From: Actinostola sp. cb2023
Taxonomy: Eukaryota > Cnidaria > Anthozoa > Actiniaria > Actinostolidae
DNA: 64,000 bases
Reading direction: 5' to 3'
NCBI GenBank assembly: GCA_033675265.1
Contig: JAUJYZ010000103.1
Location: forward strand, 150,611 to 214,610
In this document: piece by piece, positions 1-64,000 of the stretch
Layout of the letters: the number at the start of each line of letters is the position of its first letter
Position numbering within the stretch: position 1 is the stretch's first letter
The notes under the pieces: generated by a model
What the model was told of the DNA's origin: nothing
The model's input: the letters and a program-made list of their open reading frames with translations, nothing else
Databases searched by the model: none
Made by a program: the position numbers and the translations under genes

Positions 1-91
1 TACTATATGCATTTAACAAACACAAATTTGTAATCAAGAGTTATTTGTCTCTTTTTTTTTACCAGTTGAGGCAGAGTGTATGCACCTATTT

Positions 92-363
92 CGAAAAACG
101 TTGTCGCATTCAAAGCAACAAGCGTCAAGCCAAGACCGAAGTGAATGCTGGTTTTGTGTTGGTAAATTATTCAAATCAGACCTATTTTCTATGGAACGAA
201 GTGTGATATGCAAACAAGCATGTGAAAATATTGACATTTTGTAATTTAAATTAGTCCTCACAGAAACAATTGTGATTTCAATAAATAATTGTCATCACAT
301 AACCAGCATTCACTTTGGTCTTGGCTTGACGCTTGTTGCTTTGAACGTGACAACGGTTTTTGA
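92..363. repeat. Inverted repeat inside the discoidin gene intron
   Basis: Two ~67-bp arms (92-158 and about 296-363) are near-identical reverse complements, both containing CAAAGCAACAAGCGTCAAGC on one strand, separated by ~140 bp. It lies just 3' of the discoidin exon on the minus strand and could form a hairpin in the intron or be a MITE remnant. Confidence 0.75.
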
Positions 364-428
364 AATACATGTAGGTGTATATATATTATATACATGTACA
401 TACGTATAGTAAGTACATTTGTACATAC

Positions 429-773
429 CTTTACTAAAGGCTGCTTCCAGTCACGATACTGTTTCCATTGTTTTAGCCCAGATTGCATCAGTGTGTAATT
501 TACAAGGAAATGATCTATTCCTTCAATGCCGTGGTTCTTTGCTCTTCCTTGCGTACCAACTCCTGTAATCCTCACTGGCTTGGCAAAAACCACTTGATAG
601 TATTGGTTATAATATGGACCTCCATTTTTGTTCATGTAGTCTTGTAAAGGGCACCATGCCCCATAACCACTGTTACCATTTAATCTGCCATTATAAGCTG
701 AAGCAAGGGGCACTGCTGTAGGAAGAGGAGGCTGACAGCTGACTATCTTTGATTGAACCATCTTCCATGCCAA
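429..773 (-). CDS. Discoidin (F5/8 type C) domain exon, partial gene
   Basis: The minus-strand reading frame encodes most of a coagulation factor 5/8 type C (discoidin) domain, an extracellular carbohydrate/lipid/collagen-binding beta-sandwich. Visible hallmarks are the opening Cys, the GRLNGNSGYGAWCP segment, a QYYQVVF strand, the RITGVGTQGR strand and a later W-K-Q-Y-R stretch. On the minus strand the exon ends AAAG followed by GTATGT, a good splice donor, at 428-427, so the frame beyond that point (down to 258) is intron. The 5' boundary is uncertain; the open frame begins near 773 and several AG acceptors lie upstream. Neighbouring exons are outside the window or not recognisable, so the full protein (receptor, secreted lectin-like protein or other) is unknown. 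The domain call is confident; gene identity is not. Confidence 0.6.
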
Positions 774-801
774 GACTTGAATGGCAACCTTGCAAAGTTA
801 A

Positions 802-950
802 ACAATAGGGAGTTTAAGCTTTACAAAAATATTTGATGGCGACGTCAACTGGAAGTGGAAATAACTTCTGTTTGGGTTTTGTACATTAGAGATTTAGTCC
901 AAGCCTAAGCCTGTGAGGTTACTTCATCCACAGGGAATACCAACTATGAC
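802..950 (-). repeat. Fragment of the 25.9-26.7 kb fold-back family
   Basis: The stretch from GGGAGTTTAAG through the GACGTCAAC core to GGGAATACCAACTATG matches, in opposite orientation, the centre of the fold-back element at 25,920-26,750. 951-1567 shows no gene or clear repeat. Confidence 0.6.
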
Positions 951-1910
951 CCAGTACACTGTATTGAGGTACATGTAAAGCTAAAGTGCTTACAATGTAT
1001 ATTTTTTTTAAAGCAATAAAATAATTTTTCAGTGTTTACATAAATTAAATATATATTTATCTGTTTAAAACATGAGGGATGTTTGGAGAACACGAGAAAA
1101 TAATATTACAATATTCAAATTTATTCGAGTGTTATCCAAACTTCCCAAGTGCATGTTTGTATCAGAGTATTATAGACACAGAAAATGTGCTTTATTGCTT
1201 TTACATTTTATAAAATATAATTATACATGTACATGTACAAGGATTTCTTTTTGCAAAAATCCTTTATTTACTTGAATGAGTTTTTAATTTATTGATCAAA
1301 TTTGCAATTCTCCTGAAAATCATCAGAAATCGGCCATCATCTAATAAAAGTTTGCAAAAGAAATCAAAATGGCAAGCAACTCGACAACTTTTATCTGTGC
1401 CGTTTAGTGTTTTGACCGGAAAAACGTTTTGAAGAATGCTATTTTCTGTCAGAAAATTACAGAAGAATGCTTGTTATGTACACTTCCTTTGGTTAGAAAA
1501 GATGTATGTAGTCAGCAGATACCAACATACTACATGTACTTTACAAATGCTATCTAATAACCTTATACAGTGGAACGATGTTCCCAGTATAATGATCAAC
1601 ATTTCACAGCCCGGCAAATTTTACAATAAATGTATGGAGAAAAATCCCGATTTAACGATACTCGATATAACGATATTCCCGATATAATGATAAAGTTTTA
1701 TTATTATTATTATTATGATCACAATCTGGACTAATCTGGCAGCCCAAACGTAAAATTTACCCTGATATAACGATAAAATAAATCATCAAGATATGACAAT
1801 ACTTTAATCCTTTAGTTCTCATTGCATAAGGAATGTAACGTCTCTGTCAAGAGTTTGTTACATGATAGGGATTACATCGCTGGTACAGCTATAAATAAGA
1901 GTTAATTACC

Positions 1911-3111
1911 GGCGTCAACAAAACTTGGATCGGATCGCGGATCGGATCGGATCGGATCATCGGATCGGATCAGATCATCAGATCGGATCATTGGATCGGA
2001 CCATCGGATCGGACTGATCGGATCCGATCCGATCATATTTTCTGATAATAATAAAATATAAAATAGTCAGTACTATATAGTGTGACGATTCACGTTATTC
2101 ATGTGAACTACATGTAGTTGTCAACGCGTACGACTCGACACTAGGGCTCGTGTCAGTTGTTGTTGTCTCGATCGTCGCACTGTTTAATTTAATAAATATT
2201 TTAAGCATGCTCCAAATACCCCAATGATTCCGCAATAAATCTATAGACTTGCCACAAGTCGAGATGCGAGCGGCGAAGCGATCAAGCGACAAGTCCTTCA
2301 ATAAGTCCTTCGAAAGTCTACAAATCATGTAATCTCTTTCTCAAATATAAGTTCTGTAAATCAGTTAAAGTTCAGTATCCAGCTTTGTAGACCTGTTGAA
2401 TTGTAATAAACACGTTCAAGCACCGATTAATTCGTGCTTGTATCTTTCGCTCTCCACAAACCCAGATCCCGGGCCTGGATCTCGTCCCGTTACATTAGCT
2501 TACAATGTAATTGATGTATTGATCTCTTCGCGGTTCAGGGTTGGATTAATGAAATTCACAAGAAAAATTAACTGGTAGATGTTGTGAACACACTTTTGGG
2601 ATTCGCGTTGTTGTTGCATGGGATAGATGTGAAAAGCAAACAATAAACCTTGCAATGAGTCCCAGCTTCACTATATTATCGCTCTAGTTCAACGACACTT
2701 TGAAATTATTCTTAGTATTGATACATTTAAATTCAATTCAGCTAAAGATACATTGTTGACATCGCCATTTTGACTAGTACACTAGTACAGTCTATACGCA
2801 CCTGAGTTCATGCAAAATTTGGCTTTTTAGAAGGGTAGTATCAGGACCGTATGAAAATCGATTTACAAGAATGCATCCTATAGCTATTTGTTTATTAGAT
2901 CCGATGTGATCCGTAACCGATCCGATCCGATCCATTCCATTCTATTCCATTCTGATCCGATCTTATCTGCGGCGATCCAATTTGATCCGATCCATTCCAT
3001 TCCTTTCTGATCCGTCCCGATCCGAACTGATCCGATCAGATCCGATCAGATCCCGATCTGATCCGATCGATCCGATCCGATCCGCGATCCGATCAAGGTT
3101 TTGTTGACACT
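1911..3111. mobile_element. Nested GGATC-rich inverted-repeat element with 12-bp flanking repeats
   Basis: The element is bounded by exact 12-bp direct repeats GAGTTAATTACC (1899-1910 and 3112-3123). Its ends are inverted: GTCAACAAAACTTGGATCGG on the left and the complement of GTCAACAAAACCTTGATCGG on the right. Each arm continues into a satellite-like run of GGATC/GATCGG units (1926-2035; complement at 2898-3098). The interior has no recognisable coding sequence. A 12-bp duplication is longer than the 2-8 bp usual for cut-and-paste elements, so the superfamily is not assigned. Confidence 0.7.
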
Positions 3112-3294
3112 GAGTTAATTACCTTGAACGTCAATTAACTGACTTATTATCTGATTGAGAAGGTCATCATTAATGAGATTATTGTTCCTTAATTCCCACG
3201 AGGGAATGCTAAACAAATGTAATGTTAAATAGCCCGGGTCAATATCTGTATATTACCCTTGAATTCGTAATGAGCAGGGCAATATGGGATATAA

Positions 3295-3498
3295 GAGGGT
3301 AGCAATTGTGATCACGCTTCATGTGCCATTTTTTCGTAAATTCACGCCTCAAAAGAATCATTGAAGCATTTTACGCACGTCTTTGTTGAAAATTCACGGA
3401 TCATGGTTTTATCTTTAATTGTTTATGAAGTGTTTTTCACGATTCACACACCATTTTGGGACCAAATCACGCGTCACGTGTAACCCCTTTGCTACCCT
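3295..3498. mobile_element. ~204-bp MITE with GATATAA duplication
   Basis: Inverted ends AGGGTAGCAA and TTGCTACCCT are flanked by the 7-bp direct repeat GATATAA (3288-3294 and 3499-3505). The interior is non-coding. Confidence 0.6.
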
Positions 3499-3726
3499 GA
3501 TATAAAGCCCTACAAAGAACAAAGAAAACCGTGTCAATCAGGCACAACGGACACTACATGAAAAATCAATTAATATAATCATTTCATCGGGCATTGTGGT
3601 GTATTTTGCGGTCTAAAATCTGCTCTAAGCCAATCAAAAATAAGAAAATAACCCAGCCAGCCAATCAGAACGGCAAACCATTCAACTGTTCACGCCATTA
3701 TTTCTTGACTGGCAGCACTTGTTTTT

Positions 3727-4023
3727 GTGCTTTATAACGACAAAATAGCTAAAAAACCTAACAAAGAAGCAAATTCACAGTCTTCTCAGCTAGATGAAGA
3801 GGACTTACAGAAACTCGAAGAAGAATTCATGCCCCAAAACACGAGGAAACAAACTTTGTGGGGAATGAAAAAGTTCAGTGACTGGTGCGCCGAGACGAAT
3901 TCAAAATGTGACAGAAGGAGCAGCATTCTTCGCAGATTTTATGCAAAGTTTAAAACAAACCAGAAGAATGATCTCACAGTAAGTGCCTTGACCGGTATCA
4001 GAGCTGCAATAGACCGTAGTTAA
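3727..4023 (+). CDS. Short ORF resembling the SAM-like N-terminal domain of Crypton-type recombinases
   Basis: This 98-residue frame lies inside the pogo-like element. It has the pattern NTRK-x5-W-x3-F-x2-WC followed by LRRFYAKFK and LTVSALTGIRAAIDR. From memory that resembles the core-binding (SAM-like) segment found in Crypton-derived tyrosine recombinases and their domesticated KCTD1/QRICH1/ZMYM-type relatives in animals. The catalytic domain (R..HxxR..Y) is absent, so it is at most a fragment, possibly a captured exon. It could also be a single exon of a spliced element gene. Assignment is tentative. Confidence 0.35.
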   Translation: MLYNDKIAKKPNKEANSQSSQLDEEDLQKLEEEFMPQNTRKQTLWGMKKFSDWCAETNSKCDRRSSILRRFYAKFKTNQKNDLTVSALTGIRAAIDRS

Positions 4024-4584
4024 GCTCCATTCCCGACGGCGAAGTGAATGTAAGCTTAAGTTTGTCTTCGTCGAGCGAAACCCGCTCAGCCTCAGGCAAT
4101 TTTAATTATGCCAAACTTCCAGTTCAGTATTTGCATAATTAATTTTAGTGCTTCCAAAGGACTATTTCTTTGCTGTTGATGGAATTCTGTTAGTTTTCCT
4201 TTCAATAGAACTTTGGTGCAAAGATTGTTTTATCAAATTTTGCAGTTTTCTCCAAAGTTTTATAGTTTTAAACATTTTCAACTGAAATAAATGTCAACGC
4301 GACGCCGGCAGTGTTCAAAATGTCGCTTACTGTCTTTGATTCCTTTTCTAAATGCCCGATGAAATGATTATTATAGTAAAATGAGCCTGCATGACTAGGG
4401 CCAAAAACATATTTATGCCCTCGACATCAACTCTATTGATATTTACAATACCCCGATATAACGATATTTTTGGCTCTTTTCCCGAAAAATCGCTATATCG
4501 GGAATTTGTTATATATAATGATCTCCCGATATAATGATCTAATTTGGTCAGTCCCTTGGCACATCATATATCGGGGTTCCACTG

Positions 4585-7372
4585 TAACTTAGCAGGCAAC
4601 TACATGCATGTAGCTGCAGGCCGGGACTCAGTAAAATGACCTGAACTAATCAATTTGAGCTACATGTATTCCATGTCAACGTATAGTATACTTTTGCCAC
4701 TCACCACCCTCTCTATCATGGCAGTGGAGTTACTGTTGCTATGGGGGTCACTTGACAATACTGTATAAACCCTCTAATCTGAACGTTTCGCCACAACAAA
4801 GGTTTGTGTCCTCATAAAGGGGATGTCATACAGTGTACCTTAATATTTTATAAAGGTGTCCCAAAGTAGCTTAAAGGTCTAATTAAAGTATGTACATAAA
4901 TACCTCTTAAATTTAACCGAGCGCGAGGTCCATATGGGAAGTTATGGACCGCGTTTTTTCAAACTGCCTTATGGCCCAAGCACGTAGCGCGCGGGCCATA
5001 AAAAGTGGGGAAAACGAGGATCCATAATTTCCCGAATGGACCGAGCAAGTGAGGTTTTATATTATTAGCTTTCCTTACATTTCTGTTTTCAGCAGGCAGT
5101 ACAGGAAGTTACGGCCCACTAATCAACCAATAAGAGCGCACATACATGTAGTATCTGTGCTATATAATAAACCTTTCTTATTGACCTCTGTACAAAAGTT
5201 TTGTGGAAAAGTCATATAAAATATAACCCAAACAGACAGTCATTTAATTAAATGAAGAAAATAAGAGAAAGTGTGCAATTAAGTGATAATCTATTTTCAG
5301 TTTGTTCACTTGTACCTTTGCCATGGCCCCTTGAGCATGCAAGACACAGCAGACACAAACACCACAATATGAATATTTCTTCCATTGTTACCATGGCATG
5401 TATCATCTTAATCTGTAAAATGATACAAAATTATTAGATTAAATCATGTAGTTTCTGGACCATGAAATATATATGTCTAAGTACTGTACTGTTTCCATTG
5501 GTTCCAATACATTCATGTATTAGGGATGGAGCATTATACTTTTAGATATCTTTTTTGGTACTTTTTAGTATCTTTTTTGCCTTGCTAGAGGGCAACTGCC
5601 CCCCTGCCCCTGTGCTGTGTACAGCCCTGATTACTTGAAAAATTCACATTAATTAATTCATAACATGTAATTTAACAAGTGAATAAATTAAGATCAAGCA
5701 TGTATTCTGAATAATGTATATGCATACATGTACAGATGAATTTCAGATCAAAGTATTCATTTGAATAGCCGAACTAGTTAATTGAATGACGTCTTAAGTT
5801 TTCATGTCTGCATGTCTACAATGACGTGATGTGGTTTATAGCAATAATAATAATTGTCAAATTAATGTACAATATAGTATACACAAACATTAACATTATT
5901 ATTCGCAAACCATAGAATATTCAAAGAATAGTGTGGCTTCTTTATCTGCAGTATTGTATTGTTGTGATATACATGTATTGAATCCACCATGAATCCCATA
6001 TGGCAGACAAACAAATACAGACATAAGTTAAATATACACAATGTAGTCTATTACAGTTGATTGAAATTGGATTGAGTAAATATTTAGGACTGGATTAAAT
6101 TGATTTCTAGCATATTTTGGTGATGATGGTCGTTTGACCCTAGCTTAAAGCATTGTAAGTTATATTAATTAAGTATCTTGAACTGAGACAGTGCTTTAGC
6201 TCCAAATATAAAAAAGCAAAATGTACTTGGCATTTACCATTACTTGAACCCGCCAAAGATATTAAAGTCTTGATTATTGACTATTGTCAGCCTAACTAAG
6301 ATTTCGTTAATTTATTTCTGACATTCTCGCAAAATGGGCTGTCGAAGTCACTTAAAAAGGCATTCTCTTTTACGTATTAGAAAGCATAATCTCTATTTAC
6401 GAATAAAACCAACATGTTTTCATAGAGAATATAAATTATGCACAGAAGGCACTCGACAGCGAGAGCCAACGGCAACATGCCCAAGTATCGAGTAGGTAGG
6501 TGTACCACAAACTAGATATACTGCTCATCCAACACACTTTGAAGGTGGTTGAGTAGCAATGTGAAAGTACAAGGATATTTAGATCACTATTCATAGAACC
6601 AAGAAAGATTGATCGCTGTAAGTACTTACATGAACAAAGTCAAAGCTCCATCATTCATGGTGTGTCTACATGACGATCACTGTCAAGCAATACTGTCAAT
6701 ACTCACAAAATACAGCCTATTCTTCGACAAAAATGGCTCTACATGTATACAGTAGATATGACTAGATCAAATAGAGAGTCTCAATCTCCAATAGAGAGCA
6801 AATAGTCCTTGATTCCAACGCAGAAGGAAATTCCGTCAATAACTTTCCATGCCAAGCCGTTGACAGGATAAATCGGCTGACCGGAAGTGAATACGAAATA
6901 TGCAAATATGGCTATTGTTGGCGGGGGCACTAAAAGATCACGTGACCCCAAATCACAGGCAGCCCAAGCAGTATTATAATAATAACACCGTAATAAATTT
7001 TATTTTACAAGGGAATACATATTACAGTTTCAACTGAAAAACTTATGGCCCTTCTAATCTAAAAATATATATATATAAAAATATATATATATTTAAAGGG
7101 GGTTCTTTTTGGGGATTTTTTAAAAAGTCTCGAAATGTAAAAATCTTCAAATAGCGTGCGTGCTATGTGCAGCGCACAGCGGGGACCGTTTTCGAGAGAA
7201 TTTCTTTTATGCAAATACATGCGGAAACCCAGGGGCTGTAGGGGGAGGTGGGAAATAGGGGAAACCCCAAATTGCTATAAATCTTCACATAGCACAGCGG
7301 ACAAGTTTTGATGCAAAATTACTGCAATCCCATGTGGGAAATATCTGACCATTTAGTATAACTTGATGCAAA
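4585..7372. other. No gene recognised; scattered repeat remnants
   Basis: I see no convincing coding region. 4917-5050 is an imperfect palindrome (GCGAGGTCCAT...GGACCGAGC type), probably a MITE remnant. 5555-5625 contains a short piece related, in inverted orientation, to the C-rich repeat at 25,265-25,510. 7060-7095 is an AT dinucleotide/ATATAT tract. 7265-7320 repeats the motif GCACAGCGG found at the ends of the fold-back family (26,700-26,745). Confidence 0.5.
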
Positions 7373-7445
7373 ATGGCACACGACACTTTATATGGCTTTC
7401 CGTACTTCGTATGGCACACGACACTTTATATGGCTTTCCGTAGTT
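7373..7445. repeat. 38-bp tandem duplication
   Basis: Two copies of a unit beginning ATGGCACACGACACTTTATA start at 7373 and 7411. The duplication lies at the 3' end of the decayed Mutator-like transposase and adds a repeated segment to its reading frame. Confidence 0.85.
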
Positions 7446-8517
7446 GAATCTTCATCACCAGTATAGCTTGAAATAGTTACGCCATGATTTGGGGCGTCCC
7501 TGAAAAGCTGAACGGCAATTTCGGATTCCATTGATTTAGCAGAGCCTGTGTGGTTCTTGCGGCAGTCGTACGCGTGATCTTGTACTTGACATTGCGACCG
7601 TGTGGCATGCAACATCACAAATTCGGCATATACTTGTGCGTGTTGCATACTGTATTATTTTCTTTGAATTCTCGCCAATTAGGGTAGCAAATCCAGTAAG
7701 AGAGTCGCGCGACTTCCCTGTCTTTGACCACGCCCCGTCATAGGAAGCTGAAATCGGTACGCAGCCTTCAACGGATGAAATTTCGCCAGTCCGAGTCCAT
7801 AACGACATTCTTCTCATTCTGAATACTTCGTGAGCAGCTATCTTGAGCTTCACTTTCTATTCCAGCCCCAACTTCTCTTTCTCTTTTTTTGATGGCTACT
7901 ATATAGAGGGCGGGGGTACCCCGATGATTGAAAGAACGCTCGAAAGGTGGCTGGGACCCAATCCGGCATGCAGCATTGCAAGTCCTGCTCTTGTATTAGC
8001 ATCAACCACAGCGGGGCCTCTAGCTCCTATACGATGACTGTCATATGGTTTTATCAAGTTTATCGTGTCACATGACGTACATAATACATGGATAATTACA
8101 CCCCTGTCTTTTTGGTTCTTGAATGATGTTTGTCAGTGAAAGCGGGCCTTTTTTACAATTTGTGCATCGTTCTAAATCAGTACTAAGTTTGCGCAGATTA
8201 ATAATGTAGTTTTCATTAGTGGAGTGTTTCTGGTTTGCTCTGGTGTTACTTCTGAGTTGTATCTGTTCTGGCAGTAAAGATGGAGAGGGTTGCATCATGC
8301 TGTCTTGTTCGTTTCCCTTTGGTTGCGGCTTTTTCGCCCTGTTTTGGGCAAGAACTGATTTCATTTTCTCTCGAATTTTTGCTCTACGTCCACGTGGTAT
8401 CTTCTTGCTGACTTGACTTGTAACGATAGATTCATCGTTGTTATCAGTGTCGACGCTCTTGTTTTTCGAGAGGTTTTTCATCCAAGATTTCATATATTCC
8501 TCTTTCGTTTTCGTCAT
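7388..8517 (-). pseudogene. Decayed Mutator-like transposase
   Basis: Three minus-strand segments together follow the order of animal Mutator-like transposases. 8517 down to 8068: a basic N-terminal region ending with a zinc-ribbon-like CTNCKKGPLSL motif. About 8030 down to 7860: residues like VDANTRAGLAMLHAGLGPSH and an IIGVPPPS segment, then in-frame stops. 7853 down to 7536: the VPISASYDGAWSKTG strand carrying the first acidic catalytic position (YDGAW), then CRICDVAC. 7648 down to 7388, in another frame: HAYDCRKNHTGSAKSMESE and SSYTGDEDSTTE, matching the conserved second part of the domain. Stops near 7890 and a frame change near 7600 show it is inactive. The family assignment rests on recalled motifs (Pfam Mutator-type domain); the sequence pattern is distinctive. 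Confidence 0.7.
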
Positions 8518-9619
8518 TGTCTCAGAGCAAGAATTACTTTCCCATCTTCAAAACATGTTCGGAATATACGGATAGCGAGAAAGAAAGAACGACAAAGAAA
8601 GAACCAACACTTGAATATATATCACATGTTTTACATTTGCCAAATTCAAGCGTGTAATTTTAGGAAAATGTTAATTTTAACACATAAAATTAAACAGGGT
8701 GGAATTTTGAGCTACCGGAAATGCGCGTCGAAGTGGGACATTAACGGCGTGACAAAAAGTAACGCTAATATGTAAAATTATTGAAATTGACGTGAACGGC
8801 ATTGTTAGTGGAACAAAAGGGCAAGACAAAGGCTTGAATATTTTGAGCCCGACCGAAACTGCTACAGCTAGGTGAAGGGGTAGTATTTCTCGGCTTTTTT
8901 CCGCTGCTTACATCGTTTCAATGCAAATAAAACTTGGTGCATTTTGTTGTATATATACTGTATTTGGTGTGGAGGAAGTTTGACAGCAAGTTATGGAGCC
9001 ATTTCCGAGAAATACGGACCTAACTTCGATTTAAAGTTCGGGAAATGTTATGACAAAAAGTACTCTTACTTTGCTGAGCTCTAGTTCCTTATCGATATAA
9101 GAAAATGATTTGAAATTGCACAACATCCCTAAGAACATATTAAAGATTTGTCTAGTAAAACACAAGTGAGATATATTTAATATATCTTATTTTAGAGCTC
9201 TTTCCGTGAACGGTATTGAATCGAAACCGAGAATTCAATAATAAACTTAGCAACATCATCATTTTAAAACGGCTAGATTTAATTTGTTGAAATTCACTCA
9301 ACGGCAAGGCCTAGACTCAAAGTACAACATCCCGAGTTTGAGAAAAATTCTGTCGAGGATTTTCCGAGACCGGCTCCAAAAACTGTTTATCGGGATTTCC
9401 CCATAACATGAGCATACTAATGGCGATTGCCATGTCGTAGTTTTGAAAATATATGAGCTATTTAACTAAGATACTACAAGTCTGGATAAAAAAGTCGATC
9501 ATTTGACGGTGTTATTTGAGAGTTTTAATTTCCCAGAATTCCTTTTGGTCATAGCTTTCATGATTTTCAACCCGACCACGATTATGCAATTAGCTATATA
9601 CGCGGGAATACATAGATAG
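8518..9619. other. No gene recognised
   Basis: AT-rich non-coding DNA without a supported ORF, strong inverted repeat or low-complexity array. Confidence 0.4.
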
Positions 9620-9850
9620 ATTCTGGTACTTGTAGTAAAACAACGTCATCATGCAAGTCGCCTGTTTGGCAATTTTATACAAAACACTAATAATAAGACG
9701 CAATTCTGAGTCATCTCGTCCGCGCTATCCAGTAGTACAGATTTCAGATTTTTTTTTCAGATTTTTATTCCATTTACACCATTTTTTACAATATGAATTA
9801 ATACACAAGTACACAAGTAGTTTCGCAGTCAACGAGGGAGAGTAAAGCCG
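9620..9850. repeat. Segmental duplication, copy A, first part
   Basis: This stretch (from the TACTTGTAGTAAAACAACGT motif to CAACGAGGGAGAGTAAAG) is nearly identical and collinear to 53,602-53,830. Together with 12,246-15,250 it forms copy A of a duplicated block whose copy B is 53,602-56,530. On the minus strand, just past the end (9851-9885), CACGATAGCCTAGTGGTACAG is weakly reminiscent of a tRNA A-box. Confidence 0.8.
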
Positions 9851-9925
9851 GATCCCTGTACCACTAGGCTATCGTGTCAACCGATTGTTTTAGAGGGTAA
9901 AATTTAGGTGTTTTTGTTCTATATA

Positions 9926-12244
9926 CAGTAAAAACCCGCGAGTAAGAACCTAGTTTTCCCAAGTTAGCCTAAACAGGTTCTTATATAAATGGTACTTAGC
10001 ACAAATTGAGGCTATTTAGGTTCTTAAGAGTGGATGCCATACAAAATGCCAAAAGGATCGAGACTAATTCTTCAACTCAAAAAATTCGAATTTAATTTTC
10101 TTTCACCATATCATTCCTTTTGATGACCTATTTTAGGGAAAAATACTAAAAAGTTCCAGCGATTTTTATTTTAGGAGAAATTTCCAGTTTTTAAAAACCC
10201 GTCTGTCGACCGAAAATTTTCGGCTAAATAATAAGCCAAATTTGAACAGTCGGTGTGTGTTCGCCTCTAGCTCTACAACAATGACATTCAGTACACTGAA
10301 TAAACGTTTCATGGTCTTTTCTACTGCATAATTTATTTTTCTGTAACTTCTGTAGTTGTTTTTAGAAAATTTGGTTTTAGAAAGGTATACTAAGCGCCAT
10401 AAACGGAACGTTGAAATATAGGCAATGTTTGAAATACGAAAAAGGAATCTGGTACATCAATTTTTGAAGAAAAACGCCATGTCCCAGGAAAGCTTCACGT
10501 TTGCTCTTTCAGTTTAGAAAGTTTCCAGCTTGGGAATTCAATGTAGCATTTTTGAGAAATAGAACTATTAGGCTTGGGACTGCCAAAATTAGCATAATTT
10601 TCGTCCTGTGGCGGACATTTTTGTCGTTCAAAACACAAAACTTAATTCAAAACACGACTATCTTGCACTTTTAGTTGATCGCTGCCAACTGATAACAATC
10701 TTGGAGTTAATAAGAGTTATTTTCAACCATATTTGAGCTATTTCAGCCACATAAGCTCCTAAAATAGTGACAATTAGCATATTCATTGATCAAATATAAA
10801 CACCATTTTTCCGAAAATTGTGGTTCTTCACTCTAAAATGCTTAAAATGCTTAGAGTTTGCTCCAAATAAGATTTACAAACAATTGCACTGATTTCTAAG
10901 AAAACTGGCGCTTTATCATGAAGAGTTCGGATAATTTGACACGATGCTCCACTTTGTTGACAAGCCAATTATGTAACGCAATGTAGCTGCTGCAAGTCAC
11001 GCTACTGCCCTTCGAATAAAATTTTTGCGGCATGAAATAATAGTTTTAATCATAAAATATATAATACTAAACAGAATTCATACTTGCTTGAATGGGTGGA
11101 ATTTCGTATAAACGTTGTTTAAACAAAATTCGTATTTTGCTGTTATCTGATCGACCATCTATGCTAATTTTAACTTTTGCGAGAGTTATTTACGACTATC
11201 GAAACACAAACATTGTTGAAAATCATTCCTATTGACTCGAACATTGTTTTCCATCAGCAGCAATCAACTAAAAATGCGAGATAGCCGTGTTTTGGTAGTT
11301 TTTAGGTTTTGTGTTTGGATGACAAAAATGTCCGCCACAGGACGAAAATTATGCTAATTTTGGCAGTCCCAAGCATAATAGTTTTATTTCTCAAAAATGC
11401 TACATTGAATTCCCAAGCTTGAAACTTTCTAAACTGATAGAACAAACGTGAAGCTTTCCTGGGGCATGGCGTTTTCATCAAAAACTTATGTACCAGAATC
11501 CTTTTTCGTACCTCAAACATTGCCTATATTTCAACGTTCCGTTCATGGCGCTCAGTATACCTTTTTAAAACCAAATTTGAAAAATAACTACAGAAGTTAC
11601 AGAACAATTTTTATATAGTAGAAAAGACCAAGAAACGTTTATTAAGTGTGCTTAATGTCATTGTTGTAGTTCTAGAGGTAAAACACATACCGACTGTTCA
11701 AAGTTGGCTTATAATTTAGCCAAAAAAATTAAGTAGACAGACGGGTTTTTAAAAACTGGTTTTTTTCTCCTAAAATAAAAATCGCTGGAACTTTTTAGTA
11801 TTTTTCCCTAAAATAGGTCATCGAAAGGAATGATATGGCGAAATAAAATTAAATTCGAATTTTTTGAGTTGAAGATTTAGTCTCGATCCTTACCGGCATC
11901 CACTCTTAAATAGGTTCTTACTTTCTAAAGAAAAAAAATACATTGTAGCTAATAGAATTTAGTGGTGTTCAGCCTGTATTCCTTATAATATAACATCTGC
12001 ATACCATCAACATTGGCATTTACATTGTATTGAATTGGAGTACTGTAATAAGGCACCTGTGTCTCCAAAAATGTTGATCTATCTTATTCACCCAAGTGTA
12101 CACATCTTTTTATATAGATTTTAGAAAATAAGAACCTGTTTCAAATTTTAGGCTAAACAGGTTCTTGTATAGAGGGGGTATAACTGGCAAATTTTAGCCT
12201 AACAGGTTCTTAAAAACTAGGTTCTTACTCGCGGGTTTTTACTG
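9926..12244. mobile_element. 2.3-kb palindromic fold-back transposon, TIR CAGTAAAAACCCGC
   Basis: The element starts CAGTAAAAACCCGCGAGTAA and ends with its complement; TA flanks both ends (9924-9925 and 12,245-12,246). The arms are inverted repeats of about 0.9-1.1 kb each: left 9926 to ~10,800, right ~11,130 to 12,244, leaving only ~300 bp of spacer. Subterminal motifs AAGAACCTGTTT/AGGTTCTTA recur near both ends. No transposase is visible, and small ORFs in the right arm (for example 11,302-11,520 minus) have their counterpart in the left arm, so they are structure, not genes. TA duplication and CAGT ends suggest mobilisation by a Tc1/mariner or pogo-type transposase. The paralogous block at 53.8 kb lacks it. 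A 798-bp relative is at 27,855-28,652. Confidence 0.85.
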
Positions 12245-12289
12245 TATTGTTATTGTTATGGAAATTTCTGGACAAACACAGTCCTCTGG

Positions 12290-12739
12290 TTAAAGTGCAT
12301 ATGAGGGTTATTTGTTTCTTTTGAAAATCGATTACATATGAAGTGAATAGTGGGATGGTTCAGTATTTTATGATTTGAGCTTCGCATTTGCGACTTATAA
12401 AGGTTTGAAATCGTGATATGTTAATTCAGTGACGTCAACGCAGGCATCATTTATTATACAAAAGCGCCCCTTTGCAAATTACTAACATTTTTAAACTGGC
12501 AAAAAGTTATTATACAACTTATATCAATGATGTTCAATTTTTTTCTATTTTAAAAAAGAGTGCTACTTGAAAAAATATAATTAAGTTACGGCAAATGCCT
12601 GCGTTGACGTTACCTAATTAGCATATCACGATTTCAATCCTTCATAACTCGCAATCACAAAATACTGAACCATCCCACTATTCACTTCATATGTAATCGA
12701 TTTTCTAAAGAAACAAATAACTCTGATATGCACTTTTAA
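12290..12739. mobile_element. ~450-bp palindromic MITE
   Basis: Arms begin TTAAAGTGCATATGAG and end with the complementary CTGATATGCACTTTTAA, with long internal inverted matches (GATGGTTCAGTATTTT; TGACGTCAACGC). Other copies: 53,880-54,345 (in the duplicated block) and a one-arm partial at 60,604-60,760, an independent locus. Confidence 0.8.
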
Positions 12740-12922
12740 AAGTACAGTGATCGGGAATCGATCTTTTTTTATTTTTTTCATTGTTCTTTATCTTTTTGAT
12801 ACAAAACAACATATCCTCCACCACCTCCCCCAACCCTGAACTAGATGCTTAGTTTAAATATTAAAATATATATATATATCAACAAATAAAGAAGAACATC
12901 CAACCAACCTTTACATTTCCTA

Positions 12923-13756
<834 letters not shown>

Positions 13757-15182
13757 AATGCTTACACTTGAATGGTTTTTCGCCTGAATGGATACGTTCA
13801 TGCGTTATACACTGTCTCCTCTGTTTAAATGTCTTACTACAATGCTTACACTTCATGAAAGGTTTTTCGTCTGCATGGATACGTTCATGGGTTATACAAT
13901 TACCGCTCTGTCTAAATGTCTTACTACAATACTTACATTTGAATGGTTTTTCTCCTGAGTGGATGCGTTCATGTGTTCTACAACTACTGCTATGTCCAAA
14001 TGTCTTACTACAATGCTTACACTTGAATGGTTTTTCGCCTGAATGGATACGTTGATGGCTTCTACAGTGACTGCTCTGTGTAAATGTCTTACTACAATGC
14101 TTACACTTGAATGGTTTTTCATCTGAATGGATACGTTCATGCGTTATACAATGACCCCTCTGAATAAATGTCTTACTACAATGCTTACATTTGAATGGTT
14201 TTTCTCCTGAGTGGATGCGTTCGTGTGTTCTACAACCACTGCTATCTCCAAATGTCTTACTACAATGCTTACACTTGAATGGTTTTTCATCTGAATGGAT
14301 ACGTTCATGTGTCCTACAGTGACTGCTCTGAATAAATGTCTTACTACAATGCTTACACTTGTATGGTTTTTCTCCTGAGTGGATGCGTTCATGTGCCCTA
14401 CAATTACTCCTATGTCTAAATGTTTTAATACAATGCTTACATTTGAATGGTTTTTCTCCTGAGTGGGTGCGTTCATGTGTTCTACAACTACTGCTCTGTC
14501 TAAATGTCTTACTACAATGCTTACATTTGAATGGTTTTTCTCCTGAGTGGATGCGTTCATGCGCTGTACAAGTATTCTTGTATCTAAATGTCTTGTTACA
14601 GTGACTGCAGTGATATTTCTTGGTAATTACTTCAGCAGGGCAGTCATCTTGACCACTTGGAACTTCAAATGTCTCGACAGGCAATGGATGGGAAACACTG
14701 CTTCGTGACCTCAGATTATATTTTGATGGTTTGCATATTGGATTTATTTCATCTGTTCTATCTCCATCAGTGCGGTTTATCTCTGCTTCATTCACTGTGT
14801 TGTCTAGGCTCCCCGATGCACTGTCAGTCTCATTAGAACTACTTGATACTATTCGTGCTGTCACTTCATTGTCATCTACATCCATAAACACATTGGTGTC
14901 ATCACTTACACTGGTCTGCTCACTTCCTCCTGGTATTTCTCTTTCCAGATTACTCTCTTGCAAGATACCACCATTTTCTGCATACATGGACGTACATCCA
15001 TTACTACAGCCAGTATCATCAGTCTGTATTGCTATACTGTTATTCTTGTTGGTTTGTAGCAACTCACCATCAATAGTTTCACCCATGCAATATTCCTAAA
15101 GAAACAATAAACAAGATAAACAAAGGTACAGTAAATGCTTGAAATAGTTCCCAGTGTGAAATATGTCCCACTGAGCATTCTA

Positions 15183-15240
15183 GTACCCAGAGCCCACTCG
15201 TTATTTGGTTTGTCGTTAATTACGAGTGGGCTCTGGGTAC
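15183..15240. repeat. Perfect 19-bp hairpin
   Basis: GTACCCAGAGCCCACTCGT is followed after 20 bases by its exact complement. The paralogous site at 56,463-56,518 has the same hairpin with mismatches, so it pre-dates the duplication and has been kept or corrected better here. Confidence 0.85.
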
Positions 15241-15254
15241 GAATGCGAATACGA

Positions 15255-16145
15255 AACGAACAAAGTCAAAGAGCCAAATAAACAAACAAAGTCAAATTAA
15301 GAGCCGAACAAACAAACAAAGTCAAAGAGCCAAATAAACAAACAAAGTCAAAGAGCCAAACAAACAAACAAAGTCAAAGAACCAAACAAACAAACAAAGT
15401 CAAAGAGCCAAACAAACAAACAAAGACAAAGAGCCACACAAACAAAGTCAAAGAGCCAAACAAACAAACAAAGTCAGAGCCAAACAAACAAACAAAGTCA
15501 AAGAACCAAAAAAACAAAGTCAAAGAACCAAACAAACAAACAAACTAAAAGAGCCAAAGAAACGAACAAAGTCAAAGAGCCAAACAAACAAACAAAGAGA
15601 AATTAAGAGCCAAACAAACAAACAATGAAAAGGAGCCAAACAAACAAACAAACAAACAAAGTCACAGAGCCAAACAAACAAAGAAACTAAAAGAGCCAAA
15701 GAAACGACCAAAGTCAAAGAGCCAAACAAACAAACAAACAAAGACAAAGAAACAAACAAAGACAAAGAGCAAAACAAACAAACAAAGTCACAGAGCCAAA
15801 CAAACAAACAAACTCAAAGAGCCAAAGAAACGAACAAAGTCAAAGAGCCAAACAAACAAAAAACAAAGACAAAGAAACAAACAAAGACAAAGAGCCAAAC
15901 AAACAAACAAAGTCACAGAGCCAAACAAACAAACAAACTCAAAGAGCCAAAGAAACGAACAAAGTCAAAGAGCCAAACAAACGAACAAAGTCAAAGAAAC
16001 AAAGAAACAAACAAAGACAAAGAGCAGAACAAACAAACAAAGACAAAGAAACAAATAAACAATGACAAAGAGCAAACATAACAAACAAATTCAAATTAAG
16101 AGCCAAACAAACAAACAAAGTCAAAGAGCCAAACAAACAAAAAAA
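15255..16145. repeat. 22-bp minisatellite (AAAGTCAAAGAGCCAAACAAAC)
   Basis: About 40 imperfect units of the type AAACAAACAAAGTCAAAGAGCC on the plus strand. All long frames here (minus strand, repeats of Leu/Phe/Val/Cys) are artefacts of the repeat. The same array recurs at 57,145-57,843 and briefly at 61,790-61,885, each time at the left of a paralogous block. Confidence 0.9.
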
Positions 16146-17554
16146 TGTAGACATAATTTACCATTACAATCAGTTTCGTATACGTGCATTATTCACGCCT
16201 ATTGACGGCAGATTTAGCTCTGTAGCTTTGTACAATATTCCATTTCGTTTCTGTTATGTTATTTGTTGGAATCTTCTGCAGTCATGTTACTGTAGTTAAA
16301 CACGTGAAGTATGACGACGTATAGGGAGTGTACATACATGTATGTTACTGTAGTTAAACACGTGAAGTATGACGACGTATAGGGAGTGTGCATACATGTA
16401 TGTTACTGTAGTTAAACACGTGAAGTATGACGACGTATAGGGAGTGTACATACATGTATGTTACTGTACTTAAACACGTGAAGTATGACGACGTATAGGG
16501 AGTGTACATACATGTATGTTACTGTAGTTAAACACGTGAAGTATGACGACGTATAGGGAGTGTACATACATGTATGTTACTGTAGTCAAACACGTGAAGT
16601 ATGACGACGCGTATAGGGAGTATACATACATGTATGTTACTGCAGTCAAACACGTGAAGTATGACGACGTATAGGGACTGTACATACATGTATGTTACTG
16701 TAGTTAAACACGTGAAGTATGACGACCTATAGGGAGTTTACATACATGTATGTTACTGTAGTAAAACACGTGAAGTATGACGACGTATAGGGAGTGTACA
16801 TACATGTATGTTACTGTAATCAAACACGTGAAGTATGACGACGTATAGGGAGTGTACATACATGTATGTTACTGTAGTCAAACACGTGAAGTATGACGAC
16901 TATAGGGAGTGTACATACATGTATGTTACTGTAATCAAACACGTGAAGTATGACGACGTATAGGGAGTGTACATACATGTATGTTACTGTAATCAAACAC
17001 GTGAAGTATGACGACCTATAGGGAGTTTACATACATGTATGTTACTGTAGTAAAACACACGTGAAGTATGACGACGTATAGGGAGTGTACATACATGTAT
17101 GTTACTGTAGTCAAACACGTGAAGTATGACGACCTATAGGGAGTTTACATACATGTATGTTACTGTAGTCAAACACGTGAAGTATGACGACGTATAGGGA
17201 GTGTACATACATGTATGTTACTGTTGTTAAACACGTGAAGTATGACGACGTATAGGGAGTGTACATACATGTATGTTACTGTAGTAAAACACGTGAAGTA
17301 TGACGACGTATAGGGAGTGTACATACATGTATGTTACTGTATTTAAAAACACGTGAAGTATGACGACGTATAGGGAGTGTACATACATGTATGTTACTGT
17401 AGTTAAACACGTGAAGTATGACGACGTATAGGGAGTGTACATACATGTATGTTACTGTAGTAAAAACACGTGAAGTATGACGACGTATAGGGAGTGTACA
17501 TACATGTATGTTACTGTAGTCAAAGAGGTGAAGTATGACGACGTATAGGGAGTG

Positions 17555-17693
17555 ATTCCGTGTGAAGCCTAATATTAAAGTCTCGAGCTCTGTGTTCTCG
17601 CCGGAGGCTCGGTTTTACACATCAGCTCTGAAAATATATAGGCCGTATACACGGACTTATACGAAAGTATGACGACGTCTTTTACATACATGT
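17555..17693. other. Non-repetitive interruption of the 58-bp array
   Basis: About 140 bp beginning ATTCCGTGTGAAGCCTAAT with no similarity to the unit, followed by a partial unit (AAGTATGACGACGTCTTTTA). No ORF. It could be an insertion or ancestral sequence left between two arrays. Confidence 0.6.
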
Positions 17694-18205
17694 ATGTTAC
17701 TGTAGTTAAACACGTGAAGTATGACGACGTATAGGGAGTGTACATACATGTATGTTACTGTATTTAAACACGTGAAGTATGACGACGTATAGGGAGTGTA
17801 CATACATGTATGTTACTGTAGTTAAACATGTGAAGTATGACGACGTATAGGGAGTGTATATACATGTATGTTACTGTAGTTAAACACGTGAAGTATGACG
17901 ACGTATAGGGAGTGTACATACATGTATGTTACTGTAGCAAAACACGTGAAGTATGACGACGTATAGGGAGTGTACATACAATGTACATCATATGTTACTG
18001 TAGTTAAACACGTGAAGTATGACGACCTATAGAAAGTGTACATACATGTATGTTACTGTAATCAAACACGTGAAGTATGACGACCTATAGGGAGTTTACA
18101 TACATGTATGTTACTGTAGTCAAAGAGGTGAAGTATGACGACGTATAGGGAGTGTACATACATGTACGTTACTGTAGTTAAACACGTGAAGTATGACAAC
18201 GTATA

Positions 18206-18376
18206 CAAGCATCAAGAGTTCCAGACTTCCGGTACGCGCGCAATGCATTGTGAGATTATTACAAAGGAAAAGTGAGCACCAAGTGAGCAAAAACATAGCT
18301 TGGGCTCCCTGTGTCTAGAATTGGTGCTCACTTTTCCTTTGTTATAATACCGGAAGTCTGGAACTCTTGATGCTTG
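18206..18376. mobile_element. 171-bp hairpin MITE in the minisatellite, copy 1
   Basis: Ends CAAGCATCAAGAGTTCCAGA and the exact complement; inner arms (AAAGGAAAAGTGAGCACCAA) also pair. TATA flanks both ends (18,202-18,205; 18,377-18,380), and a plain unit has a single TATA at this position, so TATA (or TA) is the target duplication. Confidence 0.85.
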
Positions 18377-19082
18377 TATAGGGAGTGTACATACATGTAT
18401 GTTACTGTATTCAAACACGTGAAGTATGACGACGTATGGGGAGTGTACATACATGTATGTTACTGTAGTTAAACATGTGAAGTATGAGGACATATAGGGA
18501 GTGTACATACATGTATGTTACTGTAGTTAAACATGTGAAGTATGACGACGTATAGGTAGTGTACATACATGTATGTTACTCTAGTCAAACACGTGAAGTA
18601 TGACGACCTATAGGGAGTGTACATACATGTATGTTACTGTAGTTAAACACGTGAAGTATGACGACGTATAGGGAGTGTACATACATGTATGTTACTGTAG
18701 TTAAACACGTGAAGTATGACGACGTATAGGGAGTGTACATACATGTATGTTACTGTAGTCAAACACGTGAAGTATGACGACGTATTGGGAGTGTACATAC
18801 ATGTATGTTACTGCAGTCAAACACGTGAAGTATGACGACGTATAGGGAGTGTACATACATGTATGTTACTGTAGTTAAACACGTGAAGTATGACGATGTA
18901 TAGGGAGTGTAGATACATGTACATGTATGTTACTGTAGTCAAACACGTGAAGTATGACGACGTATAGGGAGTTTACATACATGTATGTTACTGTAGTCAA
19001 AGAGGTGAAGTATGACGACGTATAGGGAGTGTACATACATGTATGTTACTGTAGTTAAACACGTGAAGTATGACAACGTATA

Positions 19083-19253
19083 CAAGCATCAAGAGTTCCA
19101 GACTTCCGGTACGCGCGCAATGCATTGTGAGATTATTACAAAGGAAAAGTGAGCACCAAGTGAGCAAAAACATAGCTTGGGCTCCCTGTGTCTAGAATTG
19201 GTGCTCACTTTTCCTTTGTTATAATACCGGAAGTCTGGAACTCTTGATGCTTG
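19083..19253. mobile_element. 171-bp hairpin MITE in the minisatellite, copy 2
   Basis: Sequence and flanking units match copy 1 (offset 877 bp); the 98-codon frames spanning both are identical. This is a duplication of an array block, not a second insertion. Confidence 0.85.
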
Positions 19254-21935
19254 TATAGGGAGTGTACATACATGTATGTTACTGTATTCAAACACGTGAA
19301 GTATGACGACGTATGGGGAGTGTACATACATGTATGTTACTGTAGTTAAACATGTGAAGTATGAGGACATATAGGGAGTGTACATACATGTATGTTACTG
19401 TAGTTAAACATGTGAAGTATGACGACGTATAGGGAGTGTACATACATGTATGTTACTGTAGTCAAACACGTGAAGTATGACGACGTATAGGTAGTGTACA
19501 TACATGTATGTTACTCTAGTCAAACACGTGAAGTATGACGACCTATAGGGAGTGTACATACATGTATGTTACTGTAGTTAAACACGTGAAGTATGACGAC
19601 GTATAGGGAGTGTACATACATGTATGTTACTGTAGTCAAACACGTGAAGTATGACGACGTATAGGGAGTGTACATACATGTATGTTACTGTAGTAAAACA
19701 CGTGAAGTATGACGACGTATTGGGAGTGTACATACATGTATGTTACTGCAGTCAAACACGTGAAGTATGACGACGTATAGGGAGTGTACATACATGTATG
19801 TTACTGTAGTTAAACACGTGAAGTATGACGATGTATAGGGAGTGTAGATACATGTACATGTATGTTACTGTAGTCAAACACGTGAAGTATGACGACGTAT
19901 TGGGAGTGTACATACATGTATGTTACTGTAGTTAAACACGTGAAGTATGACGACGTATTGGGAGTGTACATACATGTATGTTACTGTAGTTAAACATGTG
20001 AAGTATGACGAGCTAGATAGGGAGTGTACATACATGTATGTTACTGTAGTCAAACACGTGAAGTATGACGACGTATTGGGAGTGTACATACATGTATGTT
20101 ACTGCAGTCAAACACGTGAAGTATGACGACGTATAGGGAGTGTACATACATGTATGTTACTGTAGTCAAACACGTGAAGTATGACGACATATTGGGAGTG
20201 TACATACATGTATGTTACTGTAGTTAAACATGTGAAGTATGACGACGTATAGGTAGTGTACATACATGTATGTTACTCTAGTCAAACACGTGAAGTATGA
20301 CGACCTATAGGGAGTGTACATACATGTATGTTACTGTAGTTAAACACGTGAAGTATGACGACGTATAGGGAGTGTACATACATGTATGTTACTGTAGTTA
20401 AACACGTGAAGTATGACGACGTATAGGGAGTGTACATACATGTATGTTACTGTAGTCAAACACGTGAAGTATGACGACGTATTGGGAGTGTACATACATG
20501 TATGTTACTGCAGTCAAACACGTGAAGTATGACGACGTATAGGGAGTGTACATACATGTATGTTACTGTAGTCAAAAACACGTGAAGTATGACGACATAT
20601 TGGGAGTGTACATACATGTATGTTACTGTAGTTAAACACGTGAAGTATGACGATGTATAGGGAGTGTAGATACATGTATGTTACTGTAGCAAAACATGTG
20701 AAGTATGACGACGTATAGGGAGTGTACATCCATGTATGTTACTGTAATAAAACACGTGAAGTATGACGACCTATAGGGAGTTTACATACATGTATGTTAC
20801 TGTAGTAAAACCCGTGAAGTATGACGACCTATAGAAAGTGTACATACATGTATGTTACTGTAGTCAAACACGTGAAGTATGACGACCTATAGGGAGTTTA
20901 CATACATGTATGTTACTGTAGTAAAACACGTGAAATATGACGACGTATAGGGAGTGTACATACATGTATGTTACTGTAGTCAAACACGTGAAGTATGACG
21001 ACGTATAGGGAGTGTACATACATGTATGTTACTGTAGTCAAACACGTGAAGTATGATGCCGTATAGGGAGTGTACATACATGTATGTTACTGTACATTTA
21101 GTTAAACACGTGAAGTATGACGACCTATAGGGAGTGTACATACATGTATGTTACTGTAGTCAAACACGTGAAGTATGATGATGTATAGGGAGTGTACATA
21201 CATGTATGTTACTGTAGTAAAACACGTGAAGTATGACGACGTATAGGGAGTGTACATAAATGTATGTTACTGTACATTTAGTAAAACACGTGAAGTATGA
21301 CGACGTATAGGGAGTTTACATACATGTATGTTACTGTAGTTAAACACGTCAAGTATGACGACGTATAGGGAGTGTAGATACATGTATGTTACTGTAGTTA
21401 AACACGTCAAGTATGACGACGTATAGGGAGTGTACATACATGTATGTTACTGTAGTTAAACACGTGACGTATGACGACCTATAGGGAGTGTACATACATG
21501 TATGTTACTGTAGTTAAACACGTGAAGTATGACGACGTATAGGGAGTGTACATACATGTATGTTACTGTAGTTAAACACGTGAAGTATAACGACCTATAG
21601 GGAGTGTACATACATGTATGTTACTGTAGTCAAACACGTGAAGTATGACGACCTATAGGGAGTGTACATACATGTATGTTACTGTAGTTAAACACGTGAA
21701 GTATGACGACCTATATAGGGAGTGTACCGCATACATGTACATTTGTATGTTACTGTAGTCAAACACGTGAAGTATAACGACCTATAGGGAGTGTACATAC
21801 ATGTACATGTATGTTACTGTAGTCAAACACGTGAAGTATGACGACCTATAGGGAGTGTACATACATGTATGTTACTGATTATGGTCATGTTACTGTAATT
21901 AAACATGTGAAGTATGATGATGTATAGGGACTGTA

Positions 21936-22480
21936 TATACATTTATCACATGACCCGTACGGCCCTGCTCGCACACACGTGATGGGGGCCGGACAGCTTT
22001 GCTCGAGCGGGCCAGAAGAACCTGTCTGTCCCTACTCGATATTTGTAAAACATCATTTGCGCGCGCTACATTTATTTGTTTTATAGGGTTTTTTTATCCC
22101 TTTTTGTAACGAAAAACTGTGGGTCATATGATAAATGCTTATTGACTGAGTTACATTTAGGTCAGGCCGTATGGCATGACCTCGAGCCAAATATTTTCCC
22201 CTCCGAACCTCCCACTCAGTCAATAAGTACTTGAATACAAACACGCTTGTTGAATTGGGACAAGTGTCGCGTGCAGTATTAAATTCTTGGCGGGTGCTTA
22301 AAATAGAAGTATTACACTGATTAATTATCTCGGGACTTTGCCAACTGGCTCCTTAATGGAGGCTGGCTGCTTAATAGTTGCTTAATATAGGTCAGACTGT
22401 ATTACATTATGTTTATTTGGGTCATGAACATACATGTAATTATGCTTGGATGAGTTATACATTGTAGTTCATGATATCCC
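21936..22480. repeat. Right border of the minisatellite block
   Basis: From ACATTTATCACATGACCCGT through GCTCGAGCGGGCCAGAAGAA to CCCACTCAGTCAATAAGTAC (22,230) the sequence matches 62,157-62,435. The terminal motif GTACTTATTGACTGAGTGGG recurs on the opposite strand sense at 50,447 and, with a small insertion, near 50,815. 22,251-22,480 shows only a degenerate CTTAATGGAGG/GCTTAATAG repeat. Confidence 0.75.
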
Positions 22481-22522
22481 TTCCAATCAATGGACAACAA
22501 TATGATCTTTTGAACTCTTAGC

Positions 22523-22879
22523 TTAAAGTATCATCATAACATCAGAATCACTCACCCTTGAGGTACTATTCCACATGGGAAATTTGTGTTCTGCTGTATC
22601 TTTGTTGTAATAAAACAGAAGTTCGCCTGATTTGCAGTAGAATTTCATCCATCCTGGACCTACAAGTCCTGACACCATAGAAACATTGGTGTCCTCCCTA
22701 ACACTGGTCTCCTCACTTCCTCCTGGTATTTCTCTTTCCAGATTACTTCCTTGTAAGATAGAACCACTCTGTGCATACATGGACGTACATCCATTACTAC
22801 AGCCAGTATCATCAGTCTGTATTGCTATACTGTTATTCTTGTTGGTTTGTAGCAACTCACCATCAATAGTTTCACCCAT
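22523..22879 (-). pseudogene. Third copy of the zinc-finger gene first exon, joined to a WW-like exon
   Basis: The first ~68 residues (MGETIDGELLQTNKNN onward to the TSVREDTNV segment) match zinc-finger copies A and B, including the upstream acceptor and 5' flank. The frame then leaves the family and runs into a GPGWMKFYCKSGELLFYYNK segment with a terminal PMW. That spacing (W, YYN, T, P/W) loosely resembles a WW domain. The second segment has splice-like borders: GGTGTCAG before it and AAGG|GTGAGT after it on the minus strand. No zinc fingers follow. It looks like a rearranged paralogue in which the acidic exon was fused beside an unrelated exon; expression is unknown. Confidence 0.5.
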
Positions 22880-23257
22880 GCAATATTCCTAAAGAAACAA
22901 TAAACAAAGGTACAGTTTTAAAAATGCTTCAAATAGTGCCCAGTTTTAACTAAATGCCCCTTCAGAATAGCGCCCCACTGAGGTGAACAATATTAAATAA
23001 TTGTCCCCCTACAAATTCAAGGAACGAAGCAATGTAGAGAAGTTATGTTTTTCTTAGTACACGTAAATATAAACTGACTCAAAGATTTCTTTGTAAAGAC
23101 ACCATGGTTTATATAGTTACAGCCACAAGCATTATCAAAACAATTAATTATTACTAACATGTTTATTACATTGCGTTCTACATACATGTATTACATTTGA
23201 TTGTGAACATACTGTTGCTTGGATGAGTAAGCAATGGACACAATAACCTGTTGAACT

Positions 23258-23415
23258 CTTAGCTTCTAACAGTATCATCAGAACATCAGAATCACTCACC
23301 CTTGAGGTACTATTCCACATGGGAAATTTGTGTTTTGCTGTATCTTTGTTGTAATAAAACAGAAGTTCTCCTGATTTGCAGTTGAATTTCATCCATCCTG
23401 GATCTACAAGTTCTG
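23258..23415 (-). pseudogene. Tandem duplicate of the WW-like exon
   Basis: About 160 bp nearly identical to 22,520-22,680, encoding DPGWMKFNCKSGELLFYYNK and a matching PMWNSTSR end with the same GTGAGT donor. It lies upstream of the third first-exon copy on the minus strand. Whether it is an exon of a live gene or a dead copy cannot be told. 23,446-23,900 shows no further recognisable coding. Confidence 0.45.
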
Positions 23416-23903
23416 ACTCCATAATTATAAGCAACCTTTGAATCAAATGAAAAATCTATCATTCCTAGATCTGATGTGATTACACTCCATCAGCTTAGAT
23501 GTAATGCTTTCCCATATCAAATCTCTTGGGTATTAGATCCTTATTTCCAAGACACCCAAGTTATTAAAAATTAGTCAGGGGACTGACATCATGCAGGAGT
23601 CTGAAATGGGAAAATATTACCTAAATTAAAGGTCTATTCCATGCCCAGATATTTAGGATAGTGCCATACTGTCTACATGTCAAAATCCTGATCCAATGGT
23701 AAAAAGATTATGTTTGCATTGGGAACCCTGTGGTTTGTTGACATCACAGTAAATAGTAGACATGTTCCACACGTTCTGTCCCTGTATAAATAAGCAAGTA
23801 TTACGAATTGTTTCTTTGTTCATGATTTTCCTAGATTTCTCAAGTAACTCTTTCTCGTAGCTCACTAGTCTTAAAATAGTTTTGCTGAGCAAACACCAAG
23901 CAC

Positions 23904-23965
23904 TAGCCTCCTAAAGCAGATGAGTGTGCAGGCTTCTGCACATATGCGTCTGCTTTAGGAGGCTA
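23904..23965. repeat. Hairpin MITE remnant
   Basis: TAGCCTCCTAAAGCAGA and its complement TCTGCTTTAGGAGGCTA bracket a short loop with a second pairing (TGTGCAG/CTGCACA). Confidence 0.8.
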
Positions 23966-24200
23966 ACCAAGCACATACATGTACATGTATCTCTTCAGAA
24001 AATTATGATTAATGAAATTACAAATGTGAGCAATTGCAGAATATCCTGTAACTATATCAAGCTCTAGTAGCGGCACTCTTTGAGAATGATGCAAAATACA
24101 ATAGGTTCTATTGTTATGCAAATAAAGGTACAGGGTATTCTGTAGTTTAGCTGCACTATGTTATTTCAAGGTTCCATATTATTGATAACTACAAATGTAG

Positions 24201-24345
24201 ATGCTCTACTAGCATGAAGTCGGGCTTCTAACTGATATAGCCTTTTTGAACTAAATATAGCTATCGCAATTAAAACAGTGAGTGGTCGCTTGTTTCGTGA
24301 CTTGGTAGAACATGCTTTCATTGTAAAAACCATTTCACAAACTCA
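24201..24345 (-). mobile_element. Degenerate Helentron-like 3' end fragment
   Basis: Read on the minus strand it ends with GAAGCCCGACTTC, then the 15-bp hairpin ATGCTAGTAGAGCAT, then CTAC. It matches the last ~130 bp of the element at 49,790-50,226 (shared TTTGAACTAAATATAG and AAAACAGTG motifs). The hairpin and terminus have drifted. 24,346-24,650 shows nothing recognisable. Confidence 0.6.
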
Positions 24346-24651
24346 GCGAATCATAAATGACAATGACAATAGTTTATTTGGTACCAGAAATATATTCATA
24401 CAAATATAAACTAGACATCACAGCGTGAACAATATTTCCTGCATTCTGGGCATTCAAATGATTTCCTTGAAACTGAATGATTTCAAAAACTCAGCATTGA
24501 ACGGCATAAACATAAAGATCTATCGGTGTTACAAATCTATAGGCTTAGCATACCACAACACAAAATTACAGCATTACAAAGTATAGAAGACATCGACTTC
24601 GTTTAAATTTCAATCTTGTGTCATGTGATACTGATAGCATATTTATCATCG

Positions 24652-24945
24652 ACCCCCGGGGTACTCAGGCGTATCAAAAACACAGCTAGACCCAAAAAAA
24701 ATCCAACCGCCCAAAATCAATTAACCCCCCAAAAACCCAATTTTTCTCTGCATAAAATCGAGAATGGTAGGATATCATTTTCATCAACCGGGCCCCAAAA
24801 AGTCCTTGCCAAAATCTTTATATATCAAAAAAAGTCCACCAGAAAATTGATAACCCCAAAAAAGTCCCAAGCCGCGAATTTCAAACCCCAAAAAGGTCTT
24901 TGCACCTCATCATCACTGATACCCCTGAGTACCCCCCCCCCCCCC
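24652..24945. mobile_element. ~290-bp element with GGGGTACTCAG termini and a C-run
   Basis: Inverted ends GGGGTACTCAGGCGTATC (24,658) and GATACCCCTGAGTACCCC (24,919). The right end continues into a run of about fifteen C. The interior is made of CCCAAAAA-type blocks and is non-coding despite an open frame across it. Confidence 0.6.
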
Positions 24946-25264
24946 TGGGACTACAATGTACATGTAAGCTTATAAGATTGGTCCTCGATCACAATAGCAA
25001 CATAAGCATAAGCACAAGCAACATACACAGACTCAGGACACCATTTATGCAATTAAGGTACGTGTGACAAAAGACAACTACTGTTAATGAGCAATGCATA
25101 ATTAGTGAGTCTGCATATGTTGCTTGTGCTTAAGTCGCTAGTGAGGACCAGGCTATAGTTTTGAAAGTTTACTATGACTCAGTGCATTATACATTATACA
25201 TAACTCACAGATGCAACTTAAAAAACCCACAATCCATGTAAAACCAGCTTAATACTTACATGAT

Positions 25265-25510
25265 CTACACAGGGCCGTACGTACACTGCACAGGGGCAGG
25301 GGGACAGTCCCCCCCCCCCCCCCCCACCGCCTCCCCCACTACTCCCTCCCCCCTTCCCCACCCCCACTACTCCCCACTACTAGCAAGGCGAAAAAGATAC
25401 CAAAAAGTACTGAGATCTGTACCATTTTCATTCATTTTTTGCTGTTAAATACGTACTGCCCCCCCCCCCCCCCCCCCCTTGAATTTTGGGTTATGTATGG
25501 CCCTGCTACA
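25265..25510. repeat. C-homopolymer repeat with GGGCCGTACGTAC end
   Basis: Two long C runs (about 25,310-25,325 and 25,460-25,480) bracket C-rich sequence and an AGATACCAAAAAGTACT motif that also occurs, inverted, near 5555-5600. The end GCAGGGCCATAC matches GGGCCGTACGT in inverted orientation. 25,511-25,919 shows no gene. Confidence 0.5.
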
Positions 25511-25919
25511 CCGATATAAGTTATGCTACATCCGTAAGATTAAGCTTACTACAAATTACAATGTACACTTTTATCGTCGATCTCTCGAACACATTCAAAC
25601 AGTACACTGAGTGGATCACAAGATCACAACACAAACGTGACAATCTACTCACCACAACACAAGAGATGAGCACTACAAGTACACAGACAGAGTTGTGCAG
25701 CTAAGGTTTGTTTTGATGCTGTACGTTCAGTTCACGAGTCAAAGTGTCTTCTCGAGGAAATTCCAACTTCGTTCCCAGGCCCGCTCGCCGTGGCATGTCT
25801 ACCACAGGAAACCCAATACTTGTGAAAATGTTTATCATAATGTCTTGAAGTTCTCCTTGCGACCACTCTCATAAATAAGCGACCAGCTCTAGTTACGACC
25901 ATTTTTACGAAACCCTGTT

Positions 25920-26750
25920 TGTATGAAGAAATAGAAAACGAGCGCGCATGCTATGTGCAGATTTATAGCACGCGGGGACTGATCAGAACACAGGCAGCCC
26001 AACCACTGCTTTTGAGGCTACTAAATATTATTCAAAAAACGGCGATATTTGCGTCTTTTTTTGATGGGTTCCCTGTGGTAAAGCGAGCGCGCGCGCAATA
26101 CATATGTTGGGTTCCCTGTGCTGAGTAATGTCCTATATTGGGCTTCCTGTGTGCCTCCTGCGGGATGCGCCCGCAGCAAATGTGTATATTGAATTAGGGA
26201 GATTAAGATTTGCAAAACCTACGACGGCGACGTCAACCGGAAGTGTCAATAACTTCTGTTCGGAAATTCATACCTTCATAGTTGGTATTCCTTATGGATG
26301 GAGTAACCTCACAGGCTTATGCTTGGACTAAATCTCTAATGTACGAAACCCCGAACAAAAGTTATTGACACTTCCGGTTGACGTCCCCGTCGTAGGTTCT
26401 TAAACTCCCTAATTTGATATACACATTTGCTGCGGGCGCATCCCGCAGGAGGCACACAGGAAGCCCAACATAGGACATTACTCAGCACAGGGAACCCAAC
26501 ATATGCATTGCGCGCGCGCTCGCTTTACCACAGGAAACCCATCAAAAAAAGACGCAAATATCGTTTTTTCAATTATTTAGTAGCCTCAAAAGCAGTGGTT
26601 GGGCTGCCTGTGATCAGAACACGAGAGAAGTGTTAGGAGAAGCACGACGCGTAGCGGAGTGCTTCTCAACACTTCTCGAGTGTTCTGATCAGTCCCCAAG
26701 TGCTATAAATCTGCACATAGCACAGCGGGCAAGTTTTCTATTTCTTTCAT
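25920..26750. mobile_element. ~830-bp fold-back element with a nested hairpin
   Basis: A large imperfect palindrome centred near 26,305. Matching motifs on the two arms: GCTATGTGCAGATTTATAGC, GGCAGCCCAACCACTGC, TTTGATGGGTTCCCTGTGGT, GGGATGCGCCCGCAGCAAAT and GACGTCAACCGGAAGTGTCA. The right arm alone carries an extra hairpin at about 26,613-26,690 beginning TGATCAGAACAC. No ORF in it is credible. Relatives: 802-950, 7265-7320, 43,840-43,942, 51,805-52,095. 26,751-27,454 shows no gene. Confidence 0.85.
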
Positions 26751-27854
26751 AAAATACAATTATGATTTTAAGGCAAGTTTTCAATTTTGTTCGTTACAAG
26801 AATGTTTGAATATCTGCGCGCACGTGCTGTGTGCTCTCATAAAGCACGCGGAATACGCATCCTTTGGCCAATCAGAGCGCGCGTTATATCATAGTTATTT
26901 TATAATTGTCTGCAACTAATAGCTCTCGAAAGCGACCAACCTCTATTGTTTCAGCGCGTGGTCACTTATGAGAGCTCACTTTTTCGAATACCCGAAATGG
27001 TCGCTTTATACGAGAGCTTAGATTTTATTGTTTAGTTGTCAGTGTAAATGCTAATTCACGGCCGTACTCGTCAAACAAACCGGCACAAATGACCAACACG
27101 TCGTTATTCGGCTTTATCTTGATGTATGTTTTCAAATGCGCATGCGTTATATTTCGTCCAATCAGCATCGAACCTCAAATGGCTGCGACCAGAGCATTCT
27201 AATCTCGGGAGAGCTAGCTACCGAGACCGAGAAGCTCTGGGAGCTCTGGGAACGAGAATGCTATTTATACATCACAATGTAGGTACATGTAGATAAGATA
27301 TACAGCTTATTTGATGGTTTGACAGATAATACGCGCGGATATTTTACGAGTTGCGTAGTATTTTTTGTCTGATAAGTTTTAAACGGGTCAGTTGAGCAAT
27401 TGATATGCAGTCACAGCGTGAAGGCAGTTCAGACGGATCAAGCTGGGAACAAGCTAGCCATGGAGGAGGGGGTACTGCCATATATAAAGTGGTATCGTAG
27501 GGATGCTCGTCGGAAATTTTGAAAATGTCCCCTAAATGATACCCGAGTCTTGCCCAGGTGGGCATGGCAACAAATAATTTTTACCCCTAAAAGGTACCAA
27601 TCCTAATAGTGACAAATTCATTCCGGCTGTCATTATCATATCTCAGGTATCTTATTTACTGACAAACACCCTAAAAGGTACCGGTTTTAGTCTCTTGTGG
27701 TCTTTTTAGATTTGTGACATCCGGGGGGGGGGGGGGGGGGGGGGTACTCCCTTGGTTCAAGTGGTAGGGGTGATCGGCGGGCGGTTTTGAAAACGACCCC
27801 TAAAAGGTACGCATAAATTAAAAGAGCTGTTGAAGCCATGCCGGTACGACCATA

Positions 27855-28652
27855 CAGTAAAAACCCGCATTTAAAAAACCCTATTTTTCCAAGTCAGGCT
27901 GAAATGGTTCTTAACAGGTTCTTATTTACAGGCAAAAAAAATTGTTCCTGATATGGTGTATTTCCTTACAATTTGTTTTAATTAGACAAGTGAACTATTG
28001 ACCCTGAAAGGTCTAATATTCACACTAAACATTAACAACCCAACTGTATAGTAAATATAATATTTCTCCATATTCAGCACTGACTGTACCGGTGCATGTC
28101 CTGAGTGTCAAGTATGGGTCCCACTGGGCCCATTAGTAATTAATAACGATATAAATTAAGCGAGTTCAAGACAGTGGGAGGGGCGAAATAGATGTAAAGT
28201 AATAACGTTGCGAGTGATAAGAAAAGTACAGACAGAAGAAGAAGACGAGACAAGGACAGCAAAGGCAAAGGACAGCAAAGGCAAAGGACAGCAAAGGCAA
28301 AGGACAGCAAAGGCAAAGGACAGCAAAGGCAAAGGACAGAAAAGGCAAGGACAGAAGAAGAAGACGAAGGATTGTTGTAACGTATAAACGCTAGACTAAA
28401 ACTGAGCAATTAAGGATATTAAATGTTTCGTCCCCAACTGTTTTGTGTGTTTTCCTCAACGAACTCGACACTCAACAAACCAAGCAATGCCACCGCTTGA
28501 CACTGAGCTTTAGTCATTTTTCACATTATAAGAACCTGTTTCATTTGTCAGGCTGTACTGGTTCTTATATATTGGATACTTAATTTTAAAATTGGCTAAA
28601 TTTCAGCCTGGAGGTTCTTAATCTTCAATTTCCTATATGCGGGTTTTTACTG
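27855..28652. mobile_element. 798-bp relative of the 2.3-kb fold-back transposon
   Basis: Ends CAGTAAAAACCCGC and its complement, TA on both flanks (27,853-27,854; 28,653-28,654), and the same subterminal AAGAACCTGTTT / AGGTTCTTA motifs as 9926-12,244. The interior differs and contains the 16-bp tandem repeat below. Confidence 0.8.
28252..28345. repeat. 16-bp tandem repeat
   Basis: About six units of GGACAGCAAAGGCAAA. The minus-strand Leu/Ser/Cys-rich frames over it are artefacts. Confidence 0.9.
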
Positions 28653-29319
28653 TATATTGCGAAAAAGTGATTGTGCTGATATCGATTAATCAGTGACTGG
28701 ACACCATCTTTCTGTTCTTTCAATTGACCCTAAAAGCTGCGGACTCGTGTTACGTAACTAACTTTGGTGTCGGAACCCTAAAAGGACCGCCGATCACCCT
28801 TACAACTTCGACAAAGGGAGTATCCTCCCCCCCGAGTGTGACACCCTAAGAGGTACCAAATCGCGGATCTGGGCCCCTAATAGGTACGACGAGCATCCCT
28901 ACCACTTTATATATGGGATCCCCCCCCCCCCCCCCCCCCCCCCCCGGGCAAGCTAACGACCTCTATTTACTGTCAAATCCTCGCTCTCTAGCTTTTGACA
29001 TATTCAAGAATGTCCAGGCCGATGTTGAGGAAAATTGGTCAAGTGCTCGAAAAACACCCCCAAATGTCGTACTTTAGCATTGACCTTGCTTTCCGTGGCG
29101 TTGATGACGACAGTAATATATCCTCACTGCATAACCATCAGCACTGCACGGGAATAAGTTATGGGTAGCGACCGCGACCGAGATTATTCAGATTGAAGAG
29201 ATTATTTCCGAAAGATCGTAGAAGCGCACAATTGATAAAATACACATCAGGTTATGCCGAAACATGCCTAGTATTATAAATAGTTTTCGTATCCATCAAG
29301 TGAAGAGATTGTTATTGTA

Positions 29320-29408
29320 CTTGGTGAAGGCATACCGCGGGGCGGGACTTCAAGAAGTTTAGGTTTCTACTGAAAGACCAGAGGTTACCAAGGTCCTGAC
29401 CTGCCCAA
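29320..29408. repeat. Inverted repeat flanking the polinton (left arm)
   Basis: GACTTCAAGAAGTTTAGGTT and GAAAGACCAGAGGTTACCAA occur here and as the complement at about 43,632-43,720. The polinton therefore inserted into the spacer of an older inverted repeat; 29,409-29,643 is unrecognised sequence. Confidence 0.8.
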
Positions 29409-29643
29409 CATGTGAAATCATGTTAATGAGATTTCAGAGTGTCACTTATTGTCGCCTCAATTTCCATTCCTTTCTCCGTCACAACCTGGACACCGTTGAC
29501 CTTGGGGGGCACCGTCTCATGTGTTTCAATTCCGAGCCTATAGTTCGGAGCCTGGGGTCAACGGAGGATCGGGTTCCCTGTTTCGATAACCCTGGATTCA
29601 TACATTTCGTCCCTCTTCATGGGTGAATTCGAATTGTTCCTCG

Positions 29644-29947
29644 AGTAGTAGGCAATGGCCGATTCGAGCTCACTTTGCATAAAACTACTACTCAATGATC
29701 CATCATATTTTAGAATAAAAGTATATGATGCCCTTATTTCAACAATAAAGGATTTCAATTTAGTATAATCTATATCGAAAATCCTTTACGTTATATCAAA
29801 TATGTTAAATCCAAAAACGGGGAATAAAGTAAGTGCGTTTATTTTAAGAAATAGTACTTTCCATAGTATACATCTCTTGATATTATCAAATTAATCCTGG
29901 AGTGCGTTTATTATTAAAAAATATTATGGTATAGAATAGTATATATA
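29644..29947 (+). repeat. Left terminal inverted repeat of the polinton
   Basis: 304 non-coding bp matching 43,250-43,554 with only small indels (A6 versus A8 near the inner end). Similarity continues past the PolB start codon to about 30,028. It ends in a TATA-rich stretch directly before the PolB ATG, so the TIR carries this gene's promoter and start. Confidence 0.95.
29925..29947 (+). promoter_or_regulatory. TATA-type promoter before PolB
   Basis: ATGGTATAGAATAGTATATA sits directly upstream of the ATG. It is duplicated by the TIR at the right end (43,250-43,272). Comparable TATATAGTATA-type motifs precede nearly every ORF of the element within about 5-25 bases, implying very short 5' leaders. 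Promoter function is inferred from recurrence. Confidence 0.6.
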
Positions 29948-32161
29948 ATGAGTTCGGATAAACAGAAGAAATCAAAATCATCATTTATGTCGAGTAATAT
30001 TTTAGATCAATCAGTACCTGAAATAAAGCAACCAATTCTAAAACCAACTAAGAGGTTTCAGCCATCATCATTGAAACAACTGGCTAAAAAGATTGCTAGC
30101 TCAGTTAAAAATCAATTGAATAAATTTGCTGATTGGATTATATCGTATGTACCGAAAGATATTAAAAAACCAGTTAATACAAGGGTTGAAGCTTTGAAAA
30201 AGGATGTCAATAATATCTATGACAATCTCAAAGTACCTGCGACTAAAGCTAAGCAGAAAAATTCTGCATTAAAAGGATTTCTGAAATCTTACAGAATAAA
30301 AGGAGAGGTAAAAACAGACTCGAAAACCTTTCTAGAAAACAGCAAACAGGATGTTATCAACCTTCTAAAACATCATGAAAAACCTATCAAGATGAAGTTT
30401 CTCTTAGAGTGTGAATTTTATAAGATGGACAAAAAGGAGAAGGTTTACACATATGGATCTTTTCATTCAACGATCGATATAGTTACAGAGTCGACCAATC
30501 TGGATGAGGTTTACAATCGTTTTAAGGATCAGATCTTAGAAAAGGTTGATAACTTCCAAAATCAAGGTTCTGGATGGATATTTAATAAAGTTGTTAACTT
30601 AGATATACATATTGATAAATATAAACCAATTTCTGGAAAATCTTATATAGAGCTCCCTAGAATATTAAAAAGGAAAGAAGCGATAGTTAATACAAAAAAT
30701 GAAGATAATAAATGTTTTAAATGGGCTATGACTAATGCTATATTTCCAATAAAAAAAAATTCAGAAAGAATCTCAAAAGTTTTGAAAGCAAACGCAGAGA
30801 AATTAAACTGGAATGGTCTTGATTTCCCAGTACAAGTTGATAAAATATGTATTTTTGAGAAGAATAATACCAAGTATAGAGTCAATGTCTATGGTTATCA
30901 AGATGATAAAGTATATCCACTTCGGATTAGTAAAACAAATAGTAGAGAACAAACAATAAATCTGCTTCTAATTTCAAACGATAAGACCAACCATTACTGT
31001 TGGATTAAGAGTATATCGAGACTGTGTTCTGCACAGGTTAATAAGAATGGCCATGGATTATATTTCTGTGAAAGATGCCTCAATAGTTTCAAAACAGATA
31101 AGTCCCTTAAAAAGCATTCTGAATACTGTAAAAACCAAGATGCTATTAAAATAAAATTACCAAAGAAAGGTACCATGCTAAAGTTTAAGAATTATAACAA
31201 CAGTATGAGAGTACCATTTGTGATTTATGCAGATTTCGAATGCTTCACAGAAAGTATAGCCTCATGCCAACCTGAAGAAGGTAAATCATATACTGAAAAG
31301 TATCAAAAGCATAAACCATCAGGCTATTGTTACATTATAAAATGTTATGATGATAAGTTGTATAGACCAAAAATGACAAGATACACAGCTAAAAGTGATG
31401 ATGAAGATATTGGTCAACTCTTTGTAGACTCGATAGAAAAGTCTGTCAGAGAACTATATTCAAAATTCAAATACAATAAAAATGTAAAAATGACAACAGA
31501 TGATAGTAATAACTACAAGAAGGCAACCAACTGTCATATTTGTGAAAAAGATTTAGGAAAAGATAAGGTATTAGATCACGACCACCTTACAGGAAGGTAT
31601 CGTGGAGCGTCACACAATGAATGCAATCTAAACTATAAGATACCAAAACACATTCCAGTGATATTACACAATCTGAGTGGGTACGACGCACATCTCTTCA
31701 TCAAAAATTTAGGTGTTAGCAGTGGTAAAATTGATTGTATCCCAAACAACGAAGAGAAGTACATTTCTTTCAAAAAAGAGATAGTAGTGGACACATTCAC
31801 TAGCCAGGATGGGAAAACATGCAATGTGAAACGAGAGATTAGATTCATAGATAGTTTCAAGTTCATGACATCATCTCTAGATTCACTTGTTAGTAACCTC
31901 AAAAAGGAACAATTCAGAAATATGAATATGTTCTATGAAGGTGAGAAACTAGATCTCTTACTGAGGAAAGGAGTTTATCCTTATGATTATATCAATCGGT
32001 TGGAGAAGCTAAATGAAACATGTCTTCCACCAAAAGATGCATTCTATTCAAAACTCAACAACAGTAATATTAGCATAGATGATTACAAACATGCACAGAA
32101 AGTATGGCGAACATTCAAAATTAAAAAACATGAGAGAATACCACAATCTGTATCTCATTAG
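29948..32161 (+). CDS. polB: Protein-primed family B DNA polymerase, N-terminal part
   Basis: Replicates the element by protein priming. This frame holds a basic N-terminal region (residues 1-~130), a C2H2-like finger CERCLNSF...HSEYC near 374-394, exonuclease motif I (YADFEC, ~428), an HNH/endonuclease VII-like insert (CHICEKDLGK...DHDHLTGRYRG...HNECN, ~528-560) and exonuclease motif II (HNLSGYDAH, ~574). The start is the first ATG after the TIR promoter. Residues ~13-27 (SSFMSSNILDQSV) are shared with the gene at the other end of the element. The frame is lost at an A6 run at 32,123-32,128 and ends soon after; the rest of the polymerase is in the frame beginning 32,079. The direction of the change corresponds to one extra base or a +1 shift. 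An indel is more likely than programmed frameshifting because neighbouring genes also carry indels. Confidence 0.92.
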   Translation: MSSDKQKKSKSSFMSSNILDQSVPEIKQPILKPTKRFQPSSLKQLAKKIASSVKNQLNKFADWIISYVPKDIKKPVNTRVEALKKDVNNIYDNLKVPATKAKQKNSALKGFLKSYRIKGEVKTDSKTFLENSKQDVINLLKHHEKPIKMKFLLECEFYKMDKKEKVYTYGSFHSTIDIVTESTNLDEVYNRFKDQILEKVDNFQNQGSGWIFNKVVNLDIHIDKYKPISGKSYIELPRILKRKEAIVNTKNEDNKCFKWAMTNAIFPIKKNSERISKVLKANAEKLNWNGLDFPVQVDKICIFEKNNTKYRVNVYGYQDDKVYPLRISKTNSREQTINLLLISNDKTNHYCWIKSISRLCSAQVNKNGHGLYFCERCLNSFKTDKSLKKHSEYCKNQDAIKIKLPKKGTMLKFKNYNNSMRVPFVIYADFECFTESIASCQPEEGKSYTEKYQKHKPSGYCYIIKCYDDKLYRPKMTRYTAKSDDEDIGQLFVDSIEKSVRELYSKFKYNKNVKMTTDDSNNYKKATNCHICEKDLGKDKVLDHDHLTGRYRGASHNECNLNYKIPKHIPVILHNLSGYDAHLFIKNLGVSSGKIDCIPNNEEKYISFKKEIVVDTFTSQDGKTCNVKREIRFIDSFKFMTSSLDSLVSNLKKEQFRNMNMFYEGEKLDLLLRKGVYPYDYINRLEKLNETCLPPKDAFYSKLNNSNISIDDYKHAQKVWRTFKIKKHERIPQSVSH

Positions 32162-33674
32162 TGATGTAGTTTTGCTTGCTGATGTGTTTGAAAACTTCAG
32201 AGATGTCTGTATGGATAACTATAAACTAGACCCTTGTTGGTACTACACAGCGCCGGGACTATCATGGGATGCTATGCTTAAGATGACTAAGATTAACCTT
32301 GAACTTTTATCAGATGCTGATATGATTCTTATGGTAGAAAAGGGTATCAGAGGTGGTATTTCAATGATAAGCAAAAGATATGCTATAGCTAACAACAAGT
32401 ATATGAAAAATTATGATAAAACCCAAAGATCAACATTCATAAAATATCTCGATGCAAATAACCTCTATGGATGGGCCATGAGTGAAAAATTACCCACACA
32501 TGGGTTTAGATGGATGAATAAATTAGAGATTAAGAGCTGGAAGAAACACCCATGCATCCTAGAAGTAGATCTAGAGTATCCAGTCGAATTACACAACTTG
32601 CATAACGGATACCCACTAGCTCCAGAAAGGTTAATGATTAACAAAGTTGAAAAACTAGTTCCAAATCTTGGTGATAAGAAAAATTATGTAATTCACCATC
32701 AAACATTAAAACTATATGAGAGCCTCGGATTGAAGATAACAAAAATTCATAGAGGTGTAACATTCCAGGAATCAGACTGGTTGAAAAAGTATATCAGTCT
32801 TAACACAGATCTTAGAACAAAAGCAACAAACGATTTTGAAAAAGATTTCTTCAAATTAATGAACAACAGTGTATTTGGAAAAACGATGGAAAACATTAGA
32901 AACAGACAAGATATAAAACTAGTAACAAATGAAAAGCAGGCAAGCAAATTAATTAACCAACCAAACTATAAAAAACGAACCATATTCTCAGAAAACCTAG
33001 TTGCCATCCATATGACAAAAACAGAATTAGTATTCAATAAACCAATCTATCTTGGAATGAGCATCTTAGATCTATCAAAGACGTTGATGTATGACTTCCA
33101 TTATAACTATATCAAAAACAAGTATCAAGAGAAAGCACAACTATTATTTACTGATACCGATTCCTTATTGTATAAAATAGAAACAGATGATTTCTATAAA
33201 GATATTGAAAAAGATATAGAGGGGAGGTTTGATACATCAGCTTATCCAGAAAACCATAGTGGAATCAAAGAAAGAGTAAATAAAAAAGTAATAGGGATGA
33301 TGAAAGACGAGACATGTGGAGAAGAAGTAACTGAATTTGTAGGTCTTAGAGCTAAGTTATACGCATATAAAACAGATGATGAAAAAGTTGGAAAACGTTG
33401 TAAGGGTGTTAAAAGGTCAGTAGTAAAAAATGAGATCACATTTGACGACTATAAAAAATGTCTATTCGAAGGTCAAAAAGTTATTAGAAAAATGAATGTA
33501 ATCAGAAGTCATAAGCATCAAATTTATACCGAAACTGTAAACAAAATAGCATTATCAAGAGATGATGACAAACGAAATATTCAGGTGGATGGTATTCATA
33601 CCTTAGCCTATAGTTATAAAAATATTAATGAAACCAAACAATGTAATCCAAAAGATGATAACAAAAGTTATTAA
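32079..33674 (+). CDS. polB: Protein-primed family B DNA polymerase, C-terminal part
   Basis: Continues PolB in another frame. True homology begins around 32,130, so the ATG at 32,079 is only the open-frame limit. Visible: exonuclease motif III (YLISDVVLLADV, residues ~26-37), polymerase motif A (LDANNLYGWAM, ~123), motif B (KLMNNSVFGKTMENIR, ~258) and motif C with the two catalytic Asp (FTDTDSLLY, ~355), then an EFVGLRAKLYAYK segment conserved in polinton polymerases. Both parts together correspond to ~1,240 residues, normal for polintons. The stop overlaps the stop of the convergent integrase gene by four bases (33,671-33,674), so the two mRNAs would be complementary at their 3' ends. Confidence 0.92.
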   Translation: MITNMHRKYGEHSKLKNMREYHNLYLISDVVLLADVFENFRDVCMDNYKLDPCWYYTAPGLSWDAMLKMTKINLELLSDADMILMVEKGIRGGISMISKRYAIANNKYMKNYDKTQRSTFIKYLDANNLYGWAMSEKLPTHGFRWMNKLEIKSWKKHPCILEVDLEYPVELHNLHNGYPLAPERLMINKVEKLVPNLGDKKNYVIHHQTLKLYESLGLKITKIHRGVTFQESDWLKKYISLNTDLRTKATNDFEKDFFKLMNNSVFGKTMENIRNRQDIKLVTNEKQASKLINQPNYKKRTIFSENLVAIHMTKTELVFNKPIYLGMSILDLSKTLMYDFHYNYIKNKYQEKAQLLFTDTDSLLYKIETDDFYKDIEKDIEGRFDTSAYPENHSGIKERVNKKVIGMMKDETCGEEVTEFVGLRAKLYAYKTDDEKVGKRCKGVKRSVVKNEITFDDYKKCLFEGQKVIRKMNVIRSHKHQIYTETVNKIALSRDDDKRNIQVDGIHTLAYSYKNINETKQCNPKDDNKSY

Positions 33675-34657
33675 ACAGTATCAGGTGGTAACTGAGTATC
33701 TTCAGGAACAGCTTGTAATTCCTCTCTAACAAAATTACGTTTTGGGGCCCCTTCAGAGAGGTAATATAATACAGGTTGATCAGATGATACTACAGTTCGG
33801 GATATATCATATATCCCTATTGACCATATAGGGTCAGTGGCACGATGTTTATCACCACCTTCCAGCTCACCAGGAGCATATAGATATCTAACTTTCACAC
33901 CTGCTGGGAGTCTATCTTCTTTTAATCCAACAGGTCTTTTATAATTTACATGGTTTTCATCCACCTTTTTTAATTTTAGAGCATCAATCGGTGTTTTACC
34001 AGTAATTCTTTTAACACCACTGTTTATACTTTGTATGACAGCAGGCATTCTATTAACCCATTCACGGGATCTTTCATTATTTTCCATTATCATTTCTTTA
34101 GCATACTGGTGGCTAAATAGTTTCTCAGCAATGGTTCGATTAGCGCGCTCAACTAGTGATTGTGCTCTATGATTTCCAGCTTCAGATCTCTGTATGGTGG
34201 TATCTTTTTTATTAAATATCTTTGTCACTTCACCCATAAATTCTGAGCCAGAATCTACTATTATGGTTTTAGGGTATTGTAATTTTCGAGAATATATTTT
34301 ATTGAAAGCTTTAGATACTTCTGTTGAAAACTTAGACGTCAAGGGTTCTGCATCTGTATACCTACTAGCTATATCAACTACTACAAGAGCATATTTGTAT
34401 ATCTTTCTTTTAAAAGTGTCATGTGGTAGAAATAATAAGTCTGCCTGATGTATTTTATTTGGTTTTGAAATAGACCAATGATACCGTGGGATATAGTTTG
34501 GATGTGGTAAATAGATCTGCCACAACGCTTGCCTATATAACCACTTATTGGTGATATCTTTATCAATTTTGGTCGCATCAGAGAGTTTATTTATAGCATC
34601 ATAACCTTTCCAATAACCTTTAGGACTATAGTACGTTTTTGATAACCTCATTTCCAT
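33671..34657 (-). CDS. int: Retroviral-type (RVE) integrase of the polinton
   Basis: Catalyses insertion of the element's DNA ends, giving the short target duplication seen at the borders. 328 residues. The catalytic triad is visible as D73 (HQADLLFL), D135 (IIVDSGSEF) and E170 (AQSLVERANRT), with the D-E spacing near the canonical 35. The start is the first Met after a TTTATATATTATT promoter-like stretch. The N-terminal ~60 residues lack an obvious HHCC zinc site. The C-terminus (VRYLYAPGELEGGDKHRATDPIWS) looks like the SH3-like DNA-binding part; no chromodomain is evident. The ORF is intact. It is divergent from the capsid gene, separated by only 40 bp, and convergent with PolB. Confidence 0.95.
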   Translation of the reverse strand: MEMRLSKTYYSPKGYWKGYDAINKLSDATKIDKDITNKWLYRQALWQIYLPHPNYIPRYHWSISKPNKIHQADLLFLPHDTFKRKIYKYALVVVDIASRYTDAEPLTSKFSTEVSKAFNKIYSRKLQYPKTIIVDSGSEFMGEVTKIFNKKDTTIQRSEAGNHRAQSLVERANRTIAEKLFSHQYAKEMIMENNERSREWVNRMPAVIQSINSGVKRITGKTPIDALKLKKVDENHVNYKRPVGLKEDRLPAGVKVRYLYAPGELEGGDKHRATDPIWSIGIYDISRTVVSSDQPVLYYLSEGAPKRNFVREELQAVPEDTQLPPDTV

Positions 34658-34697
34658 AATAATATATAAAACAATATTCTTTTATAATATTATATAA
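34658..34697. promoter_or_regulatory. 40-bp bidirectional promoter between integrase and capsid genes
   Basis: The whole intergenic region is AT-only in character, with a TATA-like motif for each gene (TTTTATATATTATT towards the integrase, ATAATATTATATAA towards the capsid). Leaders must be shorter than 40 bases or overlap the opposite promoter. Confidence 0.55.
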
Positions 34698-35947
34698 ATG
34701 ACGCAATCTATTTCTGAAATTTTAGATGTAAATCGACAATACAAACAACCATTTGGTTAAAAGCTGATAGAACCGTTCATCGTGTTACTTTCAACCCAAG
34801 CACAGCTAATCCCGGAGAGACCCTGTATGTTCGTATACCTAAATTAAGTGATAATATTGTATACGTACCAGAGTCAATAGGATTACTTTTCAAACTAAAC
34901 CTAGCTACCACTGGTTATGCAAATAACACAGTGGTTAACAACCTAGGGAGAGCACTTAAGTCGCGTATGAGGGTTCTTTATGGCGGGAGAAACTTTACAA
35001 GACACCCATCGTATTGATCTGTATGAAACCTATAACGACTTATTCTTATCGAAAAGAGAACGTGAAAATATGTTGATGGAAGGTATTAGTTCTGTCAATA
35101 TGAGAAAACTTAGAACAGCCTCAGGTGATAAAGTAACCACTGATGCTAAGGATGTAGTATTAGGAGCTGTTTATGGTGATAAATATCGGTTACCATTAAA
35201 TCACAGTATTTTAGATAATCATGGGATATTCTATGCAAAGGGTCTTTCTAATAATCTATTATTTGAGATTACTCTTCCAGAAAGCGGAAATATTGTGGTC
35301 ACATCTGATAATACAAAAACCATATACATACAGTCTTTCAAATATTGAGTTAGAATACACTTGTATTAATAGTGATTACCTAGCTCGGGAAGCTCTTTCT
35401 TCATATCAAGTCGGTAAAGGGTTCTATTATGAAAACGTGCTTCTACACAGGACATTCATAGTTAATAAAGCAACAGACTCTGTGATTAACGAGCATGTAA
35501 ATATACCAAGAAGGTCAATGAGTGGAATTCTTTGTTTGTTTGTAGAACCTTATACAGTAGGCACAAGAGACTCTGAAAAGTATATATCTAAACCCTGGAT
35601 TAACCCAAGTGAATGTGAATATCGATGGTATACCTAATAAATTATTCTCGAAAGGTATGGTTCAAACAGATTTTTGGAATTCAATTAGAGGAAGGCTTGG
35701 TGAAACAGATAATGTAACCCAGAAAGATTTCTATAGTGATAAATTCGCTCTTTGGATCAATTTGAAAACAAACCCGGATAATAATATTCATGGAAATGGT
35801 CTTCTTCTAAATTCAACAAAAGACGGTGTTATGCTTCATTTTAATAGAACAGTTGGGGGATCTGGTAATATAACATGTCATATGTTTGTTATCGCTGATG
35901 CTCTTATGGAAATTCAAGACGGGAATTTAAAAGCAATATTATATTAA
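34698..35947 (+). pseudogene. mcp: Polinton major capsid protein (double jelly-roll), frame-disrupted
   Basis: The reading passes through five frame segments: 34,698-~34,753; ~34,754-34,980; ~34,980-35,325; ~35,330-35,605; 35,609-35,947. The changes fall near 34,752 (T run), 34,983-34,988 (GGCGGG), 35,324-35,331 (a tandem ATAC ATAC) and 35,604-35,611. The segments total ~415 residues, near the length recalled for polinton capsid proteins. Recognisable stretches include LQDTHRIDLYETYNDLFLS, YENVLLHRTFI, SMSGILCLFVEPY and HMFVIADALMEI. Position between integrase and ATPase, and a penton-like gene downstream, support the call. Family known function: icosahedral capsid shell. With four disruptions no full capsid protein can be made from this copy. 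The in-frame ATGs inside (34,980; 35,221) are not real starts. Confidence 0.78.
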
Positions 35948-35975
35948 AGTAATATTCACTATTAATTATATATAA

Positions 35976-36605
35976 ATGGAGGAGCTGAAAGATAAGATTC
36001 CATTTCACTGTATTATTACAGGCCCTACTAACTGTGGTAAAACACAATATTTAGTCGATTTACTAAGACATGCGTATAGAAATATTTTTGAATACATTAT
36101 TCTTATTTGCCCGACCTATTCTAAAAATAAAACGTATCATGGTTTTGGTCATAACGATCCTAGATTTATAGTTCTATCACCTGATTCAGAAGATGAAAAT
36201 GAGATAAATAATCTACTTTCATGTTGTCAAACAGTATTCTCAGGGTATAATTCTCTTGTCATTCTCGACGATTGTTCTTTTTCAAAAGATCTCAAACAGA
36301 GGAGTAACAATTTTATTAGACTAGCATTCTCAGGTAGACATGAAAATATATCGGTGTGGGTTTTAACACAACAGTTGACAGCCATAAGTAAGCCATTTCG
36401 TGAAAACGTAGCCTGTATAATTTCCTTCTTCACACCCAATAATTTATCTAATCAATTATTATTTGACGAATATGGTGGTAGCCTAGATCTTGAAACAAGA
36501 AAAGAATTTATGAGGTTATTGAAATCAGAAAAGTATGCTAGAATATGCTTTTGTTTACGGTTTCCATTTAACAACTATTTGGAATTTCCAAGCGTTACTA
36601 TTTAA
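35976..36605 (+). CDS. Genome-packaging ATPase (A32/FtsK-HerA type)
   Basis: Pumps DNA into capsids in related viruses. 209 residues, intact. Walker A is GPTNCGKT at 16-23, Walker B LVILDD at 94-99, followed by a TQQ sensor-like motif at 131-133 and an arginine-rich FSGRHENISVWVL segment. Length is typical of polinton ATPases. The ATG is preceded by ATTATATATAA, and the gene follows the capsid gene by 28 bp, so they are likely expressed together. No damage is visible. Confidence 0.9.
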   Translation: MEELKDKIPFHCIITGPTNCGKTQYLVDLLRHAYRNIFEYIILICPTYSKNKTYHGFGHNDPRFIVLSPDSEDENEINNLLSCCQTVFSGYNSLVILDDCSFSKDLKQRSNNFIRLAFSGRHENISVWVLTQQLTAISKPFRENVACIISFFTPNNLSNQLLFDEYGGSLDLETRKEFMRLLKSEKYARICFCLRFPFNNYLEFPSVTI

Positions 36606-36628
36606 ATATATGTATATATAGTATAATA

Positions 36629-37219
36629 ATGACTTCAATTCTAGATGAGTATATGGATGCTGAAAAATTAGATACTATCCCAGAAGAACCTGTAGTAGTG
36701 GAAAAGAAAGGACGAAAGAAGAAAGTACCTGTTAATAAAGGTGATGACTTAGAGGTAGAGGAGAGGCGCGAACAATTGTGTATTCTTTCGGTGCTTGGTA
36801 CTATAGATCAATACACGGGAATTAGAATGTCCCTTGGTGATGATAAGAGGTTATCGATTATTGATGTTAATAAATATTATAACAGATATCAACTTATTAT
36901 GGGGAATATGGTAACAAATAGCTTAGTTAATGGTTGTATTGAGGGTTTTGTTGAAGCTATTGCTTATGCGGTTCCTATCGATAATAAAAATGAGCTTTGT
37001 AATGATCTTAAAAACAATGAAATGCTACGACAGGAGTTGAATAATGCAGCTGGATTTGCAATTTTACGAGGTGGTAGATTTGTGGCTCTCTCCAGTTGCT
37101 TACTTCAAATAGGAAAACATATTAAAATTACCAATGGTGATGATAATTGGTTACCACCTGTAATAACACAAGATGATCAGGTTAACAATATTATTGATAA
37201 AACTCTTGATTTGTCTTAA
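36629..37219 (+). CDS. Polinton protein of unknown function (196 aa)
   Basis: Intact ORF 23 bp after the ATPase, preceded by ATATATAGTATAATA. Residues 1-50 are charged with a basic patch (EKKGRKKKVP); the rest is predicted globular and mostly helical, with a YAVPIDNKNELCNDLKNNEM segment and an ILRGGRFVALSS motif. No signal peptide or transmembrane helix. Position in the capsid/ATPase cluster suggests a structural or DNA-associated role, but I do not recognise a family with known activity. Not a cysteine protease: no HxE/D plus QC arrangement is seen. Confidence 0.75.
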   Translation: MTSILDEYMDAEKLDTIPEEPVVVEKKGRKKKVPVNKGDDLEVEERREQLCILSVLGTIDQYTGIRMSLGDDKRLSIIDVNKYYNRYQLIMGNMVTNSLVNGCIEGFVEAIAYAVPIDNKNELCNDLKNNEMLRQELNNAAGFAILRGGRFVALSSCLLQIGKHIKITNGDDNWLPPVITQDDQVNNIIDKTLDLS

Positions 37220-37222
37220 GAA

Positions 37223-37321
37223 CCTCTTGAACATCTCTTGAGCATCTCTTGAGCACCTCTTGAGCACCTCTTGAGCATCTGTTGAGCATCTGTTGAGCAT
37301 CTGTTGGAACTCTCTTGGAAT
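37223..37321. repeat. 11-bp tandem repeat inside the polinton
   Basis: Nine units of CTCTTGAGCAT-type (variants CCTCTTGAGCA, TCTGTTGAGCA) lie between two genes. It is the longest non-coding gap of the plus-strand cluster before 40,769. Confidence 0.9.
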
Positions 37322-37361
37322 TTCACTTAAAATATTATTCTTATATAATAGTATATTAAAA

Positions 37362-37721
37362 ATGTCAGAAGAATCAAAAGATATAATTACCAAAGAACCG
37401 GAAAATCCAATTATAAAACAAAAAGACCCTAAGAAGGTTGCCGCTGGTAAAAGACTAGCTGAATATCATAAAAAAGCTAAGAAAGCTCTTGAAATAGAAA
37501 AGAATCATGAAACTGAAGAAGAAGAAACATCTAATTCATGGACGCCAGAAATATCACTAACAACAGCATTGACACTAGTTGGAATAAGTCTAACAGCTAT
37601 AGATTTATATTTTAGATGGAGAAATAATAAAAAAGTAAATACACCTGTGAAAACCGCTAAAATGGAAGACATCACACCTGAAACTAATAAAATTCCTATA
37701 CCAAGAATAGGTATGGAATGA
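37362..37721 (+). CDS. Small polinton membrane protein (119 aa)
   Basis: The start is taken at 37,362, directly after TATATAATAGTATATTAAAA; an in-frame ATG at 37,293 lies in the tandem repeat and would precede the promoter motif. Residues ~1-60 are strongly charged (KKVAAGKRLAEYHKKAKKAL, likely helical), then one hydrophobic segment (LTTALTLVGISLTAIDLYF), then a basic and polar tail. Single-pass membrane topology is inferred. Function unknown; such small membrane proteins are common in polintons. Confidence 0.75.
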   Translation: MSEESKDIITKEPENPIIKQKDPKKVAAGKRLAEYHKKAKKALEIEKNHETEEEETSNSWTPEISLTTALTLVGISLTAIDLYFRWRNNKKVNTPVKTAKMEDITPETNKIPIPRIGME

Positions 37722-37763
37722 AAAACTATATAAAAAATAAAATCATTATTAAGAATATATAAA

Positions 37764-37982
37764 ATGGAAAACAAATTGATTAAATCAGTTACCGATGCTG
37801 CTGTAGTTGTTGGAATCGCTGCAGTAATTGGTTATGTCGGAAAAAAGGCTATGAAAGAATCATTCATCAACGACCCTAGTAGTAGTCTAACAAATTATGG
37901 AAAATGGGTGCTAGTACTATCTGGAAGCATGTATGTTAAACAATATCTTGAAGATCAAAAAATTCTTCCAAAATCACTCTAA
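37764..37982 (+). CDS. Small polinton membrane protein (72 aa)
   Basis: Intact, preceded by AAGAATATATAAA. A hydrophobic stretch at ~11-27 (AAVVVGIAAVIGYVG) and a weaker one near 47-58 (WVLVLSGSMYV) suggest one or two membrane passes. No recognised family. Follows the previous gene by 42 bp. Confidence 0.7.
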   Translation: MENKLIKSVTDAAVVVGIAAVIGYVGKKAMKESFINDPSSSLTNYGKWVLVLSGSMYVKQYLEDQKILPKSL

Positions 37983-38019
37983 TCATTTAAAATAATAAGT
38001 TCTTAGTTAATAATATAGA

Positions 38020-38448
38020 ATGGCAAGCGCAGTTATTATGATGGTCGCTGGGGCTGTTTTGAATGCAACAGCTTTCACCGGTTCAATGTATTTAGCAAAA
38101 TCCCTTGGAACTGATGGTAAACATGTTGATGAAGAGAAAATTAGACATGATAAGGCTATAGAACTTTATCAGAAGAATATGGGTGAATGGCAAAAGAAGA
38201 AACAAGAGTATGAAGAATGGTTGGAGATGCAATATAAGAATAAACAAATAGCTGATAGCAATCTATCTGATACTGATTATGCTTTTAGGATATACTCCAA
38301 GGCACATCCAGATTTTAATTTGAAAGAACCACAATTAGGTGATTATTATAAACCTAACAAAAAACAAAAACAGTATGAAATGATTATATGTGGGTGGTGG
38401 TATGTTAGGAGCAGGGTATTTAGCATCGAAATTTATATAAAAAACTAA
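38020..38448 (+). CDS. Polinton membrane/coiled-coil protein (142 aa, C-terminus frame-changed)
   Basis: The N-terminus is hydrophobic (VIMMVAGAVLNATAFTGSMY), followed by a charged helix (YQKNMGEWQKKKQEYEEW, coiled-coil-like). The last ~20 residues in this frame (CGWWYVRSRVF...) are atypical. The next frame from about 38,390 reads a glycine-rich hydrophobic tail (GGGMLGAGYLASKFI) ending at 38,440, which looks like a proper C-terminal membrane segment. I infer a one-base insertion close to 38,388 in this copy. Promoter-like TTAATAATATAG precedes the ATG. Function unknown. Confidence 0.7.
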   Translation: MASAVIMMVAGAVLNATAFTGSMYLAKSLGTDGKHVDEEKIRHDKAIELYQKNMGEWQKKKQEYEEWLEMQYKNKQIADSNLSDTDYAFRIYSKAHPDFNLKEPQLGDYYKPNKKQKQYEMIICGWWYVRSRVFSIEIYIKN

Positions 38449-38465
38449 CTATTAATATATAGTAT

Positions 38466-39479
38466 ATGGAAGTCGATAGTTTAGATTTTGATCCACTTGA
38501 AACAGGGTCTGAAGATATAAACACCCCTATCACAAATGATGAACTAGAGGAATTATTACCACAACAAAAAGAAAATAGACACACTTGGTGGGAACGAACT
38601 AAAGAACGGTTTAGTAGAAGGGGTATATCAAGAGAACGAGGATATAAATTATTTAAGAACTCTGATGAAAGCAATGAAGATTGGGAAATAAGGGCAAGAG
38701 AAGACATAGAAATGGTAGACCTTGCTAAACATAGTGAAGAAAGAGTTGAAGAAGCTTGGGATAGAATCAAAACCAAGTATCCTAATGTAAATCCTAAAAA
38801 CTCTCCATTCGTCACTACAATTGATGAATATGATAGAGTGATAGTAAGATTTAATAGACTGGGCAGCAAACATCATGTTCTGTTTAATGCTGAGGGTGAA
38901 TTAAATGGTAAGTTACCTAAAACAATTGTAAACTATCTTGGTGATCCTGCTGAAAAAGTTGTTGAGAATAATGAAAGAACTATATTTTCACATCGAGAAA
39001 AATTACAAACATTAGAAGAAGAATTGGATAATATATCTCAAGCTGGCTCTAATGATGTTAGAGAAAGATTGAATATATCACTCCGTGAACAGATTGAGGA
39101 AACTAGAAATGAGATTGAACAATTAGAAGAACAAAATGAAGTAATAGAAGGGCGAATGTCTCTGAGAGATCGTATAAAAGCTGTTTTTAAAAAGTATGGT
39201 TTTACTGTTTTTTCTGTTGTATCTGCAGTTGGTATTATTATTGGTGTTATTATTTCTAGTCTAAAAAGCGGATTATCTTCGGTTGCCAGCGGTGTTGGAA
39301 ATAGTTTGAAATCAATAGGTAAAAAATTAGCTCAGATACTACCTGGCATGGTTGGTGCAATAGCTTCTTTTATTTTCAGAACCGCGGGTGAGGTTATTAG
39401 TTTCTTAGCTAAAAACGCTTGGTTATTGATAGTTGCTGTTGTTTTGTATTTTGTTGAAAGATATAAAAAGAAAAGATGA
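38466..39479 (+). CDS. Polinton coiled-coil membrane protein (337 aa)
   Basis: Intact ORF after TTAATATATAGTAT. Order: acidic N-terminus (1-35), a WWERTKERFSRR segment, a mixed region to ~170, a coiled coil at ~175-230 (LQTLEEELDNI...EQIEETRNEIEQLEEQNEV), then three hydrophobic segments: VFSVVSAVGIIIGVIISSL (~248-266), a glycine/serine amphipathic linker, LPGMVGAIASFIFRTAGEVI and a final NAWLLIVAVVLYFVE before a KKKR tail. A coiled coil beside membrane segments would suit a virion membrane or membrane-remodelling protein, but that is speculation. From memory this C-terminal arrangement recurs in many cnidarian polintons. Confidence 0.78.
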   Translation: MEVDSLDFDPLETGSEDINTPITNDELEELLPQQKENRHTWWERTKERFSRRGISRERGYKLFKNSDESNEDWEIRAREDIEMVDLAKHSEERVEEAWDRIKTKYPNVNPKNSPFVTTIDEYDRVIVRFNRLGSKHHVLFNAEGELNGKLPKTIVNYLGDPAEKVVENNERTIFSHREKLQTLEEELDNISQAGSNDVRERLNISLREQIEETRNEIEQLEEQNEVIEGRMSLRDRIKAVFKKYGFTVFSVVSAVGIIIGVIISSLKSGLSSVASGVGNSLKSIGKKLAQILPGMVGAIASFIFRTAGEVISFLAKNAWLLIVAVVLYFVERYKKKR

Positions 39480-39492
39480 TTATATAGTATAA

Positions 39493-40137
39493 ATGGTAAT
39501 ATTGTATATTGAAAAAACAAAAGCAGATGAAACTATTTGGTTTAAAAATCCTATTAAAAAGAGTACACGTATATCACTTGTAAGTTGTAGTTTTTATAAT
39601 GAAATATATAATCTTGTAGGTGATGGATTGATTTACTATGATGAAAAGAAGTTTGTTATTATTATTCCGCCGGGGTATTACACACAGAATATATTTAAAC
39701 GTGTTATAGATGCGTTGAAAGTTAGTGACAAAGTCTCCATCGAACTATTGAATACCGGAAAAATGATGCTCATAGCCAATCAGGCTGTAACACTAAACCC
39801 GGGTTTAGCTAAATTATTAAACATCTCAATAAACCTTGAACAAAATTCAAGAAATGTTATAAATATTATTCAACCTACTCAGTATGCACTATATTTGTAT
39901 TGTGATCTTATTGATTCTACACAGGTTTTATTAAATAATAAATATTCACAAATATTAGCATGTGTTGAATTAAACAAGGTTGGAGAAAAACTAACCTATC
40001 ATCCTAATAATACCCTGTACACACCTATTAAAAATGATGATTATATTAATAGTATTAGGGTTTGGGTTACAGATTCTAGTGGTAAGAGCATTGATGCTGG
40101 AATATATCCAATGATGATGGTGATTGAAATCATATAA
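39493..40137 (+). CDS. Polinton minor capsid / penton-like protein (214 aa)
   Basis: Intact; the ATG follows TTATATAGTATAA. Predominantly beta: repeated short strands, a PPGYYTQNIFKRVIDAL motif (~57-73), YALYLYCDLIDS (~132-143), ILACVEL and a terminal RVWVTDSSGKSIDAG...MVIEI strand pair. That order matches the single jelly-roll minor capsid (penton) proteins of polintons as I recall them, which fill the five-fold vertices. No membrane segment. Being intact while the major capsid gene is broken is noteworthy. Confidence 0.72.
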   Translation: MVILYIEKTKADETIWFKNPIKKSTRISLVSCSFYNEIYNLVGDGLIYYDEKKFVIIIPPGYYTQNIFKRVIDALKVSDKVSIELLNTGKMMLIANQAVTLNPGLAKLLNISINLEQNSRNVINIIQPTQYALYLYCDLIDSTQVLLNNKYSQILACVELNKVGEKLTYHPNNTLYTPIKNDDYINSIRVWVTDSSGKSIDAGIYPMMMVIEII

Positions 40138-40162
40138 AATAATAATATGTAGTATTATATAT

Positions 40163-40768
40163 ATGGTTGATTATGATATGATTTATCCGGAAGTACCAGA
40201 AGTACAACAAACTGGTGAAAACTTCAGATTACACAAAATAAATATGGTTATATCTCAATTAGTAACGGAGATAAAACATTACGAAAATGTTAGGAAAAAA
40301 TATAGTAAGATACGTGGTATACTTCATAAAACTGCAGTTGCAACAGGAGTCTTATCTGTCATTTTAACCGGTTCTGGTGTAACTACTAGTTTAACAGGAC
40401 CTGGGATCATTATCGGTGTTCCTTTATCGGCTGTTGGCGGGTTGTTAGGTTTAATATCAGCTAGTTGTACAATTTTCACGAAAAAACTTACTAAAAAGGT
40501 AACAAAACATGAAAATACTATTCAGCTTGCAAAATCAAAAGAAGATAGTATATGTGATCTTGTATCAAAAGCCTTGAGCGATAACAAGATTGATGAGAAA
40601 GAATTTGAACACATTATGACTGAACTCAAAAAATATGAAAAACTAAAGAGTAGTATTAGGGTGAAACGGAATAAGGCTTTTTTTAAAAACGATGTTCCAG
40701 ATGTTCAAAAGATGAGGGAGGAACTGAGAAAGGAGATTGTAGACCAGCTCATAAATCCAAAGAAATAA
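40163..40768 (+). CDS. Polinton two-helix membrane protein (201 aa)
   Basis: The start is set at 40,163, directly after GTATTATATAT; an in-frame ATG at 40,124 lies inside the preceding gene and upstream of the motif. A helical N-terminal region (to ~60) leads to a glycine-rich hydrophobic hairpin (~65-115: VATGVLSVILTGSG, then GPGIIIGVPLSAVGGLLGLI), then a charged helical tail with LVSKALSDNKIDEKEFEHIM. The pattern recurs in cnidarian polintons from memory; biochemical role unknown. Loosely reminiscent of SLATT or pore-type topology, which I would not claim. Confidence 0.75.
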   Translation: MVDYDMIYPEVPEVQQTGENFRLHKINMVISQLVTEIKHYENVRKKYSKIRGILHKTAVATGVLSVILTGSGVTTSLTGPGIIIGVPLSAVGGLLGLISASCTIFTKKLTKKVTKHENTIQLAKSKEDSICDLVSKALSDNKIDEKEFEHIMTELKKYEKLKSSIRVKRNKAFFKNDVPDVQKMREELRKEIVDQLINPKK

Positions 40769-40819
40769 CTTTATCCTTTGATACAACACCTTACGGAGGG
40801 TATATATATAAGTTGCGAT

Positions 40820-40930
40820 ATGATAGATGTTAAAAGGATAAAACTTATAATATTAAAAATAGTATTATTAATTTGTTTAACAGAAATTTCGATTAATATT
40901 TTAAAGTATTTTATGAGAGAACCAATATAA
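40820..40930 (+). CDS. Putative 36-residue hydrophobic peptide
   Basis: A short ORF in the otherwise empty gap between two polinton genes: basic start (MIDVKRIK), a hydrophobic helix (LIILKIVLLICLTEISINIL) and a short polar tail ending REPI. A TATA element, GGGTATATATATAAG, lies about 10 bases before the ATG, comparable with the other genes. The combination suggests a real single-pass membrane peptide, but conservation has not been tested. Confidence 0.45.
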   Translation: MIDVKRIKLIILKIVLLICLTEISINILKYFMREPI

Positions 40931-40960
40931 TATAAAACAATAATAACATATATATATTAT

Positions 40961-42502
40961 ATGGTAACAAAAGAAGATATTGAATTAAAAAAATATTATC
41001 CGCAACACATAGATAATAAATTTCATGCTTATAGGGGTGGTATTAATTTCGATTGGAATGGTGTAGCCTATGATGTATTCAAGAAGGATATTGGGGGTCC
41101 TGTACACCATTATGATGATCCTATCGTTGAACATGCGTTAACTAAGGCGTTGGGTAAACGAATTGATAATACACTGAATAGTCAGATTCCTAATGATTTC
41201 CTTAGTAGTAGGTTTCCAAAAGAATTAAAAATGATTGAAATATTATACCCTGTTATATGCACCCCTTTTGATAAAAAACCTCCAAATTTTAATCCAGTAG
41301 AGATTGATATCTATGTCAAACCTAGTCAGAAATTTACTATAAAACCACGAAACATATTTACTAATCTTGTACTAAAACATGTTACTCAAAAAGAATCAAA
41401 TAAATGGTTGGAAGGTCCTGATATGTCATACTATCCACAACAACTGGCATTTTCAGTCTGGTGTGCAAGTTCTGGTTGTGGTGTTGGAATTGATATGCTA
41501 ACAAAATATACTCCTATGATAAATTCATTGCTCAAATTTCATATCCTCTTCACATCCAGAAGGATATTGGCACAAATGAATATTCCACTACCTGGAGATC
41601 AATACTTTACAAACATTGATAATAAATATAATAAGGCTGGTTATGACAAAGCTTGTCGTGAATTTAATATATCTAGAAATAGCGATTTTAGATTTACTGC
41701 TGATGAGAATGGTGGTTTAGGTCGGTTATACAAGAAAATATTTGATGAGGTAGATGATGTTACAGATGTTTATAATGAAAAAATGGATGGCCTTTTTACA
41801 AATAAATGGCCAAGAGGAAAATTCAAATTCGAAGATGAAGGCTCGTACGGTGGTAATAAACTTGATCATATAAGTCCGTTGGAAAAGCATCCGTACCTAT
41901 ATTTTATGCTAAATGAATCAAAAGGTTTAACCAGAGCCGGACTATCACGATTAAATCAATCGATTGAGGCGTTTGTGTATTGTATTCTGGGAGCTCAAGT
42001 ACAAACCCGATCAAGCATTATTGGTAATTCTGGTTCTGCACAAGAAACACAAACGGTGTTTTTACAACTATTTGAAAGTAGTATAATTGAAACAGATATT
42101 TCTAAAAGTATACAGAGATATCAACTAGCTATTCAACAATCAAAAGAAAAACTAGATCTGGCTATTGCTGTAGGCTGTTGGTTACTACCATCTAGTCTTG
42201 TTATAAATAATAATTCTGTTCATGGATACAATAATAAATTGGTAAGAGCTTCTGCGGATATGAAATTTGGTGTGAATGATATTAATTCTGAAACCAAATC
42301 TATTAGTATAAAACATAACTTGGGTACCTCTAAGGTAAAACTACCACATCAAGATATAAAAAAGATTAACACGGTTGATAAACCTGATAAGATAGATAAC
42401 TTCCATAAACCAACACCAACACCATCTTCAAAAAAACATGAAAATAATTTAATAGTTCTAACTATTGGTACAGCAGGGTTAGCTTGGTATATTTTTCGGT
42501 AG
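40961..42502 (+). CDS. Polinton large protein of unknown function (513 aa)
   Basis: Intact ORF after ACATATATATATTAT. Conserved-looking segments: FHAYRGGINFDW (~22-33), LAFSVWCASSGCGVGIDML (~163-181), LLKFHILFTSRRILAQMNIP (~191-210), GLSRLNQSIEAFVYCILGAQ (~333-352) and WLLPSSLVINNNSVHGYNN. A Pro/Ser/Lys-rich stalk (~465-495) ends in a single hydrophobic C-terminal segment (LIVLTIGTAGLAWYIF), a tail-anchor arrangement. I recall this protein as frequent in cnidarian polintons without assigned function; it could be a surface, vertex or scaffold protein. It is the last plus-strand gene; 42,503-42,622 is AT-rich with an A run (42,586-42,596). Confidence 0.78.
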   Translation: MVTKEDIELKKYYPQHIDNKFHAYRGGINFDWNGVAYDVFKKDIGGPVHHYDDPIVEHALTKALGKRIDNTLNSQIPNDFLSSRFPKELKMIEILYPVICTPFDKKPPNFNPVEIDIYVKPSQKFTIKPRNIFTNLVLKHVTQKESNKWLEGPDMSYYPQQLAFSVWCASSGCGVGIDMLTKYTPMINSLLKFHILFTSRRILAQMNIPLPGDQYFTNIDNKYNKAGYDKACREFNISRNSDFRFTADENGGLGRLYKKIFDEVDDVTDVYNEKMDGLFTNKWPRGKFKFEDEGSYGGNKLDHISPLEKHPYLYFMLNESKGLTRAGLSRLNQSIEAFVYCILGAQVQTRSSIIGNSGSAQETQTVFLQLFESSIIETDISKSIQRYQLAIQQSKEKLDLAIAVGCWLLPSSLVINNNSVHGYNNKLVRASADMKFGVNDINSETKSISIKHNLGTSKVKLPHQDIKKINTVDKPDKIDNFHKPTPTPSSKKHENNLIVLTIGTAGLAWYIFR

Positions 42503-42622
42503 ATTTATACAACCATCAATTTCACAAGCTATAATAGACTTGTGATTTCCTACTATTACATTTTTAATTATTAATTAGTAATGTAACAAAAAAAAAAATA
42601 TCAATCAATTATAACTATTTTA

Positions 42623-43249
42623 TTATTTTAATTCACGTAATTTACTACGATCCTCTAATAAGTTTGGTAAATCACCAGGTTTTAACCCATACTCATAAGG
42701 ATTGAACCCCTTGTTATGAACCCATACGGCCTTATTAATTTTTCTTCTTATAACAGTATTGGTTAAAGCTTCTTGGACTGTAGTATTAAAATAATATTCT
42801 AATTTAATTTTATCATTTTTAAATGTTAATAGATTTCTTCTAATACTAATTAATTTAAGATTATAATTTAAAGCTGAATTTGATAAAGTTTCTAGGAATA
42901 CTTTAATATCCTTGCTTTTCTCATAACCTGAAGTACCCTCATTATAATGGTTTAATTTTGGTAGACTGTCAATGAAAATAAAATGATTACACTTACTAAA
43001 TAATGGGTCTTTGACTGGTTTAAAATCCCAACCAGCGCCGAAATATACTAAGGTATACCCATCTTTATTTGTTTTTAGATTTGATACCTTTATTTCAAGT
43101 ACTGATTGATCTAAAATATTACTAGACATAAAAAATGATTTTGGTTGTTTTTTAATTGGGGTTATTTTCTTTTTCATACTTGTTTTTTCAGGTACTGATT
43201 TTATAGGTTTTTTAATTGGGTTTATCTTCTTTTTCAATGTCGAACTCAT
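42623..43249 (-). CDS. TIR-proximal polinton protein sharing its N-terminus with PolB (208 aa)
   Basis: Reads inward from the right TIR, mirror image of PolB. Residues 1-~55 are lysine/proline-rich with an internal near-duplicate (KKKINPIKKPIKS and KKKITPIKKQPKS), then FFMSSNILDQSVLEIK, almost identical to PolB residues ~15-30. The rest (~60-208) differs: YTLVYFGAGWDFKPV and HFIFIDSLPKLNHY resemble the start of a Rossmann-type fold (a methyltransferase-like YxGxGxD...D arrangement), but no catalytic motif is firm. The shared N-terminus arises because the TIR covers the 5' coding ends of both genes. Confidence 0.7.
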   Translation of the reverse strand: MSSTLKKKINPIKKPIKSVPEKTSMKKKITPIKKQPKSFFMSSNILDQSVLEIKVSNLKTNKDGYTLVYFGAGWDFKPVKDPLFSKCNHFIFIDSLPKLNHYNEGTSGYEKSKDIKVFLETLSNSALNYNLKLISIRRNLLTFKNDKIKLEYYFNTTVQEALTNTVIRRKINKAVWVHNKGFNPYEYGLKPGDLPNLLEDRSKLRELK

Positions 43250-43554
43250 TAGTATACTATTCTATACCATAATATTTTTTTTAATAATAAACGCACTCCA
43301 GGATTAATTTGATAATATCAAGAGATGTATACTATGGAAAGTACTATTTCTTAAAATAAACGCACTTACTTTATTCCCCGTTTTTGGATTTAACATATTT
43401 GATATAACGTAAAGGATTTTCGATATAGATTATACTAAATTGAAATCCTTTATTGTTGAAATAAGGGCATCATATACTTTTATTCTAAAATATGATGGAT
43501 CATTGAGTAGTAGTTTTATGCAAAGTGAGCTCGAATCGGCCATTGCCTACTACT
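43250..43554 (-). repeat. Right terminal inverted repeat of the polinton
   Basis: 305 bp complementary to 29,644-29,947. Similarity continues into the coding region of the minus-strand gene to about 43,088. Its inner end carries the same GGTATAGAATAGTATA promoter-like element. Confidence 0.95.
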
Positions 43555-43631
43555 CCTCGTAACATGACTTCACAAAATGATCAATTAAACAATCAATGAA
43601 GTGACGAACGGCCCCGTCCCCTACCCTGACA

Positions 43632-43942
43632 GTTGGGCGCAGGTCATGATCAGGACCTTGGTAACCTCTGGTCTTTCAGTACAAACCTAAACTTCTTGAA
43701 GTCTCGGAATGCCTTCACAACATGATTCATTTACAAACTGAAACGTACGCTATGCAGTCCCGGAATGCCTTCACTAGTACAATATAATAATGTCTTCAAT
43801 CTCATGGACTCAGATTTCGATTGCGTCTTTTTGATGGGTTTCCTGTGGTAGAGCACGCGCGAAATACGTAAGGTTGGGTTCCCTGTGCATAAAAATGTGA
43901 GTGCATACACAGGCAGCCCAACAATTCTTTCTGAGGCTAATT
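43632..43942. repeat. Right arm of the older inverted repeat and a fold-back fragment
   Basis: 43,632-43,720 mirrors 29,320-29,408. 43,740-43,790 repeats the GGAATGCCTTCACTAGTACAA motif. 43,840-43,942 (TTTTGATGGGTTTCCTGTGG, GGGTTCCCTGTGC, GGCAGCCCAAC) is a piece of the 25.9-26.7 kb fold-back family. Confidence 0.65.
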
Positions 43943-43961
43943 ACTCGGGCCTAGCCCGAGT
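43943..43961 (+). mobile_element. Solitary Helentron-like 5' terminus
   Basis: ACTCGGGCCTAGCCCGAGT, a perfect 19-bp terminal palindrome after TT and followed by TAGAAAATAC, as at the other 5' ends. A second 5' terminus begins 55 bp further on. Confidence 0.6.
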
Positions 43962-43997
43962 TAGAAAATACACTTTCTTTTTTTTATTTTTATTATT

Positions 43998-46900
43998 ACT
44001 CGGGCCCTTCCGAAGGAAGCCCGAGTTATAAAATACAAATTCTTTTTTTTTTTTCATGGTCATAGAATGCGAAGTATTTGATCGTATCGAGTTTCAAGAT
44101 TACTCCTGAAGCAGATAAGGGAAGACAAACGAGACACAAAACTCAAGTAGATTTGAATCTTAGTTTTGAAAGCAGCTGTAAATCTTGAAGCTATCGAAAG
44201 GTCAGGATTCTAGTTCGCTATGTCATGTTTGTTATTAGGCGACATTGGATCCCAGATTAGGCCTTTAGTTGCTAATTATAATAGTACGTGTACAGTTATG
44301 TCCTTGAGTATTTATAATTGAACTCACGACCAGCGATGTAACTACATCTAATACGGAAAGCTATATGTACAGAAGTCATGCAAACAGTCGAGGCAGTCGA
44401 GACTGAAAAGCAAGCCATCGAAACGCATACGCTTACTACATACCAGATACGCATACTCTAAATCTTCCTCGAGCGTTTTCGAAAGGGCTGTTCTACGACT
44501 TCATTCCACGAACTCGAACTCATCAAAAAACGAACTGAAAATCAAATGAAATGAACTCAAAAACTATCATGACCTCGCTATGTCATGTTTGTTATTAGGC
44601 GACATTGGACCCCAGAGTAGGCCTTTTGTTGCTAATTTTGATTTGCTCTCGACCATATATCCATTGTCAATGAAATATTGTCAATGGCAATAAAGCTCGA
44701 TCGAGCAAGAGGCCGCGCGCCGTAGACTAATGCATCAAACATGTAGGCAAGGTACCGTGCAGAATACTTACACATGTAGATTGTACGTGTTGGAATGTTT
44801 CAGAGATAGATTATAAAGATAACAGTGATCTAATCTGTTTATTCAGCGAAAACCGTGCAGAATACGATTGTACGTGTTGCAATGTTTCAGGGATAGATTA
44901 TAAAGATAAAACACTATGGTTTAGAATGATCATAAAGTATACAGGGCGCATGCGCTGTAGAGCCCAATATGCTTTCTGGGGTCGACGAAGAACGCTCAAA
45001 ACAGGTCAGTGAACGGCAAAAATACAAAAGAAGGTGCTCAATGAGCGTATAGTCGGGCAATATGACAATGACAGTTGCGTGACGAGGAAGGATATTTGTG
45101 TCGGTGAACATCGATAAAGATCTTCGACTCTTCGATACGTTTTTAAACGTAATTGAGGTCACTTGAGGGTGCATATTAATGGCGCCAAAAACGGATCGAA
45201 TATTTCCGAAAGCCTATCGACCTAAATCCGAAAGTATGATTCGCTCAAACAGTTTGCGAGCGTGTATCGAACGTAATCCGAATTATTGTTCGCTCAGGAC
45301 AGATACTGAGATAGTGCTAAGTCATCGTATTCGACGACTAGAAGTGAAAGAAGCAGTTGACCCTGTGCAGAAGAAAAATTATGTTGTATTCAAGGCAAGC
45401 CATCCATCGGTTCCTCTTAAATACGCTCTCACATACAAACGCATACGCCGATTCGTGTGGGCCAACTCTAAAAGATGTTGAGCGTTTTCGAAAGGGCCTT
45501 TACACGAACTCATCAAAAGCAAATCAATTGAAATTAAAGTCAAAAGGTAAACAATTGAACTCAAGCTCAAAAGCAAATCAAATGAACTCAAGAACTATAA
45601 TACAAATGAACTCTAATGTTGACTTAAATGTGAACTCAACTGAGTACTGCCTAGCCAAGCATGTATATCACAACTTGAAGCCAGATGTACTGATTCAGAA
45701 GTGTGATTCCAACACGTACATGAACAAATCCAAAGGTGAGAAAACAACTTTGAAATCGCATCAAGAAGAACACAAATCTGATTCGAAAATGAAGTCAATG
45801 ATCCTTGTTTACATTCTGTTTATATTTTTTATTGAGTTAATCTTGTTAAAAATAGTATTTTTCTATATCAAAGAGAGAGTTTTAATGCAGTGCATATACC
45901 GTCGTTATCACCGTCATACCGTCATGGCCAACGATCAAGGTGAACAAGCAAGTTTGACTGAAAATAGACTAAGTGCTATAGATGCCTTTGTAAATATATC
46001 TGAAGCCAGTGTACAAGTTCAGCTGAATGTCAATAATGATGAATTAAATACAATAAACAATGTAAGATCTCCGTCACTATGCCATGTTTGTTGCTTGTGA
46101 TAGTACTTGCACCGTTAGTAATAGTAGTAGAATACACCGCCATGCTCATCGTGATCGAGAGCCAAGCAGAATTTCTTTCAAAAGCTTGACGTCTATTTTC
46201 CGAAAAAGTAGGAAATTAAGAAAGTACATTCGACGTATCATCAAGAAACAGGTTCTAGCATCGTCAAATATTCATCTTTTTCTCAAGAATATACGTATTA
46301 TTGCCCTGAATGTCTACTCTTACTCTGATGTTAAATGCAAAGTATACTACAGAAGTAGAATACATTCTTTCAGCAAAACTATTTATGGTGTCGGCAACAA
46401 TTTATAATCTTAAAGGGTTTGAAAAGAAATTTTAAAGTAAAATCCAATGCAATAATATCACAATATATGGTTTCCCACAAAAATCTTAATCACAGGAAAG
46501 TATTGTGTCAATCTGCATTGTGTACAGATGTAGAGAAAAATCCTGGTCCCACTCCATTGATTGATCCCAATAAAACAGTAAAGGCACCTTATAGTCAAGG
46601 TAGTATTGTGGTATTTGGTCAAAGTGTAGGACAACAGTGTGTAGCTATGTCATTATGTGCAATTTTAGAGATCTGGAGTTGTTTTATTAACACAACAAAA
46701 CTCAATTTTCAGTAAAATTTTCAGTTTATTGGACATCCAACAAAGATGCTTGGAAGACTCTTCTTGGGTGAGCTTACAAATCAGTGAAGACTTCACATAC
46801 GTTTTTGACGCTAAAAACGGCAGGTTCTTTCTCTTATCAGTCAAACCTGCCTCGAAGTCGAACGGTCGTATAAACAGTATGAATAAATTATATTATTCTT

Positions 46901-47437
46901 ACGAGGGAGAGAGCTCAAAGTGCAAGAGAGACCTACGGACAGACATAACTATACAAGCGGTATTAAAAAAATATCCATAGGGGGGGTTGCAACCCCCAGA
47001 ACCCTCCCCCTGGATCCGCCCCTGGATACTAAGATAGTTTTAAGCCATCGTCTTCGAAAACTAGAAGTATAAGAAGTAGTTGATCTGGCCAAAAGGTAAA
47101 TTATCTTGTATTTAAGACAAGCCATCCACAGTTCTTCTTAAATACGCTCTCACATACAAACAACATACGCCGATTCGTGTGGGCCAACTCTAAAAGATGT
47201 TCAGCGTTTTCCACTGGGCCTTTACACGACTGAACTCATAAAAATTAAAGCAATTCAATTGAACTCTAAGTCAAAACGTTATCAAATCAACTCAAACTCA
47301 ACAGCAAATCAAATGAACTCGACACATATATACATAGTCTCCCTCGTCACGCAACTGTCAGTCATTGTCCGGTCTCTCCTCACGCAACTGACATTGTCCT
47401 TATCATAAGCCCGAGTATACGCTCATTGAGCGTCTTG
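43998..47437 (+). mobile_element. Helentron/HINE-like element 1 (3.44 kb) with decayed 2A-type gene
   Basis: The 5' end is a 29-bp hairpin starting ACTCGGGCCCTTCC and followed by TATAAAATAC. The 3' end has the inverted copy GCCCGAGT (47,409-47,416), a hairpin ACGCTCATTGAGCGT (47,419-47,433) and CTTG. T lies on both sides (43,997; 47,438), with no target duplication. The interior includes segments repeated at 47,460-47,830, 48,660-48,830, 62,760-63,000 and 63,170-63,520 (AGTTTCAAGATTACTC; TACAGTTATGTCCTTGAGTA), and a decayed coding region at 45,179-46,980. A degenerate inverted 3' end at 45,033-45,058 indicates nested or rearranged copies. The end structure agrees with what I recall of Helentrons; no Rep/helicase is present. 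Confidence 0.55.
45179..46980 (+). pseudogene. Decayed mobile-element gene with a 2A-like peptide
   Basis: Coding remnants run through several frames. 45,179-45,481: basic segment (RIFPKAYRPKSESMIRSNS). 45,481-46,100: Asn/Lys/Ser-rich repeats and a membrane-like helix (MILVYILFIFFIELILLKIV). 46,084-46,407: basic segment. 46,419-46,715: LNHRKVLCQSALCTDVEKNP then GP, i.e. a 2A-like DVEKNPGP at 46,527-46,550, followed by KAPYSQGSIVVFGQSVGQQC and VAMSLCAIL. 46,729-46,980: residual frame. 2A peptides cause ribosome skipping before the final Pro. The part after it recalls proteins I associate with papain-fold/deubiquitinase-like domains next to PIF1-type helicases in fish and cnidarian repeats, with the QQC as candidate nucleophile. 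Frame changes and short frames show it is dead here. 47,030-47,260 is a second, shorter copy of 45,310-45,500. Confidence 0.5.
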
Positions 47438-48576
47438 TTATTATTTTTTTCAGGTGAAGGAATGACAAAAAAATGCGAAGAATGCGATGTATTTGATCCT
47501 ATCGAGTTTCAAGATCTTCAAGCTATTAAGTTCAGGATTGTAGTTGATCATTCCACGATGAAGCTAAGGCGCGTTTGCTTTTGTTATAAATGAAACGACA
47601 TCTTTCAGAGTGGGCCCACACGAATAGCCGTATGCTTTTGTCTGTGAAATGAGCCTGTTTAAAGCCCGTGTTTTATCGGCTGTTCTATAACGCCTTTCCA
47701 CGAACTCGAACTCATATCCAAAAATGAATTGAAAAGCAAATGAACATGACCTCGCTATGCGATGTTTGTTGCTTAATTGTAATATTACGTGTACAGTTAT
47801 GTCCTTGAGTATTTATAATTAAACTCACGACCAGCGATGTAGCAACATCTATTGACAGAAAGCTATATGTACAGAAGTCATGCAAACAATCGAACCAGTC
47901 GAGTTATTTTCAGTAACTCACGATGGATGTTTATTTTATTCCACGTTTGAAAAATTCGTGTTCTTTTCAGTAAGATGACAGTTGTAAAGTGATCCTTATC
48001 TGAGTCATACATCTATTAGGCGACCTAATTTTAGAACCGTTGATTTAAAACCGAATTTCCACGCTCAAAACAGGTCAGTGAACGGCAAAAATACAATCGA
48101 AATCAAAACGTCCTTAGATTTTAGGGATCTATTACAGAAGAAGACGCTCAATGACGAGGGAGAATTGTGTCTGACTCATAGATAAAGATCTCCGCGGACT
48201 CTTGTTATAATTAAACTCACGACCAACGCCGGTCATGTATAACTCCATCTATTGACAGAAAGCTATATGTACAGAAGTCATGCAAACAGTCGAGCCAGTC
48301 GAGTTATTTTCAGTAACTCATGATGGATGTTTATTTTATTCCACGTTTGAAAAATTCAGAAGAAAAAGGAATCGTAAAAATCGTACTTCAAAACTACATC
48401 AAAGCATTTAAGGAAAGCAAGGTCAATAGTTCGTAAATCGAGATCGTATAGCCCTTCATCTGGCAGACATATAGTCTCCCCCTCGTCACGCAACTGTCAG
48501 TCATTGTCAGGTCTCTCCTCACGCAACTGACATTGTCCTTTTCATAAGCCCGAGTGTACGCTCATTGAGCGTCTTG
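47438..48576 (+). mobile_element. 5'-truncated or rearranged Helentron-like copy
   Basis: Contains interior motifs of element 1 (47,470-47,530; 47,790-47,910; 48,205-48,310) and ends with GCCCGAGT (48,548-48,555), hairpin ACGCTCATTGAGCGT (48,558-48,572) and CTTG. No matching 5' hairpin is visible at its start. No gene. Confidence 0.5.
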
Positions 48577-48578
48577 TT

Positions 48579-49388
48579 ACTCGGGCCCAGGCCGCAGGCC
48601 GCCCGAGTTAGAAAATGCGTTTTTCGGTAGTAGTAGTCGTAGTTTTTTTAGTCGGTTAAAGAATGACGAAAGTATGCGACGTATTTAATCGTATCCGGAG
48701 TTTCAAGATTACTCCGCAGATTTGAAAAGATAAAGGAGACACAGGACTCAAGTAGATTATGAATCTTAGTTTTGAAAGCAGCTGTAGATCTTCAAGCTAT
48801 TAAAAGGTCAGGATTCTAGTTCATCGTTCAATGACTAGAAGTGGTAAAAGGACTAGAAGCTCGCTTAAAATATATATTTTTTTAAACAAACGCGAGGCCG
48901 TTATCGGAACCATCTGACCTATGCAACCTCAAGACGTATCATGTTCGTACTCACCGGACTAATAGTCTCCCTCGTCACTCAACTGTCACTGATTGTCATG
49001 ACGTCAGAGAAATTATATTGTATTGAAGAAGATGTCCTTGTTTTATTCGACGTTCGAACCGTAACTCGAACCCGAACTCGATTCCAAACTCGACGTTTCG
49101 GGATCTGAAGCTAGATCCCGAAACACAAACTCATCAAAATCAAATCAATTGAACTCAAAGTCAAAAGGTAATCAAATGAACTCAAAGGCAAATCAAATGA
49201 ACTCGACACATACATGTATATACATAGTCTCCCTCGTCACGCAACTGTCAGTCATTGTCAGGTCTCTCCTCGCGCAGCTGACATTGTCCTTGTTCTTCAA
49301 CCAACTGGCATTCATTTTCAAGTACTTCCTCGAACAACTGACATTTTCCTTTTCACAATGCCCGAGTGAACGCTCATTGAGCGTCTTG
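48579..49388 (+). mobile_element. Helentron/HINE-like element 2 (810 bp, complete ends)
   Basis: Starts with a 30-bp hairpin (ACTCGGGCCCAGG...GCCCGAGT) only two bases after the previous copy's CTTG, and ends GCCCGAGT, ACGCTCATTGAGCGT, CTTG. T on both sides. The interior has the shared AAGATTACTC segment at the left and the CTCCCTCGTCACGCAACTGT segment at the right; it is non-coding, so the copy is non-autonomous. Confidence 0.65.
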
Positions 49389-49398
49389 TTATAATATA

Positions 49399-49440
49399 CA
49401 AGACGCTCAATGAGCGTATACTCTGGCATTATTGAAAAGG
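49399..49440 (-). mobile_element. Inverted 3' end, tail-to-tail with element 2
   Basis: CAAG then ACGCTCAATGAGCGT (49,403-49,417) then ATACTCTGGC: the complement of the 3' structure, only ten bases from the end of element 2. The body on the right (49,440-49,789) is unrecognised. Confidence 0.6.
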
Positions 49441-49789
49441 ATAATGCAGTAGACGAAATGATATGCCTGTAGGCTTAATCGCTAAATGTTATAACCAAAC
49501 AAACCAAGACGCCTCCCGTAGCTAGACAAAGTCTCAGACAAGTGATCGAATTTCGTAGTGACCTCAACACAACAAGAATGTGCAGGCCGACGTTATCAGA
49601 ACCATCTAAGCATGAACATACGTCCTAAGTACGTAATTTAGACGAAACTCGATGATTCGCAGATCTCTATCTCTGCTCACCGACGCACACCATATATTGG
49701 CAGAACAAGCCATTGCTATCTCAAAATTGACAGATGAAGCGGAGACTATAAAGTCATCCTTCCATGACAAGCTCAACACGAACATTATT

Positions 49790-50226
49790 AGTCGGGCTTC
49801 CTGTGGAAGCTCCGACTCTAAAAATGAGAAGCGTTCTTTGTCGTCGTTGACCTCAAATCCAGCGCATGCGCCCTGTGCCGGCCGAAGGAGACATGAAGTC
49901 TGGCCAAGAAAGATTAGAAAGCACAAACCAATCAGGGAAAGCACCGGAGGTCAAGGGGCCAACATATAAGTCTTTTGTCGTCTAAGTCTAAATTTAGATT
50001 GAAACAGGACGCTCTAGTAGCGTGAAGCCGGGCTATTAACGTTTTTACTGATATACTGTAAAGTTCGCAGTACTGAAATTGCAAGGAAAGCATGTTCTAT
50101 CGAGCTCGAGTCACGCAACGACGAGCAACCAAACACTGTTTTAATCGCACTATAAGATATCTATATTTAGTTCAAATAGGTTACATTTCATTTAGAAGCC
50201 CGACTTCACGCTAGAAGAGCGTCTAG
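49790..50226 (+). mobile_element. Helentron/HINE-like element 3 (437 bp, second subfamily)
   Basis: Starts with a hairpin AGTCGGGCTTCC...CCGACT followed by CTAAAAATG. The 3' end has GCCCGACT (50,198-50,205), hairpin ACGCTAGAAGAGCGT (50,208-50,222) and CTAG, then TT. The subterminal repeat matches the altered 5' end (AGTCGGGC), so the two ends have co-varied relative to elements 1 and 2. T flanks both sides. An inverted, degenerate 3' end at 50,005-50,033 lies inside. Related 5' end on the minus strand at 52,190-52,284. Confidence 0.6.
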
Positions 50227-50442
50227 TTATTATTAGTCGGCGGGATTTTCAGATTTCCAGAAGGAAATTATTTTGGGTACATTTGATTTTTACCTATCAA
50301 TTTGGAATACCATAAAGGCATCAGTTTGTCCATATGCGTAAATTAGGTTGTAAACCATAGATAATACATTAGAAACGAAGATTTCAACAATACCAGAAGA
50401 TAGACCTTAAACGAACAGCGTGTTTGTATGTGAGATGAGCGT

Positions 50443-50474
<32 letters not shown>

Positions 50475-50599
50475 AACGGGAAAAGATATAGTCATAAAAT
50501 GCGCTCTTTGGTTTTTTATTTTTTTATTTTTCGTAGTAGACAAATTGCAAAGAATTTGTTCGTATCGAGGTTCAGGTCAAAAGTCAAATTCCAAAGTAT

Positions 50600-50758
50600 A
50601 TATACCTTATTTGACATTTTAGTGTGTAGTACGGCTTGATATTTTTACGAGTCTGCAGTATTTTGTCGAGCCCGTAGGGCGAGACAAAATACAAAGACGA
50701 GTAAAAATTTCCAGCCGTACTCCTCAATAAAATGTTAAATAAGTTATTTATTATCCAA
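50600..50758. repeat. Imperfect ~160-bp palindrome
   Basis: Arms with AGTACGGCT, TTTTTAC, GTATTTTGTC mirror each other around GAGCCCGTAGGGC; a MITE-type structure. 50,227-50,599 and 50,759-51,283 show no credible gene. Confidence 0.65.
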
Positions 50759-51283
50759 TTTTTACTCGTCTATGTATAGTTGGATAATAAATGTACGTAT
50801 CGAGTTTCAAGATTATGTACTTACAGTATTGACTGAGTGGGAGGGCCAGACGGGAAAATATTTGGCTCTCGGTCATTCTGTACGGACCTTTTGTTGTTGA
50901 ATAAAAACTTCACATTTGTGGCCAAATTCATTCCATACAAGACTAGTTGTCATTTGATACTTAATGCTCTCTTCAACAAACGAGTGCGTCGCTACACAGA
51001 GCGCCCGTTCATCTCTTAATCAAGCGTATGACACGGAATAAAAAAAACACCATTATACAACAAGGATAATGGGATTTTTATGACGTGGCAGTTAGTTCTT
51101 AGCTGGCTATGTTCCCAACTATCTGATGTAATGGTAAGAGCTCGAGAGGTATGGAATTTCAAAACCTGCTGATTGGCCAAACCAATCATGTGAGATTAGA
51201 ACATGTGGAACTCGGATTATGTAAGGGCTGTCGTATCAATCACGCGTCCCTTTCCTCGTTCACATTGGTACAACCCTTTGCAA

Positions 51284-51504
51284 AAATTCTGTAAATCAAG
51301 TATATCAGTATATCCATATCGGGTGCATTATGATGATGTTTCACGCAAGCAACATTGGTGAAACTCTAGAATGTTATGTAATTTAGTCTCTAGTTTGTTG
51401 TTTGTAAGTCTCTACTGCATATTTTGTGGAAAAACTCTAAAATAGTATTACCCATAATGCACCCGATATATGGATATACTGACATACTTGATTTACATAA
51501 TTTT
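51284..51504. mobile_element. ~220-bp MITE with 50-bp arms
   Basis: AAATCAAGTATATCAGTATA and GGGTGCATTATG on the left are repeated in inverted order on the right (CATAATGCACCC; GATATACTGACATACTTGAT). Non-coding. Confidence 0.8.
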
Positions 51505-51804
51505 TGCAATTTGCAATCAAGTATAAGAATTCTTCACTGAAAAGAAAATGTTATGCATTTTATCATGTGACCCTTTCATATGGACCATTTTGGTACTAAA
51601 ATCATTCACAGCCAAGGAAAAGTGAACACGAACGCGCGATTACACTATAAGAAGTATAAAAAGACGCATTTCATCGTAAATGTATTTATACCTGTAATGA
51701 CTATCATTTCCATGGGAGAGGGGGGGGGGGGTACTTAATACGAATTTGTACGGACCAGCACCAAAAATCTTCCGGAAGTGCCCGAGTAATAAGAGTATAT
51801 TTGT

Positions 51805-52100
51805 ATGCGCGAGTCTTACTTTGATGGGTTTCCTCTGGTTTAGAACGCGCGCTCGCTATGATGTTGGGCCGCGCTCCCTGTGTGCTTACCGCAAGAAGCG
51901 CCCACAACAAGTGTTTCACTATGCACTCTCTGCGGGCTCGTCTTGCGGGACGCACACATTGACCCCATAATACTTTAATTAGCACAGGAAGCCCAATGTA
52001 ATACGTATTGCGCCCACGGTCTACCAAAGGAAACTCATAAAAAGACGCCAATATATTTTTATTAATTATTTAATAGCCTCGGAAGCAATGCTTGGGCTGC
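51805..52100. mobile_element. Copy of the fold-back family
   Basis: GATGGGTTTCCTCTGGTTTA, GTTGGGCCGCGCTCCCTGTG and the mirrored AGGAAGCCCAATG, GGAAACTCATAAAAAGACGC define the arms around a GCGGG centre. Matches the layout at 25,920-26,750 but is shorter. Confidence 0.65.
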
Positions 52101-52189
52101 CTACGCTACAAGCTCGTCGTTCAATAACTCGGCAGTCTCACTCAGCAATATCCGAGCCTTCGATGTATCTAAGCGGCCGAAACAGGGCG

Positions 52190-52284
52190 CATGCGCATTA
52201 GAAGCCGCTTTGACGTTTGAAGTCAAAGAACGACGACAACGAACGGTCTGCATTTTTAGACTTGGGCCTTCCACAGGAATCCCG
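52190..52284 (-). mobile_element. Helentron-like 5' end, minus strand
   Basis: Read on the minus strand: ACTCGGGATTCCTGTGGAAG, then CTAAAAATG, with GCGCATGCGCCCTGT further in. It aligns with the first ~90 bp of element 3. Confidence 0.55.
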
Positions 52285-52492
52285 AGTAAGGGCAAAGAAA
52301 AAGAACCGCGCTAATAGGCGACTTGCATGATGGCGTCATATACTACAAGTACTAGAATGCTTTGCCCATTTTCTTTTGTTAGATAATTAGTACCAATTGT
52401 CTTACTATTCTCATGAGCGAATACAAATCTGAAAGAAAATTTCCCAAAGCATTCTGGTACTTGAAGACGAAATAACCCCACGTTAGAATATA

Positions 52493-53417
52493 GTCATACT
52501 CACTCGACCAATCAGCGCCCAGCATTTGTGCGCTCTATATCTCATAAAGTAACAAATAGGGCTTAAACAATGGACTCATTAGTATTCTCTATATAGAGAA
52601 TACTAATAAAGCTCTTTGTTTTCTTTTGTTACAAAGCCTTATTAGTATTCTCTATATAGGGAATACTAATGACTAACTTAGAGAATACTAGAGTGCAAAT
52701 ATTATATCCATGAAATAGTTAACTAACTAAATAGTACTAATAAATAGCGCCAAATTCTTTATCATTGTTGTCGTTGGCTCTTATTTCACGGATATAATAT
52801 TTGCACTCTAATATTTAACGTGTACTAAACTATATACAAACATATTCTAATGCAATTTTAGTTTAATCTCGACAGTTATTAGATTTATACATGAATACTG
52901 ATACATGAGAAATACAGATCATAACCCGGGCTATGCTAAATACTAAAGAAACGTAGCGAGTCACTTACTGTTCAAAATGAAATCACAAACGAGTTTCTCG
53001 GCCATGTTCTACAAGAAGTGTAGATGTACGGATATTCATCAGTCATCCAAGTTCTCCGTATGATTATTGCGATATAGTTAGCCCAATCCGCTTTCAATAT
53101 ATTAAATGTCCACATCGTGCTTGAGTTTTCTTTGGTGTCCATTATTTCACTCATTTTTCAATTTCGTCCGTTCTAACTGGTTTGAAGAAACTTTGAGATT
53201 TCTGCTCTTCATTTCCACAACAAATACCGGTGATTTCTAGCGTTGCAAGCTTCGTATTTAAAAGCCTCAAGCTATCCATCGGATATTCATCTTCACTCCA
53301 CTGAAGTCACACGCAACTGACTACAGCAAGCGTATTTGCAATTGAAATCAGTATTCCTTTGGGAAAGCAACTGACATGCAGCCAAAGAATACTCTCGTGA
53401 GTATGACTATATTCTAA
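52493..53417. mobile_element. ~925-bp TIR element with nested palindromes
   Basis: Ends TTAGAATATAGTCATACTCA and the complement TGAGTATGACTATATTCTAA. Inside are two nearly identical 30-bp palindromes (52,578-52,607 and 52,641-52,670; ATTAGTATTCTCTATATAGA core) and an inner MITE (about 52,690-52,812; arms AGTGCAAATATTATATCC). A 60-codon minus-strand frame at 52,972-53,154 has no recognisable domain. Confidence 0.65.
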
Positions 53418-53460
53418 AACCTTACTTACAACACACTTCAACCACTACAGAAAAATCTGA

Positions 53461-53530
53461 GCCCAAGATGGGAAACGAACCCACAACCTGCCGTTTTTCT
53501 AGACGGTTGCTCTACGACTGAGATACTGGC
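53461..53530 (-). tRNA. tRNA-like sequence (tRNA pseudogene or SINE head)
   Basis: On the minus strand a CTCAGTCGTAGAGC A-box-like segment is followed after ~30 bases by GGTTCGTTTCC, a B-box match. An anticodon-like arm (CCGT...ACGG) is present, but the acceptor stem pairs at only the outer three positions. This is likely a dead tRNA-derived repeat rather than a functional tRNA. Confidence 0.4.
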
Positions 53531-53601
53531 CTGGACACTATGATTATCTGAGGGTTGAGTGTGATATAGCACTGAATACATCAGTTATTAATGTCAGAAT
53601 T

Positions 53602-56530
53602 ATGTACTTGTAGTAAAACAACGTCATAGTGCAAGTCGCCCGTTTGGCAATTTTATACAAAACACTAATAATCAGACGCAATTCTGAGTCATCTCGTCCG
53701 CGCTATCCAGTAGTACAGATTTCAGATTTTTTTTCAGATTTTTATTCCATTTACACCATTTTTTTTACAATATGAATTAATACACAAGTACACAAGTAGC
53801 TTCGCAGTCAACGAGGGAGAGTAAAGTCGGATATTGTAACTGTTGTTATGGAAATTTCTGGACAAACACAGTCCTCTGGTTAAAGTGTATATGACACGAA
53901 TTTTTTTCTTTTGAAAATCGATTACATATGAAGTGAATAGTGGGATGGTTCAGTATTTTGTGATTTGAGCTTCGCATTGGCGAGTTATAAAGCTTTGAAA
54001 TCGTGATATGCTAATTCGGTGACGTCAGAGTGGGTTTTGCCGAAACTTATTTGTATTTTTCCAAGCAGTACTCTTTTCTAAAATAGAAAAACAAAATGAA
54101 CATCATGTATATCAATTGTAGAAAACTTTTTGCCAGATTAAAAAAATTCAATAATTTGAACAATGGCGCTTTTTTGTATAATAAATTAAACCCACTCTGA
54201 CGTCACCGAATTACCATATCACGATTTCAATCCTTTATAACTCGCCAATGCGAAGCTCAAATCACAAAATACTGAACCATCCCACTATTCACTTCATATG
54301 TAATCGATTTTCAAAAGAAAACATTTCGTGTCATATACACTTTAAGTACAGTGATCGGGAATCGATACTCTTTGTTATGTTTTCATTGTTCTTTATCTTT
54401 TAGATACAAAAAATATATATCCTCCACCACCTCCCCCAACCCTGAACTAGATGCTTAGTTTAAATATTGAAAATCAACAAATATATCAATAAATAAAGAA
54501 GAACATCCGTAAACCAACCTTTCCATTTCCTATAGTTTTTTCTGGTGAGTGGATGCGTTCATGTGCTCTACAATTACTGCTATATTTCAATGTTTTACTA
54601 CGATGCATACACTTGTGTAGAATTTTCTCCTGAATGGATGCGTTCATGTGTTCTACAATTAATGTTATCTTTAAATGTCTTACTACAATGCTTACACGTG
54701 TATGGCTTTTCTCCTGAATGGATGCGTTCATGTGTTTTACAACTACTGGTATGTCTAAAAGTCTTACTACAATGCTTACACTTGTATAGTTTTTCTCCTG
54801 AGTGGATACGTTCATGACTTCTACAATCACTGCTATCTGAAAATGTTTTACTACAATGCTTACACTTGTATGGCTTTTCTCCTGAATGGATGCGTTCATG
54901 ACTTCTACAATTACTGTTATCTTTAAATGTCTTACTACAATGCTTACACTTGTATGGCTTTTCTCCTGAATGGATGCGTTCATGTGTTCTACAACTACTG
55001 CTCCGACTAAATGTCTTACTACAATGCTTACACTTGTATGGCTTTTCTCCTGAATGGATGCGTTCATGTGTTCTACAACTACTGCTCCGACTAAATGTCT
55101 TACTACAATGCTTACACTTGTATGGCTTTTCTCCTGAATGGATGCGTTCATGACGACTACAATCACTGCTATTTGAAAATGTTTTACTACAATGCTTACA
55201 CTTGTATGGCTTTTCTCCTGAATGGATGCGTTCATGTGTTTTACAACCACTGCTATGTCTAAATGTCTTACTACAATGCTTACACTTGAATGGTTTTTCT
55301 CCTGAATGGATGCGTTCATGCGTTATACACTGACTGCTCTGTCTAAATGTCTTACTACAATGCTTACACTTGAATGGTTTTTCGTCTGAATGGATACGTT
55401 CATGCGTTATACACGGACTGCTCTGTCTAAATGTCTTACTACAATGCTTACACTTGAATGGTTTTTCGTCTGAATGGATACGTTCATGCTTTCTACACTG
55501 ACCAATCTGTCTAAATGTCTTACTACAATGCTTACACTTGAATGGTTTTTCGTCTGAATGGATACGTTCATGCGTTATACACGGACTGCTCTGTCTAAAT
55601 GTCTTACTACAATGCTTACACTTGAATGGTTTTTCGTCTGAATGGATACGTTCATGCGTTCTATACTGACCAATCTGTCTAAATGTCTTACTACAATGCT
55701 TACATTTGAATGGTTTTTCGTCTGAATGGATACGTTCATGCGTTATACACTGACTGCTCTGTCTAAATGTCTTACTACAATGCTTACATTTGAATGGTTT
55801 TTCTCCTGAGTGGATGCGTTCATGCACTGTACAAGTATTCTTGTATCTAAATGTCTTGTTACAGTGACTGCAGTGATATTTCTTTGTAATTACTTCAGCA
55901 GGGCAGTCATTTTGACCACTTGGAATTTCAAATGTTTCACCAGGCAATGGATGAGAAACACTGCTTCGTGACCTCAGATTATATTTTGATGCTTTGCATA
56001 TTGGATTTCCTTCATCTGTTCTATCTTCATCGGTGCAGTTTATCTCTGCTTCAATTTCATTCACTGTGTTGTCTAAGCTCCCGCATGCACCATCAGTCTC
56101 ATTAGAATTACTTGATACTCTTCGTGCTGTCACTTCATTGTCATCTACATCAACATCATCCATAAACACATTGGTGTCATCAATTACACTGGTCTGCTCA
56201 CTTCCTCCTGGTACTTCTCTTACCAGATTACTCTCTTGCAAGAAAGAACCATTCTCTGCATACATGGACGTACATCCATTACTACAGCCAGTATCATCAG
56301 TCTGTATTGCTATACTGTTATTCTTGTTGGTTTGTAGCAACTCACCATCAATAGTTTCACCCATGCAATATTCCTAAAGAAACAATAAACAAGATAAACA
56401 AAGGTACAGTAAATGCTTGAAATAGTTCCCAGCTTGAAATACGTCCCACTGAACATTCTAGTACCCAGAGCCCACACCTCATTTGGTATGTCGTCAATGA
56501 AGAGTGGGCTCTGGATACGAGAATGCCCCA
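53602..56530. repeat. Segmental duplication, copy B
   Basis: Collinear with 9620-9850 plus 12,246-15,250. At 53,830-53,840 the sequence goes straight across the position where copy A holds the 2.3-kb fold-back transposon plus ~75 bp. Contains the palindromic MITE copy (53,880-54,345) and zinc-finger gene copy B. Confidence 0.85.
54598..56364 (-). CDS. C2H2 zinc-finger protein, copy B (588 aa)
   Basis: Acidic N-terminus (~1-165; same MGETIDGELLQTNKNN start as copy A) followed by 15 uninterrupted C2H2 fingers with [10 protein letters not shown] or [10 protein letters not shown] linkers. Almost every finger has Cys at the helix core position usually occupied by Leu (pattern F-x5-C-x2-H); one has Tyr. 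Helix contact residues vary between fingers (RQSSQCIT, RQIGQCRK, SRSSSCRT, KDNSNCRS), as expected for sequence-specific DNA binding. The frame ends SGENSTQVYAS. Just beyond, in another frame (54,486-54,600), lies one more finger whose first Cys pair has become CMHRS, so the last finger has been lost by a frameshift. The ATG follows the acceptor TTTATTGTTTCTTTAG. Target unknown. Confidence 0.8.
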   Translation of the reverse strand: MGETIDGELLQTNKNNSIAIQTDDTGCSNGCTSMYAENGSFLQESNLVREVPGGSEQTSVIDDTNVFMDDVDVDDNEVTARRVSSNSNETDGACGSLDNTVNEIEAEINCTDEDRTDEGNPICKASKYNLRSRSSVSHPLPGETFEIPSGQNDCPAEVITKKYHCSHCNKTFRYKNTCTVHERIHSGEKPFKCKHCSKTFRQSSQCITHERIHSDEKPFKCKHCSKTFRQIGQYRTHERIHSDEKPFKCKHCSKTFRQSSPCITHERIHSDEKPFKCKHCSKTFRQIGQCRKHERIHSDEKPFKCKHCSKTFRQSSPCITHERIHSDEKPFKCKHCSKTFRQSSQCITHERIHSGEKPFKCKHCSKTFRHSSGCKTHERIHSGEKPYKCKHCSKTFSNSSDCSRHERIHSGEKPYKCKHCSKTFSRSSSCRTHERIHSGEKPYKCKHCSKTFSRSSSCRTHERIHSGEKPYKCKHCSKTFKDNSNCRSHERIHSGEKPYKCKHCSKTFSDSSDCRSHERIHSGEKLYKCKHCSKTFRHTSSCKTHERIHSGEKPYTCKHCSKTFKDNINCRTHERIHSGENSTQVYAS

Positions 56531-57144
56531 CTGAGGCGAACAATATTAAATAACTGTCCCCACCCCTCCACCCAAGAGAGAAATAATGAATGTACAGATG
56601 TTATGTTTTATTTATTTATTTATTTTCTTAGTGGCACAGCATATCTTTGGAAGCTCGCAAGGCTGAACCATATCTGTGCATAATAAAGATTACTGAATAA
56701 TTACTCGTACCCAGGCCTTTGACCGTCACGAGTTGAAAAACACCGGCCGAAAACCACTAAATACGCCTCAAAGCCTCAAATGCAAGTATTTGAAGAACAA
56801 GGTAGAAAAGTGAGGCTTTCTAGAAGCGAAAATCAAACTCATATACAAACTCCACGGCATGGTTCGTACAATTTTTACAAGACAAAAATCGAGGACTATT
56901 CAAGGACTTTACAAGGTCAAATGTTCCATTTTCAAGGACAACTACATTTGTATATAGCAAGTATATAGCAAGTTTATTATTAGCAAAGTGTCATATTTTA
57001 TAGCTAAACTACGTCACACGTGACCAGTAATTCGAACATTTGAAATCAACATCACAAGTAACGGTTTGAACATTTCAAAGTCCAACGGAATCTCTTACAG
57101 ACCACTAAATATTTTCTCTAAAACGTTCAGAAGCGAATGACTTG
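56531..57144. other. No gene recognised
   Basis: Upstream flank of zinc-finger copy B. 56,533-56,560 (GAACAATATTAAATAA) is shared with the third copy near 22,985. A TTTA tract lies at 56,608-56,625. No coding evidence. Confidence 0.4.
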
Positions 57145-57843
57145 CTCTACCAGCTCAAAGTCAAAGAGCCAAACAAACAAACAAAGTCAAAGAAACAAAC
57201 AAACAAACAAAGTCAATGAGCCAAACAAACAAACAAAGTCAAAGAGCCAAACAAGCAAACAAAGTAAAAGAGCCAAACAAACAAACAAAGTCAAAGAGGC
57301 AAATAAACAAACAAAGTCAAACAAACAAACAAACAAACAAAGTCAATGAGCCAAACAAACAAACAAAGTCAATGAGCCAAACAAGCAAATAAAGTCAAAG
57401 AGCCGCCAAACAAACAAACAACGTCAAAGAGCCAAACAAACAAACAAAGCCAAAGAGCCAAACAAACAAACAAAGTAAAAGAGCCAAACAAACAAACAAA
57501 GTCAAAGAAACAAACAAAGTCAAAGAGCCAAACGAACAAAGTCAAAGAAACAAACAAAGTCAAAGAGACAAAGAAGCAAACAAAGTCAGAGCCAAAGAAA
57601 CAAACAAAGTCAAAGAAACAAACAAAGTCAAAGAAACAAACAAAGTCAAAGAAACAAACAAAGTCAAAGAAACAAACAAAGTCAATGAGCCAAACAAACA
57701 AACAAAGTCAAAGAGCCAAACAAACAAACAACGTCAAAGAGCCAAACAAGCAAACAAAGTCAAAGAGCCAAACAAACAAACAAAGTCAAAGAGCCAAACA
57801 AACAAACAAAGTAAAAGAGCCAAACAAACAAACAACGTCAAAG
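57145..57843. repeat. 22-bp minisatellite, second array
   Basis: Same AAAGTCAAAGAGCCAAACAAAC-type unit as 15,255-16,145; Lys/Gln/Asn-rich frames over it are artefacts. It is split from the short piece at 61,604-61,885 by a 3.76-kb insertion. Confidence 0.9.
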
Positions 57844-60800
57844 CAGGAGCCCATTACTAGGAGCCTTCCTCTCCTATAATAGGTTTTGTGTGACATCAAA
57901 TGCACAAATTGGGCTAAAAATAGAACACTCATTTAAAAATCCGCGCGATTAACCAATCATGTCGCGTCTTACACAATAGGAATTTGACGTCAGATTCAAC
58001 ACTGCTAGCTTTGCTTTCAATGTCGGCCGAAAGCGTACCGTGTAGTTCCAGTGATTCTAAAAAAAGAATCAGAATCTAGTGAAATTTCAGATCAGTTTCG
58101 TCGTTTGCCGACTTCAGTACTTCATCATTGCCAGAAATATGGGACAAGATGGCCGTCGCGCATGCGTTTTACGGCACAAAAAATGCAAAATGGTTGCCGT
58201 TCTGTATAAGAAAATGTATGGGAAAAATTGACTTTTCAGAATTTGTAGCGTTCAGAGGTTTAACACACTCGTTGCACATCTAGAAAGTATTAAGGTATCT
58301 ATCAATCGTTGCACTCACCATATTACCGATCTACAACGAAGACCAGGTTTTCGGCCCGAGCAGTTTGTTTTCTTCACATTGAAGCTACCAGATTTCCCAT
58401 ACATTTACTGTAAGATCGAACAACCCTACGCAGTTATCGGTCAGTTTGAGGTAGTAGGCCTTGACACAGCAGAAGTGCACATCTCGATGCCAGTAAAACA
58501 CTGTTTAGTGTGTTCAAATCGCCGATAAAATATGTTATATCGCAATTCCATCTTCCGCCCGAAAGCTCTGAACTTTAGGTACAAATAAATGGTAAAGACG
58601 CCATGTTGAGATCTAGTTTTGAGTCAGAACGAGCCAAAAACTTCGCTATATCTCAACCATCCGCCATTTTCCTGTTTACATGAGTTCTTAGTGCATTCTG
58701 GGATTGCACACAGGGAGTCCGAGAGCGTGAAGGGTTAAATTTCGATGTATTTTCGTGTATACCCTCTATTTCTGTGTTGGGCTTCCTGTGTCATATTTTG
58801 ATCGACCGTTGGAAAATAAAGTCAGTCTTTTTGATATTTTGAAGTTCTAAAATCGCTTTCTAAACAAAGATGAACGCTAATTAAGATCTGTATGTCATTT
58901 ATTTAGCAATTAGAACTGTTTTTAGCGAGTTTTGGGACAAAATGCTGAGCCCGAGGAAACCGCTGGCTAATGTCCCATATTTCTGGCAATGTCAAGCGAG
59001 GAAGAACAATGAAAACATTAAAAACAAAACAAAAAGGCAACTCCAGATATTATTATTTATATCAAAACTTCAAGTGCGAGAACTTCTAAAAACAAAGCTA
59101 CTAGTTAAAAAGGCCAGTTCAAAACCCGGCCAAAAAACGAACATCTTCTGCTCTTTCTGAGAAGGAATTCAACGATCTGGTATCGTGGATAATCTCTTAC
59201 GAAGAACCTAATTAAACTTGTGCAGGACTAGCAGTGAGAACCAAGCTAATGAATATTCCAAACCGCCGGTGTGTTTTGCTAATTAGCAATTGTTATCTGA
59301 AACGCAGCAAAATGAATCACGAACTTTGAAGTAGGATTTTGTCGAAAATTCTCGACATTGACACAAAGTTCCTTCTAAAACAGCGACGCAAAGCATGTCG
59401 GTCGACGGAGAGTCTTTATGCCTCTAAATAGCTTACAGTCTTGCTGGGGGGAAATTGCCCGGTTACCTACTCTATTCAGTTCCGATTATCGGTTTCTAAA
59501 AACGCCGTGTCGCGAATGTATCACACAATGCAATTAACTGAAACATGTTATTTTATTGAGGATTTACAGTGTTGCAAAGTAAATACAATCAGTACAAATA
59601 ACGTACTTACAACAGTCAAATGAAATCATTCTGCTCTAATTGTCAAACTTATTCCCCAAATGTATGATACAATGTCAGATAGTGCATGACACCACCTTGA
59701 AGTTTATTCGTAATATTTGTTACCCACTTGGATGCGGAACGCAATTTGTTCTTTACTAGGATAATGCTGGCACATTTGAGGGTTAAAATCAAAATGACAA
59801 AGAATTGATTATTATGGTAGTTCAACCGCACTGAGCGAGACTGCAACGAAGGCTTACAAGGCTGTAGTAAAAATGAAACACCTCATCTTTACTGAAAGTT
59901 TAAAAAAAAGAGTGTTAGTATTGTAGTATGCTCGCGGGTCGATATTGAACAATAACAATATCAATCACAACAACTAGACATAAACTGTCAAAGAACTTCT
60001 AGCCGTTCATTTTCTATATTTTAAAAAACTGGCACGTTGTGATTTGTGGAGAAGAAAACAATATCCTATGTTTTTTGTTTGTTTTTGTTATTAAAAACTA
60101 ATAATATAATATGTCGGTTCTTATATAGCGCATTTCACATTGTCTCAATGCGCTTTACAACCGATGGAGGACTTTTTCGGGCTGCATATGAAAGGCGCCT
60201 ACGGCAGCCGAGCATCTTACAATCATGAGGAGTTAGTACGTTAGTGTGTTATGCCTCCAATTTGAAGTAGGCTGTTGAACCGTGTAACAATCCCCTACTC
60301 TTACGAAGAGTTCAACAGGTTCTTTAATGTCCCCCGTGAAACAGGTTAGATTAGGGTCGGGAGACAGGACCTACGATTTAACGTCCTTAAACGAGAAGAC
60401 GTGAAGTTCTAACCATTTGCAGATGTAATTACAAAGGCAGCACCTTCTCCTCAATTATTTTAAGACCCTGAGTAATGGTCCGGCCGGGACTTGAACCACG
60501 AACCTCCCGCACAATAGACCGGTACTCAACCAACTGAGCCAACCGGACGGCGGTAATCTAATCTATCTGCCAATTACTTTTGCCATCGTTTTTGACATTT
60601 TATTTAAAGTGTATGCGAACTATATTTTTTATTTTGAAAACCAATTACATACGGTGAATACTGGGATGGTTCAGTAATTTATCGTGATATGGTAATTTGG
60701 TGACGTCAGTTTGTTTTTAATTTATATAGTATACAAAAGCGCCCTTGTGCAATGAGGGTTTATCATGTAATTTCAAAACTCACAGGACAAAAATATTATT

Positions 60801-61603
60801 ATCATAGCTGGAAAGAGCTCGTTGAAATTAGTAAAAATGTGAAGTACAGTTTGGAAAAGTGAGGTACAGGGGAGCTTCTTTTTCTGTGGCCTGGATGAAG
60901 ATTTTATCGCATTTTTATTCAGCGGCTGATCTTGGAGTGCCGGCTTTCTTGCCTTCTTTGAACTGAAGACGCCTTTGGTGAAAGAACTTCGCATACACTC
61001 AGTGATAACGGCCTCTTGTTTTAGTGTTCTTTGCCGCTCTTTAAGGCACGGTTCGTCGGTTGAAAGTTTCAGTTGTTTTCGACTATCTTTCGGCGAAGAA
61101 GTTCTTTAGCAAAGTGCACATTTGTGTGGTTTAATTGTTATGTTGGCGCCGCTATCCAACTTTTGCTTCATCAGAGTCGAAATCATTGGAGAACGCTTCA
61201 TTCTTACGAAGACTAAATCATGAATCAAAAACCAACAAAAGAAAATTGATAAAACAAGAATAAACATATGAAGCGATCGGTATATTAAAGAACGTAGAAG
61301 AACTTTCGCGACAACGTGAGTCGCCAAACTAAAAGTCTGGCAGTATGTCAGTTTATTGATATATGTGATTCATTCATTGTACACAGTTGTCTCGTTCTTG
61401 TGCAAGGGAAAAATAGACTTGGACTTCCATGGATTAAGAATATCAATATTTTGGATCAAGTCCTCGCGTCTTCCGTTTGGCAGCTATTTTAGTTTTCAAT
61501 TTGAAATTCTTCGGAAATTTGCATATCTAAAATTAGCCCAATTTGTGCATTTGATGTCACATGAACCTATTACTAGAGGAAGGCTCCTAGTAATGGGCTC
61601 CTG
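57844..61603. mobile_element. 3.76-kb TIR element inserted in the minisatellite
   Basis: Left end CAGGAGCCCATTACTAGGAG, right end the complement; inverted similarity extends ~95 bp (TGTGACATCAAATGCACAAA). GTCAAAG lies on both sides (57,837-57,843 and 61,604-61,610), a possible 7-bp duplication, though the motif is part of the array unit. The interior has a perfect 20-bp inverted pair (CATTGCCAGAAATATGGGAC at ~58,128 and complement at ~58,968), a SINE (60,115-60,553) and a partial palindromic MITE (60,604-60,760), but no recognisable transposase. 58,942-59,160 is an open frame without domain. Confidence 0.7.
60115..60553 (-). mobile_element. tRNA-derived SINE
   Basis: The 5' end (minus strand, from ~60,545) is a tRNA-like head: GTCCGGTTGGCTCAGTTGGT (A-box) and GTGGTTCAAGTCCCGGCCGG (B-box), with a fully pairable acceptor stem (GTCCGGT/GCCGGAC). 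The anticodon stem has a mismatch. A ~350-bp body follows and ends in a GCGCTATATAAGAACCGACA tail with AT-rich sequence. Confidence 0.75.
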
Positions 61604-61626
61604 GTCAAAGAGACAAAAACAAATAA

Positions 61627-61627
<1 letters not shown>

Positions 61628-61677
<50 letters not shown>

Positions 61678-61731
61678 TAATAATAATAATAATAATAATA
61701 TAATAATAATAATAATAATAATAATAACTTA
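61628..61731. repeat. (ATA)n microsatellite
   Basis: About 100 bp of AAT/ATA triplets followed by ACTTACAAAGCGCTTATACAA, a GCGCTT motif like the tails of the SINE-type sequences; possibly the tail of a retroelement. Confidence 0.9.
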
Positions 61732-61789
61732 CAAAGCGCTTATACAAGTCGGTTCTAAGCGCTGATTACAATAAAAAGTACAATATGAA

Positions 61790-62440
61790 AAGAGTCAAAG
61801 AAACAAACAAAGTCAAAGAAACAAACAAAGTCAAAGAGCCAAACAAACAAACGAAGTCAAAGAGCCAAACAAACAAACAACTGTTAGTAGACAGTTTTTT
61901 TCAAGAGATGCGCATTACCCATTACAATCAGTTTCGTATACGTGTATTGTTGACGCCTATTGACGGTAGGTTTTGTAGCTTTGTACAATATTCTATTTTA
62001 ATAGTTTCTGTTATGTTATTTGTTGGAATCTTCTACAGGCATGTTACTGTGAAGTATGACGACTTTAGGGAGTGTACATACATGTATATGTTACTGATTA
62101 TGGTCATGTTATTGTAGTGAAACATGTGAAGTATGATGATGTATAGGGAGTGTAAATACATTTATCACATGACCCGTACGGCCCTGCTCGCACGCACGTG
62201 ATGGGGGCTGGACAGCTTTGCTCGAGCGGGCCAGAAGAACCCGCCCGGCCCTACTCGATGTTTACATCATTTGCGCGCGCTACATTTATTTGTTTTACAG
62301 GGTTTTTTTCATCCCTTTTTGTTACAAAAAACTGTGGATCATATGATAAATGCTTATTGTCAGGTCGGGCCGTACGGCATGACCTCGAGCCAATATTTTC
62401 CCGTCCAGACCTCCCACTCAGTCAATAAGTACATAGTATG
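61790..62440. repeat. Paralogous block with an unexpanded 58-bp repeat
   Basis: Same order as 15,255-22,240: short 22-bp minisatellite (61,790-61,885), unique segment with CGTATACGTG and GACGCCTATTGACGG (to ~62,035), about two diverged 58-bp units (62,036-62,157) and the right border ACATTTATCACATGACCCGT to CCCACTCAGTCAATAAGTAC. Confidence 0.85.
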
Positions 62441-62479
62441 TTACTGATCATGGTCATGGTAATCTATTTAACCCAGGTC

Positions 62480-62685
62480 TCATTTATTTAGCAAACGTCT
62501 ATTAAGCGGCCACCTCTATATAACAGCCATTTTGCAAAGGTTCCAATGTAGTTGGGTTCAACATACATTCCAACCTCTATTAAGCGACCAACCTCTATTA
62601 AGCGGCAACCCTCAGGACTTTGATAATTGGTCGCTTAATAGAGGTTGGCCGCTTAATAGAGGTTTGACAAAAATTAGCTAGAAAT
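62480..62685. repeat. CCTCTATTAAGCGG repeat
   Basis: Direct and inverted copies of AACCTCTATTAAGCG and its complement CGCTTAATAGAGGTTGG occur at least five times, forming a MITE-like hairpin cluster; degenerate relatives near 22,350-22,390. Confidence 0.7.
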
Positions 62686-62695
62686 TTCATTTTAT

Positions 62696-63660
62696 TACTC
62701 GGGCCCTTAGTTATAAAATGGGCCTTCTTTTTTTTGTTTTTGTTTTGTTTTGTTTGGTCACAGAATGAAGAAAGAATGCGAAGTATTTGATCGTATCGAG
62801 TTTCAAGATTACTCAGCAGATAAGGGAAAACAAACGACACACAGGACTCAAGTAGATTTGAATCTTAGTTTTGAAAGCAGCTGTAGATCTTCAAGCTATT
62901 AAAGGTCAGGATTCTAGTTCATCGTTCAACGACTAGAAGTGGCAGAAGGACTAGAAGCTCGTGCTGGATCGAGAGAGAGAAAGTCATCTTGTGCAGTGAG
63001 AGAAATGACGCAAGCCATCCAAACGCATACGCGTACTACATACCAGATACGCATACTCTAAATCTTCCTTGAGCGTTTTCGAAAGGGCTGTTCTACGACG
63101 TCGTTCCACGAACTCGAACTCATCAAAAAATGAACTGAAAAGCAAATGAAATTAACTCAAAAAACTATCATGGCCTCGCTATGTCATGTTTGTTGCTAAT
63201 TGTAATAGTACGTGTACAGTTATGTCCTTGAGTATTTATAATTAAACTCACGACCAGCAATGTAACTACATCTATTGACAGAAAGCTAAATGTACAGTAG
63301 TCATGCAAACAGTCGAGCCAGTCGAAACTGAAAAGCAAATGAAATGAACTCAAAAACTATCATGACCTCGCTATGCCATGTTTGTTGCTAATTGTAATAG
63401 TACGTGTACAGTTATGTCCTCGAGCATTTATAATTAAACTCACGACCAGCGATGTAACTACATGTACATGTACATCTATTGACAGAAAGCTATATGTACA
63501 GAAGTCATGCAAACAGTCGAGTTATTTTCAGTAACTCATGATGGATGTTTATTCTATTCTACGTTTGAAAAATTCAGAAGGAAAAGGAATCGTAAAAATC
63601 GTACTTCAAAACTTCATCAAAGCAAAGGCGAGCATGGTCACTGTACGAAAATCGGGATCG
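62696..63660 (+). mobile_element. Helentron-like element, 5' end and interior, no 3' end found
   Basis: Begins TTACTCGGGCCCTTAGTTATAAAAT (hairpin partly lost) and runs through the family interior (TTTGATCGTATCGAGTTTCA; GTCCTTGAGTATTTATAATT), the latter present twice (about 63,170-63,320 and 63,360-63,520). No GCCCGAGT/ACGCTCA 3' structure appears before the window end. 63,661-64,000 shows nothing recognisable. Confidence 0.5.
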
Positions 63661-64000
63661 CGTACAAATTAAAGTAGTTTTAACTCAGACAAACAAACCA
63701 AATTTTTCATATCCTTCATGCAGAATCGTGTGATGAAAATTAACCAATCAGCGTGCGAGAAATAGCTACTAATGTTGCCATAAGCCGATAAGGTTGAATT
63801 GATTCCCTTATTCTTTTGTGTGGTCAGTCGCCTTTTAAAATTGTTTGACCATGTCATTTTGTTCATTGTTTGGGGTATATTTACTGACCATATAATTAAA
63901 AAGTGAAAATTGAAGGATACAGAACAAGTCATTTTGAACTTATAGCCACAGTAGGGAATGGGCAAGATGTTGAACCAAATGCCTATCAGCTACATGTACT

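Follow-up and report, generated by a model that had tools for sequence, protein, structure and literature searches.

Among described rolling-circle transposons, Helitron2 elements and Helentrons are the closest to the elements reported here. Helitron2 elements (Bao and Jurka 2013, PMC3627910) start with T and carry asymmetric terminal inverted repeats (ATIRs) of 8-15 bp. The 5' repeat lies inside a 5' hairpin; the 3' repeat precedes a 3' hairpin and is located 20-30 bp from the terminus. Compensatory change between the repeats was described there in one element pair, and insertion occurs after T-rich sequence (in Chlamydomonas between TTTT and T/C). Helentrons and their HINE/DINE-1 relatives (Thomas et al. 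2014, PMC4067079) are characterized by a RepHel protein with a C-terminal endonuclease and the Rep signature IExQxRGSPHxH (S between G and P), by subterminal inverted repeats, a 3' palindrome, TT insertion and abundant non-autonomous copies. In mite HINEs, the repeats measure 12-15 bp and lie ~38-60 bp from the 3' end, with variable T runs. Helentrons with a deubiquitinase (VTD) or OTU domain are also known, and VTD Helitrons were reported in cnidarians (PMC9741609).

Adjacent copies have been observed before. Tandem insertions of Helitrons or their derivatives in bat, Drosophila, rice and maize are cited in PMC5148889, together with three tandem copies in Metarhizium. The Fusarium FoHeli elements of that paper have Helitron2-type ends, nested and adjacent copies (one adjacent insertion, 2 bp apart) and a joined-end circle product; its passages on these copies give no genome-wide junction count. 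Among canonical Helitrons, precise fusion of one element's 3' end with the 5' end of another, different element was described in one maize and several bat cases, the maize junction being explained by consecutive insertion (PMC2267711, PMC5876387). Neither a description of the present family nor a genome-wide count of exact junctions was found in the titles and abstract openings of the literature searched.

Results

The window analysed was a stretch of 64,000 nucleotides from Actinostola sp. cb2023 (contig JAUJYZ010000103.1). It contained three complete plus-strand elements, hereafter elements 1 to 3 (43,998-47,437, 48,579-49,388 and 49,790-50,226), with starts and ends exactly as given in the original prediction. 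Two further ends, at 43,943 and 48,548, had been listed there as solitary. They proved to be the two ends of a single element 0 (43,943-48,576, plus strand), since the alignment of a 1,024-bp sibling copy (L024) spanned both parts (43,953-43,991 and 47,444-48,576, ~95% identity). Element 0 is of the non-autonomous Helentron type and is split by element 1; its own sequence (43,943-43,997 and 47,440-48,576) amounts to ~1.19 kb, and the TT at 47,438-47,439 is assignable to either element. It starts with a 5' hairpin at 43,943 and its 3' end (48,548-48,576, plus strand), GCCCGAGTGTACGCTCATTGAGCGTCTTG, places the last base at 48,576, followed by TT and then directly by element 2.

Element 1 (3,440 bp) is a defective copy nested within the T-rich part of element 0, and its ends were set by pattern. 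Its outer parts displayed 94.6% (43,998-44,940) and 92.1% (47,025-47,437) identity to another copy (L020). Inside, a plus-strand 5' coding remnant of a Rep-bearing element (45,283-46,661) comprised the 2A motif TDVEKNPGP, then a VFGQSVGQQCVAMSL stretch. It was 93.2% identical to positions 765-2127 of the C766 element described below, and the relative of this stretch in L010 matched the Rep-bearing frames of both C766 and C926. A further plus-strand piece at 46,763-47,024 was 93.9% identical to positions 13249-13508 (of 13573) of the C912 element, that is, to the 3' region of another Helentron family; element 1 is therefore chimeric. In Pfam, a 68-aa piece of element 1 had no match and a 250-aa frame had matches below cut-off only. 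The 3' end (47,409-47,437, plus strand) consists of the octamer GCCCGAGT, a 15-nt hairpin and CTTG.

Element 2 (810 bp, non-autonomous) is a deletion derivative of the C766 type, its first 182 bp and last 99 bp being 92.9% and 97.0% identical to that Rep-bearing element; over its full length it was 97.0% identical to a further copy (L002). Element 3 (437 bp, non-autonomous) belongs to a subfamily ending in CTAG, and its last 346 bp were 95.5% identical to copy L025. The other ends predicted as solitary were of several kinds. Minus-strand 3' ends were found at 49,398-49,427 (a degenerate copy, 1 mismatch to the end pattern) and, within element 3, at 50,004-50,033 (2 mismatches). Near 52,285, an AGTC-type copy on the minus strand has its 5' end (52,154-52,289), which forms an 82% inverted repeat with 49,788-49,848 and is 79% identical to L025, and at 24,218 and 62,697 there was the octamer of an end and nothing more of the end pattern. 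An RNA reading of the window elements was rejected: at gathering score, Rfam returned for the whole window a single match, a weak tRNA at 60,477-60,548.

The terminal architecture was shared as predicted as regards the 5' hairpin, the inverted octamer and the CTTG or CTAG terminus; the supposed 15-bp 3' hairpin is a 15-nt palindrome. The inverted repeats are asymmetric and 8 bp long, the 5' one lying in the terminal hairpin and the 3' one upstream of the second hairpin, 22 nt from the element end. Folding energies for elements 1, 2 and 3 were -10.6, -12.1 and -11.3 kcal/mol for the 5' hairpin and -5.5, -5.5 and -5.2 kcal/mol for the 3' hairpin, the last being only weakly better than shuffles (z -1.9). 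An 18-nt 3' hairpin pattern, with up to 2 mismatches, matched the 424-Mb genome 6,038 times (2,961+3,077) against 26 times (11+15) for the reversed pattern, so that this end is not a product of chance; these matches are the denominators of the genome-wide figures.

Elements 1 and 2 displayed the octamer pair ACTCGGGC/GCCCGAGT, and element 3 the pair AGTCGGGC/GCCCGACT. This predicted co-change across the length of the elements is real and wider than two pairs, the fetched copies including five credible codes, each matched by its complement at the opposite end. A structure scan demanding complementary octamers found a partner for 41 of 72 candidate 3' ends, in the same five codes, and on reversed sequences gave 16 candidates with no partner. 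When no match was required, the nearest-hairpin pairs were exact in 34 of 45 cases (four codes) against a permutation mean of 25.3, and none of 20,000 permutations reached 34, although this overstates the number of events because related copies are not independent. The 11 inexact pairs fell into two groups. Five involved unrelated hairpins, as was the case for the hairpins closest to C912 and window element 1; the other six differed by 1-3 bases and may be mispaired or decayed copies. In C912 the 3' stem was altered on both sides (ACCCT..AGGGT versus ACGCT..AGCGT). Termini followed the codes in the structure scan: ACTCGGGC occurred with CTTG in 33/33 cases and AGTCGGGC with CTAG in 3/3, CTAG also ending two further codes, while CTTG predominated overall. 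Both the architecture and compensatory change were published in 2013 (PMC3627910) and are thus not new in kind.

Insertion had been predicted to lie between T and T without duplication. The TT target was confirmed, with TT present on each side of the elements and a single TT in empty sites, so that the net gain per insertion is the element plus two T. Thirty joined flanks from the fetched loci were searched, 18 of which matched across the junction, for the most part through self-related or gapped hits. Five clean paralogous empty sites (TT to TT...TT) were retained: L001, L028, L011 and L013, with continuous sequences, and L015, with a gap-free BLAST row. In L028 and L013 an automatic test for gaps had raised a flag, owing to a difference a short way past the junction; across the junction itself their sequences are continuous. 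The empty site for L001 is a repeat copy at 26,684-26,812 (plus strand), 85% identical over the joined flanks and gap-free at the junction. Candidates for L019 (differing T/A tract), the C766 partner (7 bp missing at the junction) and L024 (neighbouring duplicates) were not clean. Insertion thus takes place within TT with no longer duplication; these sites do not fully distinguish a duplicated TT from a T belonging to each terminus of the element, and the predicted absence of duplication is not strictly established since a 2-bp TT duplication looks identical at TT targets.

Rep-coding relatives were found elsewhere in the genome. A 12.3-kb element (C766:263,420-275,695) shares both ends with element 2 and codes for a Helentron-type Rep in a 1,940-aa frame; the Rep/helicase element expected with such ends thus exists as regards Rep, the helicase having been lost. 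The ORF following this Rep resembled RPA by appearance, a candidate dropped as Pfam gave it no support. C926, with a 2,395-aa frame matching 2A/protease and Rep, is probably an intact copy of the same type. The sister family C912 has an open 2,566-aa frame in which 2A, OTU, DUF6570, Rep, PIF1 and Exo_endo_phos were recognized from two fetched pieces, Rep (PF14214, E 2e-35) and PIF1 (PF05970, E 4.6e-25) lying in one frame. The Exo_endo_phos match of the C-terminal, AP-type endonuclease part (E 1.3e-4, 22.3 bits) is below the Pfam curated cut-off of 24.5; in an alignment of 286 aa, this part shared 50% identity with Exaiptasia P0009, a protein annotated with PF03372, and a PDB sequence search with it returned no endonuclease but weak PIF1 matches (best E 0.016). 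The Rep signature IEFQMRGSPHLH, containing GSPHLH with the S of the Helentron form, was present in C912 and C766, and many protein relatives bear the tegument-like domain PF04843.

The most striking feature is the head-to-tail joining of elements: at 209 exact junctions in the genome a 3' end is followed by TT and then by a 5' end, and over a quarter of the typed ones mix subfamilies. The control gave 0 and ~0.4 were expected by chance. With spacers of 0-8 allowed there were 243, and among the first 100 listed of these none had zero or one T. For typing, a CTTG terminus was taken to denote an ACTC element and a CTAG terminus an AGTC element, although CTAG also terminates two other codes. All four junction types occurred among the first 100 exact junctions listed, with 58+15 joining like with like and 27 joining different types.

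Discussion

The window elements are, with a probability of about 0.95, non-autonomous (HINE-type) members of the Helentron/Helitron2 rolling-circle family, in agreement with the original prediction. This assignment is based on their ends, the matching codes, the TT sites and the Rep-bearing C766 with the ends of element 2, all observed directly, and on the C912 frame. With Helitron2 they share the ATIR layout, the 5' T, the hairpins, compensatory change and T-rich insertion, but differ by five octamer codes in one genome, the TT target and many exact stacks (PMC3627910). The Helentron features cited above were likewise shared; in contrast to mite HINEs, the repeats are 8 bp long and 22 nt from the end, and junctions are mostly exactly TT (PMC4067079). 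OTU in C912 and PF04843 in many relatives recall the VTD/OTU Helentrons (PMC9741609). Element 1 retains a fragment only.

Two other identities were considered and rejected as highly improbable. Canonical Helitrons (Helitron1) have 5'-TC and CTRR-3' ends, one 3' hairpin and insertion between A and T, and some of the present subfamilies do combine a CTAG terminus with a 3' hairpin. Yet 5'-TC is missing, a 5' hairpin is present and the terminus is mostly CTTG; insertion at TT rather than AT and the S-containing Rep signature of C912 and C766 contradict this identity. Equally improbable are MITEs, small TIR transposons that a DDE transposase would mobilize and that would duplicate a 2-bp TT target. 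Such a duplication would produce the TT at both flanks and the single TT of empty sites, but the asymmetry of the inverted repeats, terminal on the 5' side and subterminal on the 3' side, speaks against it, as does a full-length relative with the same ends that codes for Rep. Moreover, the first base past the 3' end was T in 70/70 cases and the second in 66/70, with C or A in 4 (Fisher p 0.011, small sample), more like an element T followed by a target base than a copied TT.

In the Helentron/Helitron2 reading, full-length relatives would supply a Rep-helicase-endonuclease that acts on a short code present at each end: on the 5' side an octamer folding into the terminal hairpin, on the 3' side the complementary octamer immediately ahead of the 3' hairpin. 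One strand would be copied and then inserted at TT, and pairing of the two octamers may mark the end of replication. Every insertion renews the TT at an element border, and further elements, also of other subfamilies, lie exactly at such borders many times over; successive insertion there would have built the head-to-tail stacks.

The origin of the junctions may be read in several ways. Tentatively, resident Helentron ends may be preferred landing sites, Rep re-opening the border TT and joining an element of any code, so that stacks would grow unit by unit. In the same reading, the octamer code would set which ends go together and the TT border the landing place. Rolling-circle concatemers or read-through of one element, instead of repeated insertion, form a rather unlikely explanation: like-with-like junctions were in excess (odds ratio 4.9, p 0.0011, first 100 listed) and one neighbouring pair in the array at C657:340,700-344,300 was 98.3% identical, but different types are joined in more than a quarter of typed junctions, two AGTC units of the same array were merely 90.8% identical and are followed by ACTC units, and window elements 0 and 2 differ. 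It is still less likely that a small number of stacks each arose a single time and were copied whole, reducing the 209 junctions to few events; transposition beyond the first 3' end (end bypass) is known for Helitrons (PMC5148889), which would allow it, whereas the existence of four junction types speaks against it. Nested and adjacent copies are a feature shared with FoHeli (PMC5148889), and precise joining of different elements is shared with the maize and bat Helitrons, in contrast to which 209 junctions retaining the TT target were counted here (PMC2267711, PMC5876387).

Conclusion

Although these elements belong to a known class, the termination idea of 2013 can be studied in this genome, which has thousands of copies and at least five codes in one host; the role of 5'-3' pairing is therefore testable by statistics and end swapping. 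Likewise, the 209 exact junctions are material to tell repeated border insertion from rolling-circle concatemers.

Elements in the window

The end-pattern search located the 5' hairpins and the CTTG or CTAG 3' ends of three elements exactly as originally predicted, together with their octamer pairs: element 1 extends from 43,998 to 47,437, element 2 from 48,579 to 49,388 and element 3 from 49,790 to 50,226. Two ends previously regarded as solitary (43,943 and 48,548) turned out to belong to a fourth one, element 0 (5' end at 43,943, 3' end closing at 48,576), since an uninterrupted sibling of 1,024 bp in L024, a locus fetched from the same genome, aligned with both of its parts (43,953-43,991 and 47,444-48,576). 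Element 1 is nested inside element 0, and four sibling copies had no insert at this position (printed sequences). Element 2 starts after the 3' end of element 0, with TT alone in between.

The region 29,918-43,261 is occupied by what we take, from ORF translations, to be a Polinton/Maverick-like element, presumably coding for a protein-primed type DNA polymerase, an integrase, a packaging-type ATPase and others. Three frames (13,707-15,095, 22,523-22,888 and 54,598-56,373 (-)) displayed a common N-terminal start, EYCMGETIDGELLQTNKNNSIAIQTDDTGCSNG, and probably form a local gene family; two continue into zinc-finger arrays and the middle one is truncated. Low-complexity frames with KQTNKVKE-type repeats were found at 15,549-16,081, 57,376-57,879 and 61,728-62,117.

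Rep-bearing relatives and origin of the window copies

PF14214 gave 138 listed matches genome-wide. A query of 96 aa, taken from the L010 relative of the element 1 coding remnant, matched frames continuing into Rep on contigs C766 (100%, frame of 1,940 aa) and C926 (98%, frame of 2,395 aa). A Rep/helicase element sharing the ends of the window copies had been envisaged; at C766:263,420-275,695, DUF6570 and Rep are indeed enclosed by the same ends as element 2, the helicase part being missing there. A sister family is represented by a 13.6-kb element (C912:305,167-318,739, octamers ACTCGTGC/GCACGAGT) with an open 2,566-aa frame, in which a 2A motif, OTU, DUF6570, Rep, PIF1 and an endonuclease domain were found (two fetched pieces scanned). 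The joining of the last three in one frame and the Rep signature, IEFQMRGSPHLH, of the type described as the Helentron form in the part of Thomas et al. drawn on here (PMC4067079), uphold the Helentron-like identity. When Rep relatives were ranked, the top species-named entries within the best 120 of 288 were anthozoan (Acropora, Exaiptasia, Dendronephthya and Oculina, with 69-83% identity); hydrozoans and a sea urchin came next. This hints at the host, albeit weakly, given that transposons can cross species boundaries.

Element 2 derives by deletion from the C766 type (92.9% identity over the first 182 bp and 97.0% over the last 99 bp; about 94-97% to other full copies). Element 1 is a chimera: 45,283-46,661 is 93.2% like the coding part of C766, 46,763-47,024 shares 93.9% identity with the 3' region of a different Helentron family, that of C912, and the outer parts match a copy in L020. 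The C912-family piece may have arrived by template switching or through a nested insertion.

Octamer codes

Fetched loci were scanned for 3' ends (5-bp stem, loop of 4-8, CT[TAG]GT) and for an upstream TT followed by the complementary octamer in a hairpin. This structure scan yielded 72 candidate 3' ends, 41 of them partnered: 33 pairs for ACTCGGGC, 3 for AGTCGGGC, 2 for ACTCGGAC, one each for ACTTGGCG and ACTCGTGC, and a further one, AACTATTT, that is likely spurious. Reversed sequences gave 16 candidates and zero partners. As the scan demands complementarity, it reveals existing codes, not the strictness of matching. When the nearest upstream hairpin was taken with any octamer, the match was exact in 34 of 45 cases (ACTCGGGC 29, AGTCGGGC 3, ACTTGGCG 1, ACTCGGAC 1), a value reached by none of 20,000 permutations (mean 25.3), and the proposed covariation between ends is thus sustained. 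In six of the other 11 pairs, the octamers were 1-3 bases off; the remaining five were unrelated hairpins, which included those lying nearest to element 1 and C912. Since subfamily copies have common ancestry, the honest tally is about five codes rather than 34 events. In C912, both sides of the 3' stem are changed.

A further subfamily displayed a 5' hairpin ACTCGGGC...GCACGAGT (L021:7,405 and 9,378; L015:8,675; L027 minus strand 2,452) and, at other loci, a 3' GCACGAGT followed by a degenerate hairpin and then CTAG; the first arm of its 5' hairpin would be an inexact match to this 3' octamer. Locus L015 (C21:21,000-30,900) carries near-identical elements with the same flanks on both strands, which may mean either that the locus was duplicated in inverted orientation or that the arrangement stems from the assembly.

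Insertion sites

Flanks were counted in the fetched loci after dropping overlapping ones (L007, L008, L033, L037 and L038), identical ends being counted once. The first base past CT[TA]G was T at all 70 3' ends and the second was T at 66 (C at 3, A at 1); TT directly preceded the octamer at 36/36 5' ends, which were found without requiring it. For 30 insertions, the two flanks were joined and searched against fetched loci and the window, and 18 had a match across the junction. Four clean empty sites were printed (L001 vs window 26,684-26,812, L028 vs L012, L011 vs L017, and L013 vs the inside of element 1) and a fifth, L015 vs L011, came as a gap-free row; L028 and L013 differed from their empty copies some bases past the junction. 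Remaining matches were left uncounted because they were self-related, lay in a tandem context or had gaps at T-rich junctions (L019, C766, L024). At all five sites, examined on paralogous copies, a single TT before insertion became TT on both sides. The predicted insertion between T and T is consistent with these empty sites, but its claim of no duplication is not decided by them, as a TT duplication makes the same prediction for TT targets. A T at each element end is nevertheless favoured because T conservation was uneven (4/70 vs 0/142, Fisher p 0.011).

Head-to-tail stacks

Allowing up to 2 mismatches, the 18-nt pattern of the 3' hairpin had 2,961 forward and 3,077 reverse matches in the 424-Mb assembly (reversed control: 11 and 15). 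Fetched loci were mostly picked for closely spaced 3' ends, so the argument on stacks was built on genome-wide counts only. The exact junction AGCGTCTWG-TT-ASTCGGGC occurred 209 times (control 0), and 243 junctions were found with spacers of 0 to 8 (controls 0 and 1), the spacer being exactly TT in 209 (86%). If 6,038 elements used about 89 million TT sites at random, about 0.4 junctions would be expected, assuming window TT density and one number for both ends. Regional clustering alone would spread spacers across neighbouring TTs; the first 100 listed of the 243 comprised TT in 88, CT in 1 and 5-8 bases in 11, with none of 0, 1, 3 or 4.

Stacks might also arise as concatemers or by copying of whole stacks. 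Among the first 100 listed of the 209 junctions, CTTG was joined to ACTC in 58, CTAG to ACTC in 16, CTAG to AGTC in 15 and CTTG to AGTC in 11 (ACTC and AGTC being 5' starts of two subfamilies). Like joined like above expectation (p 0.0011), as concatemers would have it, but 27 of these junctions were mixed if CTTG is taken as the 3' end of ACTC elements and CTAG as that of AGTC elements. This assignment fits 33/33 ACTC and 3/3 AGTC copies, two other codes also ending in CTAG. Contig C657 has a run of four consecutive elements of 474, 448, 775 and 778 bp that leads into the beginning of a fifth. Identity between the run's two complete ACTC units is 98.3%, against just 90.8% between the two AGTC units. 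Given the mixed junctions and this last value, repeated insertion at the same border probably accounts for at least part of the stacks.

Relationship to known elements

In the parts of the literature drawn on here, Bao and Jurka already described the Helitron2-type architecture and compensatory change encountered here, and proposed that pairing of 5' with 3' sequence melts the 5' hairpin and fixes the replication end (PMC3627910). Thomas et al. covered Helentrons, non-autonomous HINEs and TT insertion, and noted that bat, silkworm and maize have Helitrons in tandem and next to one another (PMC4067079); head-to-tail Helitrons, arranged like our stacks, were reported for maize in a paper that also cites bat cases (PMC2267711). 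Since architecture, compensatory change, TT insertion and head-to-tail joining were thus previously published, the elements constitute a family that is new but of a known kind, rich in end codes and stacks.
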